Shown one piece after another: positions 1 through 64,000 of a stretch of DNA of 64,000 nucleotides. Numbering within the stretch: position 1 is the stretch's first letter; each line of letters opens with the position of its first letter. The DNA is from Pleurostoma richardsiae (lineage: Eukaryota; Ascomycota; Sordariomycetes; Calosphaeriales; Pleurostomataceae): positions 620,001 through 684,000 of the forward strand of contig JANBVO010000014.1 in the NCBI GenBank assembly GCA_030052745.1, in the 5' to 3' direction. The translations under genes were made by a program, and so were the position numbers. Under the pieces are notes generated by a model. That model made no database searches. It saw only the letters and a list, made by a program, of their open reading frames with translations, and was not told where the DNA came from.

Positions 1-14
1 ATACGTACCATAAT

Positions 15-1910
15 CTAAGCAGAGATCTCACGTACAGGCCTGGAATCAGTCATCTCAGCTATCTTCTTCCCCTCCGCAATCAACTCCTTCTGGTGCTCAT
101 GCTCGATGACGTCCTCGGCCACGAGGCCCAACGTGACCGCCTTCTCCTCGATCTTGGCCGGCACGATGACCGAGTCCTCGAGGAAGTAGTTGGTCTCCTT
201 GACGTAGTACGCAATGACCCAGAACAGGCAGACCAGGCCGAAGCCGTACAGCGCCAGCTGGATGATAACCTGGTTGCGGTAGCTGACGCCCTGGCTGTCG
301 ATGGTGAAGGAGATGCACATGCCCAGGCTAACGGTGCCTTTGAACGCCCCAGCGTAGCGGGCACACAGCGCCGGGTCGTTGGTCAGTGACGCCATGGTCC
401 ACTGTACAGCGATCTGGAAGCAGGCGTAGATGATACCGTTGAGCAGATAGAGGATGAAACCGGCAGCGAAGGCAGAATCTGTCCAGTCAACGGCCGGCGG
501 GTCATTGTCGCCGTTGACGTTGTTGTGAATAACCCAGCCCAACAGACCGGCAGTCGTGGCCATTGTGATAACACCGACGACGGCGGTGCCTATGAGACCC
601 TTCGTGCGCCGGGACGCGATCCGCGGGTTGTCCATTATCATGGCGAGGCAGATGGGTGCCGGGATCATGATCACCTGGAACAGCAAATTGTTGAGAGACC
701 GGGTTCGTAGGTTGAAGTAGAAAGCTGCAGACCACACGTTAGTACTCTTACGAGCCATGCTGTGTTGTTTCCACATACCATTTATGCTGCTCGTAACTGC
801 AAGGTTCATCTCACCGACGAACATGGCGGGAATGAGGATGATTATCTTCGGATCAGTGAGAACTGACAGGATCCCCTTGACCTCCTCGGTGATGCTAGGC
901 TCCTTGAAGATGGCGATGTGCCGGCCGTCGTCGCGGATAACTTCTCTCGGGTCGACTATGAGGAGAAAGTTCAAAACAATGGCACTGTTGCGGATTTATC
1001 AGCGAACGATGGTAAGAAAGTCAGAGTTGGATAGCTACTTACGCGCACATGATGACGATGAAGACGACGTAGACGGCTGTGGACACGCCGGTTGCCTCTT
1101 CCTTGTTGTGGTTCACGCCGAAAGCAATGATGGCACCGACCGTACTTCCGCACGAAGTGAGAACCCATTGGTAAGTGATGTACTACAGTGTTGTTGTCAG
1201 TTTCTTATGACTTCCGGCAAGTTACTATCGTTAGTCATACCTTTGCTTTGTCCTTCTCTTCGGCGTATGCAAACTGGATAAATCCGGAAGCAGTCCATAG
1301 CATCGCAGCCGTCAAGCCGAGGAAAGCCCCCGCTATAAGTCAAATCTCCATATTAGCATCCATGAGTTTCGTGGGGCCAATGGAGAGTTCAAATACCGAA
1401 GAGAGGGAAGGCTTGATGGCCGATGCGGTCATAGTACCAGAGTGAGCCGACATAGAAGGGGTAACCGAGAGCCCCAAAGGCGCTAGGTGAGGCACAATGT
1501 AAGCGTTTGACACAGCTCGTTATACTCGGTCCAATCTTACATAGTATACTTAGGGCGTAAGAAGTTGAGGGCTGTGCCGCCGCACCAGCCGGCGACGGTG
1601 TAGACGCCGTAGAGAATCCTACTCATTGTGAGTATCCACCGTCTCTGGGCAGAGTCGCCGAGCCGCATTTGAGCATGCTTTTACATACGAGTTAGTCAGA
1701 GACGCAACTCTCTGTGATGATGGCTGGCCACCACCAGCACCAAGGCCAGTGAGTGCCAAGTAGATACCCGGAAGACAGAAGAGGATGCTACAGTAGTACG
1801 TTAGCATCTGGAGATCCTCTATGTTGCACATGGTCCAACACTCACCATCCCATAACGAAGTTCTGGTTGAACGCACGATTCCGTGCAAGCTTTCCGGTGA
1901 GAAGAGCCAT
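15..1910 (-). CDS. UNC-93-like MFS membrane transporter
   Basis: Seven exons on the minus strand (1910-1846, 1787-1689, 1618-1541, 1482-1397, 1332-1241, 1182-1043, 984-15) join in phase into 509 residues. The protein is hydrophobic with many membrane spans. Early stretches ILFCLPGIYLALTGLGAGGG and YPFYVGSLWYYDR, and the later RKSTNVWSAAFYFNLRTRS, are the pattern I know from fungal UNC-93-like (DUF895) members of the major facilitator superfamily. The substrate of this fungal branch is not established. The Met at 1910 is chosen because it leads directly into the conserved first exon. It is transcribed away from the PhyH dioxygenase gene, sharing an upstream region of about 795 bases, so the two may be co-regulated. 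The family call is firm; a role in uptake of the substrate used by the neighbouring enzymes is inference. Confidence 0.88.
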
Positions 1911-2705
1911 GATGGCGACTTGCGTCTTGCAGCTGTCTGCGCACGATCGAGCAATACTTGATGAGTAGTTTGCTGGCTCGATGACTCAGGATGGAGTCAC
2001 GATAGTTGCAAGATTCTCCTCCCCTTGATCACGACTTTGACAATTCAGCGCACTGACTTTATAGTCGATGTCATGCTCACCAAGCTGCCAAGGACCTCGA
2101 GAACGCGAACCTTATCTTCGACGATCGGCTAGGTGGGTCAAGCTGGAGGTGACGCTTAACAATGGTGAATTGCCGATAGGCCGTACTCGGAGCCGCTGGG
2201 CCCCTGTTTGATAAGTGACGATGACACGAATCAAGTCTAAGCGGGCTATCTAACGGTGCGGAGAGATGACGGGGTAAGAGCCAAGGCTACCTAGTGTACG
2301 TTGGTCGGAATCCCATCGGCGCCTCGGCTCTTGACCGGCGCCAGGCCGGTGATCGTCAGTGTCTTAAATCTGGTTCGGCGCTGGCGCGGCCGTCCCACGG
2401 CCAGAGGCCGTACCGACCACAATTGAGCGCTCGGCAAGGCGACACAGCATGCGATTGGAAGCGTGCGCAGCTCGGGAAGTTTGACTAACCGGAATGGCTC
2501 AATCCGGGGAATTGGGTCACAACTTGCCCCTAGTCTCCGAATCTACCTCATGATCGAGCGATTCCCCAAAGCTTCGGTTTCAGACGTCGCTGGATATAAA
2601 GACCGGGAGATTTGAAATCAGTTGAAGGATACGATTGTTTGTGACGCTCCCGAGTGAGAACTACGCAGGCGTTGTACGCTTGGTTACGGTACCTTTGTGT
2701 TCAAC
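1911..2705. promoter_or_regulatory. Divergent promoter region with GATA sites and a TATA box
   Basis: This 795-base gap separates the divergent UNC-93-like and PhyH genes. It holds CTTATC at 2111-2116 and GATAAG at 2210-2215, both matching the HGATAR site of fungal nitrogen regulators AreA/NIT2, plus GATAGG at 2175. A CGG-N2-CCG pair lies at 2188-2195. TATAAA at 2595-2600 is about 106 bases upstream of the PhyH start and is a plausible core promoter. No credible coding sequence is seen. Nitrogen control is inferred from motifs only. Confidence 0.4.
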
Positions 2706-3887
2706 ATGGCCACCACACAGACACAAACCCAGACTGTGGCCCCGGCCGAGGCCGAGAAGCCAGTAAAGCTCGAGATCAACGCCCGGATCTTGCCTCCAAC
2801 CGTGAAATATGAAGGGATGAATATCTCATACGAGCGTCTGGAGGAGGCTTACCACACGGAGTGGCCAGAGCGCAAGCATTTGGAGGTCCCGCAGTTCACG
2901 GCCGACGCGAATCCCGACGACGTAGTCGAAGGTCTCAAACGGGTAGGAGGCGTTGTCGTTCGTGGAATCGTATCTCAGGAATCTCTGCAGCAGATGGAAA
3001 AGGATATTCGGCCAGCCCTCGAAGCGGATGAACCTTGGGATGCTGGCGACAACTTCTTTCCGCCCACCACTCGCCGAGCCTTTGGTCTCATTGGCAAGTC
3101 TCGGGCGTTCGCATTGGACATCATCGGCAACGAGCTCTACCAGGCCGTCTGCGAGCAGTTCCTAACGACCAAGTCTTACCCCTTCTACGGGAACCGCAAT
3201 AACATTAATGTGTCGCCGCCGCAGGTGAACAACACCATCGCATTTTCGGTCCGCCCGGGAAACAGCTTCTCGCAGCCGCTGCACCGTGACGACGACATCC
3301 ACTATGCCGACCGACCCCGTGTCGAGAAGTACCCCGAGCCACCCAACCTGCGCGGAGAATACGGCATCGGCTTTTTCGTGGCCGGCACCAAGACAACCAA
3401 GGCAAATGGAGCCACGCGATTCATCCCGGGGAGCCATCTTGAGGCAACTGTGCAGCCGCCGGATGAGGCCTTTGCCCACTACGCTGAGCTCAACCCCGGG
3501 GATGGTTTCATAATGCTGTCAAGCTGTTACCACGGTGGCAGCGCGAATACTACCAAGGATGAGGAGAGGCTCCTGTTCAGCTGCTTCATGTGCCGCGGCT
3601 GGTTGCGTCAGGAGGAGAACCAGTTTCTCTGTGTCCCACTAGACGTTGCTAGGAGCCTTCCTGTCAGGATCCAGAAATTGATGGGATATGCTACCAGCGA
3701 GGTAAGAGATCCACTCTATACCACCCGAAGTCATACAAAGCACAGGGACTGATTTGCCTTTTTTACGTAGCCGATGCTTGGATGGGTAGACTTCAAAGAC
3801 CCTCGCGGCGTTCTGGCCCCTGAAGAAGCCGAGCGTGTTTCTCACAGGAAAGACAGGTTGAAGGTGGAGGAAGAGCAGGCTCAGTAG
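2706..3887 (+). CDS. Phytanoyl-CoA dioxygenase (PhyH) family Fe(II)/2-oxoglutarate enzyme
   Basis: Two exons, 2706-3701 and 3771-3887, join in phase 0 to give 370 residues. PhyH enzymes use non-haem iron and 2-oxoglutarate to hydroxylate or desaturate small molecules. The iron-binding H-x-D is visible in QPLHRDDDIHY (about residue 196), with the typical NGATRFIPGSH stretch around residue 240. The distal iron histidine lies in CYHGGSAN and a likely 2-oxoglutarate-binding arginine lies just after it, before CRGWLRQEENQFL. All catalytic elements appear intact. The substrate cannot be read from sequence; fungal relatives act in natural-product synthesis and in catabolism. It lies between a divergent transporter and the dimethylformamidase homologue on the same strand. 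An N-hydroxymethyl or N-dealkylation step feeding the amidase is an attractive but untested idea. A second, broken family member lies at 16765-17499. Confidence 0.9.
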
Positions 3888-4709
3888 CTACCTTTCTAGA
3901 TTACAAACATACAACAGCGTTAGAACACGCTCTCAGTCTCGCAACGAAGAGCGAGGATGTAATGGGCCTGGGTGAGATAACCACGCTCTCTGATAGCATA
4001 TCAAGAGGGTGAGAGAAGATTACTGCCCACTGTCTCGTAGATCTATGGTTAGGCTTTCACCTCCTGTAGTTGTTTGGTAATCTCGAAATCGCCCCCTTCC
4101 TCTCCAAACGTTCGTTCATTCCGAGAATAGTACATAAATTCCGGTGTCCTTTGCTGTTGGCTTTCGTTCTCCGACTTTGTTCAATGTTGAATAGCGTCAT
4201 CTCAGAAACCGTCAGATCAAGTCACCGAAGATGAAGCTCCTACGCGGACTGATAAGGTAGCTATTGGACACCATATCCTCAGCTCTATCTCTGGACTATC
4301 TCGAGGGTCCGGTTGCAATCCGGCACCTCGGCAGGAGCCCGGCGGCTCGGCGGCGACTACTGGTGATATTGTACTAGTGCATGCCGTCGGGCTCCCAACG
4401 GCTGCCCGCAGGCGCTTGAGAAACGTTATCACAGGCCCTGATTGGCTTATCTTAGGGACTTACCCGAGGCGTCATTTCGGTTGGAGTGTCTATCTCGTTG
4501 GTCTTCTCTTTTTAATCACCCGCACATGTGCCTTGAGATAAGAGTGTCTCCATTCCTTTAGCCTTGGAGAATGCTTAATCGCTCGGCGCAGCAGATTACC
4601 TATCCTAGATATAATACCGTGACGCCATCGTAGAGATTCCAGAGATATAACTAGATATACCCCGACTGTCATGACTAATTAGAGCAGAGAACGACTCACA
4701 GACACAAGA
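3888..4709. promoter_or_regulatory. Intergenic region with three GATAAG-type sites
   Basis: No supported gene. Upstream of the dimethylformamidase homologue there are GATAAG at 4251-4256, CTTATC at 4446-4451 and GATAAG at 4537-4542, three strict AreA/NIT2-type sites in under 300 bases. About 0.15 would be expected by chance in random sequence of that length. The nearest lies about 170 bases before the start codon, a normal distance for a fungal activator. The functional reading is inference. Confidence 0.45.
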
Positions 4710-7210
4710 ATGTCTACAGTGTATCCAGTGCCGGAAGACTATCCTAAGGAGATTATCGGCTATGCACAGCCATTCATCGCCAGTCCAGGTGATACGGTAG
4801 ACATCAAGGTACTACTTCCATAACTACCACTTAGCTTGATGTCAGTAACGGACAATTGGAGTGACAGGTTTCTTGCACTGAGTCGGAATACAAGTACCGG
4901 GTACTCCGCTTCCTCCAAACGGGTTATGCGAGTCCCGATGGACCTCCCCAGGATGTAGAGGAGATCACCGGAATTGCGCCGGGGACTCGGAAGGGGAGAT
5001 TCCAGCTAGCTCATGCGGGGTCCTACGCTCTGCTTGAGGATATCGGATTTCGTCCCGTTGACAGCGGTGTGAGGCTGGCATTCTATGCACAGCCGTGGCT
5101 GGTCGAGTGCGACCATATCCAGACTCTGGTCTCGACGCTTGATGCGTCCACGAACGCCGGGATAGCCGTCGTGCTGACTGAGAAGGGCACTATTGACGTA
5201 TGGATCGGGCTCGGAGACGCCGGTATTCAGGTCGTGCCATCCGGGTTTAAGCCTGCGCAGCGACGCTGGGTCAAGATCGATGTGGAAGTGTCGGCTGCAT
5301 CCGTGCGCCTCGACTTTAAACCAGTGAGCCGCATGAATGAACCGGCTGGCAAGGCGAGCGCGGCGGAGGCCACACTGAAAGGCGCCTTTAAGTCGTGTTC
5401 AGGCGAGAACACACAGCTCCTGTTGGCTGCGTCGCTGGTCAAGTCCCCTGCAGACAAGGTTCAGCACCATGTGCCCCTGAACAAGTTCAATGGGCGATTA
5501 GACACTGTGATTATCGAGGCTCTAGGAGAAAACGCGCGGATACTCGCCCATTATGACTTCTCCATTGAGATTCCAAGCGACTTCGTCTACGACGTGTCGG
5601 GCAACCGCCGGACCGGGACCCTTGTCAACGCGCCGAGCAGGGCAATGAAGGGTCACAACTGGGACGGGTCTGAGACGGACTGGACCAAGGCGGCGTACGG
5701 ATATGGCGCCATCCACTTCCACGAAGACGATTTGGATGATGCGGCATGGGACACCGACTTCTCTATTGAGATACCAGAAGGCACCCGGTCCGGCGTGTAC
5801 GGAGTGGAAATCCAGAGTACGGGGTCCGACACCCGTGATACTGTGGTCTTCTTCGTGAGGCCAACAGAAGCCACCACAGCAAAGGTCAGTACTTCATTCT
5901 GCGAGCTGTATGAGGTTTATGTGTGTTGAAAAACGCCACAGGTCGGAGCGAAAGCCGCCATAGTCATGTCCACTTTCACCTATCTGGCGTACGCGAACGA
6001 GAAGATGTTCCGGCCAGACAATCCCGCCAGGGCGGAGGTTCCCCAGGACTTTGAATCGCTGGACTTCTACAAGGATGAGGCCTTCTATAAGCAGGACCGG
6101 CGCGAGGACCTAGGCCGGTCCATCTACGACGTCCACCGGGATCACAGCGGCGTCATCTTCTCGTCGTACAAGCGTCCGCTGCTGAACTGCCGGCCCGACT
6201 ATGTCAACTGGACTGGCCACCGCCCGCGAGAGCTCAGCGCCGAGCTCATAATCCTCGGTTACCTCGAGCGCCTAGGAATCCCCTATGACGTGCTCACCGA
6301 TCACGAGCTACACCTCAGAGGTGTTGCGGCGCTCAGGCCATACACGACCGTCCTCACGGGTTGTCACCCTGAATATCCTAGTCTGCGGTCGTATCTCGCC
6401 TACGAAGATTTCCTGAAGGAGGGCGGCAATATGATGTACCTTGGAGGCAACGGGTTCTATTGGGCGTCAGAGACGGACTGCGCTCGGCCGCATCGGATGG
6501 AGGTCCGACGAGGCGGCCAGGGTGTGCGGACTTCGTATCAGGAGCCTGGCGAGAGAATCCACTCTCTCAACGGTAGGGTGGGGGGCCTGTGGCGTGACTG
6601 CGGGAAGGCCGCGAACTTTATGGTTGGCATCGGATGCTGCGGTGAGGGAACCGGTGCAGGTAAGCCATCTCCCCGTCAAGCTATCCTACCAGCATGAAGG
6701 TCGCGAATGTGTTGTACTAATATTGGAACCAAAGGTGTGCCTTATCGCATGAATACCAAGCTCGGCGAGGCCTACCCGGACCTTAAATCGTGGGTATTCG
6801 CCGGTCTTGTGAAGAACGATGACGACAGGGAGTTCGTCTTTGGCCGCAACGCCCTTGGCGGCTTTGGTGGGGGAGCCTCGGCCGACGAGATCGACCGCGT
6901 CGACTTCAAGTACGGCTCCCCCGAGAACATCGTCGTGCTCGCCTCCTCGACGGGCCACCCGGACACGTTCGGGCTGTTCCCCGAGGATTCGAACTTCCCG
7001 ATGCTCAAGACGTTGGGCACCCAGACGGACTTGATTCGCTCGGACATGACCTATTATGAAACGAGCGGCGGCGGCGCGGTGTTCTCCGTAGGCAGCATTA
7101 GTTGGGATCTGGCAGTAGGGTGGAAGAACTATGACAACGATGCTGCAGTGGTGACGGCAAATGTCCTGAGGAGGTTCGTAAGAGGGCCGGCATCGGCTTT
7201 GAAGTCTTGA
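4710..7210 (+). CDS. N,N-dimethylformamidase large (beta) subunit-like amidohydrolase
   Basis: Four exons (4710-4808, 4868-5884, 5942-6659, 6735-7210) join in phase into 769 residues, close to the roughly 760 residues of bacterial DMFase large subunits. Residues 1-340 form the accessory beta-rich part. SGVYGVEIQSTGSD to the end is the catalytic C-terminal half, with TYLAYANE, YDVHRDHSG, RPLLN, LTGCHPEY, MYLGGNGFYW and GGLWRD. The bacterial enzyme binds one iron through two Tyr and one Glu, which I recall as Tyr399, Tyr440 and Glu521. Here Tyr386 or 389, Tyr434 and Glu516 fall at nearly the same spacing, so the site looks intact. DMFase hydrolyses dimethylformamide to dimethylamine and formate. 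The fungal substrate is unknown, and a small N-substituted amide is an inference. The bacterial small subunit has no visible counterpart here. Neighbours are a PhyH dioxygenase and a cupin. Confidence 0.85.
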
Positions 7211-7825
7211 TGAGGTTCGGTCGGCAGTCTTTATAGCTAGATCCCTACAGGTTGAAGGAAGCTTTTAGCCTACATGCCCTATTTACTCAATGCAGTGTTC
7301 TATTATGGAGATTACCGTGATACTATAACAGCATTAAGTAAAGCGATATGGCGGGTTTCCCTGGAAATTGAAACTGGATCCTGAAGCAACTCTGGAACTA
7401 ACTCTATCACCGAAAGAGAAAGATACGCTCTATTACTACTGCCTGCTCAACGGTTTGTCGGGATGACATTGCTATGAGTGATGAGAATGGCACCATCTCT
7501 GGATGGATGGATGGTAGGTATTCTGAGCGCTGCGCAACTGCGCATCTGTAACGGGTTGGGTAAATTAAGCCGATTGACTGTCAGAGGAACTTCTAACATA
7601 GTGGCGGTATCACTATTCTCCATATACGTCCCAGGCTGATTAATAGTAACTAATGGTCCGAGCTCTTTTCATTCCTATACGCTGATTTGCTGTCACTCGT
7701 CACTATAAGAGTCTGGGGGAAAAGGACACAAGTTGCAGCAAGCCCATCTTCGGGCACTTATTTGGACATTCCAGGCGTGTCAAATAACAGAGGATCAAGA
7801 GTACAACTTACAAGCCACTGCTGCT
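7211..7825. other. Intergenic region, no gene seen
   Basis: About 615 bases between the DMFase-like gene and the cupin gene. No reading frame resembles a known family. The open frame upstream of 7826 is most likely the cupin 5' untranslated region. Confidence 0.5.
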
Positions 7826-8200
7826 ATGCCACAATCTGTATCCGTCCCGACGGTCTTGTCTTCCTTTAGCGAGACATGGTCGCCCCGCCTCATCGCTGCA
7901 ATCAACGACCACCATGTCAAGGTCGCAAAGATCGACGGAGAGTTCATTTGGCACGCACATGCCAATTCCGATGAGCTCTTTTACCTCATGTCCGGCAAGC
8001 TGACCATAGAGCTTGAGGGCCGTGACCCAGTCATCATGCAGGAAGGCGATGTCTTTGTGGTCCCGCTGAGGGTCAGGCATCGACCAGTGGCTGAGAACGC
8101 GTCAGTTATGCTCATAGAACACGAGAGCACCGCCAACACCGGAGATGAGTCGGCATCTGATAGGACGAGGGAAGTCAAGGACGCCAGGGCGGTTGGTTAG
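7826..8200 (+). CDS. Small single-domain cupin protein
   Basis: An intronless 124-residue protein. Both cupin motifs are present: HAHANSDELFYLMSG (about residues 41-55) supplies two histidines and a glutamate, and the second, around VVPLRVRHRP (about residues 79-88), supplies the last histidine. These are the usual metal ligands of a Cupin_2 barrel. It resembles bacterial-type stand-alone cupins annotated as mannose-6-phosphate isomerase-like. Such proteins may be dioxygenases, isomerases or binding proteins, so no reaction is assigned. The open frame extends 31 codons upstream, but the Met at 7826 gives a domain-sized protein and the upstream codons look unlike the family. It sits between the DMFase-like gene and an MFS permease on the same strand and may belong to that set. 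Confidence 0.8.
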   Translation: MPQSVSVPTVLSSFSETWSPRLIAAINDHHVKVAKIDGEFIWHAHANSDELFYLMSGKLTIELEGRDPVIMQEGDVFVVPLRVRHRPVAENASVMLIEHESTANTGDESASDRTREVKDARAVG

Positions 8201-8906
8201 ATATTTGAAGAATGGATGAGCAGGCGTTTGAGCCAAGAAGTCAGGGCCCAGGGGTCCCCCATCGTTAGCCTCGACTCCCACTCTTCGCCAAATGCGCCCG
8301 TTGAGCACGTACCTGCATCGGAAGCGCCCGATGCAAGAGCAGCAGGATCTTCCAGCTGAAAGGAGTTAGGCAATAAGAGATAATGGAGTGGGCCAAGATT
8401 GTCCTAAAGTTCGACCCGTGCCGTTTCCTATCTACCGGTATCTGAATACCGAAGCTGCCGCACCATCGCCCGGGAGTGGGGGATCTATATCGGCACGGCC
8501 GGGGATGGCGACGCGGTGGATTCCGGGGGACTCTTTGACCATATTCCGCCATCTTTGGGGGGAACGGACCTCAATACCACACCGTAACATGGCTGCGGTG
8601 ACAGGATGACAGGGGCAAATTCATCATATCTATCAATATGTGGCTCCGCAATTTTCTCACAGCCCGTGGAGAGAGAAAGCTCAACTACTGAATCAGATAT
8701 TTATGGACCAGGTCCCCGCTCGGTAATCAGTGCTATTTCGATGAGTGAAAGTTTGCAGCACTCTCGCCACATTACTAGGAATCGTAAGATTTCCAGTAGT
8801 TCGTTTTCTAAGCGGCCGACTCGGAGCCTCAATTAATAATTGTTCCTCTGCTTGCAACCTCTGCGTGCACAACGGCAATTCCTTACACCAAGACGTGACA
8901 CGCAAA
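8201..8906. other. Intergenic region, no gene seen
   Basis: About 700 bases between cupin and permease genes. It contains an AGATAA motif near 8378 but no supported coding or RNA feature. Confidence 0.45.
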
Positions 8907-10732
8907 ATGGCAGACCAAGGGGAAAAAATCAAAGTCGCAGACAGAGACGGTGGAGTTCTCGAAAGCGGTCCAGATGCATTTCCTGAAAAGGGCGAAGTGG
9001 CCGTCATCGATGATAAAGCTATCCGGGACTTCTATGGCAAGAGTGTTGAGGAAGCATACAGGCTAAAGTCTGAACTTGTCAGCCAACATCTTGAGGAAAT
9101 TGGCATGGGGAAGTGAGCAGACATTCGAGCGATGAGAGGGACTTCGCAGTAACTAACAGGTAATGCAGGTTTCAGTGGCTCCTCTTCGTCGTGAGCGGCT
9201 TCGGCTGGATCGTCGACAACTTCTGGTCCCAGGGAATCAGCGCAGTGCGGCCTCCCATCGCCAATGAGTTTAGCGATGTGTCCAAGCTGAGCTACAGCTC
9301 GGTCGCATACTACGTTGGTCTCATTCTCGGAGCTTCGTTTTGGGGGACATCTTGCGATCTCATCGGTCGCAAGCCGGCCTTTAACGCCACCATCCTGCTT
9401 GGAGGTATCTTCGCCTGCGCTGTTGCCGGAACAAACAACTTCGTGGCTTTCTGTTCTATCTGGGCGGTTATCGGCACTGCTGCTGGCGGTAACGTCCCCG
9501 TTGACAGCATCATGTTCCTCGAGTTTGTCCCTGGAAGTCACCAGTGGCTCCTGACCACGCTCTCCGCTTGGTGGAACTTCGGCCAGGTCGTCGTCGCTCT
9601 GGTGTCATGGGTATTCTTGGCCAATTATGCTTGTCCATCGGACTCCGACTACACAACTTGCCGCAGGGAAGACAATATGGGATGGTATGAAATTCTCTGC
9701 TTGCTTTCTTAAACGTCCGCAAAGCTTACTCCTGATCTCTTGACAGGCGTTATATCATGATCACTCTGGGGGCTATTGCAATTGCATTTGGCCTTATCCG
9801 GATCCTGATCTTCAAAATCCCGGAGTCACCGCGATATCTGCTGTCCAAAGGCCGGGACGCTGAAGCTGTGGAGGCCGTCAACTACATCGCACGGTACAAC
9901 GGAAAGCCTGAGACCCTCACAATCGGCATGCTACAGTACATTGATGCCCAGCTGGGTCAGCCAGCCCGGGCCGACCCTAATAGTCCTGAAGGCAAGAAGC
10001 ATGACGGTCACATGTCACACATGGACATCATCAAGGACAACCTCAAGTCCTACAATATCAGCATGTACCGAAAGCTGTTCTCTGGTAGGAAGCTGGCGCA
10101 GCACACGTCAATTACTTTCCTGATCTGGCTCACGATCGGCATTGCATACCCTCTCTACTTCGCATTCATCACCTCATACTTGGAGACCAAGTCCACGTAC
10201 TCTGCCAGCTCTTCCCTGTCACACACGTACAAGATCTACTGTATCGTGTCGGCAGTCGGAGTCGTCGGTCCGCTCGCCGCTGGCTTCTGCGTCGAGACGC
10301 GGTTGGGAAGACGCTGGATGATGGCCCTTTCCGCCATTTTGACCGGCGTCTTCTTGTTCGCGTACACGCACGCGAAGACGGAGGCCGCCGACATCGGGTT
10401 CCAGTGCGCGACAGGTGTTCTTGGCAACTTCGGTAGGCAAATCCCGTTTCATTATTAAGCCTCTTCGTCGACGAGTTGTCATTTACTGACCGAATGTAGA
10501 ATACGCCATCATGTACGCCTTCACACCGGAAAGTTTCCCTGGTAGTCTCAGGGGCACTGGTACCGGCACAGCAGCGACCCTACTTCGACTAGGAGGCCTT
10601 GTCGCATCCCTCATCTCGACCTTTGCGGGCTACACCATTGTCCCGATCTATGCTAGCGCAGCCCTCTGGATCGCCGTCGGCGTGGTTTGCTTCGGACTGC
10701 CGTTCGAGACTCACGGGCACGCATCTATCTAG
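8907..10732 (+). CDS. MFS permease, sugar/aromatic-acid transporter-like
   Basis: Four exons (8907-9112, 9169-9684, 9747-10432, 10500-10732) join into 546 residues with about 12 predicted membrane spans. The family signature between spans 2 and 3 is seen as DLIGRKPAF. AGGNVPVDSIMFLEFVP follows in span 4, and PESPRYLLSKGR marks the central loop, as in sugar-porter and SV2-like MFS carriers. TPESFPGSLRGTGTGTA opens the last exon and is typical of the metabolite:H+ symporter-like branch. It is a proton-coupled plasma-membrane importer by family; the substrate is not readable. The soluble N-terminus of about 85 residues is hydrophilic. It closes the run PhyH, DMFase-like, cupin, permease, all on the plus strand, so it is a candidate for importing that substrate. 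Confidence 0.9.
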
Positions 10733-11770
10733 GATTTCGTGCTTTTATCTGCGACGGCTTCTCTTATTTTCGTCCGGAATGAGAACCTCCAGTTGGCTGA
10801 TGTTAAGGGACTAGATTGAGAAATTGCTTCATCGACTTCGAGTCTTTGAAGGCCGGAAGTCAAATAAAGTGTGTGGAATAATCGCTAATTAGATCCTGGT
10901 CTCCGCTCCAAAGTATCGCACATGTCCGTCTTTGCTGTATAATCGCAGTCGTTTCGTGATAAGGTGTGGATCGGTGGTCGGCCCGGGCACAACCTCGGAG
11001 GACACCGGCGATCAATAGACACTGCTCAATTGGCCGAGGACTCCAAAGTGGGATGCTCGGAAACGCACCCCTCCACGTGGAGTCTCTTGACGCTGAGCAC
11101 GTCTTATGGTTGAGGTGGAGTGTAGTTATAGCTATCCCGTTACAATCGACGTCTATGGGCAGACACGGTTTCCAGTACTGAACTCGAAATGCAATGCCAT
11201 CTCGAGACCTGGTCCTCTTCAAGATAACCTAACCTAACGTTACAGGCCGCTGGCTCTGTTCTGCCAAGGACAACTCCCGGCCCCCACCTTGCCGGATGCC
11301 GGACATGGGCCTCAGAGTGGGGACCACTTCAAGAGTGGGAGCGGGAAGGCTTTCTTATCAGCTTCAGAGTGTTCCTAGTGCTTACCGGCTTGGCCACTGA
11401 GTGCGGGGAGACGGAGCTGATAGGGCCTCTCCAGGAGGAGAGTGCCAGCAACCTATGAGGTGAGAGACGTTCAAAAGCACCTGCACCCAGTCTACGTCAG
11501 TGGCCGTTAGGAGAAGAGTGGGAGTCCAGCTGCTATACGCCCATGGAATGGGGCTCTGAACCAGCGGCGCGCATGCGTCCTCGGAGCCCCGAAGCCATGA
11601 GGCGAATCTTGGATGGCATTTGACCCGTGTCTCCCATCTCCCACTTGCTTTGGTCAAAGACCCCTCGCCTCACAGGGTGGGCTCCAGCTTCATTGAAACA
11701 CCCTCTACACGGGCCGTTTGCCATCTCAAGACGTGCCAGGCACGAGTGAGCATCACTGTAACCCCGTGAC
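10733..11770. promoter_or_regulatory. Upstream region of xanthine dehydrogenase
   Basis: About 1 kb without a supported gene. It holds GATAAG at 10958-10963 and CTTATC at 11354-11359, matching AreA/NIT2 sites. TCGG-N6-CCGG at 10995-11008 differs by one base from the TCGG-N6-CCGA site known for the purine-pathway activator UaY of Aspergillus. Nitrogen and purine control would suit the downstream gene but is inferred from motifs only. Confidence 0.35.
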
Positions 11771-14700
11771 ATGGCTCTGCCCAAACCCCCAGTCGCCTCC
11801 GCAGCGGCATCGGTGTCTGCCCAGCCCGATGCCCAGGCCCTCGCACCTCTCATCGAGACGACTTATCGCTCGCCGCTCATCACCTTCTTCGTCAACGGCT
11901 CAAAAGTCGTCCTCAACAACCCTAACCCTCGATGGACGCTCCTCGACTACATCCGCGCCCAGCCCCGGCTCAAGGGCACCAAGCTGGGCTGCGGCGAGGG
12001 CGGATGCGGTGCCTGCACCGTCGTCCTGCAGGTAGGCTCGGCTGGCGCGGACGGCCGGAAGCGGGTGCGGCACCTCGCGGTCAACGCGTGCCTATTCCCG
12101 CTGCTCGGTGTCGATGGCAAGCATGTTATCACAGTGGAGGGCCTGGGCACGGCTGAGAACCCCCATCCGCTGCAGGAGCGGATCGCCAAGATGCACGGGT
12201 CGCAGTGCGGGTTCTGCACGCCGGGGATCGTCATGTCGCTGTATGCGCTGGTGCGTAACTCGTACGACCCCGAGAGGAAAGTGTTCAGGCTCTCGGAGAG
12301 GGACATCGAGATGGAGGGTCACCTTGACGGGAACCTGTGCCGATGTACGGGCTATAAACCGATCCTACAGGCCGCTAAGACGTTTGTCACCGAGGACCTG
12401 AAAGGCCGTGTAGATGAGAGCTCGGAAGCGAGGCCGAGCGAGTTGGAGTCCGAGATATCGCCTCCGAAGGATCTTGTTGCAACATCGTCACAGTCATGCG
12501 GAAGACCTGGAGGATGCTGCAGAGATGGAAAGTCCACGACGGCATGCGGAAGTACTGGAAAAGATCAAGCCGTGTCATCATCCGAGAGTCTCACCCGAGA
12601 CGCGGACAGCTCGTCACAAGAAGAATCCGGAACGGATGACACGTCATTAAGCAGCTCCCCGAGTACGCCTGACGAGAAGAAGCAGCATCTACCCAAACCC
12701 AAATCAGGGCAGGCAACACAACGGCCTCTCTTCAAGCCATATGAGCCAGGGACCGAACTCATCTTTCCACCAGCGTTATGGAGCTACCGCAAGCAGCCTT
12801 TGTGCTACGGCGACGAGCAGGTCCTATGGTTCCGGCCCACGACGCTAGAGCAACTCTTAGATCTGAAGAGCGCATACGCGCCGGCCAAGCTGGTCGTTGG
12901 GTCAAGCGAGATTCAGGTGGAGATCCGGTTTAAAGCCTCCAAGTTTCCCGTCATGGTCTACGTTGGAGACCTGGAGGAGCTCAAGGTGTCGCCGCTGCCC
13001 ACAGCAGAAGCGGCTTGGGATGCAGCTAGCGAGATAGTACTAGGTGCTAACACCTCCCTTACTGATATAGAGCAGATCTGCAAGGAAGGTTATGCACGGC
13101 TCGGAAAGAGAGCACTCGTGTTGGAAGCGCTCCGCAAGCAGCTGCGGTATTTCGCTGGCAGGCAGATCCGCAATGTCGCCTCGTTGGCGGGTAACATCGC
13201 GACAGCGTCCCCCATCTCCGACGCAAACCCTGTTCTTCTGGCGTCCGGCGCGACAATCTTAGTAGCCAGAAAGGGCGACTCTGTGTTAGCTCTACCCATC
13301 AAGGACTTCTTCCTGGGCTACCGCAGGACGGCACTGCCTCCCGATGGAGTGATCACGCATATCAGGATTCCTCTGCCGCCGCCGTCTGCACGCGAAGTGA
13401 CGAAGGCGTATAAGCAGGCCAAAAGGAAGGACGACGACATTGCGATCGTCACTACAGGTTTTCGTGTCCGACTTGACGGCGACGGCAAGGTGGAGGACAT
13501 AGCTCTTGCGTTTGGTGGTATGGCACCAACGACGATTGCTGCATTTAAGACGCAGAAGGCTCTGGCAGGACTGAAATGGAATGAGGAATCGACGCTGGAT
13601 GTCGGTATGGGATCGCTAGGACAGGAGCTCGCGCTCTCTTACGATGTCCCAGGAGGCATGGCCACCTACCGTACTACCCTCGCCTCTTCTCTCTTCTTCC
13701 GCTTCTGGCACGAGTCTTTACATGAATTTGGGCTGAAGGAGCTCAACCCAAGCATCACCGAGATACATCGCGAGATATCGAAGGGCTCTCGCGACAGCTC
13801 CAATTTCATCGAGCAGCGCGTCGTCGGCAAGCAGATCCCTCACCTATCAGCGCTTAAGCAGTGCACGGGCGAAGCCGAGTACGTCGATGACATCCCCCGG
13901 CAAGATGATGAGCTCTTCGGCGGCATCGTCTTCTCCATGAGAGCCCATGCGAAGCTGGTGGACGTCGATTGGTCCCCTGCACTGGCGATGCCCGGTGTTG
14001 TCGGATACCTCGACAAGAACAGCTTGCCGCCGGAACGCAACGTCTGGGGCTCGATCAAGCACGACGAGCCCTTCTTCGCCGACGAAAAGGTCGAATCTCA
14101 CGGCCAAGTGATAGGCATGGTGTACGCTGAGACGGCTCTTCAGGCTCAGGCTGCTGCAAAGGCTGTTAAGGTCACATACGAGGACCTACCCGCAATTATA
14201 ACGATCGACGAGGCTATAGAGGCGAAGAGCTTTCTACCGCATGGGAGAGAGCTCAGAAAGGGCCAGTATGCCCTAGATAGCAACATGGGGGCGATATTCG
14301 AGCAGTGCGACCGGGTGTTTGAAGGAAAGACGAGGATTGGAGGCCAGGAACAGTTCTACCTGGAGACCAATGCGGCGTTGGCGATACCTCACGGCGAAGA
14401 TGGCGCCATGGATGTGTGGTCATCGACGCAGAACACCATGGAGACTCAGGAATTCGTCGCCATGGTCACGGGGGTCACGAGCAACAAGATCAACGCCCGA
14501 GTCAAGCGTCTCGGAGGCGGGTTTGGCGGGAAGGAGTCGCGCAGTGTACCTATCGCGTGCATGTGCGCTATCGCGGCGAAGAAGGAGAGGCGGCCTGTCA
14601 GAGTCATGCTGAACCGCGATGAAGACATGATGACGACCGGACAGAGACACCCGATTCAGCTGCGGTGGAAGATCGGCGTGATGAATGACGGCCGCCTCGT

Positions 14701-16233
14701 GGCTCTCGATGCCGACGCGTACAACAACGCGGGCTTCTCTTACGACATGAGCAGTGCTGTCATGGATCGGTGCTTGACACATATCGAGAACTGCTACGAG
14801 ATTCCTCACGTCTGGGTTCGGGGATATCTGTGTAAAACGAACACCCACAGCAACACAGCTTACCGTGGCTTCGGCGGCCCCCAGTCCATGTACTTCTCTG
14901 AGTCCATCATGAACGCTGTTGCGGAAGGGTTGAAGATGGACGTTGACGAATTGAGATTGAGGAACCTTTATGTTCAGGGGAACGTCACCCCGTTTCTCCA
15001 GAAGATTGACGAGGACTGGCATGTGCCCACCATGCTGGAACAGATACAGAAGACGGCGAACTATCGAGAGCGGAAGGCCAAGGTCGAGGCCTTCAATGCG
15101 GATCCTAAGAACAAATACAAGAAGAGGGGCATATGCATGATACCGACGAAGTTCGGCTTGAGCTTCGCCACCGCCTTGCATCTAAATCAGGCTGGCGCAT
15201 ACGTCAAGATCTACGCTGACGGCAGTGTGCTCCTACACCATGGCGGTACCGAGATGGGTCAGGGCCTGTACACCAAGATGTGCCAGGTTGCGGCTCAGGA
15301 GCTGAATGTACCAATCGAGGCAGTGTTCACACAGGACTCGCAGTCATACCAAGTCGCAAACGCATCGCCAACGGCCGCTTCATCTGGCAGTGACTTGAAC
15401 GGGATGGCGGTAAAGGATGCGTGTGATCAGCTGAATGTGCGACTGGCTCCATACAGAGAGAAGTTGGGCCCGAACGCCTCGATGAAGGAGATTGCACACC
15501 ATGCCTACCGCGACAGGGTCAATCTGGCTGCTAATGGGTTCTGGAAGATGCCCAAGATTGGATATGTTTGGGGTAACTTCAAGGACCCGAAGCCGATGTA
15601 CTACTATTTCACTCAAGGCGTCGGCATCAGCGAGGTGGAGCTGGACCTTCTTACCGGAGACCACACAGTGCTGCGAACTGACATTATGATGGTGAGCCCC
15701 TATTTTACTCCCCTGAATGCGCAATTACTGACACGTCTTTCCAGGACGTCGGCAACTCCATCAACCCTGCGATCGACTACGGCCAGATCGAGGGCGCCTT
15801 CGTGCAGGGCCAGGGTCTCTTCACCGTGGAAGAGTCTCTATGGTTCACTAGGAATGGCAACCTCGCTACAGCTGGCCCGGGCACGTACAAGATCCCAGGC
15901 TTCGCTGACATACCCCAGGAGTTCAACGTCAGCATGCTGCGGCACGACAGCGCCGGCCAGCCCATCAGCTGGAAGCATCTGCGCTCGATCCAGAGCAGCA
16001 AGGGCGTCGGCGAGCCGCCGCTCTTCCTCGGCAGCACCGTCTTTTTCGCTCTAAGGGAAGCAGTCAAGGCGGCGCGCAAGGCAAACGGACTGGATGCCTC
16101 GGACGGCAGGTTCGCTCTTGACAGCCCGGCCACGGCAGAGAGCTTGCGGTGTGCGCTTGGTGATGAGATTTTGAACAAGTCCTTCGTGGCACAGAAAGAA
16201 GGCCAAAAGCCTTTCTTCGTCAGGGCTTCGTAG
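11771..16233 (+). CDS. hxA: Xanthine dehydrogenase (purine hydroxylase I-like molybdoenzyme)
   Basis: Two exons, 11771-15691 and 15745-16233, give 1469 residues. Order: a [2Fe-2S] domain with GCGEGGCGACTVV, then a second cluster region with QCGFCTPG and CRCTGY; a long linker; an FAD domain from about residue 365; and the molybdopterin domain. Active-site residues are in place: the Glu of GGQEQFYLETN (about 860), the Arg of AYRGFGGPQ (about 1030) and the catalytic Glu of KGVGEPPLFLG (about 1395). The enzyme oxidises hypoxanthine to xanthine and uric acid with NAD+. It is about 100 residues longer than usual. The extra length is mainly a Ser/Asp-rich linker around residues 215-330 containing a GRPGGCC motif. 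The nicotinate hydroxylase paralogue HxnS is the main alternative; the active-site surroundings favour HxA. Confidence 0.9.
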
Positions 16234-16764
16234 TCGAGAACGAAATTTAAGTCACTGTCTGTTAGGAAGGACTGAGCGAATATAACGACTGAACTTTTAC
16301 TGATTTCAGATGAGAGCCATAGACACTTGTAGTAGAAAATTGAAACAGACTATCCAGTGCAAGGTGCCAAATACGTCGGCTGGCATCTGAGGGCAAACGG
16401 CTATCTAGATCGCGACGCACCCAGGGGAGGCAGTCAAGTCTAATGAAGGAGAAGAAGAATGGCAAACGTAGTCAGCCTGAACTTCCAAATCCTTGCTGGT
16501 TGTCTTGCTTGTCCAAGAAATTTACTAAACACATGGCACTGTTCTTGTATATTTAAGCGAGCCTCCGATGCTGGGGACGAATACATGACGGAAGAAGTTG
16601 TTGGCCGTAACATAGGTCGTATCCAAACGGAGAAACATCATCAATGGGCTCAATTTGATGTCTTCAAACGTCATATGACGTGTCCGGGAACCGTCAGAAG
16701 AGCTTAGCTATGATCTTATGCTTGACTGTCGTCGGAGCTTCCTCGCGGACTTGTCTGTAGTGCT
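16234..16764. other. Region between xanthine dehydrogenase and the PhyH relic
   Basis: About 530 bases. The missing 5' half of the following PhyH relic would be expected here. I could not find its H-x-D iron-binding motif in any frame, so the sequence appears deleted or decayed beyond recognition. Confidence 0.4.
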
Positions 16765-17499
16765 CCGTGAGCGCGTCGAAGAAGTGCACATACAAGAACG
16801 GCGTAAGGTACCCAAAACTAGCCGAAGGAACTCAAGAGCGCCTCGTTTCGCTAACAGCTTGTGCGTAATGTATAGGCGACTCTTGTCATCCCCGGAAGTC
16901 ACCTACGGGCCGGCGATCCCGCTCCCCAAACCAGTAAGGTCACCTACACAAAGATAGAACCCGGTTCGGCTCTCTTCTGCCTTGGCTGTCAGTTCCTCAT
17001 CTTGAAATTGACACCACTTCTGGAAACCGGCCAACATGATGTGCTCCCCGCTGCAGCAACCTACCACGGTGCCGGAGGAAACAAGTACGAGAAGACCGAC
17101 CCTGGCGCTCTGCGGATTTTGTTTGCTGTCTGTCTTCAACCAGATCCTGCTGCTGTGTCTGGAGAGATTGGTCACTGATTCTTCCTCTTTTCGATCAACA
17201 GCCAGCGTGACTACTTCCGGCAGGACCAGGACGAAGTCCTCGCCACCTCACTCGAGGTCGCCCGTGGGCTTCCTGACGACATCCGCAAGCTGGCTGGCTA
17301 CTGTAAGAGAAATCCCCCGCAAACCCATAGCACGTTACCCTTACTACACCAAAGGAATCAAAGACTAACCCCGAGTGCTCTTGCAGACACAGCCGTAAGC
17401 GGCGTCGGCTACGTCGAGGATCACGAGCACCCCGTGGCGTACCTGACCAAGGCTGACAACAGCATTGGCGAGCTCGGCGAGCAGACGACGCGTGTTTGA
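16765..17499 (+). pseudogene. 5'-truncated PhyH family dioxygenase relic
   Basis: Short pieces separated by intron-like gaps read as the C-terminal half of a PhyH dioxygenase. CTYKNG ends before a GT at 16803. After an AG, ATLVIPGSHLRAGDPAPQ continues to EPGSALFCLG. A gap to an AG near 17060 is followed by STYHGAGGNKYEKTDPGALR with the distal iron histidine. A further gap leads to DEVLATSLEVARGLPDDIRK, then GVGYVEDHEHPVAYL and a stop at 17497-17499. Splice sites remain plausible, but the N-terminal half with the H-x-D motif cannot be found upstream, so the enzyme should be inactive. Its tail matches the family well and differs from the intact copy at 2706-3887. A living gene with an unrecognised 5' end is possible but less likely. 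Confidence 0.6.
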
Positions 17500-18924
17500 G
17501 CTCACGAGATAGGATTAAGATATCGGGATTAGGACGAGGGATGTTGCGGGAGTTCGGTTGAGGCGGCAGACTGGCATCAATCAGGGAGCAATGGATTGCA
17601 TCCATTGGCGCACTTCCCCACCCCACTGAAAGGTCGAGCCGAATACTTCTCCCGTGTCTATGTAGAGCGAGCAGCCAATGGATGTTCTACACGCTACTTC
17701 GTTTGCAGAGTCCTACATGTTGCCTCACTTGTCAAATTCCGGGTTGCATAATTACCCCAGCTTGCCGAGGAGAACCTGCACGTCGTAATCGTCATCTAAG
17801 GCCTCCGAGACTTATACTGAACAGACACCTTCTCCATTACCTTCAATAACCGAGCGGCGAAAAGGTGAGTATAGACCACGGGATGATCAGAGATTTCAGG
17901 AGTCAACGTCAGCTAGGCTCACACTCTAGTCGCACTTCATGCTTCCTGGGTATTCCGAGAGTCTTATACCGCGAGTTCGGCTGCTTTTCGAGATTGTGTG
18001 CCTTCCTTGCAGCAGCCAACTTAAGCAAGGCATAAGCTCCAGATGACTTTTCAGTCAACTCGGGATAGAGTGTCCATTCAATATCAGTCTATTGTTGGAA
18101 AAAGTAGAGCGCGGTCTGAGAAGGCCAAATGCGAGGCTGCCTAGCCTGCGAATACGTCGTTTACTTTGCTGAGTTTGGTCCTCACCTCTTCATCGAAGAC
18201 AGAGGTCTCCTCAAACACCTTCAAGTCTCCGTCCTCGGCGACCTAGCCCTGATGCAAGTCTGAGCCTCGGTGGCCATGGCGACATTTTACTGGGTGCCTT
18301 AAGTCCCCATTTGAAAAGGCAGAGTTGTCTCTGTGGAAAGGGTATGCCAGGCCAGGCTTTTTACCTTTTGACCTACCAGCAAGAGGCGGTAACTGCACGG
18401 CGCGCAGCGCATCATCGCCGGGGTCCGCACGACTTGACTTCCTCTTGCCCGTGCAGCCAGTATTCGTGTTGAAGCAGACTTTATTCGGTCTGTTAGGGTC
18501 GAAATGGGTGGTTGGGCACTATTAGTGCTATGCACTAACCATACGCTAACAGTGGCTAGGTACTTAAAACCTTCTTTCAGGAGGAAGTGGCTTCCAGGTT
18601 GTTACCCCCTTTTCAGTAGATGCGGCTGGGTGACGACCTGCCTTGACATCGCGATCGAGATCACCACGTCCACAATTCAGATTGACCTTCAAGTGGAGGT
18701 CTTGCTGGAGGTTGAATATCTGCGTATCTGCTATATAGCTGCATGAAAGTGGATTGCTTAGGTACGTCTCTCTCCGCAATTTTGCGGCTGGTACTATCCA
18801 GGCGGTCGCCACAGGGAGGCTTGAGAGTCCGATTTCGCCGCCCATAACAATACTGAAGCTGTGCTGTGCTGTGCTGTGCTGTGCGAGGTAAAGAAGACGC
18901 AAAGAAATGTATGATACTCACAAG
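17500..18924. other. Gene-poor region
   Basis: About 1.4 kb. Only short open frames without family resemblance are seen on either strand. A pentanucleotide repeat is listed separately. Confidence 0.5.
18858..18884. repeat. GCTGT pentanucleotide microsatellite
   Basis: About five perfect tandem copies of the unit GCTGT lie just upstream of the low-complexity ORF region. They are likely to vary in copy number between isolates. Confidence 0.85.
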
Positions 18925-19149
18925 CTACTGGCCGCCCCAGCCACCCAGGCCGCGCTCCAGCGCCTGGAGCGCCGCGCGCTCGGCGCAGTGGCGGTAGACC
19001 GCCCGGCAGACGGCCTCCTCAGCGCGGGCAAGGGCCTCGCGGGCACGGGCACGGGCCTCTTTGGCCTCGGCGACAGCGTCGCCGGCGGCAAAAACCCTGT
19101 CGAGGGCGGGGGTCTTGGCAAGGCGGGAGGAGGGGCCGCGGGCGGGCAT
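18925..19149 (-). CDS. Possible small Ala/Arg-rich helical protein
   Basis: A 74-residue open frame on the minus strand. Residues 18-66 are rich in Ala, Glu and Arg (AGDAVAEAKEARARAREAL) and read as one long amphipathic or coiled-coil helix with an i, i+4 charge pattern, which is unusual for chance sequence. There is no family match that I recognise. The ORF begins just downstream, in its own direction, of a long ACC/AAC repeat that may form its 5' untranslated region. GC-rich composition can itself create such Ala/Arg frames, so this remains tentative. Confidence 0.3.
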   Translation of the reverse strand: MPARGPSSRLAKTPALDRVFAAGDAVAEAKEARARAREALARAEEAVCRAVYRHCAERAALQALERGLGGWGGQ

Positions 19150-19240
19150 TTGGTGGTGGTGGTAGTGGCAGTGGTGGTGGTGGTTGTTGTTGTTGTTGTT
19201 GTTGTTGTTGCTGGTGATGGTGGTGGTGGCGGTGGTGTTG
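19147..19240. repeat. TGG/TTG trinucleotide repeat tract
   Basis: A compound microsatellite: TGG-rich, then about nine TTG units, then TGG-rich again. Read on the minus strand it is (CCA/CAA)n, which explains the poly-Thr and poly-Pro open frames here. Confidence 0.85.
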
Positions 19241-19731
19241 ATGTTTTGTTAAGAACAGAGAAACAAAGAAGACAGCGCGGTGAGATATATTTAAGGCTCT
19301 CTATTGACTTCGACATTCAGAAGGTGCAACGCGAATGGGACCTTCTCAAAAGTTATCTCCGTAGTCTTGTGAGGCAGGCAGTTGCGATAGGGACCGAGAC
19401 GATTTCATCCACTACCAGCCGTTTGCAACTGCCGCGCTTGATCGCTTGTTGCAAGGTGGTGCAAAAGCCGCAGCTGCGATCGTCAAGAGTGTGCCAACCA
19501 TAGCCGGCGAAGTCGTTGGTACGATATACTTTAAATAAATATCAAGCTGCAGTGAAGGCAACCTGGTAGGGCTGAGGCGGCAAGAAGTCCTTACGATCAG
19601 GTGTGTACACTGAGCCAAAGCAGCTCTGAACATCAACGGGTACGATGCGAAAAGATTGGGCGGGTAGGAGATTGCGTGAGCTCATATTATGTAGGGGCAG
19701 TTTGTTTCTGGTATCCATGATTCATCCAGTA
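19241..19731. other. Intergenic region, no gene seen
   Basis: About 490 bases between the trinucleotide repeat and the F-box gene. No supported feature. Confidence 0.45.
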
Positions 19732-21391
19732 TTACACAGTCTGCACGCCCTCCAGAACTTTCTGTTCTGTCCAAATCTGCTGCAACGAGATGGGCCGGAT
19801 GACCTGGCTTGAGAGCATTAGGTAGTGAATTGCATCACCGTGGGATTTGATAGCGGCTTCATCCAGCCGTTCCTGAACCAAATCGAGTCTCCAACCGTCA
19901 TACTGGTGTACGACGGCTTCCCAAGCCTGGATTATAGATGGTTCCATGGTCAATTTCCATGTGCTCCTCCAAACAATTATAGCTTGCTCTATATCGCGGA
20001 ACGCCTGATACTTGAAGAGCGCCGCCAACCCCTTTCTTCCGTTCCAAATCTCCATTGTTTCCAGTTGTGGCATCTTTATGGCCGCTGCCGCCGCTGCCTG
20101 AAGCATAGCTCCAATCTCGATCGAATTCTCGTCGGGCGTAAGTAATTTTGAAGTAAGCACAAGCGAGCTTAGGTTTGGCCACTCCCATGAGGGTTCAATC
20201 TCAAAGAAATGGCTAGCATCTATGATGAAGGATGCTGCGAGATGCTCAAGCTTGAGGCTGGCGAAGGCGACCATCCGGCTAACAGCTGGGGTTGGGTTGC
20301 GAGTACTTTCGCATCTGCTCAAGTCAACCCCGAACTGGAATCGTTGCATAAAAGCTGGGTATTGTTGATTGAAGTTCTCGAAGACTACAAGTCTCTTGAG
20401 ATTGCTGAGACGTTGAATGGACTGGAAAAGATATTGGAAATCTAGATAACGAATGCGGATTATTAGCAATAGAGTACCTATACACAAGAGAGCGAGCAAC
20501 AAATTGAGCAAATATGCACCAATACTCACGTCTATCCGTATGGCTCTGCATAGAGTCCCATTCCCTCCAGGGCTCGTAGTGGACTTCCAGGAGTCTAGGA
20601 AAACGGGCAAACATATGTGCAAGCGCGCCCGGCTTCCATCTCCTGCGGTTCTGTTGCCGAAGAAGTAAACAGGTTACCGCTGGGACCGATGGAAGCTGAT
20701 CCCACCATTGGTGCTCTAACTGCTCACTATCAAACGGTCCCTCTCCCATGACTGAATGGAAAACTTTGCGGACAGCCGCCGTAGGCGGGGCGGAGTGTCG
20801 AAACCCAGCAACCCAGCCATGTTGGGGATCATTGTAGACTCTGTTTGATATCGTCTGCTCTATACCCCCTACTAGCATATCTGAAGAGGTGTCGGGCATA
20901 AAGGTTAGATATTTAAACCAATGTTTTGAGTCACTAGGCGAATAGATGCTAATATCGAGTGTCAAATCGTTGTTAAGATCCCATGTGCTGAGAGTCGAGA
21001 ACAAATCCTGAAATGCCGTGGTGATAGGACAGTTCTCTGTGTCGCTGATGATAAATGCCTCTTCCCACTCCACGTCTGTGAGCATCCCACGGTCGGGCGC
21101 GCATTTGGTGCAATCATAGTCATCAAGTTCCAAGCAGAACCAGATATAGCCAACGAGAGCCCGATTGCGATGAATCATCGAACTGAAATCAACGAGGCGC
21201 GATGGTGTCAGTTTAATTCGAGCGAAGTTATATCGCTCGAGTTCCGTTTGCCACTCTCGAGACACTGTAGCCAAGCGACCCAGTGTGCAACCGTCTTGCA
21301 TCAGGGCTTCTAAGATAAGAAGCCGGATTTCTCTAGGCAAATCATCCCATGTTGAATCCCATTGCTTCTTGCCAAGTGATATTGGAAACAT
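19732..21391 (-). CDS. F-box domain protein (DUF6546-like)
   Basis: Two exons on the minus strand, 21391-20530 and 20441-19732, join in phase into 523 residues. Residues 15-50 (WDDLPREIRLLILEALMQ followed by LATVSREWQ) form an F-box, the Skp1-binding module of SCF ubiquitin ligases. The rest is rich in Trp and Leu and has the look of the fungal DUF6546 family, with EPSWEWPNLSSLVLTSKLL and WNGRKGLAALF near the end. Such proteins are numerous and fast-evolving in filamentous fungi, and their targets are unknown. The frame is intact. It stands alone in a gene-poor, relic-bearing region, so no link to the metabolic genes is proposed. Confidence 0.85.
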
Positions 21392-22584
21392 AATGTGACA
21401 GATCGAGAGTGGTGATAATTTCGGTAATGGAGCGATGTAGGAATATGAAATGGAAAATCCAGGATGTGAGTTAGTACGATTATTTTGAAAAGGAATAAAT
21501 TTCAGCGACTGTTAGATGTGCGGGATGACAGGAAACAGGCCAGATTTATACCTGTCTGTATCTTCGATTTTTGGCTCTTTGGCTGTGGGCACGTATCTCC
21601 GATTGTTGGTTTGCTACCTTGTTGGCCTGCGGAAAGTTAATTATATTATTATATGGCTGGATGGTTCTTTGTGTCACGGCAAAGGGGATTAATGCAGGCA
21701 AAAGTTGGCAATTTGGCTACCTTAGTAGTGAGATCTAGATATTTTTACAGCTGAAAGGAAAGAGCGTAGACGACTTTCGCTAGCCCTCTGCAAGCTCTGG
21801 AGTTTCGTATGCCTATTATTTTAGATGTTCATCGTAGGGCAACGATTTCGACGGCTTTTGCTGACCCTCCCCAGGCTCTGGGAGCTTTGTGCGCATTATC
21901 TGGCTTTCAAGAACTGGGGTCGCCTGGAGGTTAACTCAATGGGAGCTCCGCTGGCGTCACAAACCTCATATGCGCCGGGGGCGTATGCCTGGAGGAACTT
22001 TAAAAAGCGAAGTGAAATTCCGAAAGGCTCTTTTTCTAGAGACTTAGCGATCATGTGCTGGGACAAGTAGCTAGCTAGCCCTTTTCTCTTAGAATTCCTG
22101 CCCTAGTACATCCTGTCCTAGTACATCGATCGCTCTATCCATCTGTTGCATAGGTTGCAGCATATGGTCGCCGGTACATGACCGGAACCGGGAAAACATG
22201 CCCCCGTGGGCCAAAATGGCTGGGGATAAAATGTGGCCCCAAGGGCCCACCAAGTAGATTGAATCGAACAAGCAATTCAGTCAATCCCGCACCTACTGTG
22301 CGATACCATCAAGTCTTAGCCAACGCTGTAGCTGGTACAAAATGGCTAGTACACGGATTCTTTTTGCACCAAATCCTAGCCATCACCATAGCTACAGCTA
22401 TTTATTGTGGTAGGAGTCAGGACTGTTCCAGTCCCAACAATTCCCGTCCTAGTACTGTACAATATCAATCCACAAAAAGCTTTTGAGAATTACCCTGGTT
22501 TCCATTCAAGTCCTAAGATAAAGCAGTTGAACAAGTTCCCTCAATATCTCAGGTACTCAGTATCTATTAAAGTCCTCATAGATA
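21392..22584. other. Gene-poor, partly AT-rich region
   Basis: About 1.2 kb. Two similar short stretches (near 21783 and 21866, each with a CTCTG...AGCT core) and repeated CCTAGTAC words near 22100, 22115 and 22425 hint at decayed repeats. No transposase frame or clear terminal repeat was found. Confidence 0.3.
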
Positions 22585-22806
22585 GATGGTGTCGTACTGG
22601 CGACTCTGCATTACATCGTGCGGCCGCCGCAGGCAACATTTCTTTCATGCAGGCCTTCCAGGACACTTCCAGGACAGTTTCGGCAAGCAACTCGCTCTCC
22701 AGCCAGGAAGCCTTCAGGAGATTTGGGATCTTGTAGTGCATCAAAATTTGGCTGGGGACACAGCGCTCCATGCAGGGGCATGCGCGGGCAGCTTGAAGGG
22801 GGTGTA
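22585..22806 (+). pseudogene. Ankyrin-repeat gene fragment
   Basis: Two partial ankyrin repeats are readable in different frames: TGDSALHRAAAAGNISFMQ near 22596-22652 and NLAGDTALHAGACAGSLKG near 22746-22802. Both follow the xG-x-(S/T)-A-L-H-x-A-A-x-x-G pattern, and their spacing suits neighbouring repeats. No start, no long frame and no further repeats are visible, so this is a remnant. Confidence 0.5.
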
Positions 22807-23408
22807 GGGCATCTATCGGCTATTCCATTATTACGACCCGGACGATGCTTGCTATTGCCGTTCGACCCGCGTAATTCACTGCCCCTGGAGGTTTGCCGGT
22901 GGTACCGAAAGATCGAGGACAGAGGATAGTGGTACTTTGGTTTAATACGTGCTGTGTGGCCGCTATTATGTCGAGAGAGTCACACAATTCCTTGCTGGTA
23001 CCGCCATATGTCTGGTCAAATATGTATTCGCAATGCGGACAACTCCAATAACTGCTGGCGCACAAATCATTAATAACTTCTGCCTTGTTCGGTTCTGTGC
23101 AAAACTTGGTGAGTTTGACGTACCGGATAATTATGCCTGCTTGTTTCCTCCGTTTGGGTTATTAAGTACCTCTTCCTCTAAGTTCTTTGCCAGCAAGTGA
23201 TTATTGCCTAATCTCTTTGATCAACACGAATTTCCCAGTGATCGGGTTTTTGATGGGATTGCATGTGGTGTCGTACGCCTCGTCGGACATAGTGGTCCTG
23301 ATAAGCCAGCCAGTCGTGGTAACAGAACAGATAATTACGGTTTGCCGTTTCTCGTGTTTCCATTACACGGAGCCCCATTAGCAATCCAGTTATTGACAGC
23401 TGTGTATT
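22807..23408. other. Unassigned stretch between two relics
   Basis: About 600 bases. The N-terminal third of the downstream GH67 relic would be expected here, but no family sequence could be recognised. Confidence 0.35.
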
Positions 23409-25057
23409 GACCTGCTACCCTGTGAGGCAAACTCCGAAGAGCAGCTGGGCCTGCTGACGTACAATCGTACGCTGGCCGAGGGTGCTAACCTCTTTGCGCA
23501 AGCTATAAAGCCTTAGAGGCATCGTCATGTTCCGCGCCTTCGTGTATGACTAACCTAGTGAGTCCGACTGGAAAGTGGACAGCGTCAAGGCAGCCGTGGG
23601 CTTCTTCAAAGACCTAGACGGCTAGTTCGCCGATACTGTCGTGGTGCAGATCAAGTACGGGCACATCGACTTCCAGGTGCGAGAGCCGGCGTCTCCGTTG
23701 TTCGCTAACCTTCTTCAGACGAGCACCGCCATCAAGCCCCATGTCGCGCAGGAGTACCTCGGGCAGCAGTGACATCTTGTCCACCTCCCGCCCCTATGGA
23801 AGACCGTCCTGGACTTCGACATGCTAGTGGAGGGACGCCCGTCCCTGGTTCGAGATAGCATCGCAGGAAGGGTCAGGAAGGGTCTTCAACCGCGCGCTGG
23901 GCGGCGGGTACACCGCGGTAGTCGACGTGGGTACTAACAATACCTGGCCGGGGAGTCACCTAGCCATGTCCAACCTGTACGCATACGGACGGCTCGCCTG
24001 GGATCCGACGTCCGGTCCCATCGAAGTGTTGCGGGACTAGACACGCCTCACCTTCAGCGTTGACCAGGACGTGCTGGACACCATCGCCACTATGTTCGTG
24101 GCGTCTTGGCCAGTGTACGAGAACTACACTGGGAATTTAGGCATCCAGGCGCTTTCAGACATCCTGTACACACACTTCGGCCCCAACCCGGCCTCGCAAG
24201 ACAACAACGGTCGGGGCCAGTGGACACGCGCGGACCACCTCACCATTAGCATGGACCGCACCGTCAAGAACGGCACCGGATATTTGGGCCAGTGCCCGCC
24301 GAAGATCGCGGCGCTGTACGAGGACGTCGAGACCACGCCGGACGAGCTGCTGCTGCACCACGTCAACTACACACAACGCCAAAAATCCGGCAATACTGTC
24401 ATCCAGCACTTCTACGACGTGCACTACGCCGGCTCTGCTGCGGCGCAGACATTCGGTGCCGATATGGACGTGCTGAGAGGAAAGATCGATGACGAGAAAT
24501 ACGAGGAGGTCCTCTTCCGGCTGACTTACCAGGCCGGGCACGCGCTCGTCTGGCGTTGCGCCATCAGCGAGCTCTGCCATTGCCTCTCTGGCGTCCCTGA
24601 CGAGGCTGGCGGCGTCGGCGTCCACCCCTGGCGTATTGTGGCGGAGGACATGAGGTTTGAAGGGCATAGAGTAAGTCTCGGTTATCCCGTTCGAGAAGGC
24701 GTCGGGGGCCCGGGCCATCATCAAAAGCTCAAACACTACAGCAGGCACCGCCACGGCCACGCTTGAATTTCCAGATAACACATATGACCTGGCCGTCAAC
24801 TGTTACGATGTCATGGGAGGAGGGCGCACTGGGAGGTGCTTCTGAATGGAGAGTCGATCGGGCAGTGACGTGGGACGCATGAGGGCACGCTGGGCCATAC
24901 GCCGTCGGTGTATCTGGACGAGCACTCGGCGACGCGTACAATCTTTCGGGCAATCAAAAGCTTCAAGGGTGATTTCCTGCAGATAATTGACACGCCTGAT
25001 GGCATCGAGGCAACGCCGTTGGATTACATGTCACTGCTTCCCTCTGGTGTTGCGGAC
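23409..25057 (+). pseudogene. aguA: Decayed GH67 alpha-glucuronidase gene
   Basis: The stretch reads as the middle and C-terminal parts of a fungal GH67 alpha-glucuronidase, an extracellular enzyme that releases (4-O-methyl)glucuronic acid from xylan oligomers. Recognisable pieces in order: LTYNRTLAEGANLF, VVQIKYGHIDFQVREP, PPLWKTVLDFDM, SHLAMSNLYAYGRLAW, GQWTRADHL with SMDRTVKNGTGYLGQ, NTVIQHFYDVHYAGSA, LFRLTYQAGHALVW, GVPDEAGGVGVHPWRI and VYLDEHSATRTIFR to LDYMSLLPSGVAD. The frame is broken by stops near 23551, 23623, 23770 and 24037 (the last where Trp is expected) and by a base-number change near 23513. Further shifts lie near 23880 and after about 24800. About 300 N-terminal residues are missing. 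The longest intact piece is 24071-24766. It cannot make a working enzyme. Confidence 0.85.
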
Positions 25058-26837
25058 AAATGCATCGGGCATCTCTCGCGCGCAGCTAACGCAGCCACAT
25101 CATATTGCATATCCCAGTTCGTCAGCGTGAAGAGGGAAGGAAACTTTGGTTGGACCACAGCTGTGACGTCGTTGTCTATGTTGGTCAGTTTGAGACGCTC
25201 CTCAGCGGCAGTGGCTTCCTCGCGGACTTGAAGGAAGAAGGAAGCTTCGCAACAACAACTGTGACCTTTCGTACGTCTCTCCCTGGACGGACGGCCCTTC
25301 TCCAGATGTGAGAAACGATTCAGCCATCGTATTCTAGGCGGGAAAAGGCAGGCACTTTTTGTGTGACGAGCTAGATACGAGTCGCTTTCCTGCAGCACCT
25401 CCCCCCTGTAACAAGTCCTTAAGCCCGGCTTGATATCCCCCATCGCCAGAGAGCACATCCATCACAGTCGACACGGTAACCGTCCAGAGTTTTCATTATT
25501 CCATGCATCCGTCTCCATTTGTCTCCTTTTCTGCCGGTCCCCAAGCGCCGAGGCAGGATGACGACCGAACAGTGCGACCTAGTCATCTACGTCTCAGTGG
25601 GCATCCTAGCCGGCGCCCTCTTCGCTGGCCTTATCCTCTGTCTTAGACACCAAGCTTCTTCGCCCTCAGGCTTGATCCCGTGAGACACGCGTCCGAGTCG
25701 ACCAGCCACGCTGTCCGCGTGCGTCTGTTCTACTTCAGGTTCCTACAGGTAATCTTCCACCCGCAAAAAATGCTGCTGCACGGAAGGCCGGAGCTGACGC
25801 CTGTCAGACTTGAGAGCGGGCTTTCTTTCTCGAACACGATGGTCTGATCCATGAACGCGCGAGACACCAAGAACCGCTGTTTGTGTGTCTGGGGCACGAG
25901 CAGGACATGGAGGCTAAGACGCTGCAAGCTGGAGAAGTGCTGGACGGGATTATAGGCTTGTTCATTCTCGTGGCGATGCTCTGTGCATGCAATCTCACGC
26001 CTGGCAGCGCTGTGTCCTTTTGGAGTACATCCCTCTCCAATGGCGGCAGGGAGGCAGGGAGGAAGCTTTGAAACTCTGAAAGACTCGGCACAAACAGCAT
26101 TTCTTGTATAAGTAGTAATCATTAGAGCAGCATCGTTGGGGCCTCGACGCCGCTAGGTGGAGCATGAAACAGCCCTGACAGTAATGTTAAGTCCATCTTC
26201 GGTTGCCGACAGTGTCAAACAAGCAAAATCGGTTTACTGAAGCGCCATACGTAGGTGACCATGAGTCGACTCACCGGAATAGTGCCTCCTTCAAGTGGAA
26301 TGGCTGCGCGACGCTTATTGCGATACTACGGACCTGTCTCACCAAGCCCATGGTATCAGTATCAGTCCAATTCGTTCAAGTGCATCAAGCAGGCCAAGGC
26401 CCAGTTTATCATTGGCCGTTTCGTTTCCTGTCATCGCACCCTATAGCGTAAATCGTACATACTGCAGCCTTTGATACAGTCCTCCTTGGTAGCGACGGGA
26501 ACGCCCTGAGTGCCCGCGAGGTAGAACAAGGGCAGGCAAACATCCATAACCCCCATAGCCGAGCCCAGCCCCCAAACCCAGTCCGGCCGCATAAACGACA
26601 GTCGCATTTAACAGCAAACCCGTGACAAAAAGAGCCCCAAAGCCAGGAAACCAAGACCCCAGAACCGAAAACGCCTATCTCGAAGGTTGGACGTTGAAGG
26701 GTCCTGGGGACAGGACCGTCCATGAAACCTCAAGATTCGAGTGTGACACGATAACGAAATTGCCCGTTCCCGACTCCTTGTATCGACAGACACCTGTGGG
26801 GACCAGTGAGCACATGCGTCTTCTCCCCGAGACAGTC
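25058..26837. other. Gene-poor region after the GH67 relic
   Basis: About 1.8 kb with no recognised family on either strand, apart from a weak single-span ORF listed separately. A frame near 25150-25310 looks fairly codon-like but matches nothing I know. Confidence 0.4.
25558..25683 (+). CDS. Possible 41-residue single-span membrane peptide
   Basis: The frame encodes a short polar start (MTTEQCD), then about 20 hydrophobic residues (VGILAGALFAGLILCL), then a short polar tail. This fits one transmembrane helix. No family is recognised and no promoter evidence is seen. Short hydrophobic frames occur by chance, so support is weak. Confidence 0.15.
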   Translation: MTTEQCDLVIYVSVGILAGALFAGLILCLRHQASSPSGLIP

Positions 26838-28215
26838 CTACTTTCGATCCTCGAAAGAGAACTGCCCCAACGGCTCACCGCCCCTGCCCGGGCTTCCGAG
26901 GGCCGGGTTAGCGTCGAACCTATCGCGGATGATCCGCTCCGCTAACTCCCGCGCCTCGCGACCCTGTTGATGTGAGTGGGGCTGCTGCGTCTCTCGGATG
27001 GCGCTAGTCTGTCCGGGCTGGAAGCTCGTGCCGGTCGGCACGGGGCTGCGGGTGGTGGTGTCGACGAATTCGTGCTGGTCAGCGCCCGCGCGGGCCGGGA
27101 TGCCGTCCGTGGCCACGCCGTCGACCATGCGGGCGGCGCGTCTCTCCGCGACGGCAGACGCGCTCACTGGTGTCTCGTCGTCTTGGCGGTCGCTGTTGAA
27201 CCTCTCGCGGTCGCGTCGGATGATGGCGCCCTCGCTCAGGCCTGACGCGGATCTCTCAAGACCAAACCCGCCTGGCAGCGGGCGGCGCACGTAGATCGGC
27301 CCCGAGATGGTGCTGTTCGCACCTTCGCCAAATCCAACTAGGCTTGCGGATCCATCGTCGCTCATGCGGTCCTCATATCCACCTACGCTGCGGTTGGCAA
27401 GCTCCTCGTCCATGGGATCAAGGCCCCCACCCATGTAACCACTGGCGCTTTCGGCCAGTTCGCCCTCCCGGTAGTTGGTGTCCATACTAAGAAGGTCCTC
27501 GTCATCTTTCATGTCCTGGTCGCCATCGTCGTTGAGACCTAGGCCGCTGAGGTCCGTCGCGGTCCTCCCGCCTACGCTCTCGGTGGCCGAGGCGCTGCCC
27601 ACGGTACTCATCTTAGTTACTGCCACGGGCTGCCCGTTCGAGTCGAAGTATGCGGGGACGCCAAGTATATTCGGGGTTCCCTGTGCAGATGTTGCCGCGC
27701 CAGGCAAGCCGGACGATGCTGGTGTTACATAGTGGCCAGAAGCCTGGAGTTGGCTAGGGCCGCTGGGCTGCCCGCGCAGGCCGGAGACCGACGACAGGCC
27801 GGGAAGGCGGGAGATGCGGTCGGCGCGCTCGGCTTCCAGACTGTTTATCGAGGAATTGTGCTGATGACCGCCTCGCTGACCTAGAAGAGGGGCGCCGTGG
27901 GTGCCTCGGTGGCCGTCCTTGATGGCGATGGTGGAAAGAGCGGAGAGTGAAGTAGTCGTCGAGGTCGGTGTGCCGCTGTAGATAGGGAGCGCGTTAGCAG
28001 GAATGCATGCAAGGACACAGCACAGAAGCAAGTGACATCACGCTAGAGCCCGCGACGCCCTGCACTGACCACTGTAGATGTTGGAAGTTCATCCACAGCG
28101 GAGCGCGCAAGCGCGTGGGCAAGGGGTATGGGGAGGGAAGCACTCACGGCATCTCAGACGGTGTGTCTGGATTCGAGGACGGCTGAGGAAGGTTGATGAT
28201 GGTGGGATGCGACAT
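26838..28215 (-). CDS. Conserved fungal protein of unknown function, low complexity
   Basis: Two exons, 28215-28148 and 27975-26838, join in phase into 401 residues. The first exon encodes MSHPTIINLPQPSSNPDTPS and is followed by TPTSTTTSLSALSTIAIKDG and a GHQHNSSINSLEAERADRIS stretch. I recall this arrangement from conserved hypothetical proteins across filamentous ascomycetes. An acidic run (DDGDQDMKDDEDLLSMD, about 170-190) and an Arg/Glu-rich C-terminal helix (QGREARELAERIIRDR) are visible. The rest is Ser/Gly/Pro-rich and probably disordered. No catalytic domain, membrane span or signal peptide is seen. The first exon was found by its splice sites and replaces an out-of-context Met at 28031. 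Function unknown, possibly a scaffold or regulator. Confidence 0.75.
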
Positions 28216-28871
28216 GGTTCTGGATTTCCGCAATGGCCTTGCGGAGACCTTTCACGCCTTGTTCGCAGTGCCGCTCTCGTCGGCGCAGGTTCGATTTGGG
28301 CGTGATGCTGCTCTCTCACGAAGTGGGGTGACCGATGATATTGACCATGCGCTGTCGGGCAGTAGAATCCGGATCGACTGGAAATGCGTATCGTCTGCGA
28401 CGGTCGGTATGTCTCGGTCGAAGCGGAAGAGATGATGGAGCGGCTGCGGCGCGATGCTGTTGAGAAGAGTCGAGGATTCTGTGTCGCTGTTTGTATGGAG
28501 GCGTTGTTGGATGAAGGGAGGTTTGGCAGCTTCCACCTCTCTCGGCGAATGGGAAGCGGCGTTTTTAATGGGATCTGGGCTGGACTGACGTCGAGTACCC
28601 TCAGCTACCTACCGATGTAGGGTAGGTATCTTAAGTGGGTACGGAGTACGGAGTACTTCACGTTATATCGCGGAGACTTTGTGGGGATTCACGCCGCAAC
28701 CGGTTGGGATGTACCAGATACCTTCCGACCCCCCCCTAAGCTCCACTCCTTGAATAGTCTAATATACTCCATCCTCCGTACCAACTGCATCTACTACCAT
28801 AGGAGGGCTCCTTTCCCCTCCACGTTAAGCAGGCAATTTCTCCTCATACCTCGAGTCTGTCTTAAGCATCA
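28216..28871. other. Divergent intergenic region
   Basis: About 650 bases between the minus-strand unknown protein and the plus-strand dehydrogenase. It contains GGAGTAC direct repeats near 28640-28655 and a short CTACCTACCGATGTAGGGTAGG palindrome-like stretch near 28608. No coding sequence supported. Confidence 0.45.
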
Positions 28872-30131
28872 ATGTCGTTTGAATTCGGCACCGAAGTCTG
28901 CCGCCCGGCGTTTGACGACCGGGCGACGCCCAAGATCTCGTATGGCCTTCGATTTCCGGAGGCGGTCGCGCGGCACTGTCAAGACACGTTCTCCAGCTCC
29001 AGGGTCTACGTTATCTGCTCCAGGTCTCTGGCCAAAACAGATGCGCTGCAGCGCCTCACCACAGCTCTGGGAGGCCGCCTCGCCGGCGTGCGCAATGGCA
29101 TCACACCGCACACACCCATCGCCGAGGTCATGGAGACCGTGAATGAGGTCCAGGGCCGCGACATCGACTGCATCGTGACGCTCGGTGCGGGGAGCCTGAC
29201 CGACGCCGCCAAGCTCGTGCGCCTGGCTCTGGCCAACGGGGCCACCACCGAGGAGGACATGAAGTCGCTCTGGGGCACACCGTCGAGCAACCCGGCCTTG
29301 CGCAAGAACATTGTTAAGCCGTCCATCCCCCTGATCCACATCCCTACCTCGCTCTCGGGCGGCGAGTACCAGGCGATTGCTGGTGGAACTGAGTCGGCGG
29401 GTCATGCTAAGAGGACTTTCCATTGCGAGGGTGTTAATCCCGAATTGGTCATCCAGGATCCTGAGCTCTGCCTCACCACGCCGCAGTGGGTGTGGCTCAG
29501 CACCGGCATCCGATCCGTGGACCACTGTGTTGAGACACTCTGTTCGCTACTGTCCAATCCAAAGGGCGACGAGTGGGCGGCAAGGGGGCTGCCAAAGTTG
29601 GTCGCCGGCCTGCTTGACAGCAAGGCGAACCCCACCTCTCTCTCGGCCCGCCGACTCTGCCAAGAGGGCACTGTTGAGGCCATGTGCGCCGTCTCGAGCG
29701 GCGTCCCGCTAGGGGCCAGCCACGCCATCGGGCATCAGCTTGGCCCTCTCGGGGTCGGCCATGGCGAGACCAGTTGCATCCTGCTGCCCTATGTGTGCAG
29801 GTACAACTTGGCCAAAAAGGCAAACGCAGAGCGGCAGGCGACGGTGAGGGACCTGCTCCTACGGCAGAGCCAGGTCCGGGGGCTGCTGGAGGCGAGAAAT
29901 ATTGATGCTGCAACGGTCGACCTGGGTACCATCCTGTACACTATCATCAGGGCCCTAGAGATGCCGCAGTCGCTCGAGGCCGTGGGCATCGGCAGAGACA
30001 AGCTCCCAATACTGGCAAGAAACAGCCTTGACGACATCTGGATTCGGACGAACGCCGTACCTATCACAGAAGAGTCACAGGTTATGGAAATCCTCAACAT
30101 GTGTTTTAGCAGAGAGAAATCTCCATTTTAA
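28872..30131 (+). CDS. Iron-containing alcohol dehydrogenase / maleylacetate reductase-like
   Basis: A single exon of 419 residues. The nucleotide-binding part carries LGAGSLTDAAK (about 97-107, the GGGS-like loop) and IPTSLSGGEYQ. Metal ligands are visible: an Asp and a His in GIRSVDHCVE (about 216-225), and further histidines in GASHAIGHQLGPLGVGHGE (about 281-299). Group III Fe-alcohol dehydrogenases include maleylacetate reductase, which reduces maleylacetate to 3-oxoadipate at the end of hydroxyquinol and resorcinol pathways. The Ser/Gly-rich substrate loop and the short length favour that branch. No intradiol dioxygenase to supply maleylacetate is present in the window. Flavin monooxygenases lie 11-18 kb away. 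Confidence 0.85.
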   Translation: MSFEFGTEVCRPAFDDRATPKISYGLRFPEAVARHCQDTFSSSRVYVICSRSLAKTDALQRLTTALGGRLAGVRNGITPHTPIAEVMETVNEVQGRDIDCIVTLGAGSLTDAAKLVRLALANGATTEEDMKSLWGTPSSNPALRKNIVKPSIPLIHIPTSLSGGEYQAIAGGTESAGHAKRTFHCEGVNPELVIQDPELCLTTPQWVWLSTGIRSVDHCVETLCSLLSNPKGDEWAARGLPKLVAGLLDSKANPTSLSARRLCQEGTVEAMCAVSSGVPLGASHAIGHQLGPLGVGHGETSCILLPYVCRYNLAKKANAERQATVRDLLLRQSQVRGLLEARNIDAATVDLGTILYTIIRALEMPQSLEAVGIGRDKLPILARNSLDDIWIRTNAVPITEESQVMEILNMCFSREKSPF

Positions 30132-31880
30132 TCAAATCCGAGATAAGAAACTCACTAGGATCGGTTAAATGATCACTTGTTCTTGCACGTCCGTGTGATT
30201 ATGGGTAGGCAATGCTCCAACATCACAGTTGCAGCATTTCCATCGTTCTTACCGCTCTAGTGACTTCAGAAGCTGGCGACATAAAGCCCTCTGGTTCAGC
30301 TTGGGTTCAACAAACGCGCATAGGCTATAACTCTGAAAAGTCAGCAATAGAACAGCTAGACGGGGCTTATCTACCTTAGTACATGGCTCTCGGCTTTGTG
30401 GGGAGCTCCATTCGCTTACTAGACTGATGTTTTCAAGCTCCGAACCTGAAGAGATTCATACTCTCGGTCTGCGCTCGTCTTCTCCCAGGTGACCGGAGGG
30501 GCTAATGTTGTGTAAGTCTCTATTCGACCTCTCACAAAATCAAGTGTCACAACATTCAGCTGACATGAGCTCAGCTATTTCTTGTCCACACATTTGACAG
30601 CCATTAGTGTGCCTCGGATCGAGCATGTAGTCATAATCAACGTCGCCGTTTCCCTTTGCAACGGGATCCGCATGGGTGGCGGCGATGTGATCTTCGATAA
30701 TTTGGCGATCACTGCCATTATATCATGATGGCTGGTCTCTTCCAGCGGTCGATCGAGACGGCGGTCACGCCCGGTCTGGCTGCTGGAGTCATCATGTCCA
30801 TCCTCATATATGAACGAGCTTATCTCTCCTCATGGTTAGTCATCCTTCTTACTCGGAACAGGCAATAAATCTTCTAGGGCCGTGCTTACGTTTTCCCGAC
30901 AGAAATGATATGGCCTTCCCCCAACCTAGTAAGCCTTCGAGGTTCGAAGAGCGAGCCAAGGGCACTTGTATCGCCCAGTCGACCTCCTTTGCGTTCTACT
31001 TCATCTACCTGCACTGTGGTCCACTGGTCCTGAAGGCCATGTTGTGGAGATTCTTCATTATAAGTGCTAGGTGGGACTTCCATTCCCTCCTTGCGGTGTA
31101 ATGCTTCTTCGTCAAGACCGCGCACCGTCTTCTCGAAGAGCTTGTCCACCTCTTTGATGGTTAAGAACGCGAACTTGAAGGGGTGCCCAATTTGGAGGGT
31201 TTCAAAGGAACCTAACAAGGTTGCAGCGGTGTGAGATGTTCCCAAGATCTGATAGGACTCATGTCTTAACCGGCACCGGAAGCCTTAAGGCGCGATGGGT
31301 TCTTGCTTGGAGAGGACAGGAAAACAATCCACGCTGTATAGCTTGACTGCACGGCATCCAAGACTCTAACTGAACACGAACAAAACTACGAAGGACAGTG
31401 ACATAACTCCATGTGCTACTACGGGAACAGCAGGGGATTCTGAGGTAATCACGATGGGGTACACTTGAGGTGATGCTCGCTGACCGAAAGAGGTTTAGCG
31501 TGGCTTTCTCCCCGAGTGGTGGCATGTACACGCAACGGCCCGTGCACCACGCGTGCTGACAGGTACGTACCTCGAACCAAGGAGGTGGTTCTCGCGGGGC
31601 TCACCTCTTTGATTAATAACCTGGGCAGGTGCGAAGGTGGTTAGAGGATGGATGCCATGCTTGAAGCGTCAAACACCAAGATGGAGGAGGACAAGATGAA
31701 TCACGAGAAGCACGGTAATTAGAGGCTTGAGAAAGCCATGTAGCAGCCTTCAATCATTTTCGCATTTGCGATCCTGTCTCTCAACTGCCTAGCTCGCCAT
31801 TGTTCCGTTGACGTTTGATTTCCCTAGCAAGTATCTCGCCCCATGCTCTCTCATGTAGGTACCGTGGTTGGTTGAACTGC
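30132..31880. other. Gene-poor region, no recognised gene
   Basis: About 1.7 kb between the dehydrogenase and the Dabb gene. Short frames near 30590-30830 (for example HVVIINVAVSLCNGIRMGG) look partly protein-like but could not be assigned, and they are interrupted. No repeat or RNA feature is seen. Confidence 0.4.
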
Positions 31881-32335
31881 TTAGAAGTTGCCGGGGCTGA
31901 AGTCGACGACCTGAACCTTGGCAACGATTCCGACGAGGCTCTGGACGAAATCCAGGTGGACGGGGTCCTCCTCGAGGTAGTACTTGCGATCGGCCCAGGT
32001 CTGGAAACCGCTGATGAAGATGTGGGTCATGCCGCCCTATTGTCGCGAAGCCGGTCAGCTTCGTTCCTGCACACCTGCAATATTTAAAAATCAAGAATCT
32101 TACATCAAGCCCCTCAGGGCTGTTCTGGATTCCTCCCATGCCCATAGTGACGTAGTTCTCGCCGGTGTGAGGGTTAATGCAACGCTCCTTCATGGCTAGC
32201 AAGTCGTCGCAAACCTAATGTCACCTGTTAGCTTGGAGTTTCTCGCTCGAAGATTGAGGTGAGGCGAACCGTCTTGATCTCGTCCTTCGTAGCCGTAGGC
32301 TCGAAGGTAAACATCACAATGTGAATGAGACTCAT
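31881..32335 (-). CDS. Stress-responsive Dabb (alpha/beta-barrel) domain protein
   Basis: Three small exons (32335-32270, 32214-32104, 32036-31881) join in phase into 110 residues, the normal size of a Dabb protein. It opens with MSLIHIVMFTFEPTATKDEI, the typical first strand and helix. It ends with the second half GGMTHIFISGFQTWADR, YYLEEDPVHLDFV and AKVQVVDFSPGNF. Dabb proteins form small dimeric barrels. Plant olivetolic acid cyclase and several microbial polyketide or aromatic-pathway cyclases belong here, while others have only a stress-induced role. No catalytic assignment is possible. The donor of the first intron is GTTCGC, a weaker site. It lies 1.7 kb from the maleylacetate reductase-like gene, so a part in aromatic metabolism is conceivable. 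Confidence 0.8.
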
Positions 32336-33472
32336 CTTGTCGGTGTGTTGTAGGATTTGGTTTGTGTGTCTTGTTGGATTTGTCGAAGGTGTGGGATTTC
32401 TGTGCGGGTTGCGGACGTTGTTTGGTTTGAGGATTTGTTGATGTGGTGAGAAAGGCGGCGCCGGTTGGTTGTTCTTTTATCTCTGGCAGCGATTAGGGGT
32501 CCGTGCCCCTCGCACGGTAAAGACACTGTGCGAGAGACCCCAGCTACTTGGGCACCTCGTTATCGGCTTCACTCCTTTCTCACTTCTCTCTCACGAAGGG
32601 AAATGGTAATAACCGTTCTCTTTATTCAGGGTAGTAGCCCTTGTTCATGCTAATCCGCACCCCCAAAAAAAAACATCTTGGGCTCGTCCCGGCGCTCGTG
32701 TGTCAGGTCAACCCGGATAGGTTTAAACCAACAGTTAGTTCTCTACCACAATTAGGAACTGCAGGTCTTTATCTATTTAGACGTAACTTACGCTGCTCTA
32801 TACCGTCAACAACCGTCAACTACAAGCTACTCTACGCCCCACCTCACTGTCAGGGCTTCGCTAGAGAAGGTGGGATAATTCCTGGGCTAGCGGGCATAAT
32901 CGACCTAGGCGCCCATAGCAGCAACATGACGGGATTCGAAACTTACTATAGGCTAACGGCAAACAGGGTGTATAGAAGCTCTTCAATCTCGACTCTCCCG
33001 ATACATGCTATGGACAACGCATGCCGCCTAGGGCGAACCAGTGTGTCCAAAGGGCAAGGAGGCCACGACTTGCGCAGAACAGGAACATTTCAGGCTACAC
33101 TGGGACACAGCGTCCATATAATAGTTGCTACAAATATTACAAGAATACGACACCATCGTGTATCAAAGCTGTGGCACTGAACAACTGGCCAACCACTCGT
33201 GATCCCATGTGAAGAAATACCGGTGAGTTGGCGGGAAGAACCACAGCGCAGATACATGGCCGCCCTGGTTAACTACGATGGAATCTTCCAAAGATATATA
33301 AACCCAGAAGGTTCGGCTACTAGTAATACTCATTGACACTCCCTCATCATCAGCAAATCAAATCTGTGCTTCGCCTCGTCGCTATCTTGCACCGGTCTCT
33401 CCCAGACCTTCTCTGAAAGTCTCAAGCTATAGGGTGTTGATATTAACGTCACGGGTTTTCTCGAATCTGAAT
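32336..33472. other. Intergenic region with a TATA-like element
   Basis: About 1.1 kb. An open frame at 32641-33180 has no family resemblance and odd composition. TATATAAA at 33295-33302 lies about 175 bases before the ankyrin start codon and is a plausible promoter element. Confidence 0.4.
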
Positions 33473-34913
33473 ATGTCCGCAGAATCAGCTGGCCGTAGCG
33501 GCGGCGACGATTACACCGGCCCAGATTTGCTTAGGATGGCGTATCGAGGCATGCACACAGAGCTATCGTTGCATCTCGAGCAACGCGGAGCTGTTTTCTC
33601 GGAAGACTCCAACGGAAATACGGCGTTGCAAGTGGCAGCCATGGCAGGTCGCGCAGAAACAATCAAGTTGCTTTTGGAACATGGTGCAGCTCTGCAAGGA
33701 CGAAACAGAGATGGCGATACGGCACTGCATTTGGCGGCAGGGAACCCCGAGGCTGTGGAGGTCCTACTGAAAGCAGGGGCAGATATAGACACGCAGAATC
33801 GAAGACGACAAGCACCTATTATCGTTGCCACAAGTGGGAGACACTATGAATCTGCCAGGATTCTTCTTCGGCAGGGAGCGCTGGTCGACAATTCAGACTA
33901 CGACTGGTGGCCCGCCTTCTACTCTGCCACCATAAGCGGGGAGATTTCAATCATCGAAACAATATGGCGCAGTCACATGGTTTTCCGGGAGTCTTCCACG
34001 TGCATGGTGCACGCTCTGGAAGTTGCTATCGCGTTCGAGTCGACGGATGTGTTAGACCGTATTGCGGAGTTAGAACCACGGGCTGTCCGCCTGCAGGACG
34101 CCGATGGGCATACCATCCTCCATTATGCCGTCCAGAATGCCTCCAGTGAACTGTTGGTCGCGGTCCTAGACCAGGGGCCACGAGTAAACGTGAAGGATGA
34201 CAATCGACAGACCGCCCTATGGTATGCAGTAGAGAAGGGCCGCGTGACATAATGCGGGTTCTTCTTCAGTCCGGGGCTGACATCCAGGCGGCTGATTTTA
34301 CGGGACGGACTCAGCTGCACATCGCTGCTCGGCAGGGCCGTTACGAGGCCATGGCACTCTTGCTCGAGAAGGGAGCCGACGAGAATGCCGAAGACCACCT
34401 CCGCCGATCACCCCTTCACGACGCTGTCGCCGGGAAGAATGCCAGAGCCGTCCGAGTCCTTCTCCTCGCCAACGCAGATATCAACCAGGGCAACGAGATT
34501 GGATCAGCGCCACTCCATTTTGCAGTGAAGGACCTGGAGGTCATGAAAGAGCTTTGCAATTGGAACGCAGATCTGGACCGCCTGGACATGATGGGGCGCA
34601 CTCCTCTCCACATCGCAGTGGCAGAGTCATGCAGCGAAGTGGCGGCTTGCCTTCTCAGGGAAGGGACTGATCCCTACCGGTTCGGCTTGTCGCCATCCCG
34701 GCCATCAACTACGCGGTCAAACAGAACAACCGAGAGATGGTGGGTGTCCTCGTCAGGAACGGCGTCGATGTGAACTGGAGACATGAAGAAGGGTATACCG
34801 CGCTTGACATTGCCAGATGGTGTCAGGAGAATGGGGAAGGCTATGACGATATGGTCCAGATGCTCGTGGACCTCGGAGCCAAATGTGGAAGCGAGTTGCA
34901 GGATGAGGAGTGA
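33473..34913 (+). pseudogene. Ankyrin-repeat gene with two frame breaks
   Basis: The Met at 33473 starts MSAESAGRSGG. It is followed by many ankyrin repeats such as NGNTALQVAAMAGRAETIK, DGDTALHLAAGNPEAVEVLL and DGHTILHYAVQNASSELLV. Reading stops near 34250, but repeats continue at once in another frame from RRDIMRVLLQSGADIQAADF through GRTPLHIAVAESCSEVAACL. They then continue in the third frame from about 34685 (AIPAINYAVKQNNREMVGVL) to a stop at 34911-34913. Together this is about 480 residues with 11-12 repeats. No GT-AG intron explains either switch. Ankyrin arrays bind proteins; the partner is unknown. The strong similarity left in all three frames and the upstream TATA element point to recent loss or to sequencing errors. 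Confidence 0.75.
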
Positions 34914-35233
34914 TATTCAGTCGACAGGCTGGATGTTGGAGGTTGCAGAGCGGTGCGGTTTGCTTCGATACGTACCTACCTGGAGTACCTTGGCAGATGA
35001 CAGGGCTGCCTATGACGTAGTGGAAGCTCTGATCAGGTGTGCCCTATCGGTAACTCTGAAATGGAGCGATTATCAGTTCACTGACCAATAGAAGTCCATC
35101 CGGTCCCTTTTCCGAATCCACAACGCCTTCTGATGACTAATATGTGGGGCAGACGTGCGATTCCAAGGATACAAAACGTCCTGCATAGCATCTCGGGGGT
35201 TGCGGGGGCGACTTCGAGCTCCGCCTGTACACC
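34914..35233. other. Intergenic region, no gene seen
   Basis: About 320 bases upstream of the first Zn2Cys6 regulator. No supported coding sequence. Confidence 0.45.
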
Positions 35234-37436
35234 ATGCAAAGCAGGAGTTCCTATATTCCCATCCAGCCGCGCTTCGTACCGGTTCAAGAAGCTGGAGATG
35301 ACCTGGAGAAGTCGTCGCGCACGTCTGCAGGCCCCTTGAGGCATCGCAGCAAGACCATCGCTGCCTGCGAGGCGTGCAGGGCAAGGAAATCCAGGGTGCG
35401 TTGCTCACTCCACCCACACACAGCCCCCTCCCAATCATACTATCGGCTGTCTAGTATGGACTTACGCTGAACGACATCATTTCATCATCACAGTGTAGCG
35501 GCACGCGCCCTCAGTGCGAAACATGCGAGCTGAGGGGAACGGAATGCGTCTATTCGACGGGGCCGGGGCAGACCCGCTACCAGGGGATCATGACAGAGGT
35601 TGCAAAGCTCAGGAGCGCACTCGAGGAAGCACCGACCCAACTTAACACACCAAGTCCATCTCCACCAGCCTCCAAAGTGCCGCCTTCTCTGAGGGATCAT
35701 GGCAGTGAGGATCGTGATGCCCCACTTGATCGACTGACGCCGACGGCCGAGCACCCCTCCAACGGCTTTGACAATCCCTTCGACGTCAAGAACATAGTCC
35801 GCTTTCTCCTACAGAGAGTTGCCGTTCTCGAAGAGTGCTTCACCTACTACGTCGACTGCACCGACCTGCTCTTTTGCTCGTACAGTCGTGCTGATGCGGA
35901 AGCCTTGTTCCTCCAGGTCGCGAACGCTCCAGTGCAATGGACCAAGCCGCTTCTTTGCGAGCTCTGTGCGATGGCCGCTGTCGGCGCTAGCTTCTCTGGG
36001 GGGCGTATCTCCACTGAGGCCGAAAACTACTTCTACTCCGTTGCTAAGATGTTCATGGATGACTGCATCGAACTAAGCCCCGCCAGCGCTGTCAAGATCT
36101 GCACGCTCCTAGCGGCACGAAACATTGTCGCCAAACCGGCCGTCGCGATGGCTTACGTGGAACTAGGCCTTGGCTTGGCACGGAACCGGCGCCGGATCTC
36201 TTCACAACTGCGGGCGGAGACCGAGATGGAACAGATGAGCGTGAAGAAAATTAGCCGGTGCCTTGTCACTTTGCAGTTCTGGCTTCAGGCAACATACGGC
36301 TGGTGTCCGGAGGACGCAGATGCAGCCGATGAGCTCACATTTCATGATGTCGAGCTTCAATTGCCGAATGGGCTTCGGGACGACGACTTGTTTCAGAGCG
36401 AGCTTGCAGATGTCTCCCTCCTGAAGCAGAAGATCTTGCGGGTCTTGGCGGCCGAGGTAATTCTAAACTGATCCCATCGGCTTCTTGTTGTTTTGACTCA
36501 TTCTCTGGCAGGATCTCCCCCTGGCGAGCTTCGCTACCCTACGACGATCACTAGGCGCGTGGTACGAAGCTCTCCCTCCGGAGGTCCACATATCAAACCT
36601 CGCGCCCTCACCCATAGACTCGATAACGAGATTCAAACTTTACTACCTGCACTTGATGCATCTCGGCATTATACTCTTGCTCTTCCGTCGCTTCGTCCGA
36701 CAGTACGCTCGCCATGCTGGCCGTAGCGGGCTGCCTACCGAGGCAAAGAGGTGGGCTGTCGATGGACCCCTGGCTGCGCGCCAAGCCGCCCGACTCACGT
36801 ACCTTCTATATACTGAAGGAGGTGTCCTCCGCCACTGTTGGATTTGCATGTGAGTTGTCTATCTTCCGTGCGCCCGCTATACTACCACTAATGCGACACC
36901 TCAGATCACAGGCCTATCTTTCCGGTTGTGTTCTTATCCACGTATGCCTGCAGAGGTTCCTGACTGGCCGCGTGGATGCAGACTGGTACGATGACGTTGA
37001 GCTGGTGAACCGGATATTGATCTTGCTGTCAGACTGTGCCCGGCTGGATCGCATAGCCCGCAGTTTCGAAGAGACCTTGAGACGCTATTTTGATCTACTC
37101 TCTGAGGCTGCTACTCAGCAGGTACAATTCGAGGGTCTAAAGGCGGGACAAAGCGGCTCGACCCCACCAGACGAATACGTGCTGACCTGTGCCCCGGGGG
37201 AAACAAAGTACCATGTCGCGGGTCGAGAGCTTCTGCAACTGATAGGGCGGCTCCACGACGATACTATCAGGCCGGATCAGCCGGAGCATCTCTTCCGCAA
37301 CACTCTCATCAGCCATGAGGACTGCATCGTCGGGATTCACAGGGAGTGGATAGAGGAGTTCTCTGCCATCCGAGAAGACACCGATGAATCAACAGAAAGG
37401 TCTTCAAAGGCGAAGCAGATCCTCCCGGCTGCCTAG
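35234..37436 (+). CDS. Zn2Cys6 transcription factor with fungal-specific regulatory domain
   Basis: Four exons (35234-35395, 35494-36456, 36512-36849, 36905-37436) join in phase into 664 residues. The binuclear zinc cluster (about residues 45-72) has the exact C-x2-C-x6-C-x6-C-x2-C-x6-C spacing, starting at ACEACRARKSR. The first intron splits it between the second and third Cys pairs, a common position in fungi. The region from about residue 130 (NIVRFLLQRVAVLEECFTYY) to the end is helical, with the pattern of the fungal-specific transcription-factor middle homology region. It acts in the nucleus, usually as a dimer on CGG-containing sites. It lies next to a second regulator and upstream of two monooxygenases and a permease. 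Pathway-specific control is likely but not shown. Confidence 0.88.
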
Positions 37437-38015
37437 GGTCATGGATTCCCTCGTGCTCTAGAAGATCCAGCGGATGCATCACGAGATGATAGCGTATGGG
37501 GAGGGACTTGACTCTGACAACACGCGGCTGGATGCACGTCTTGCTGGAAATCCGAAAAGCGTTGGAGTTTGGCTTTTCGGCCGGTGTATAACTTCTCTCA
37601 TTTTTCTTACGCATAAGATACCTGATCCGCTTTCACTACTCTACTTCGGATATATTGTCACTCATGTACATATCGGAGACTGGCGAGAAACGATTTTCGT
37701 CATCCTGTTGATGTCGCGACCCGAATACTACACCGGCGGGCAAGAAATTGAAACCCAAGACCCCATTTTCGTGGCAATACGCCCTATTCTACATTTTCTG
37801 CGTTCGTGTCGTCCCGAGAATTATATAGGAGGAGCCCTAGTAGTCGTGGTGGTATGGGTACAACAACGGCGAGTAGTCCATAGTGCCCGGGGTCGCCGGG
37901 GTCGCCGAGGCTCCGAAGCCCGAGGGATTGGAGAGGAAGCACTCTCGACCCGTTGTCAGGACGGTCGCTGGCTGGTCATGTCACCATCTTCCCATCTCCA
38001 CCAGGGCCCACGATA
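37437..38015. other. Intergenic region, no gene seen
   Basis: About 580 bases between the two regulators. It is open in one frame, but that frame has no family resemblance. Confidence 0.45.
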
Positions 38016-40082
38016 ATGAGCAGTCCTATCATCAGCCGGCAGAAGAAGAAGCGCCTGCTTCGATCCTGCAATGGGTGCCGCGCTTCGAAGACCCGCTGTG
38101 TTCCAAGTGACAATGATGACGACGTCTGCCAGAGGTGGGTCGCCTCATCCGAAAACCCAATCTCGTCGGTGCCTCACGCTCTTCCAGGTGTGCTTGGCTG
38201 AAGAAACAGTGCGTCTTCTCCGAAGCCAAGGTCCGCTCGAGCAGAGCTTCGACGGGCCCCTCGTGAGTTTAAACATTCCACACGCTCCAGCACAGCAGAG
38301 ATCGCTGACTGCTGCTTCAATTGACCAGGAGGGTATCAAAGATGGAGGAAAACATCAGACAGATTTACTCTATGCTACAGGAGAGAGGACAACAGGCGCA
38401 ACCGAATGTGGAGCCTGCTGTATCACCCTCCATTCGAGCGAACCGAGACGTCTATGCCGAGAATGTTCAATTGTCACAAGCACCATCCCTACAGGAACCT
38501 TTAGGGAACGTAACTCTGGGGCAGGCCCCAGGTCTAGAAAGTGTCTCCGGCAGAACAGGCGCTCTATTTAACGGTATACTAACCCCAGGTCAAGCAGCTG
38601 AGTATCTGAAAGTATTTCAACATGATTTCGAAGACCATTGCTTTCTTGGGCTGCCTAAGCTGTCATTGACCTCCTTTCGAGACCAGCGCCCATTTCTATT
38701 GTTGTCCATACTATGTACCGCAACTCACCAGCATACTGAGTTGCATGCAGCTCTCGAACTAGAACTTCGGAAGACTCTAGCCACGAGGCTCATTGTAAAT
38801 GCCGAGAGGGGCCTTGACTTGCTCCAAGGGCTGTTGATTTACCTATTGTGGTACGCGCTTCAAGTTATCCTTTCGGATCGACACGCTAAACAGCAGGACT
38901 GTAGGTACCACTTCCATGGCGATCATGCGTCACGGATGGGAATACTAGCGCATATAGCTCTCTCCCTGGCTCTCGAGCTTGCAGAGAATGGGCAATCAGA
39001 CTCCGAGTCGCAGCGAGCATTGCTCGTGGCATTCTTGGTATCTTCCAGGTATAGAACTAACATTTTGCTTGCTTACATACGTCAGTATCCCATTTCTAAC
39101 TGATTTGTATCGCTACAGCACATTGGTATCGGTCCGAAAGTCATTCTCGTTGAAACAAACCTGTCCAGTTTACTCGGTTTGTCAGTCCCTCACTGCAGCA
39201 GACAAGAACTCGTCACCCGAAATGTCCCTATGCTATGCAGTCCAGCTCCAACGGATTGCCGATAGCATAGGGATCACGTTTGGTTATGATTCGAAGCAGC
39301 GACCAGGCATTACAGCAGAGAGCGTTCAGCTTGCAGTCGAAGGCTTCCGGTCGCAGCTGCAGTCTTTACAAACGTCATTTTCCTCGAAGGTTGACGACGC
39401 CAATAAAGGTAAGTGAAAAGAATTTATGGCTCTCTGTCTCGCATTTGGGGACTCACAACGGAGGCCTTGCTCACTTATTAGTACAGCGTCCCTGTCCCTC
39501 ATGTATGATGCCACGATGATACACCTCTATGAAGTATCTCTACACATGGACACTGGACCATCGCAGCACGACTCCTCCAAGCCACCGAGCCCTACCCGGC
39601 TCAATCTCCTTCTCACCTGCTTGGACGTGACGAAGAAGTTCCTGGACAACTATCTTGGCCTACCCCGACAATTACTGAAGGAGCAAACTCTCCTTGGGAA
39701 GGCACATCTTGGGCATGCCATGGCCGTACTCATCAAGCTAGCTCTTTACACGGGCACCGCTATTGAGCCTTCTCAGCTTCGTCAAGCATGCCAGGTATCC
39801 CATTATCTTGGAGCCATAGCTTCGCTGTCCGCGGATCTCAGTTCAACCCCGCCGTATGCGCAGCGCCCTGATTCGTTCCGGCACTTCGAACAGAAGGTCA
39901 CCAACCTTCTAAACTGGTACGAGCGCATCGAGTCGCAGGGACCCGGAGCTGAGCCTGCAGGCCTGGTCGGCATGTCAACGATGGAGATGGTTAATACCAG
40001 TGCTCTCGAAGAACAGGGGCTAGGCTTCGATATAGGCAACTTCGATTTCATGTTCCTCAACGGTGCGGGTCTGTGGAACTGA
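38016..40082 (+). CDS. Zn2Cys6 transcription factor
   Basis: Five exons (38016-38134, 38188-38262, 38329-39048, 39119-39408, 39487-40082) join in phase into 599 residues. The zinc cluster is at the extreme N-terminus (residues 18-50): CNGCRASKTRC, a nine-residue loop, CQRC, then the last Cys in KKQCVF. A basic run (RQKKKRLLR) precedes it, and SRVSKMEENIRQIYSMLQER follows as a linker and short coiled coil for dimerisation. Intron 1 again falls inside the zinc cluster. The C-terminal two thirds are helical and match the general fungal regulatory domain. The two neighbouring regulators differ in cluster spacing and are not recent duplicates. Target genes are unknown; the adjacent catabolic genes are candidates. 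Confidence 0.88.
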
Positions 40083-41080
40083 GAGCCTGGTCATTGATCT
40101 CGGCTAATAGTCGCCCATATCAACTGTTAAATATAGCGCGCTCAATATTATATATATATATCAGTCATATCCGAAAATTATCCTGTGAACATTGAATGCT
40201 TCTGGCCCTACAACGCTGGAGCCAATCCCTCACGAGGACTGTCCCCAGTCTGGGGTTTCGCTCGACAGTCGACACACGCTCGCAGAATCCCTGGGCAGCC
40301 GGCGTGCCAGGGTCTGCGAAGACACACAGCTTGGAGTAGGTTGACAGCCCTTTATTTGCAGCCGGCTGGATGCCGTTTCCGGGATCAAGGAGCCTTCCAC
40401 AGCTCACCCGGATCTGAGAAGATGGCGCCTCCGCCGACTCCCCCCACACACCGACGCGGCTAAAATAAGCACGATGCTTCTCGTCAACAAACTCCCCGCG
40501 GAGCCACATCTGCGGATCCCAGGGGCCTCCGCCCTCTCTGGGCGACTCCCCTTGGAGGCAAGCATTTAGCAAGTCTTGGCCTCAATCTGCTCGTATTCGC
40601 GCCCAGCAGAGCTTGCAAAACTCGCAGCCTGCCTCTGCCGACCGCTTGAGGAAAGATCATCGTGGAATTGCACGTCGTCTTCTGCGAGCAACTCCACCGT
40701 CAAGTTGGCGCAGAGTCCGCAGAGTACCATTACGACAGGCGAAGCGATGTCTAGCTTGATGAATCGATATGAACCATTTCTTCCGACCTGAAGTAGGTTG
40801 GGAAAGGAAATTCGAGGTATTGAAAACAAGTACTGTATCGGTTCATTCTCAGCGAATCAGGATAGGTCTTGATGTTTCAACAGGCGCTGTTGGTCGCTAC
40901 ATACGACCTCGGCCTCGATGTTTAAACGGACCGCGTCCAGCGGCGTAAGCGCAAATGCTTATCTGCAGATTACACCCCTGGATGTTATTCTTTACGAGGA
41001 TTCCAGCTAGAGTTTTGCTCTGCTAGGGCCCAGGATTGTTGGGAGGTGCCTTGAAAGCATTACGGCTCCCTTAGAAGCGG
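40083..41080. other. Intergenic region with a short TA repeat
   Basis: About 1 kb. A (TA)n run lies at about 40148-40161 just past the regulator. No supported gene is seen; frames on either strand lack family resemblance. Confidence 0.45.
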
Positions 41081-42794
41081 CTACTCTGCATACGGCTCGT
41101 CCTCTTTATAGACATCAAACTTGTAAGTGCTCCCAACATGATCGCTCCTCAGCGTCTTTTGTCCTCGACCTAAGACTCTTTCACGGGCAGTCCACGGCTC
41201 GGCATCCTCCGGCTCCGCTTCCGGATACACGCCTCTCCCCCGCAGCTCCGGCACCAGCAGGTCAACAACGTCCTCGAAGGTTCCCGGCGTCGTGGCATGC
41301 GCCAGGTTAAATCCATCAATATCACCTTCTCTAACCCAGCGCTCCAGCTCGTCCGCAACCTGATCAGGTGTGCCGACGGCCAGAGGGCCCAGACCGCCGA
41401 TCCCCACCCGCTCGGCAATCTTTCGGGGCGTCCACTTCGCCTCCGTGTTGGTGAGCACACTCTCCAGGTGGCTGCGCACCTTATTCGCCTCCGTGCTGTC
41501 GTCCGCCGTGAGCTCCTTGTCGAGTGGGATCTTCGACAGGTCGATGCCCAGCATCCCGCTCACCAGCACCAGCCCGCCCACCGTGCTGGCGTACTGCTTC
41601 AGCTCCGCCAGCTTAGCCTGGGCCTCCTCGTTGGTGCGACCCAGGATCGGCGTCACCGTCACGAAGAATTTGAGGCTGCGCGGGTCCCGCCCCTTGGCCG
41701 CGGCCGCGGCGCGGATCTTGGCCACCTTTGGGGCCACGGCGGCCGGCGAGTGTCCGCCCAAGAAGATTGCCTCGGCGTGGCTGGAAGCGAAGTCGACACC
41801 GGCCGGCGAGGTACCGGCCTGAAAGAGGTAGGGCGTGCGCTGCGGCGAGGGGTTGACGATGTGTTTGGTATTGAGCTTGAAATACTTGCCTTCGTGCTTG
41901 ATGGTGCGGACCTTCTCCGGATCCGTGTAAGAGTCGTTCTCTGGGTCCGGCCGCACCGCATCGTCGGCCCAGGAACCCTCCCAGAGCCTGTTCCCAAGGT
42001 TAGCAAAGTCGCCTCAGTTTGACGGCTATTTCATGGTGGGATTATGCCAGTTCCCAGGAATCGGACCTACTTATAAACGACACGCAGGTACTCGTCGGCC
42101 CGCGCGTATCTCTCGTCGTGCTCTATCGGCTCGTCAAGGCCAATGGCCTTAAATGCTGCCTTCTTCCACGAGGTGACAATATTCCATCCTAGGCGGCCTT
42201 TGGTGAGGTGATCCAAAGTTGAGAACCTCCTAGCCAACAGAAAAGGCGGTTCAAAGGAAGTAGACGACGTGATGCCAAAAGTAAGGTTCTTGGTCACCGC
42301 AGCCATGGCTGACAAGGGCTACATACGGGATTAGCTGTTAATTCTCTTCCATAGGTACAGATAGTCGGGGTCCGGGATCCTGCTTACTATGACGGGATCG
42401 AGCACCGGCCATTGCGCAGCTCGCCGGACACAGTTATCCAAGCTGCCTTCATACGTGTCGTATCCGCCGTATGTGTCGGCGATGAATAGTGACAAGAATC
42501 CGCCACGCTCTAGCAGTTTCGCTAAGTTGATCCAGTAGCTCAGATCAGTCCTCGTTGTGGACTTGTCCTTGGGATTCTGAGGATGGCCCGTCAGCGTCTG
42601 CTTTCTGGCGGTGAGAAATAAAATATGCCTTATACCTTCCACTGGCCGGGTGCTAGATGGCCAATAGTAAACATGTCAAAGGCATTGAGGAATATTTGCG
42701 TCTTCCCATTTCCAAGATCGTGCCTCCCGTCGTTCTGGAGTTGCTGGGCAGGGATGCTCTGCTGTACAGCCGGTACAACTACTTCTGGTGCCAT
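41081..42794 (-). CDS. FMN-dependent class C monooxygenase (NtaA/SnaA/DszA type)
   Basis: Four exons (42794-42636, 42576-42388, 42318-42071, 41987-41081) join in phase into 500 residues. Family stretches appear in order: QIFLNAFDM and GHLAPGQWK; YWINLAKLLERGGF then FIADTYGGYDTY; TSTSFEPPFLLARRF-like TSSTSFEPP and GRLGWNIVTSW; PYLFQAGTSPAGVDFAS; and GTPDQVADELERW. These bacterial-luciferase-fold enzymes take FMNH2 from a separate reductase and use oxygen to oxidise nitrilotriacetate, EDTA, dibenzothiophene sulfone, pristinamycin and similar compounds. The family is mainly bacterial but present in fungi. No flavin reductase partner is visible here. The start is uncertain: the Met at 42794 or 42818 adds about 37 poorly conserved residues before the domain. 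The substrate is unknown, probably a nitrogen or sulfur compound. Confidence 0.88.
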
Positions 42795-43567
42795 GGTGCT
42801 AAGAAGTGGCTGAAGCATACACCTACGATTTTGAGATCCGCGTGCTGAGTTTGCGACTTAGTTCCAGACTCAAGCATAGTTGTCTTATGAGATTAGCTCT
42901 CTCCGATGCGGAGGCATGACGGAGAGGACATGCTATATCCGGCTTGCGCAAGTGTGGATGCGGATTGCGGCGAGATATCTAGCGCCGATGTTTATCCTGT
43001 GCATTATACCTGTAGGATTTGCCAAGGGAGGGCTAGGAACAGTGAAGTCCTGAGGTACTGCTTCATAGCTCAATTGCGGCATATGCACCTGGATGACGCG
43101 AGCGCGACGAGCACCGTCGTCGGCCACTCCAACTCCGCCAGCAACTGCAACGCTGCTTATCTTGCATCCTACAACCAGCACATGGCATAATCGCACGTCA
43201 GAGGGTTGTGGGTACGTCTAACTGGCACGATGGATTCCTACATGCTTTGTGTTATGGTCTAGTTTAACCGAGTGTTCAACTATTATATCTGCTAGTCGTG
43301 GATATGGTTATCACTATCACATACGCTGCAGCTAGAGGGAGCTATCATCGGCAGGGACCTTCATCCATGTTGCACACACTGCCGGTAACGGAAGATGGTT
43401 TTGCCTCCGAGGTCATAATAAGGTATCGTGCATGTCCGCAACACAGTCCCCTCCGGATTCAGGCCGCCCGGACGGTTATTAAGGGGTGACTGCCGCAGAT
43501 TTTGCACACTCGACCACTTGTTGCACTTCAGTCGCATCTCAGGCGAATCGGGAAGTGCTGAACAGAT
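42795..43567. other. Divergent intergenic region
   Basis: About 770 bases shared by the divergent NtaA-type monooxygenase and the permease. It carries one CTTATC (43156-43161). A shared promoter is plausible. No coding sequence supported. Confidence 0.4.
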
Positions 43568-45217
43568 ATGGCGTGGGGTTTGAGTGACACCAAGAATGAG
43601 GCGACAGAAGCGGTGGTTCCTACGGGGCCTCATGAAGTGCCTCCCGAGCTGAATGGGAAGCAAAATGGCTGGCTGCGGTTCATGACGAATATAGGGTGGT
43701 ACTCGAAGGACATGTCCACTGAAGAGAAGCAGCTGGTCTTGAAGCTCGACTTGAGTATCCTCGTCTTTGGATGTCTTTCTTTCTTTACCAAGTACCTCGA
43801 TCAGCAATCACTCACCAACGCTTATGTCAGGTTAGTTCTTTCAAATAACCTGAGATGTGGAGGTATAGCTGCTGATACACAGTCAACATTTCAGTGGCAT
43901 GAAAGAAGAGATTGGTCTGGAGGGCAATGAGCTGAACTACATTACGGCAACGTTCTGGGCTTCATACTGTACAGCCATGATCCCCGCCGGCTACTTCTTG
44001 ACGCACTATCCCGCGAACCTTGTCCTCCCTGGCCTGGAGCTCGGATGGGGCCTCTGCACCTTCATTCTCGCCTGGTCCAAAAACGTCGAGACAATCTACG
44101 CCATGCGCTTCTTCACCGGTCTGTTTGAGTGTTGCTCCTTCACGGGCACCATCTACGTTATCGGGTCTTGGTACAAGCCGCGTGAGATCGGACGCCGCGT
44201 CTCTCTGTTCTTCATTTCAAGCCCCCTGGGGACCATGTTCGCGGGCTATCTTCAAGCTGCCGCATACACCAATCTAAACAACGTGCACGGCCTCTCGGGC
44301 TGGCGGTGGCTGTTCATCGTGGATGCCATCATCACTTTGCCGATCGCGTTCGTGGGATTCTTCGTCTTCCCTGACGTCCCCTCGCGTAAGAAGCCACGGT
44401 ACATCACGCCGATCCAACACACTCTGGCCATAAAACGATTGAAGGGCCTATCGAAGCCAGCAGATCTCAAGATATCACGCACCATCTTCAAACGTGTGCT
44501 AGGTCGGTGGCACGTCTACCTGTTCGTGCTCCTGTGGTGTCTCTTGGACCAGAATATCCTGCCTTCAGGCCAGGCCTTCTCGCTCTACCTCAAGTCGAAG
44601 AGCAACCTCTACTCGGTGGTCCGGATTAACACTCTACCTACCGTTGGTACTGCCATCAGCATTGTGACCGCCCTGATATGCGGCGTCGTGGCGGACTGGA
44701 CCGGGCGCTTCTGGCTGCCTGCCCTGTTCATCACCTTGCCGGTTATCGTGGGCACGGCACTTCTGGTGGCTTATGATATTGGAGAGCGCGGTCGACTCGC
44801 CGCCTTCTTCTTGATGGGCTTTGAGGGCGGTAAGTTTTGCACCATCTTGCTGCCTTGATCTTCGGTTGCTAATGGCGGCGTATAGGAATGTCACCTATGT
44901 CCATGGGCTGGGCGTCCGTCATCATGAGCAATGACGCGGAAGAGCGCGCCGTCGTCACTGCGGCGATGAATGCCATCGGCCAGGGCGTCATGGCTGGCAC
45001 GCAGGTGGTCCAGTACCCGGCAACGGGAGCCCCTAACTTCCATGATGGATGGAGCAGCAACCTCGGCACGGCTATTGCGCAGTTATTCGTCATCCTCTTG
45101 ATTCTGTATATGAACACTAGGGATAGCAAACAGAAACAGGCAACCGATGCTAGAGAGACGGACACAGAGACCGATAGCGGCAACGGAAACGAAACAGGTG
45201 TGGAGAAAGGCGCGTAA
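43568..45217 (+). CDS. MFS permease of the allantoate/pantothenate/nicotinate family
   Basis: Three exons (43568-43830, 43895-44829, 44886-45217) join in phase into 509 residues with about 12 spans. FFTKYLDQQSLTNAYVSGMK near the first span, YFLTHYPANLVLPGLELGWG and MRFFTGLFECCSFTGTIYVI are the pattern of the anion:cation symporter group. This group includes yeast Dal5 (allantoate), Fen2 and Liz1 (pantothenate) and Tna1 (nicotinate). The opening motif most resembles proteins annotated as Liz1-like pantothenate transporters, but substrates in this group cannot be told from sequence. The C-terminal tail is hydrophilic and rich in Glu and Thr. It is divergent from the NtaA-type monooxygenase and next to a FAD monooxygenase, so it may import the shared substrate, plausibly a carboxylated heterocycle (inference). 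Confidence 0.9.
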
Positions 45218-45781
45218 AGGTGGGATAGTGATATCCCAGGGCATGCGGACCTCATCAAAGCGCATCACAACAACACCGGTCCGACGCGTATTGGGGTAGT
45301 GAAGGGGGCAAGATGCTGCAGGGAGCCATAAACCAAAATCAAAGCAATCTCATCCGTACCATTCTCGTTCACTTCGATATTTAGCGCGGCGTTGCCCGGG
45401 TCATCAGGGTCCACCAGATTGTGAGACCAAGATAGCTCCCTATGCAGTGAAGCTTCGGAGGACTCCGTAGAGCCACAGACTCCACCCCCTCCGGCCTTCG
45501 ATACACAGACCTGTCTTGCGTGGCTAGTCACTGCGCTTAACTCCATAGACTGGTAGACCATAGAGATCAGGCAACTCATCTCTTGGCTCCAATCTGTGCG
45601 CCCCTGGCGAGCGGGCAGCTTCACGGCTGGCGCCGTGTTAGCAGCATTACGCTATCGTCGCCGTGGATCACACCATCCCGCTATCTATCCATATCGCGCG
45701 CGGCTCCGGATATCCGCACTGCACTCAGCTTCATTTTCCTCCGCGAAGCACAATAGGCAATAATTCTTGCTGATCATAGCC
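45218..45781. other. Intergenic region, no gene seen
   Basis: About 560 bases between the permease and the FAD monooxygenase. No supported feature. Confidence 0.45.
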
Positions 45782-47193
45782 ATGTCAGCAAAAAAGTTCA
45801 AGATCGTGGTCGTCGGCGGTGGCCCGGTGGGCTTGACAGCCGCCCACGCGCTGTACAAGGCGGGCATCGACTTCGTGGTCCTGGAGTCGAGGCACGATGT
45901 GGTCGTGGATCGCGGTGCGGCCATGGTCCTGGGCCCTAACAACCTCAGGGTCATGCGCCAGCTCGGCCTCTACGACAGAATCATGGGCATTGGCGCGGAG
46001 TCGCTCTACGCCAAGGGCTTCCTCCTCAACGGGCGTGTGTTCAAGGACGTTCCCGAATTGCGGACCCTCAAGAGGAAGTGAGTTGCTGGGATTGCATGCT
46101 GGCGTACCTATCGATCTCGACATGTCTTCATTTTTGCTGACCTGAGTGAAGTCATGGCGTGGGACTGGTGACGTTCCATCGCGCACAGCTCATCCAAGAG
46201 TTCTACGACGCCCTGCCAGATGAGGCCAAGGCGCGCTACCTGACGGGCAAGAAGGTCAGCGGCATCGAGTCCGGGGACCAGGGCGTCAAGGTGACCTGCA
46301 CCGACGGGAGCACCTACGAGGGCTCCATCGTCCTCGGCGCGGACGGCGTGCACAGCATCACCCGGCGCATCATGCGGCAGCTCGCCCTGGCGGAGGACCC
46401 GAAGCGGGACTGGGACCCGGAGAACCCCTACAAGGCCGAGTACAGGTGCATGTGGAGCAGCTTCCCGCGCCCGCCCGACTCCGCGCCGGGCCAGGCCTTC
46501 GAGACGCCCGGCCAGGACCTCTCGCTCATGTTCCTGACGGGCCGCGACCGCGGCTGGATCATGCTGTACGACCGGTTCCCCGAGCCCACCTCCGAGCGCC
46601 ACACCTACACGGAGAAGGATGTCGAGGCCTTCGCGGCCAGGCTCGCCGACTACCCCGTCAACGAGACCCTTAAAGTGAAGGACGTGTTCGCGCAGCGGCA
46701 GACGTCGGGCATGGCCGACCTGGAGGAGGGCATCGCGGAGCACTGGAGCTGGGGCCGGATCGTGCTCGCCGGCGACGCGTGCCACAAGTTCACGCCCAAC
46801 GCCGGGCTGGGGCTGAACAACGCCATCCAGGACATCGTGGCGCTCTTCAACGGGCTGCACGCGGCGGTACTGGCTGCGCCCGACGGCCAGCCCGATAACG
46901 AGACGCTCGCGAGGGTGTTCAAGACGTACCGGGAGCAGCGGCTGGAGGCGCTCAAGGGCGATTACGGCCGGTCGGCGCTCGTCACGCGGCTGCAGGCGTG
47001 GGCGACCCGCCTGTATTGGTTCCTGAACCGGTTCATCTTCTCGAGCTCGTTCGTTGCTAATTTCATGATCAACTACGTCGCGTCGCCTGGGCTTAGGAAG
47101 GGACTTGTGCTTGACTACGTGCCAGCCACGGACCTGCCAGCGGGCAGAGTGACTTGGGAGCACGAGCTTCCGAAACCGCTGGCTGTAGAATAG
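45782..47193 (+). CDS. Class A FAD-dependent monooxygenase
   Basis: Two exons, 45782-46077 and 46152-47193, join in phase into 445 residues. All three fingerprints are present. The dinucleotide fold is VVVGGGPVGLTAAHALYKAG (9-28). The DG motif is LGADGVHS (about 155-162). The GD motif is LAGDACHKFTPNAGLGLNNA (about 310-329). These NAD(P)H-dependent enzymes hydroxylate or epoxidise aromatic or terpenoid substrates. A hydrophobic stretch (YWFLNRFIFSSSFVANFMIN, about 392-411) near the C-terminus could anchor the protein to a membrane, as in meroterpenoid epoxidases. With no terpene or polyketide synthase nearby, a catabolic hydroxylase is equally likely. The internal GC content is distinctly higher than in the adjoining intergenic DNA. 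Confidence 0.88.
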
Positions 47194-47723
47194 GTAGACC
47201 CTTGAAGCTTTGTATATAGAGTGGTTTCCTAGCCTTCTCCGTTGTTAGAGTACTGGATTTTACGATTGTCCTCAAGTTGGCAAGCAGGGCGAGCAGCTAG
47301 TGATTTGATCAAGCAGGAGTACATTGCTTTTAGGCATAGACACAGGGTGACGAAAGGGAATTCTCGAATTAACATAAGAAGTTAAGCGTGAACTCCAGTG
47401 CGGGTGGTTTTCTACATGTTTCTAGACACAAGTCGGAATCGAATCTGGCGCGGAGGCAGCAATCCTACAGATGAGTAGTTGAACGTGATACAGGTCTCCC
47501 TTAAGGGTAAGGAGTGGTCTGCCTCCTGAGACTACATGCCAAGGCTCATGAGAAACTGACTTTGTTGTGATGATGAGGGCTTCTATACCAGATGGTAGAT
47601 TCGAAACAGCCGCCTCTATCAAATAGGACGCATACTACAGCATCCCGAACGGTTGTCTCGAAACCGCTTCTACAGATATGCGAACAAAAGAAAAGATCAT
47701 CCTCTATCATGCTCTTTCTCGCC
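47194..47723. other. Convergent intergenic region
   Basis: About 530 bases between the convergent FAD monooxygenase and amine oxidase genes. No supported feature. Confidence 0.45.
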
Positions 47724-50008
47724 TCATGCATGCGTCGCACAGCACCCCGCCATCTGCCCTCCCTCACCTCCAACACTCAGCCCCTGCACGCCCTCCACGA
47801 CCCCGTTCAGCGCCACGCTCTGGTTGACGCTCTGCTCGCTGGGCGGGACGTCCAGCGCGGGGTTCTTGTCAAAGAAGTTGACCGGGCGGAACATGACGCG
47901 CAGCATCTCCGCCGGCATGACCGGGAAGTCCTCGACGCGCGGGATGTGGTTGATGCCGAAGTTGACCCACACCACGGGGTCGCCGTCCGCCGCGACGTCC
48001 TCCCCCCTGCCCGCCCAGCTGCGCACCCCGGTGCCGCCGCGGCTCTGGTTCGTGTACAGCCCGCCCGCGTACAGCTCGCCGTCGGCGTACTTGGTCACGT
48101 AGATGCTGCGGTCGGCGAACTCGGCCCGCCGCCGGTGGTACGACTCCTCGTCGGCCAGGATGGGCTGCATGGGCGGCACGTGCACCTTGTAGGCCACCGG
48201 CTGCCCGTTGACGCCGCTGCGCACCGCCGGGTTGGTGATCTTGTACACGCGGCCGCGGGCCACGTCCAGGTCGTAGCCGCCCGCGGCTGTCACCGGCGTG
48301 CGCTCCACCGTGTAGCCCACGCCGTGCGGGTTGTCCGGCCCACGCGGCATGGCGACGGCGTCGTCGTACACGACGGCGTTGCCGTGGCCCGCGACCATGG
48401 GGTCGACGCGCAGGGAGAAGAAGTGCTGGTGGTAGCCGGCCAGCACGCCCGGGTGCACGACGGTGCCGTAGGGGTGGGGGGTGGTGGTCAGGTCGACGTC
48501 CACGGGCTGCGTGGACAGGATGCCGGTGGCGCGCACCTCGTAGGTGACGTCGCCGGCCAGGTTGAACACCCAGGCGAGGATGTACTCGTAGTTGCTGACG
48601 GTCAGGATGGTCTGCAGTACGAGCTCGCGGTTGCGCACGACGCAGGCGCGGCCGGTGCGGTAGTTGGTGTGCTTCCACAGCAGGCCCGAGTCCTGCTCGT
48701 GGATGCAGATCACGTTGGGATAGGCGACGGCGTCGCCGGCGCTGTCGGAGAGAACGCCGGAGATGTAGTAGATGGCACCCAGGCAGTCGCAGCCCAGCTT
48801 GAGGTTGTTGGCCATCAGGCCCGCGCCGACGTCGCCCAGGTCGAAGGCCTGCTTCTTGTGGAAAGGGTGGCGCGGGTCGCCGTAGGGGATCGCCATGTCG
48901 GACAGTGAGAGCCGGTAGAAGAGCGGCTTGCCGTCGTAGTGCACGTCGTACAGCACCATACCCTCGCGCTGGTTGAAGCCCACCTTGAAGGCCCACTTCT
49001 GCCAGGCGATGGTGTGGCCCAGCTCCGAGTACTTCTCGACAGTGAAGGAGGCGCCCTCGGGCTGGACGACGCGGAGCGGCTTGAGGTCGGTGCGGAGGGT
49101 GTGCGCTTCGGGGATGTACTCGTTCGGCGGGACGGGCTTCCAGGGCTCGACGGGCTTGACGGTGGCGTCGAGGCCAGTGGGAAGGACGTCGATGCGGATG
49201 ACCTTGAGGGTTGCCGCATCCACGACGGGAGATATGGGTAGTGGGAAGGAGTAGTGGCAGCTGTCGGCCTCGCTAGAGTTCTTGGGGTCGCGCATGTACA
49301 AGAAGCACTGCATCACCCGCTTGTCGTCGTAGAAGAGGCCGTCCTTGACGCCATCGGAACCTGCGTCACTGTCAGCGCGAGCTGGCACATACGGGAGCGT
49401 TGGAACAGACCGTAGATCCAAGGGTCAGAGACGACGACGCTGCCCTCGGGCAGCTTCAGCTTGGCAATCTCGGCCAGGACGCCGGGGTCCTCGAGCATCA
49501 CCTTCTCAATCGCAACGATCTCCTCGCCGTCTCCGTTGGCGTGGATGAAATCGCCCAGCCGGACATTGCTCTCGACCGTTTTTGAGGTGAGATTGACGAC
49601 AGCCTCGTGCAATTTATCCTGCCTCCACTGTCAGCGCGCTGCATTCAGACCACTTTATGAATGCCGGCAATGACTAACGGTGTTCTTAATGTAGTAGACC
49701 ACGAAACTTTTGCGGTCGATATCCTTGGGCTTCTCACCTGCCCGCTCAGCGGCGAGATACGGCACGAGCTCTGCCTTGGGAGGCTCCTGCAGGGTGATGA
49801 CCTTGAACTGGAAGAGGGTGCCCTCCGGCCACTGGCTCTTGATCAGCTTGGAGGACTGCGAGATCTCCTCGCCGGTAAGAGGGCCTAGAGGGTGCGCGGG
49901 ATAAGCCGCGGGCTTTCCGGTGCCAGTGGCTCCGTTGGTGGCGAGGTCGGCCTTTGTGCCGTTCACCGGGACGGCGGCGGGCTCGGCTGCGAGGGCGCCG
50001 GGAGCCAT
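47724..50008 (-). CDS. Copper amine oxidase (primary-amine oxidase, TPQ enzyme)
   Basis: Three exons (50008-49679, 49618-49411, 49360-47724) join in phase into 724 residues. The topaquinone precursor tyrosine lies in the consensus TVSNYEYILAW (T-x2-N-Y-E-Y). Copper ligands are seen in GYHQHFFSLRVD and GINHIPRVEDFPVMP. The catalytic-base Asp is likely within VLYDVHYDGKPLFYRLS. The enzyme deaminates primary amines to aldehyde, ammonia and hydrogen peroxide, letting fungi use amines as nitrogen source. The C-terminus (CCATHA) is not a canonical SKL-type peroxisomal signal, and no signal peptide is seen. Intron 2 starts with GTCTGT, a weak but in-phase donor. Three GATAAG-type sites lie upstream. 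Strong GC bias gives long false frames on the opposite strand. Confidence 0.93.
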
Positions 50009-51566
50009 GGCTGCGGCTTATCTACAGCGCGGAATGAGGGGGGAAGCAGGTATCGAGGGGTAGAGCGGGACGGATAAGAGAAGACGAATTGGAGAAAAGG
50101 AAGATGCAAGTGAGGTTAAAGGGAAGTAGGGTAGGGTAGTCTGAGGGTGTGTGTCCCCTTGAGGGATGCTCCAAGTGCCACGGGTTATATACAGATAACA
50201 GCAGGGCGTCTATCTGAGCGGCAGAAAAGAGCGATGTTCAGATAAAGCAAGCAGAAGCGAGAAAGAGATCAAGAGGCCGAGGACAGATTAGACAGACTTG
50301 GAGACAGTTCGCCGTCCGTCTAGGCCAATGAGGGCCAGGAGTCGAGCAACGAAAAAGGGGACTAACCTCCTCCCCTCCAAGAGAGGCTTGACCATCACCG
50401 CGGCTTTCTCACCTTTTCGCTTGGTCTTCTTTTTTCTTATCGCCGCGCTCTGGCTGCCCCACGCTGGATTGCCCCTCATCTGCCGCCGCCGGCGTGTGCC
50501 AGATTCGAGATCTCCGTCCCAGCAAGTCGTGGGTTTTGAGTTCTGCAGGGACTAAGAGCTGACCCGCCGGCTGGACATGCCCAAAGGGGCCTAGACGGCC
50601 TTCTAGACGGCACGCTGGCCTGGCCTGTGAGAAGCCCTTTGGCCTTTTCTAGCATTTATCTGGTCCTCGACCCCGCCGGTGGCTGCAGGAAGCCGAGAGG
50701 ATCCGACACAAACAGCCTGGAGCATCTGCGTACGTGTACAACTCAGTACAGCGTACGTACGAGATATGAGATATGAGATACGCCGGTTTATCTGGACCGG
50801 CTTATCTCTCCAGCCTCAGAGTTTAGTCCTCCATGGAGGCTATAGTCGCCGCCGATGACGCACTTCCGGGAATTCCACCCAGATGGAAGTCCTACCCGAG
50901 AAGCTCAGCTGCTAGCTTAAGCTCGCGGGCTGTAAGGAACAGGTGTTGCCGCCGCCTCAATCTTACACGCCCTTGTCGGTAGCGCCCACGTTGCCTGTGC
51001 AATTGGCGCCCCGGTGGGCGGCGCTCTATGGAGAGAGTGGACGTCCGGGAATATCGGCGTCGACACCAACAGGCGCTCCGCTCGGAACTGTCGCGTTTGC
51101 CGACATCGCTGACGGCCGACTCTCCGGACTGCCGCCTGCGGGTGCCGGCACCTTCGCCGAGCCCGGTAGCGGCCAGCCACAACTTGGTATGGATAGATAA
51201 GGAGACGCACCCCGTTCGTCGAGTAGAGCTGCTCTATTGGAACCGACCTAGACTGAGCTGGCCTAGGTCCGGGGCAGCATGGAGCCCGCATCCGCTCTCC
51301 GCCACCAGTGCCAAAGTCAAGGGAATAGAAGAGAAAATAGAGTCGAGATAAGGCGCACATCGCCGCACTCCTATGTACAGCACAGCATGATGCCGAAAAA
51401 CATATGTACCTTTTCACACGCGCGCACCCTCAGAATCCATATCCCGCTTTAGACCAACCATATCTATCCCACCACCATTGCAAGACTTCCCCCCTTCCCC
51501 GTAGCTGCGATACCAGCCGACACTAGTGCCTCACCCCCTTCCAGTATCCCCCTTCCCCAGGTTTGT
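50009..51566. promoter_or_regulatory. Upstream region of the copper amine oxidase with GATA sites
   Basis: About 1.5 kb without a supported gene. It holds GATAAG at 50073-50078, CTTATC at 50436-50441 and CTTATC at 50801-50806, plus AGATAA near 50192 and 50236. Amine oxidase genes of other fungi are under AreA/NIT2 nitrogen control, so the motif set is meaningful but unproven. A GAGATAT tandem repeat lies at 50761-50779. Confidence 0.4.
50761..50779. repeat. Short GAGATAT tandem repeat
   Basis: Nearly three copies of a seven-base unit in the amine oxidase upstream region. Minor simple repeat. Confidence 0.6.
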
Positions 51567-52335
51567 CTACCGCGTGAGCCTCTGGGCGCCGCTGGCCATC
51601 ATGATGCGGCTGTACCAGGTGTGCAGCTTCTCCATCCACACGGGCATGGGCCCGACGATGCCCTCGACCTTGGAGGCGCTGGTGAAGAAGCAGCTCTTGA
51701 GCCCCAGCTCGACCTCGTTGCGCTCGCGGTCCACCTCGGCGTACATGACGAACAGGCCGTCGCCCTCGCGCGGGCCCTGGTGGCGCGGCGAGTCGCCGCA
51801 GCGCACGGTGATGGCCGAGGGCGTCTTCTCCACCACCTCGAAGTGGTCGGTGATCTGCGTGCCCACGTCGTAGGTGCTGCCGGAGAGCTGGGCGGGGGTC
51901 CACAGCGACTTGGGGGTCTGGGCGCGGTACTTGCGGGCGAGGTAGATGCGCTGGATGGCGTAGCCTGTTTCCCCCGGTCGAACGTCAGTCATCTCACCGA
52001 GCAAGAACAGAACGTGTAGGTGGTAAGGTCACAAGGGGGAGGAAGGGGGAGGAAAACGCACCCCATCCGCTCCAGACGCCGCGGCAGAACTCGACGGCGA
52101 GGTCGCCGTCCTTCTGCAGCAGCTCGGGCTTGATCTTGTCGAGGGGGATGCGCTTGATGCAGACGTCCTGCGTCGTGGGGTTGCGGTGGATGTTGTACTT
52201 CTGGTACATGGCCGACGTCCAGATGGGGTCGTTGCGCGGCAGCGGGCACAGGATCGTCGTGGTGCCGCCCAGGTACCCGACGAAGGCGGTGCCGGTCAGC
52301 ACGCCGGTGTAGAACACCTTCTTGATGACACCCAT
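51567..52335 (-). CDS. Conserved fungal membrane-anchored protein of unknown function
   Basis: Two exons, 52335-52062 and 51964-51567, join in phase into 223 residues. A hydrophobic segment near the N-terminus (VFYTGVLTGTAFVGYLGG, residues 7-24) is a probable single membrane anchor. It is followed by a conserved soluble part with NPTTQDVCIKRIPL, EFCRGVWSGWGYAIQR, VGTQITDHFEVVEKTPSAI, TVRCGDSPRHQGPREGDGLF and WMEKLHTWYSRIMM. I recall closely similar uncharacterised proteins in many ascomycetes, all with the N-P-T-x-x-D-x-C-x-(K/R)-R and CGDSPR blocks. The soluble part may be a small-ligand-binding or cyclase-like barrel, but I assign no function. There is no obvious link to the neighbours. Confidence 0.8.
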
Positions 52336-53266
52336 CTCGCCGCGAGACTTGGCGGGTTGGCCGGAGGCGAATTGACGGTGTTTGGAAGCAGATTCGAGAT
52401 GTGAAGCCGGGGGTTGGGTGTGAGGTGACGGCGGTGGTATGGAAGAGAGGAAGCTTTGTTTGTTTGGAGCTTTGGCTTTGGCTGCGTCGCGTGATGTCTT
52501 CCGTGACCCCTTCTTTCTCCGCTGCCTGCCGGGCCATTTTCGGGCCCGGATTTATGAGCCGAAAGAGAAGCCCCACAAGGGAATTTCTCGGTTTATCTCG
52601 TTACGAGCTGCAAACGGTAAGTAATACCGGCAATTCGGTAATTCATCGTTTTCAGCTTTTGCCCATCTTTTTTCTTAGATTTCAGCACACATGAGGCACG
52701 GAGTAGTTTTTACTAAGGTAGGTACGTTACCTGTGTCTCTATACAAGATGACCGGATTTCCAAATTCCCTATGGTACCGGCAGAAAAGCGTCTTGAATAG
52801 GACCCTGATGACGTTGCTGGGCCGTTTCTTAAAATAGCTGCCGCCGTTCGCGACTCTTCCCCACGATCCAGGGATGCATACTATGATACAGGTAGGGTAC
52901 TGGACCTACAGGGTTGTCTTCCTTCTTCCATCAGTGGTGCCGGCTCTCCTGATCTTCGCGGGAAGCGCATCAGACTGTCTTTGCCCGGTGATCTCGTCGT
53001 GTCTTTTGTTCTTTCTGGTCGGACGGAGTGTGGCCCGGCATGTCAGTGGCTGCGTTTCTTTGGCTGTCGACCCTGGGGATCTGTCGCCATGACACAGGAG
53101 CCGTCTCATGGTCCCGTTTCGGGCAATGAGCTCTGAGCTCTGGTCTCTCTGCTCACCATCTGATATGGTTTGTGCCATATTGTCTCTGGCATGTCTCCTC
53201 GTTTTATTATTCTTCTTTCTAGCAAGTGCTAGACACCGTATTTACCAAGAGCCGTCTGTCTGAACC
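52336..53266. other. Divergent intergenic region, no gene seen
   Basis: About 930 bases between the unknown membrane protein and the DUF3431 gene. No supported feature apart from ordinary promoter sequence. Confidence 0.45.
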
Positions 53267-54251
53267 ATGGGCACCTACTCCCATCGGCAGCTCCGTGCTG
53301 CGTTTACTTTCATCGTTCGACCTCTCATCCTCGCCGTCGCTGTGACCCTCCTGGTTCGGCTGCTCTTCTCTACCCGAACCCCTCTCAAGAAGCCCCAGAA
53401 GCAGCAGCATCACCACCACCACCACCACCACCACCACCAGCTCACCAAGGCCCTCGTCATCGCTTCCACTAGCGCCGACGACACCGCATGGCTCTCCTCC
53501 GTGCCGTCCGACTGGGCCGTCCACAACTACATAGTCGACCGGCCCTCCGCCGCCGCCGACTCCGCCGCCTCCGACACCGTGCCCGCAAACAAGGGCAACG
53601 AGGCCATGGCCTACCTGACCTACATCATCACCCACTACGACGCCCTTCCCGACGTCGTCTTCTTCCACCACGCCCACCCTTCCGCCTGGCACCAGGAGCT
53701 CGACTCAGCCGCCGAGGTCTCCGCCCTGCGCGCCCAGCACGTCGCACGCGCCGGCTTCGCCTCCGCCCGCTGCCTGCCCGGCTGCGAGAACGTCATGCCC
53801 CTCGCCCCCGCCGGGGGCGGCGTCCCGCTCGAGCGCTTCGGCGGCCGCCTGGGCCGCGACGTGCTGCTGACGAGCCTGCTGGAGGCGTTCCTGGACCGCG
53901 ACGCCGGCGAGGAGGTGCCGACGCGGCTGGCGGCGCCGTGCTGCGCGCAGTTCGCGGTCAGCAGGGGCGCGGTGAGGGCCCGGAGCAGGGAATGGTGGGC
54001 GGAGCTGAGGGGGTGGCTGCTGGAGACGAGGCTGGACAGCATGACGAGCGGGAGGCTGCTGGAGTACACCTGGCATGTGTGGTTTGGGAAGGAGGCAGAG
54101 CAGTGAGTTGAGCCCCTTGCCTGCCTTCAGGTTTGTGCAGTGCCATTAGCTGACCGTACATATCAGTTGCCCGGATTATGAGGCCTGCAGGTGCCATGTC
54201 TTCGGCATCGGCGACTGTGAGCGGTACTTCGAGCTCGAAAAGACCTTCTGA
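53267..54251 (+). CDS. DUF3431 family type II membrane protein
   Basis: Two exons, 53267-54102 and 54167-54251, join in phase into 306 residues. A single hydrophobic segment (FIVRPLILAVAVTLLVRLLF, 15-34) places the rest in the secretory lumen. It is followed by a run of ten histidines (about 48-57). The DUF3431 core has NKGNEAMAYLTYIITHYDAL, DVVFFHHAHPSAWHQE and EYTWHVWFGKEAEQHCPD, and closes with a Cys-rich end (YEACRCHVFGIGDCERYF). DUF3431 proteins are common in fungi and are thought to be related to glycosyltransferases, without proven activity. The poly-His is encoded by a near-perfect CAC tract at 53411-53440 and may vary in length. Confidence 0.85.
53410..53441 (+). repeat. CAC trinucleotide tract coding for poly-histidine
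   Basis: About ten CAC codons in a row inside the DUF3431 gene, just after the membrane anchor. Likely length-variable and possibly metal-binding by chance. Confidence 0.8.
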
Positions 54252-55795
54252 CCGATTTGTTTCCCTTGTTACTCGCAGGGCGTTTGGAGTCTGGATGCAG
54301 TGTCCGGGGAACACTGACTGGTAGATAGTACCAACTTACAACCTTGATTTTCCCTTCGCAGCACCGAATGATGTTAGATAATGAGGACGATGCATCGCAA
54401 CGAGTCTGTGAGTTCGCCAATGGTTCCTCCCGACGAAAAAAATATGATGGCGCGTCAGCGCACAGGAGCGCTAAACCCTTCTCACACCGGCCTGGTCAAT
54501 GTTGACGACCCCGGCGCGTGTCTCAACGATCTGTGCTGCCTCGCTACCCTCGATCCTGAATCTTCAAGACCTATATACTGCGGCTCCTCGCCTCTGTCTC
54601 CACGACGCCAGACGGGCGGCGCATGACCCCTGACATACCAGTCAATGGGTGAATGCACACTGGCGATCACCGCAGTCCGCAGCCCAAGCTCACGGATAGC
54701 GCGACACTCACTGCTCGATGACCTGAGCCTCAACATCCGGCGTCTCCTCGGAGCCGTCAATGTGGAGGCCTTTACCCGGCGTGCTGCGCCAACCAGGTCA
54801 GCAGGTTAGTCGATGAAGGGACGGTCGTCCTGTAGAAAGCTGCAGGACAGGCGTAAGACAGCGACAGGGGCAAGGCGATGCACGTCGCGTTCGACCACGG
54901 CGTTGAGAAAGGCGGTCGTCCCTAACATCACGGACGACACGCGGGCTAGGTCCACCAGACCAGGCCAACACGGTGCCAACAGCGGCATCAATTCCCTTGA
55001 TTGGGTGACGCATCGTTGCGGTCTTGAGGTAGGCTAGTACGCCGCGTCCGGGCATCGCGTGCTGAGTGGGATCCAGGACCACGGCGTCGGTGTTTGTACC
55101 TTGCATACAGCTTCAGCTTTAAGTCCACCAATGAATGGAGACCGCTTGTCTGTGATCAGAACACATTCCCGATATCAATCCTGACTCGGATTCGGGGCGA
55201 TTGGCTGGTTTCCATGTCGTGATAGAAGGGGCGCCTTAGCCACTGATCGTGTCTCCAACTCCTCGTCTGATGAGTGATCTAGCTGCGCAAGGGATGGCTG
55301 AAATTGCCGAAACAGTCAACTGTCGAGTTCCTGAACGTCCAGAGTGTTGCAGAACCACTCAGTTCAGGGCCTGCAGCTGTAGGCACAACCTGTGCCGGCA
55401 TAGGGCTGGCTGCTCCAACGTGTCGAGAGGTCCCGAGACCGGAAAAGCCATGTGGTCTCGCCATGTCCAGTTCCACTAATTGTCGTGCCATCTCCCGGTG
55501 CTCTGGGCCGCCAAGTGCCGTGCTGCTTGGTGTTGTGCCATTTCTGCGTTTAGCATCCCGCTAACCGGGTCGCCAACATCAAGATCACCGAGTCTCAACG
55601 CTGCTAGGCGATTACGACATCGCGCCTAATCGTTCGCCATGCATCCCGGGCTTCTACAGCCTACCGATACGAATGAGATGCAGAAGTACAAAAGACATGA
55701 AGTACATGGCCCGGACGCACTGGCCGTCAGAGTCGGATTCAAAGTCCAGCTCAGAGCGACACGATAGGAAAGAAGGGTCTTTATTACCTACTACA
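54252..55795. other. Gene-poor region, no recognised gene
   Basis: About 1.5 kb. Short GC-rich frames on both strands (for example near 54810-54990, minus) look partly codon-like but match no family I know and are interrupted. These could be decayed genes. Confidence 0.4.
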
Positions 55796-57849
55796 ATGGG
55801 TTTACTCAAGCAGTTCAGGAGAGTCGCCCAGCTCCATCATGGAGACGATGACATACCGATTGACCGGTGGCAGAACCCGGATCTGGTGCCGCTCCCTCCA
55901 AGTAAGCCTGCCTTCCTTGCTCGCTGACAGACAACCCGAACAAGCAAAGCTAACTGCTGAGCGTCTACCCGTCACTACAGATCGAAGACAGTGGACAGAC
56001 TTTGACTTCATCGGTCTGTGGAGCACCGTCTTCCTCACAATCTACGGCTGGCAGGCGACTTCGTCTCTGCTATCCTTTGGACTCAATGTCTGGCAAGCGG
56101 TGATCTGTACTATTGTCGCGCGTGTCCTCCAGTACCTTATCGTGCTCACTCTTGGATGGTTAGTATCATATGAGCTCCCGTCTTACTACTGCTCCAAGGA
56201 GGAAGATAGAAAGGCTAAAATAAAACACGCAGGATCGGAGGCGTCTGGCACATCTCCTACACTGTTCAATCTCGGTACACGTTTGGCATCTGGGGTTCCA
56301 TCCTCCCAATCATTGTCCGGGTTGGAGTAACCTGCGGTACGTAAACCACCGCAAGTGTGTAGGTATCTGGGTGTCTTAGGACATAGCTGATATCGCTGTT
56401 GGGTGCACCTAGTTTGGTACGGAGTCCAGAGCTTTACGGGCGGTCTTCTCGTCAGCACCCTCCTGTCGACTATCTTCTCCTCCTACCAGCATCTGCACAA
56501 TACCCTGCCCGCGTCCGCGTCCATGACCACGAAGCAGTTCGTTGGTTTTGTGATCTATAACATCATCGCGATCCCGCTGCTGTACCTGCCGCCCGACCGG
56601 CTAAGGAAACCCCTGCGGGTGGCCCTGGTCGCGAGCGCGATATCCATCTTTGGCCTCTCCATCGGCCTGATGGCTGCTGCCGGGGGCGCAGGACAGTACA
56701 TCAAGACGCCAACGGCAGCTAAGGCCGGCTCCGAGCTCGGGTGGGCCTTTGTGCACGGCATCATGACTCTCCTTGGCGGCAACGCTGTCGGCATGACCAG
56801 CCAGACGGACTTCTCCCGCTTCGCCCGCCGACCACAGAACCAGATCTGGGGCCAGGCGTTCGGTGTGCTATTCTTCGGTCTGGTGGTGCCCGTCTTTGGC
56901 GTCCTGGGCACTTCGGCCGCCGGCAAGCTGTACGGCGACGTCACTGAGCTGGGCCTGTGGAATCCGCCCAACATCGTGCAGCTGTGGCTGGACACGGACT
57001 ACCACAACCCTAAGCTCAGGGCCGCTGCTTTCTTCAGCTCCTTAGGCCTCCTGCTTAACATCCTGGCTCTGAACTCGGTGGAGAACGGCGTGTCGGGAGG
57101 CATGGACTTTGCGGGACTGTGGCCCAGGTACATCAACATCCGGCGGGGGTCGTACCTGATCGCAATCGTCTCCGTGGCATTGAATCCCTGGTACATCATT
57201 GCCAAAGCGTCCGCTTTCACCTCGGCGCTTAACAGTTTTGGAAGTGAGTCATTTTCACCTATACGTCTTTCTGGGATGTCGTCACTAACCCCTACTGCGC
57301 CGCAGTCATTCTCGGTCCAATCATGGGCGTCTTCACCGCAGATTATTACGCGGTGCGGCGGAGGAAGGTAAAGCTGAGTGACCTGTACCATGACAGCCCG
57401 AAAGGGATCTACTGGTTTACCCGTGGGATCAACTTCCGAGCCTACGCAGCTTGGATCTTGGGGTTCGCGCCATCCATCGGCGGCATGGCTTCGGTGGACC
57501 CGGCGAACTCCATCCCAATCGGGCTGACGAGGACCTTCTACACGGGATTCCTCACAGGGTATACGATCTCGTTCCTAGTCCACTGGGGGCTTGGGGTCGT
57601 GTTCCCTCCAGCAGGGCTCGGTCAGATTGACTCTTATGATTCGGTACGTTATAATAACCGCAATGAATTACAAGAAAGAGATCTCTGCTAATTCGCTATA
57701 CACAGTTCGGAACATTCACGCCTGATGAGGCAGCTAAGCTCGGTATTGAACCTAATCTGGGTGAGAGAGGGAACCCTCGGCCTGGCGATTTTGATGATGA
57801 GATCGCACACGAAAAGGAGACCGCTCAGGTCCACGGGACGCCGCTCTGA
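55796..57849 (+). CDS. NCS1 family nucleobase permease (uracil/allantoin/purine type)
   Basis: Six exons (55796-55901, 55981-56158, 56233-56336, 56413-57243, 57306-57643, 57706-57849) join in phase into 566 residues with about 12 spans. NRRQWTDFDFIGLWST leads into span 1. GGVWHISYTVQSRYTFGIWG and RVGVTCVWYGVQSFTGG cover the substrate-lining region, and MTSQTDFSRFARRPQ is the loop conserved in Fur-type NCS1 carriers. This branch moves uracil, uridine, allantoin, uric acid or related rings with protons across the plasma membrane. Fur-type features (the TDFSRFA loop, the VWYG motif) make the FurA-FurG group likely; the exact substrate is undecided. With xanthine dehydrogenase in the same window it supports a nucleobase-scavenging theme, though 40 kb apart. 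Confidence 0.92.
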
Positions 57850-58431
57850 AAATCTGTTCACGTATTTAGAGTTGACACGTAAAATAATGGTGACAATGTA
57901 TTCGTCTCAAAGACATCCCTCCGTTCAGGTCCTGGGTTCAGCTGGAGGGTCCATCAAAATGGGTCTTGAGGCTCGGTGGTGACTTGAAACCCTAAAGACA
58001 ACACGCCCATACTTCTTAGACTTCATTGACATCGTCCAAACCATGTGCTGCGCGAAGTGCACATATACCAAGATCAAGCGGCATCTCTACTGACACTGAA
58101 TAGACCTGTTGCCGTTCGGTAGATCTCCGGACTATGCAGCTCTCTGGTGTTGTGACAAAATGGCCCGACGGTTTGGTTAGTGTTGACGCCATCCGCGCCA
58201 ACGATTGCCTCGCGGACTTGGTGCTGTCTGCTCCGGTCCGGTCCCGGAGAACCCGGGATGTCTCTTCTCCCCGTAGGATTGGACTCAGATAAGGAGCCAA
58301 GCACGCTAGGCAAGTCGAAAGTGTTTATCATAACGAGTCACACCCCGGTTCTCCATTCTGTCTTCGATTGGGCATATTGATCGAGAGACACCACGGTACT
58401 CGAGCCAAGATATCGGGTGTACCCATCAGAA
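57850..58431. other. Intergenic region, no gene seen
   Basis: About 580 bases between permease and thioredoxin-like genes. No supported feature. Confidence 0.45.
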
Positions 58432-58942
58432 ATGGCGAATGTTGCTGAACTCACGAGCCTGGAGAATTACAAGGCGGAATTGAGCAAGCCGGGTGTAGTT
58501 GTCATTGATTTCTTCTCGACACAATGCCCGCCATGCAAGGCAAGTCCGCATTATCGCTCCAAGTAGCTGTGCGCGATATTGCTGACCAACCTTACCTAGG
58601 TTGTTGCACCTTTATACGAGAAGATCGCCGCGAAGCCAGTAAACGGTGACGTGAGATTCTTCAAAGTGAGTAGAGATATCCGCAAGGTCTAACTGACACC
58701 TTCATGCGTCACGCCAGAAACTGCTTCCCTAACCTAGCATACACTGACTCACTCTTCAGATCAATGGCCTTGAAGAACCCGGCTACACGATACAGCAAAC
58801 AGCAGGTGTGGTCTGGTGGCCAACGTTTGTGATTTACGAAAACGGCACAGAAACTTGGCGCAGGAAGGTGCCAAACCCTCCATCTTTAGAACCGGTTAAC
58901 GAGCTGGAGAAGTACTTGGATGACAGGCAAACCTCAGCTTAG
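58432..58942 (+). CDS. Thioredoxin-like protein with CPPC active site
   Basis: Three exons (58432-58539, 58600-58665, 58760-58942) join in phase into 118 residues, thioredoxin size. The fold is clear: VVVIDFFSTQCPPCK (22-36), VVAPLYEKIA, then GVVWWPTFVIYENG (cis-Pro region) and a C-terminal helix. The active site is Q-C-P-P-C-K in place of the usual W-C-G-P-C-K. Pro in the second variable position and loss of the preceding Trp should change redox potential and partner choice. The Trp-Trp-Pro-Thr stretch (residues 75-78) is also not typical, where V-R-S-I-P-T is common. The first intron begins with GC (GCAAGT) instead of GT, a known minor splice class. A cytosolic disulfide reductase by family; the specialised role is unknown. 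Confidence 0.85.
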
Positions 58943-59216
58943 CCGTCCGTGGCTGTCCTTGCGATTGTTTCTATGATCAGTTATCATCCACATTGTGGCA
59001 ACACCAGCGTATTCCTGAGGGTAGTTGAACTCAAGAACTGTTAATAGAAAGGTCTTGCCCGTTATCACGAGGCTCTCTATATCATCTTCCAGCTGTGGCT
59101 ATTCTTACACTAACTCACAAATAGAACAGCACAGCTAGTTCAGCCGTACCATTTCCACTCACTGCTTCACAGTCAGAAGGTTCCTAGCAACCGCACTGAG
59201 CCAAAGATAGCTCTCA

Positions 59217-60448
59217 TCAAGCCTCCTTGGCCCACTGCTTCCCGCTCCACAGCCCTCCCGTCGTCCATAGCCAGTAATCACGTCCCTTGACGAGCCAGAC
59301 CAGGAAGCTCGGCACCTGCCCCCCATCATCGCGCCAACCCCCTTGCTCTTCCCGATTGGGACCAGCTGTGTCTCGCGCGTGTCCTCCTTGAACACCTTGT
59401 CATCCCCAACCTCGGCTCCTTGCTTCCCAGCAGCGAGGAGCAGGTCCCGTTTGATGTTCGCCCCTAAGATTGGCACCGCCGCGAGAACGTTGTGCACAGC
59501 CGGCCGCGCATAGTTGGACGCATCGCCGATAGCGTACACCCGCGGACCGGCCCCGTCGACGCGGAGGGTCGACTTGTTGGTGTCGACACGACCATCGGGA
59601 ACGAGCAGCGAGGCGTCGACGAAGTCAGTGTTCGGGCGCACACCCATCGCCGGGATGTACAGGTCCGCTTCGAGCATTCTTCCGTCACCGAGGGTCACCG
59701 TCGCTCGGCTGCTGACGGCACTCTCCCTGCCAGCGTCCGCCGGTGCGACGGTCGTGACGCGTGCACCCTTGATAACGGTCACGCCGAGTTTCGCAAGATA
59801 TATCTCGGCCTTCTTTGCTAGTGCGGGTCGCAGAGCGGGCAGGATCTTGGAGCCCGCTGTCACGATAGTGATGGCGACGTTGGGGCTCTTTGATCCCCGT
59901 CCGTTGAGGTGCTCGCCCAGCTCGCCCGCCGTCTCTACGCCTGCTGGGCCGCCGCCCGCAATGAGGATGCTCTTGGCGCTCGTCAGGGCTGTCCTAAAGG
60001 ATGCCCAGCACTCGTGAAGGACCTTCTCGTCCTTAGTGAACCCGAGAAGAGATGAAGGTGTTGACGCGCCGGTGGCGATGACTAGCGCGTGGTAGTCGAT
60101 GGTCTCAGTCGCTGTATCGCCATCGCCGGCCAGCGTCACAGAGACGGTGCGACCCGCGTGGTGTAGCGCCGTTGCGCGGCCATGGATGAAGCGGAAGCTG
60201 CCTTTGCGGTACTGCTCAAAGAGGGCCGGGATGCCCACAAAGAGCTTGTCCTGAGGAAACATGTCGTCTGAGATCAAGGCACGCGGGCAAGCGGGCCGGT
60301 CCATTGTCTGCGTGGAGGGGCTAACCAAGACGACTTGGTAGGACTCCTCCTCTGGAAGTTGAAGGACGGCATGCTTGAGAAGATAGTGCGCGATGGATAC
60401 GCCTCCATATGAGCCGCCGAGGATGACGATTTTCTTTTCCAGAACCAT
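59217..60448 (-). CDS. AIFM2/FSP1-like FAD-dependent NAD(P)H oxidoreductase
   Basis: One exon from the Met at 60448 (MVLEKKIVILGGSYGG). The FAD fold GGSYGG is at residues 11-16, VIATGASTPSSLLG follows, the NADH fold is ILIAGGGPAGVETAGELGEH and the second FAD motif is RVYAIGDASNYARP. This matches the apoptosis-inducing-factor-like / FSP1 group, which reduces quinones. Up to GKSKGVGAMMGG the protein is normal. Then a run of six C (59319-59324, plus strand) shifts the frame. The reading frame as given runs to a stop at 59159 with unrelated residues. One frame over, the family tail VPSFLVWLVKGRDYWLW...WSGKQWAKEA ends at 59217. One base is probably missing in the run, by mutation or sequencing error. 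The upstream 25 residues to 60523 are unlikely to be used. Confidence 0.8.
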
Positions 60449-61419
60449 CTTGGGCGACTGAATTGAAGAAGTCAGAAAGACAATGGACCAAACACGCAGA
60501 GATTGAAGAAGAATTTCCAACACTTGAACGGCTGTTTATACCCTTCAAATGCCGCCAACCCGGACGGGTTCGGGCGGAGGAACGGCTGAAGACCCCTGAA
60601 GAACTCCCGACAGACGAAGCCATCACGACCGTGCGCGGACGAAACTCGTTCGTTCGGCCGAAGGACCCAAACAGCACCATGCAGGAAGCTTGCGACCTCG
60701 GAGCACTTGATCTGATTCACCAGCCATTGAGAACATAAAGACACTTACGGAATCAATCGTAATGCATGTCTACTCAAAGATTAATCATTTGCGTTCTATT
60801 CTCTCTTCCTAGTCCACGAAGGTTCGTTCCAATTTCAGTACATTCTCATCCATCAGGCTACTATTATCAGTATTATGAAATACCGACAACATGTCACACT
60901 TCTTTTCTATTTCCTTGCAGAAGCACGTTTTGGACAATGCTTTTGCTTCTTCGTCGTAACCCCTGGTCAAGTCTGGAAGAAGCCGCCTTCAGAGGATATA
61001 TTGTCACGGATTCTGCCAGGTGCTTTGCCAGTCCCGTCAGCTGGTACGGATTCGGTTTACCGTACCAAGCAGTGAAGGAAAATGTCTAGGCCTGTCACAG
61101 TGTTTGCATAGTAGTGTGGACTGGTAGTTGGTATCGCACTAATGCAGCCTGCTGACGGGCAAACGTCATGGACTGAACTGCAACGAAGACGGCGGCAGCT
61201 ATTCCCATTTGCTAATGAAAATCACGGAAATGTCGACCTCTACCGTGTCCTTGTTGACTGTAAGCTTATTTTGCCCTCATATGTGAACGTGACAACCCGC
61301 CCAGGCTTACATGAGGTGATCATATTAATACCCTCAACGCCAAATTTTTCTGGCTCCAGCTGCTACCGCATACGATTATCATAGATCTCCTCTAAACAAG
61401 ACCTGGAAAGAGAACCATA
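60449..61419. other. Intergenic region, no gene seen
   Basis: About 970 bases upstream of the SDR gene and of the oxidoreductase on the other strand. Short frames lack family resemblance. Confidence 0.45.
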
Positions 61420-62187
61420 ATGGCACCATCAGGTCTCGCAATCCTCATCGGTGCCGGCCGCACATCTGGAGCCGGCATAGCTCGCGTGCTTGCCGACCCC
61501 TCCCAAGGTAACCTGGCCGTCGCCATCCTCGCCCGCAACGCAGACAACCTCAGCGCCCTCGCCGCTGACCTCAGAAAGTCCTCTAACGGCGGTATCCTCC
61601 ACCCTTTCCCTACAGACACCCAGCCGGACAACCTGCGCTCTACATTCGGTGCCATCGCCGCCCACCCCGAGTTCCAGGGGCTCAAGCTCAAGCTTGCCAT
61701 ATACCACATCAAGCACAGCAGCAAGAAGCCCTTCCTGGAGGAGACGTCCGAGGAATTCGGCGACAGCCTGCAGACGTACACAACCGGCGCCTTCACCTTC
61801 GCGCAGGAGGCGCTGAAGCTCATCTACGCGCAGAACGGAGGTCAGACGCTGCTCGCGGACACGGGCGGCGCTAAGAAGGGCACTATCATCTTGACAGGGA
61901 CGCTGGGCGCGATCCGCACCAACCCGGGCTACGCAGCGTACGGGGCCGGGCGAGCGGCGGCGCGGATGGTCGCGCAGGCGGTGGCTAAGGAGCACAGCAA
62001 ATACGGGGTGCAGTGCGTGCACGCGATTGCGAACGGGGCCATTGCGGACGAGGACAGCGAGGCGACCAGGACGGGGAAGAAGATGAGCGCCGAGGAGGTG
62101 GGACGGACGTATCTCTGGCTGGCAAGGCAGCCGAGCACCCTATGGGTACACGAGCTGGACCTGAGGCCGGCGCAGGAATCGTTCTAA
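61420..62187 (+). CDS. Atypical short-chain dehydrogenase/reductase-like protein
   Basis: One exon, 255 residues, a normal SDR length. The cofactor loop is IGAGRTSGAGIARVL (about 10-24), keeping G-x3-G-x-G. After that the classical signature is largely lost: the NNAG turn is replaced by HIKHSS, the catalytic Ser region reads IILTGTLGAIR, and the Tyr-x3-Lys motif reads YGAGR with Arg for Lys. The C-terminal part (WLARQPSTLWVHELDLRP) is typical of a divergent SDR group in fungi and bacteria. It may bind NAD(P) without normal reductase activity or use another proton relay. It is convergent with the NmrA-like gene, which is also a Rossmann-fold protein of the extended SDR type. Confidence 0.82.
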   Translation: MAPSGLAILIGAGRTSGAGIARVLADPSQGNLAVAILARNADNLSALAADLRKSSNGGILHPFPTDTQPDNLRSTFGAIAAHPEFQGLKLKLAIYHIKHSSKKPFLEETSEEFGDSLQTYTTGAFTFAQEALKLIYAQNGGQTLLADTGGAKKGTIILTGTLGAIRTNPGYAAYGAGRAAARMVAQAVAKEHSKYGVQCVHAIANGAIADEDSEATRTGKKMSAEEVGRTYLWLARQPSTLWVHELDLRPAQESF

Positions 62188-62325
62188 AGCTGTTTGATCA
62201 CTTCTCTGTCATAGGGCTTCGGTTCTGGAGAATCCCTGGAGCACTCCTATTACAGGGCAGAAAAGCAAATTCTAAAAGTGCATTTTGCGTGTAAAACAGT
62301 ACAACCAGCAAGACGCTATTCGTAT

Positions 62326-63282
62326 CTACTCCGACCTTGGGAAGATGTCCTTGTACTCCAGTAGAGCCTCCTTATAACCCAGCGGCTTGCGGCCCGTCAG
62401 CTTCTCAACAGTATCTGAAGTCTGTGCCATGAACCCGCGCGCCACCATCTCACCGCAACAGAGCAAATCGCCAATGCACAGCTTCATGGGCAGCGCCGAG
62501 AAGTCACCCTCAAAGCTCTCCGGAAGCCCGCGGTCCAGCCACCACTTCTTCAGCTCCTCGTCAGGCGTGTCCACAAACTGCGCCTTGTAGCCGCTCTGGC
62601 TGTTGATCCAATCGAACACTTCCCTGTCGGTGACGGCCTCGGGCCCAGTCACGTCGTAGATGGTATTAGGCTCGCCCCTGCCGAGCAGCAACGCGGCCGC
62701 GACCCGACCAGCGTCTTCGCGGGCGACGTATGCTCCCTTCTGGCCATGGCTATTATTGAGCCATCGGTCGCCGCAGAACTTCCACGATTGGGCAAACAAT
62801 GCAGGGATGTTGTCCATGTAGAGATAGTTGCGCTGGATGCTATACTGGAGTCCCGAACCGGTGACGACGCCCTCAATGTAGTGGTGATCGCGCGGCAGGA
62901 ACGGGATGTCCTCGTCCCTCTCTGCCTGGATCCCCGCGCCCACGAAGGACGTGTAGCAGACGCGCTTGACGCCGGTCGCCTTCGCGGCCTCGACGACATT
63001 CCGGGCCTGGCGACGTCGACCCTCACCGAACAGCCAGGTTGAGATCAGGGTGACCGCCTCTGCGCCAGCGAAGACCCGCTTCAGGCTTTCGGGATCATCA
63101 TAAGTGGCGACCTGCACCTCCGCGCCCTTGCTCTTCCATTCCGCGAGCTTGTCAGCGGGGATGGTGTCGAGTTGATACGTTGTGAAGACCAGCTTCTCGT
63201 CTGGCTTGGCGATTTGCACTGCATAAGAAGCGGCGATACCACCGAGGTGGCCGTCGACGCCGGTGAGGACGTACTTGGGCAT
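62326..63282 (-). CDS. NmrA-like NAD(P)-binding protein
   Basis: One exon; the Met at 63282 (MPKYVLTGVDGHLGG) is chosen because it starts the fold directly, giving 318 residues. The upstream in-frame Met at 63336 adds 18 residues. The cofactor loop is TGVDGHLGGIA (5-15), followed by STWLFGEGRRRQARNVVEAA and ATGVKRVCYTSFVGAG. Its variable C-terminal half contains WLNNSHGQKGAYVAREDAGR, common in NmrA and quinone-oxidoreductase-2-like proteins. Members range from enzymes to redox sensors such as NmrA, the co-repressor of the nitrogen regulator AreA. The degenerate active site and the family make either a reductase or a sensor possible; I do not equate it with NmrA itself. The convergent neighbour ends 138 bases away. 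Confidence 0.85.
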   Translation of the reverse strand: MPKYVLTGVDGHLGGIAASYAVQIAKPDEKLVFTTYQLDTIPADKLAEWKSKGAEVQVATYDDPESLKRVFAGAEAVTLISTWLFGEGRRRQARNVVEAAKATGVKRVCYTSFVGAGIQAERDEDIPFLPRDHHYIEGVVTGSGLQYSIQRNYLYMDNIPALFAQSWKFCGDRWLNNSHGQKGAYVAREDAGRVAAALLLGRGEPNTIYDVTGPEAVTDREVFDWINSQSGYKAQFVDTPDEELKKWWLDRGLPESFEGDFSALPMKLCIGDLLCCGEMVARGFMAQTSDTVEKLTGRKPLGYKEALLEYKDIFPRSE

Positions 63283-64000
63283 GGTGCTTGGTTTGAGGAA
63301 TTTGGAGAGCAGTCTTGCTGTCATTTTGACGCCCACTGTCCGAAGCCAGGCTTCTTAAAAAGAGACAGGCCGAGGTCTAGCTTCTCCAAAGAACTCCCCC
63401 TCGGACCACCCGGCGGCGACTGGAGATGTCCCATCATGTTATGTCCCAAACGGTCACACCACACTAATTGGCTAGGCACCGTGATGGGTAGGGCCAGCAC
63501 TAAGGATCACGCTCGGCTCTCCAGTTCCTCTCGCCGTACATCCGGTGAGCGATGTCCAGCTGGTCTGCAGAAACGGCCGGCATGCGTAAAATGTGGCATA
63601 TAGGCTATAGCTGTCGGAAAAGCCTCATAAGACAACAGAAGCACCTGAGTTATACTAAGTATTTCGATAAGACTAGATATTTCCTACATACAACGGGTGA
63701 AGATGAGTCGCCCGACGAGACGAGCGCCACCAGGTGATTCAGTGGCTCTTCACTTTGCGGGGAAACATACCGCCGCTAGGGGAAAGCATCTTCCACACTA
63801 CCATATGAAGCTAGCTGTTGTGTTTCTCTTTGTTTCTGTTCAGTCCCAACGTGCCTAAGTAAAGCGGCAATATTAGTGGTAGGTTAATATGCTTATCTTG
63901 GCCGGTTAGACAATAACATATAGGCCTCAGCTTAGTACTGTATCGCAACTGAGTAAATATGAGAAGCGACGCCTCCAAAAAAGCTTCAAGGTTTAAGAAT
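63283..64000. other. Window end, no gene seen
   Basis: About 700 bases upstream of the NmrA-like gene. No supported feature. A gene could begin beyond the window. Confidence 0.4.

Follow-up and report, generated by a model that had tools for sequence, protein, structure and literature searches.

What can a protein built like the large subunit of bacterial dimethylformamidase (DMFase) do in a fungus, and with which partner might it act? The question is raised by a gene in the window, the 64,000-nucleotide stretch of Pleurostoma richardsiae DNA analysed here (Table 1). Splicing at three GT-AG introns (59, 57 and 75 nt) gives an open frame of 769 amino acids that ends at position 7210, which confirms the four exons and fungal introns of the original prediction. 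The assignment to DMFase-type large subunits was also borne out. The Pfam profile PF20254 (DMFA2_C) matched at 296.3 bits (E 5.6e-88, profile positions 2-373 of 374), exceeding the curated cut-off of 27 bits, and a PDB sequence search returned as significant solved relatives the DMFase large subunit (6lvb; 322 bits, residues 16-764) and N-acetyl-(R)-beta-phenylalanine acylase (308 bits).

Table 1 Features of the DMFase-like gene and its neighbours, in window positions
Feature	Position	Strand	Remarks
PhyH (PF05721) Fe(II)/2-oxoglutarate dioxygenase gene	2706..3887 (exons 2706-3701, 3771-3887)	+	Partner gene
DMFase-like gene, exon 1	4710..4808	+	Residues 1-33
DMFase-like gene, exon 2	4868..5884	+	Part of Ig-like domain and pentraxin/LamG-like domain
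DMFase-like gene, exon 3	5942..6659	+	ThuA-like catalytic domain: Tyr389, Tyr434, His514, Glu516, Asn542
DMFase-like gene, exon 4	6735..7210	+	Remaining catalytic domain: Glu663 (DMFase Glu657), Phe699 (DMFase Phe693)
Small cupin gene, 124 aa	7826..8200	+	Directly downstream of DMFase-like gene
MFS transporter gene, 546 aa, four exons	8907..10732	+	Neighbour
XDH-family molybdenum hydroxylase open frame	11762..16054	+	FATAL then His, HxnS signature; neighbour

The gene has two paralogues in the P. richardsiae genome, on contigs C115 and C57, making three PF20254 genes in all. The paralogues are 52% and 48% identical to the window protein and share the position of its first intron (..K|V.., phase 0), so the gene has long been resident in fungi. 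Among the matches listed, fungal homologues reach at most 66% identity over the full length; they are proteins of the same kind, none marked as characterized, and are already annotated in UniRef/NCBI as ‘N,N-dimethylformamidase beta subunit-like’. The fungal enzyme is thus a new member of a known, annotated family. A predicted model of a close relative (P0001) has the three-domain fold of DMFase (Ig-like, pentraxin-like and ThuA-like), with pentraxin and LamG folds matching residues ~80-295. In our literature search no fungal member turned up with a reported activity, metal content or structure, and titles and abstract openings of papers on dimethylformamidase or DMFase yielded no fungal enzyme; a paper on Trichoderma and DMF (PMC6380019) contains no mention of DMFase, formamidase or degrade.

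The accessible text on the Paracoccus enzyme gives Tyr399, Tyr440 and Glu521 as iron ligands, a 2-Tyr-1-Glu site termed unique when described from this bacterial two-subunit enzyme, and reports that the mutants H519A, N547A and E657A are inactive and that Phe693 narrows the substrate pocket (PMC7686228). Homology to this large subunit spans the full length at only ~31% identity, yet the three ligands and three further essential residues are shared: Tyr389, Tyr434 and Glu516 align with Tyr399, Tyr440 and Glu521, and His514, Asn542 and Glu663 with His519, Asn547 and Glu657. The predicted ligand set is therefore intact, with one amendment: Tyr386, put forward as an alternative to Tyr389, aligns with Tyr396, a non-ligand. 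Across 205 aligned rows, of which 85 are prokaryotic and 120 are the listed relatives, the ligand positions are invariant (205/205). One fungal row (P0003) carries Arg at the His514 position, the Asn542 position shows a single gap and a single Asp, and three rows have a gap at the Glu663 position. All six residues are kept in the three P. richardsiae paralogues, and the Phe699 position is aromatic in 116 of the 120 listed relatives.

The absence of a small subunit, also predicted, was borne out by genome search. With single-sequence six-frame searches, which are blind to introns, DmfA1 of Paracoccus had no match in the P. richardsiae genome and the Burkholderia small subunit had a best E of 0.615; as a positive control, the latter query recovered clear copies in all six control records (best E 2.3e-7 or lower). 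When a small-subunit profile was run against seven nearby stretches and the window itself, its best match had an E of 4.1 and was not convincing.

This absence, which the original prediction had singled out, proved to be ordinary. A small subunit was detected at 23 of 80 prokaryotic loci and none was found at the other 57, and in the PDB the small-subunit profile matched DMFase entries only, leaving the acylase entries with no DmfA1-like chain, like the fungal single chain. Single-chain relatives with the same residues are hence the commoner form in this sample, which leans to the fungal side because the 80 loci are the best matches to the fungal query among at least 583 confirmed relatives. 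Four of the 57 (L010, L020, L041 and L061) have <500 bases upstream, too few for fair scoring. The small-subunit search was seeded by four sequences from L004, L005 and L008, so these three loci match by construction, and the fourth seed (P0124) alone found no convincing relative; L007 was recovered by the seeded search without being a seed. Four of the five plasmid loci carry a small subunit (three of these are the seeds) and L006 does not. Considering the loci, the solved acylase and the tree placement described below, we rejected the missing small subunit as the key oddity of the locus.

Several arrangements at the prokaryotic loci are recorded here as side observations. At L007 (Agrobacterium plasmid, 4281-5936), the small subunit is appended to the C-terminal end of an ABC permease for branched-chain amino acids, and this fusion sits directly upstream of the large-subunit gene. 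Long frames holding the small subunit at L058 and L068 have no Pfam match and may be read-through, so only L007 was counted as a fusion. Small-subunit matches within open frames of 859 and 902 aa (G003:C187 and G007:C76) are possible fusions of small and large subunits. At L008 (Aminobacter niigataensis plasmid, 1613-4889), the large subunit lies between a small-subunit gene and a small gene that resembles a second one; the likeness of the latter was judged by eye, and alone it found no convincing relative. Two DMFase large-subunit-like frames lie close together on opposite strands both at L009 (alphaproteobacterial MAG contig, 4538-10256) and at L086 (thaumarchaeal MAG contig, 5589-10253).

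Phylogenies with bacterial and fungal homologues placed the fungi in one clade apart from the two-subunit enzymes. In an unrooted FastTree analysis of 130 rows (local support values), the 45 fungal rows formed one clade (100), long-stemmed and next to prokaryotic single-subunit sequences, and together with 17 single-subunit prokaryotic rows they made up one side of a branch supported at 97. All 27 two-subunit rows fell on the opposite side, inside a 56-row group (100) that also held 29 single rows. An unrooted mixture-model tree of 57 of those rows joined the fungi with 14 single rows (local support 98) and its 16 two-subunit rows all fell within a 22-row group (100). The simplest reading of these topologies would be that the small subunit is a feature of one lineage and that the fungi descend from another. 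The bacterial origin suggested for the gene fits in that the position of the fungal clade makes an old transfer from bacteria to fungi plausible, although unrooted trees are no proof of it.

The DMFase-like gene has a PhyH gene 0.8 kb upstream of it. Its product scored 71.7 bits against PF05721 (cut-off 22), and by eye its translation has His-Arg-Asp followed by a later His and Arg, in keeping with an HxD...H...R pattern. The nearest solved relatives are fungal PhyH-family dioxygenases such as NvfE (9vmf; 168 bits) and SwnH1 and SwnH2 (9osa and 9otb; 113 bits each), enzymes that act in secondary-metabolite synthesis. All three DMFase-like genes of P. richardsiae have a PhyH gene within ~5 kb: on C115 the PhyH match (48859-49638) and the PF20254 match (45486-46832) are on opposite strands, and on C57 an MFS gene separates the PhyH match (29466-30450) from the DMFase-like gene, whose first exon starts near 34036. 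Assuming 18 PhyH genes, a rough figure from 21 PF05721 matches genome-wide of which some are exons of one gene, proximity within 6 kb is expected by chance at ~0.0055 per gene and at 1.6e-7 for all three if independent. Duplication of a single ancestral pair may instead account for all three. Identity to the window PhyH over the matched parts is 52% for the C115 copy and 49-54% for the C57 copy, and other PhyH genes (on C24, C126 and C56; 40-54%) are about equally close.

The pairing recurs in other fungi. Judged by eye from contig sizes and names among the matches listed (120 rows per protein), nine of the 12 closest fungal DMFase relatives (P0001-P0012) have a PhyH homologue in the same organism on an equal-sized contig, the exceptions being P0002, P0003 and P0008. 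Tag numbers are 1 to 3 apart in five of the nine: Coleophoma (13606/13604), Cladophialophora immunda (09903/09904), Capronia coronata (05069/05072), Meristemomyces (001481/001480) and Aspergillus cavernicola (182332/182334). In Aspergillus californicus the tags are far apart, with both genes on a 106-kb contig, and the three remaining pairs, for which no tag is given, were scored by contig match alone. Among the other 108 listed rows, contig matches were also found for P0021, P0033, P0053 (tags two apart), P0056 and P0080, and for P0036, although there the two tags are 238 apart; taken alone, a large contig in common is weak evidence for linkage. Over 15 pairs, DMFase-like and PhyH distances correlated (r 0.63; 10 of 2000 permutations gave a value as high), a correlation for which the shared ancestry of the species could be the source. 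The pairing does not extend to the 80 prokaryotic loci, whose frames gave the window PhyH no match at E 1e-3, and our search of the literature on dimethylformamidase/DMFase found no pairing with PhyH (phytanoyl-CoA dioxygenase). It is a new observation, absent from the original prediction, and is the part worth following, as it offers a handle on the function of the fungal branch.

We consider it probable that the fungal protein is a single-chain Fe(III) amidohydrolase that acts with the PhyH dioxygenase in the breakdown of an N-substituted amide. By analogy with the Paracoccus enzyme, Tyr389, Tyr434 and Glu516 would hold Fe(III) and activate water. The iron-bound water would attack the amide with Glu663 as base, Asn542 as oxyanion holder and His514 assisting, as in the mechanism proposed for DMFase, with its iron-bound water, base Glu and oxyanion-holding Asn, in the accessible text of its description (PMC7686228). 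The amide would be split into an acid and an amine. The neighbouring PhyH would probably carry out an oxidation of the substrate, either ahead of the hydrolysis or following it, a shared route suggested by the linkage. Arguing against this overall reading, three of the 12 closest listed relatives have no PhyH on an equal-sized contig among the matches listed, the prokaryotic loci do not share the pairing, and His514 is replaced by Arg in P0003. The acylase is presumably a homodimer from Burkholderia, and the fungal enzyme is by analogy probably homodimeric too. According to the accessible text, the Paracoccus large subunit shows no activity when the small subunit is missing (PMC7686228), so the fungal single chain, in whose genome no small subunit was found, need not be active.

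The family spans a wide range of substrates, and DMF is therefore not the default guess: accessible sources list DMF and N-methylformamide for DMFase (PMC7686228) and acetamiprid for the two-subunit homologue AceAB (review), and the acylase is named in the PDB for N-acetyl-(R)-beta-phenylalanine. That the PhyH hydroxylase and the single-chain amidohydrolase, as a conserved fungal pair, make up a route not yet described in which a natural N-substituted amide or lactam is oxidised and hydrolysed is a tentative proposal, which we hold to be possible and on balance doubtful. If the pair does form one pathway, an iron-based amide-cleaving route would be added to fungal nitrogen metabolism. The 2-Tyr-1-Glu residues themselves reach beyond the two-subunit enzyme, as the single chain is commoner in our sample and the fungi have their own clade.

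An unlikely alternative to the joint action of hydrolase and PhyH is an N-acyl amino acid hydrolase that recovers nitrogen from N-acetyl beta- or D-amino acids. The acylase (8huy, 8i59 and 8i5a) is a full-length homologue that keeps all six residues, shows no small subunit and has a fold score to the predicted model similar to that of DMFase. It is the best solved match of P0001 in sequence (330.8 bits vs 318 for DMFase) and also the best match of the P0001 model by Foldseek E-value, and a two-subunit relative in Burkholderia vietnamiensis lies near genes for D-amino acid dehydrogenase and alanine racemase. At ~33% identity, however, its substrate specificity is not transferable.

A true dimethylformamidase, serving growth on DMF or similar small formamides, is improbable. 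DMF is mainly an industrial solvent and is unlikely to explain why an old clade of fungal enzymes exists. The six catalytic residues and the aromatic position corresponding to Phe693 are as expected for such an enzyme, but the two solved relatives, which differ in substrate, score at about the same level, DMFase proper is an alpha2beta2 enzyme and no DmfA1 was found in the genome. In addition, AceAB has no DMF activity according to the part of the review available, and a second dmfA1-dmfA2 locus in Paracoccus aminophilus is not linked to DMF use. That catalysis has been lost and the PhyH linkage is a leftover of ancient joint duplication is very hard to credit: co-duplication can preserve linked pairs and the three PhyH copies are mutual relatives, but the three paralogues, 48-52% identical, retain all six residues, departures from them among the listed relatives amount to gaps, a single His-to-Arg and a single Asn-to-Asp replacement, and other fungi carry the pair as well.

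Other neighbours were considered as members of the pair or as guides to the substrate of the proposed amidohydrolase. The cupin gene has no second copy in the P. richardsiae genome and therefore stands outside the repeated pair. The MFS gene resembles transporters named hxnZ in some records. By eye, none of the 12 closest listed DMFase relatives was on an equal-sized contig with any of the 120 listed MFS relatives (four of these without contig size), and in A. cavernicola and A. californicus the nearest MFS relatives are on contigs other than the pair's; we rejected the transporter as a pair member, few species being common to both lists, which makes this a weak control. FATAL followed by His in the XDH-family frame is the signature of the fungal nicotinate hydroxylase HxnS in the accessible text of its description (PMC5746545), and the other XDH-family copy, on contig C59, shows the FTAL of ordinary xanthine dehydrogenases. 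Given these nicotinate-type neighbours (HxnS-like and HxnZ-like), the substrate might be a lactam derived from an N-heterocycle, a step that is a guess, with the MFS relatives of the two Aspergillus species off the pair's contigs. Prokaryotic neighbours (20 frames from five loci) comprised several kinds of ABC transporters, a sodium symporter, a sugar kinase and an alkaline phosphatase, and were rejected as a substrate guide for want of a common theme. An UNC-93 transporter lies near the C115 copy; a shared UNC-93 neighbour was dropped because the gene at the left end of the window is not among the PF05978 matches. Directly downstream of the C57 DMFase-like copy is an aldehyde dehydrogenase gene (L090, 6814-8756), which may be of the methylmalonate-semialdehyde dehydrogenase kind.
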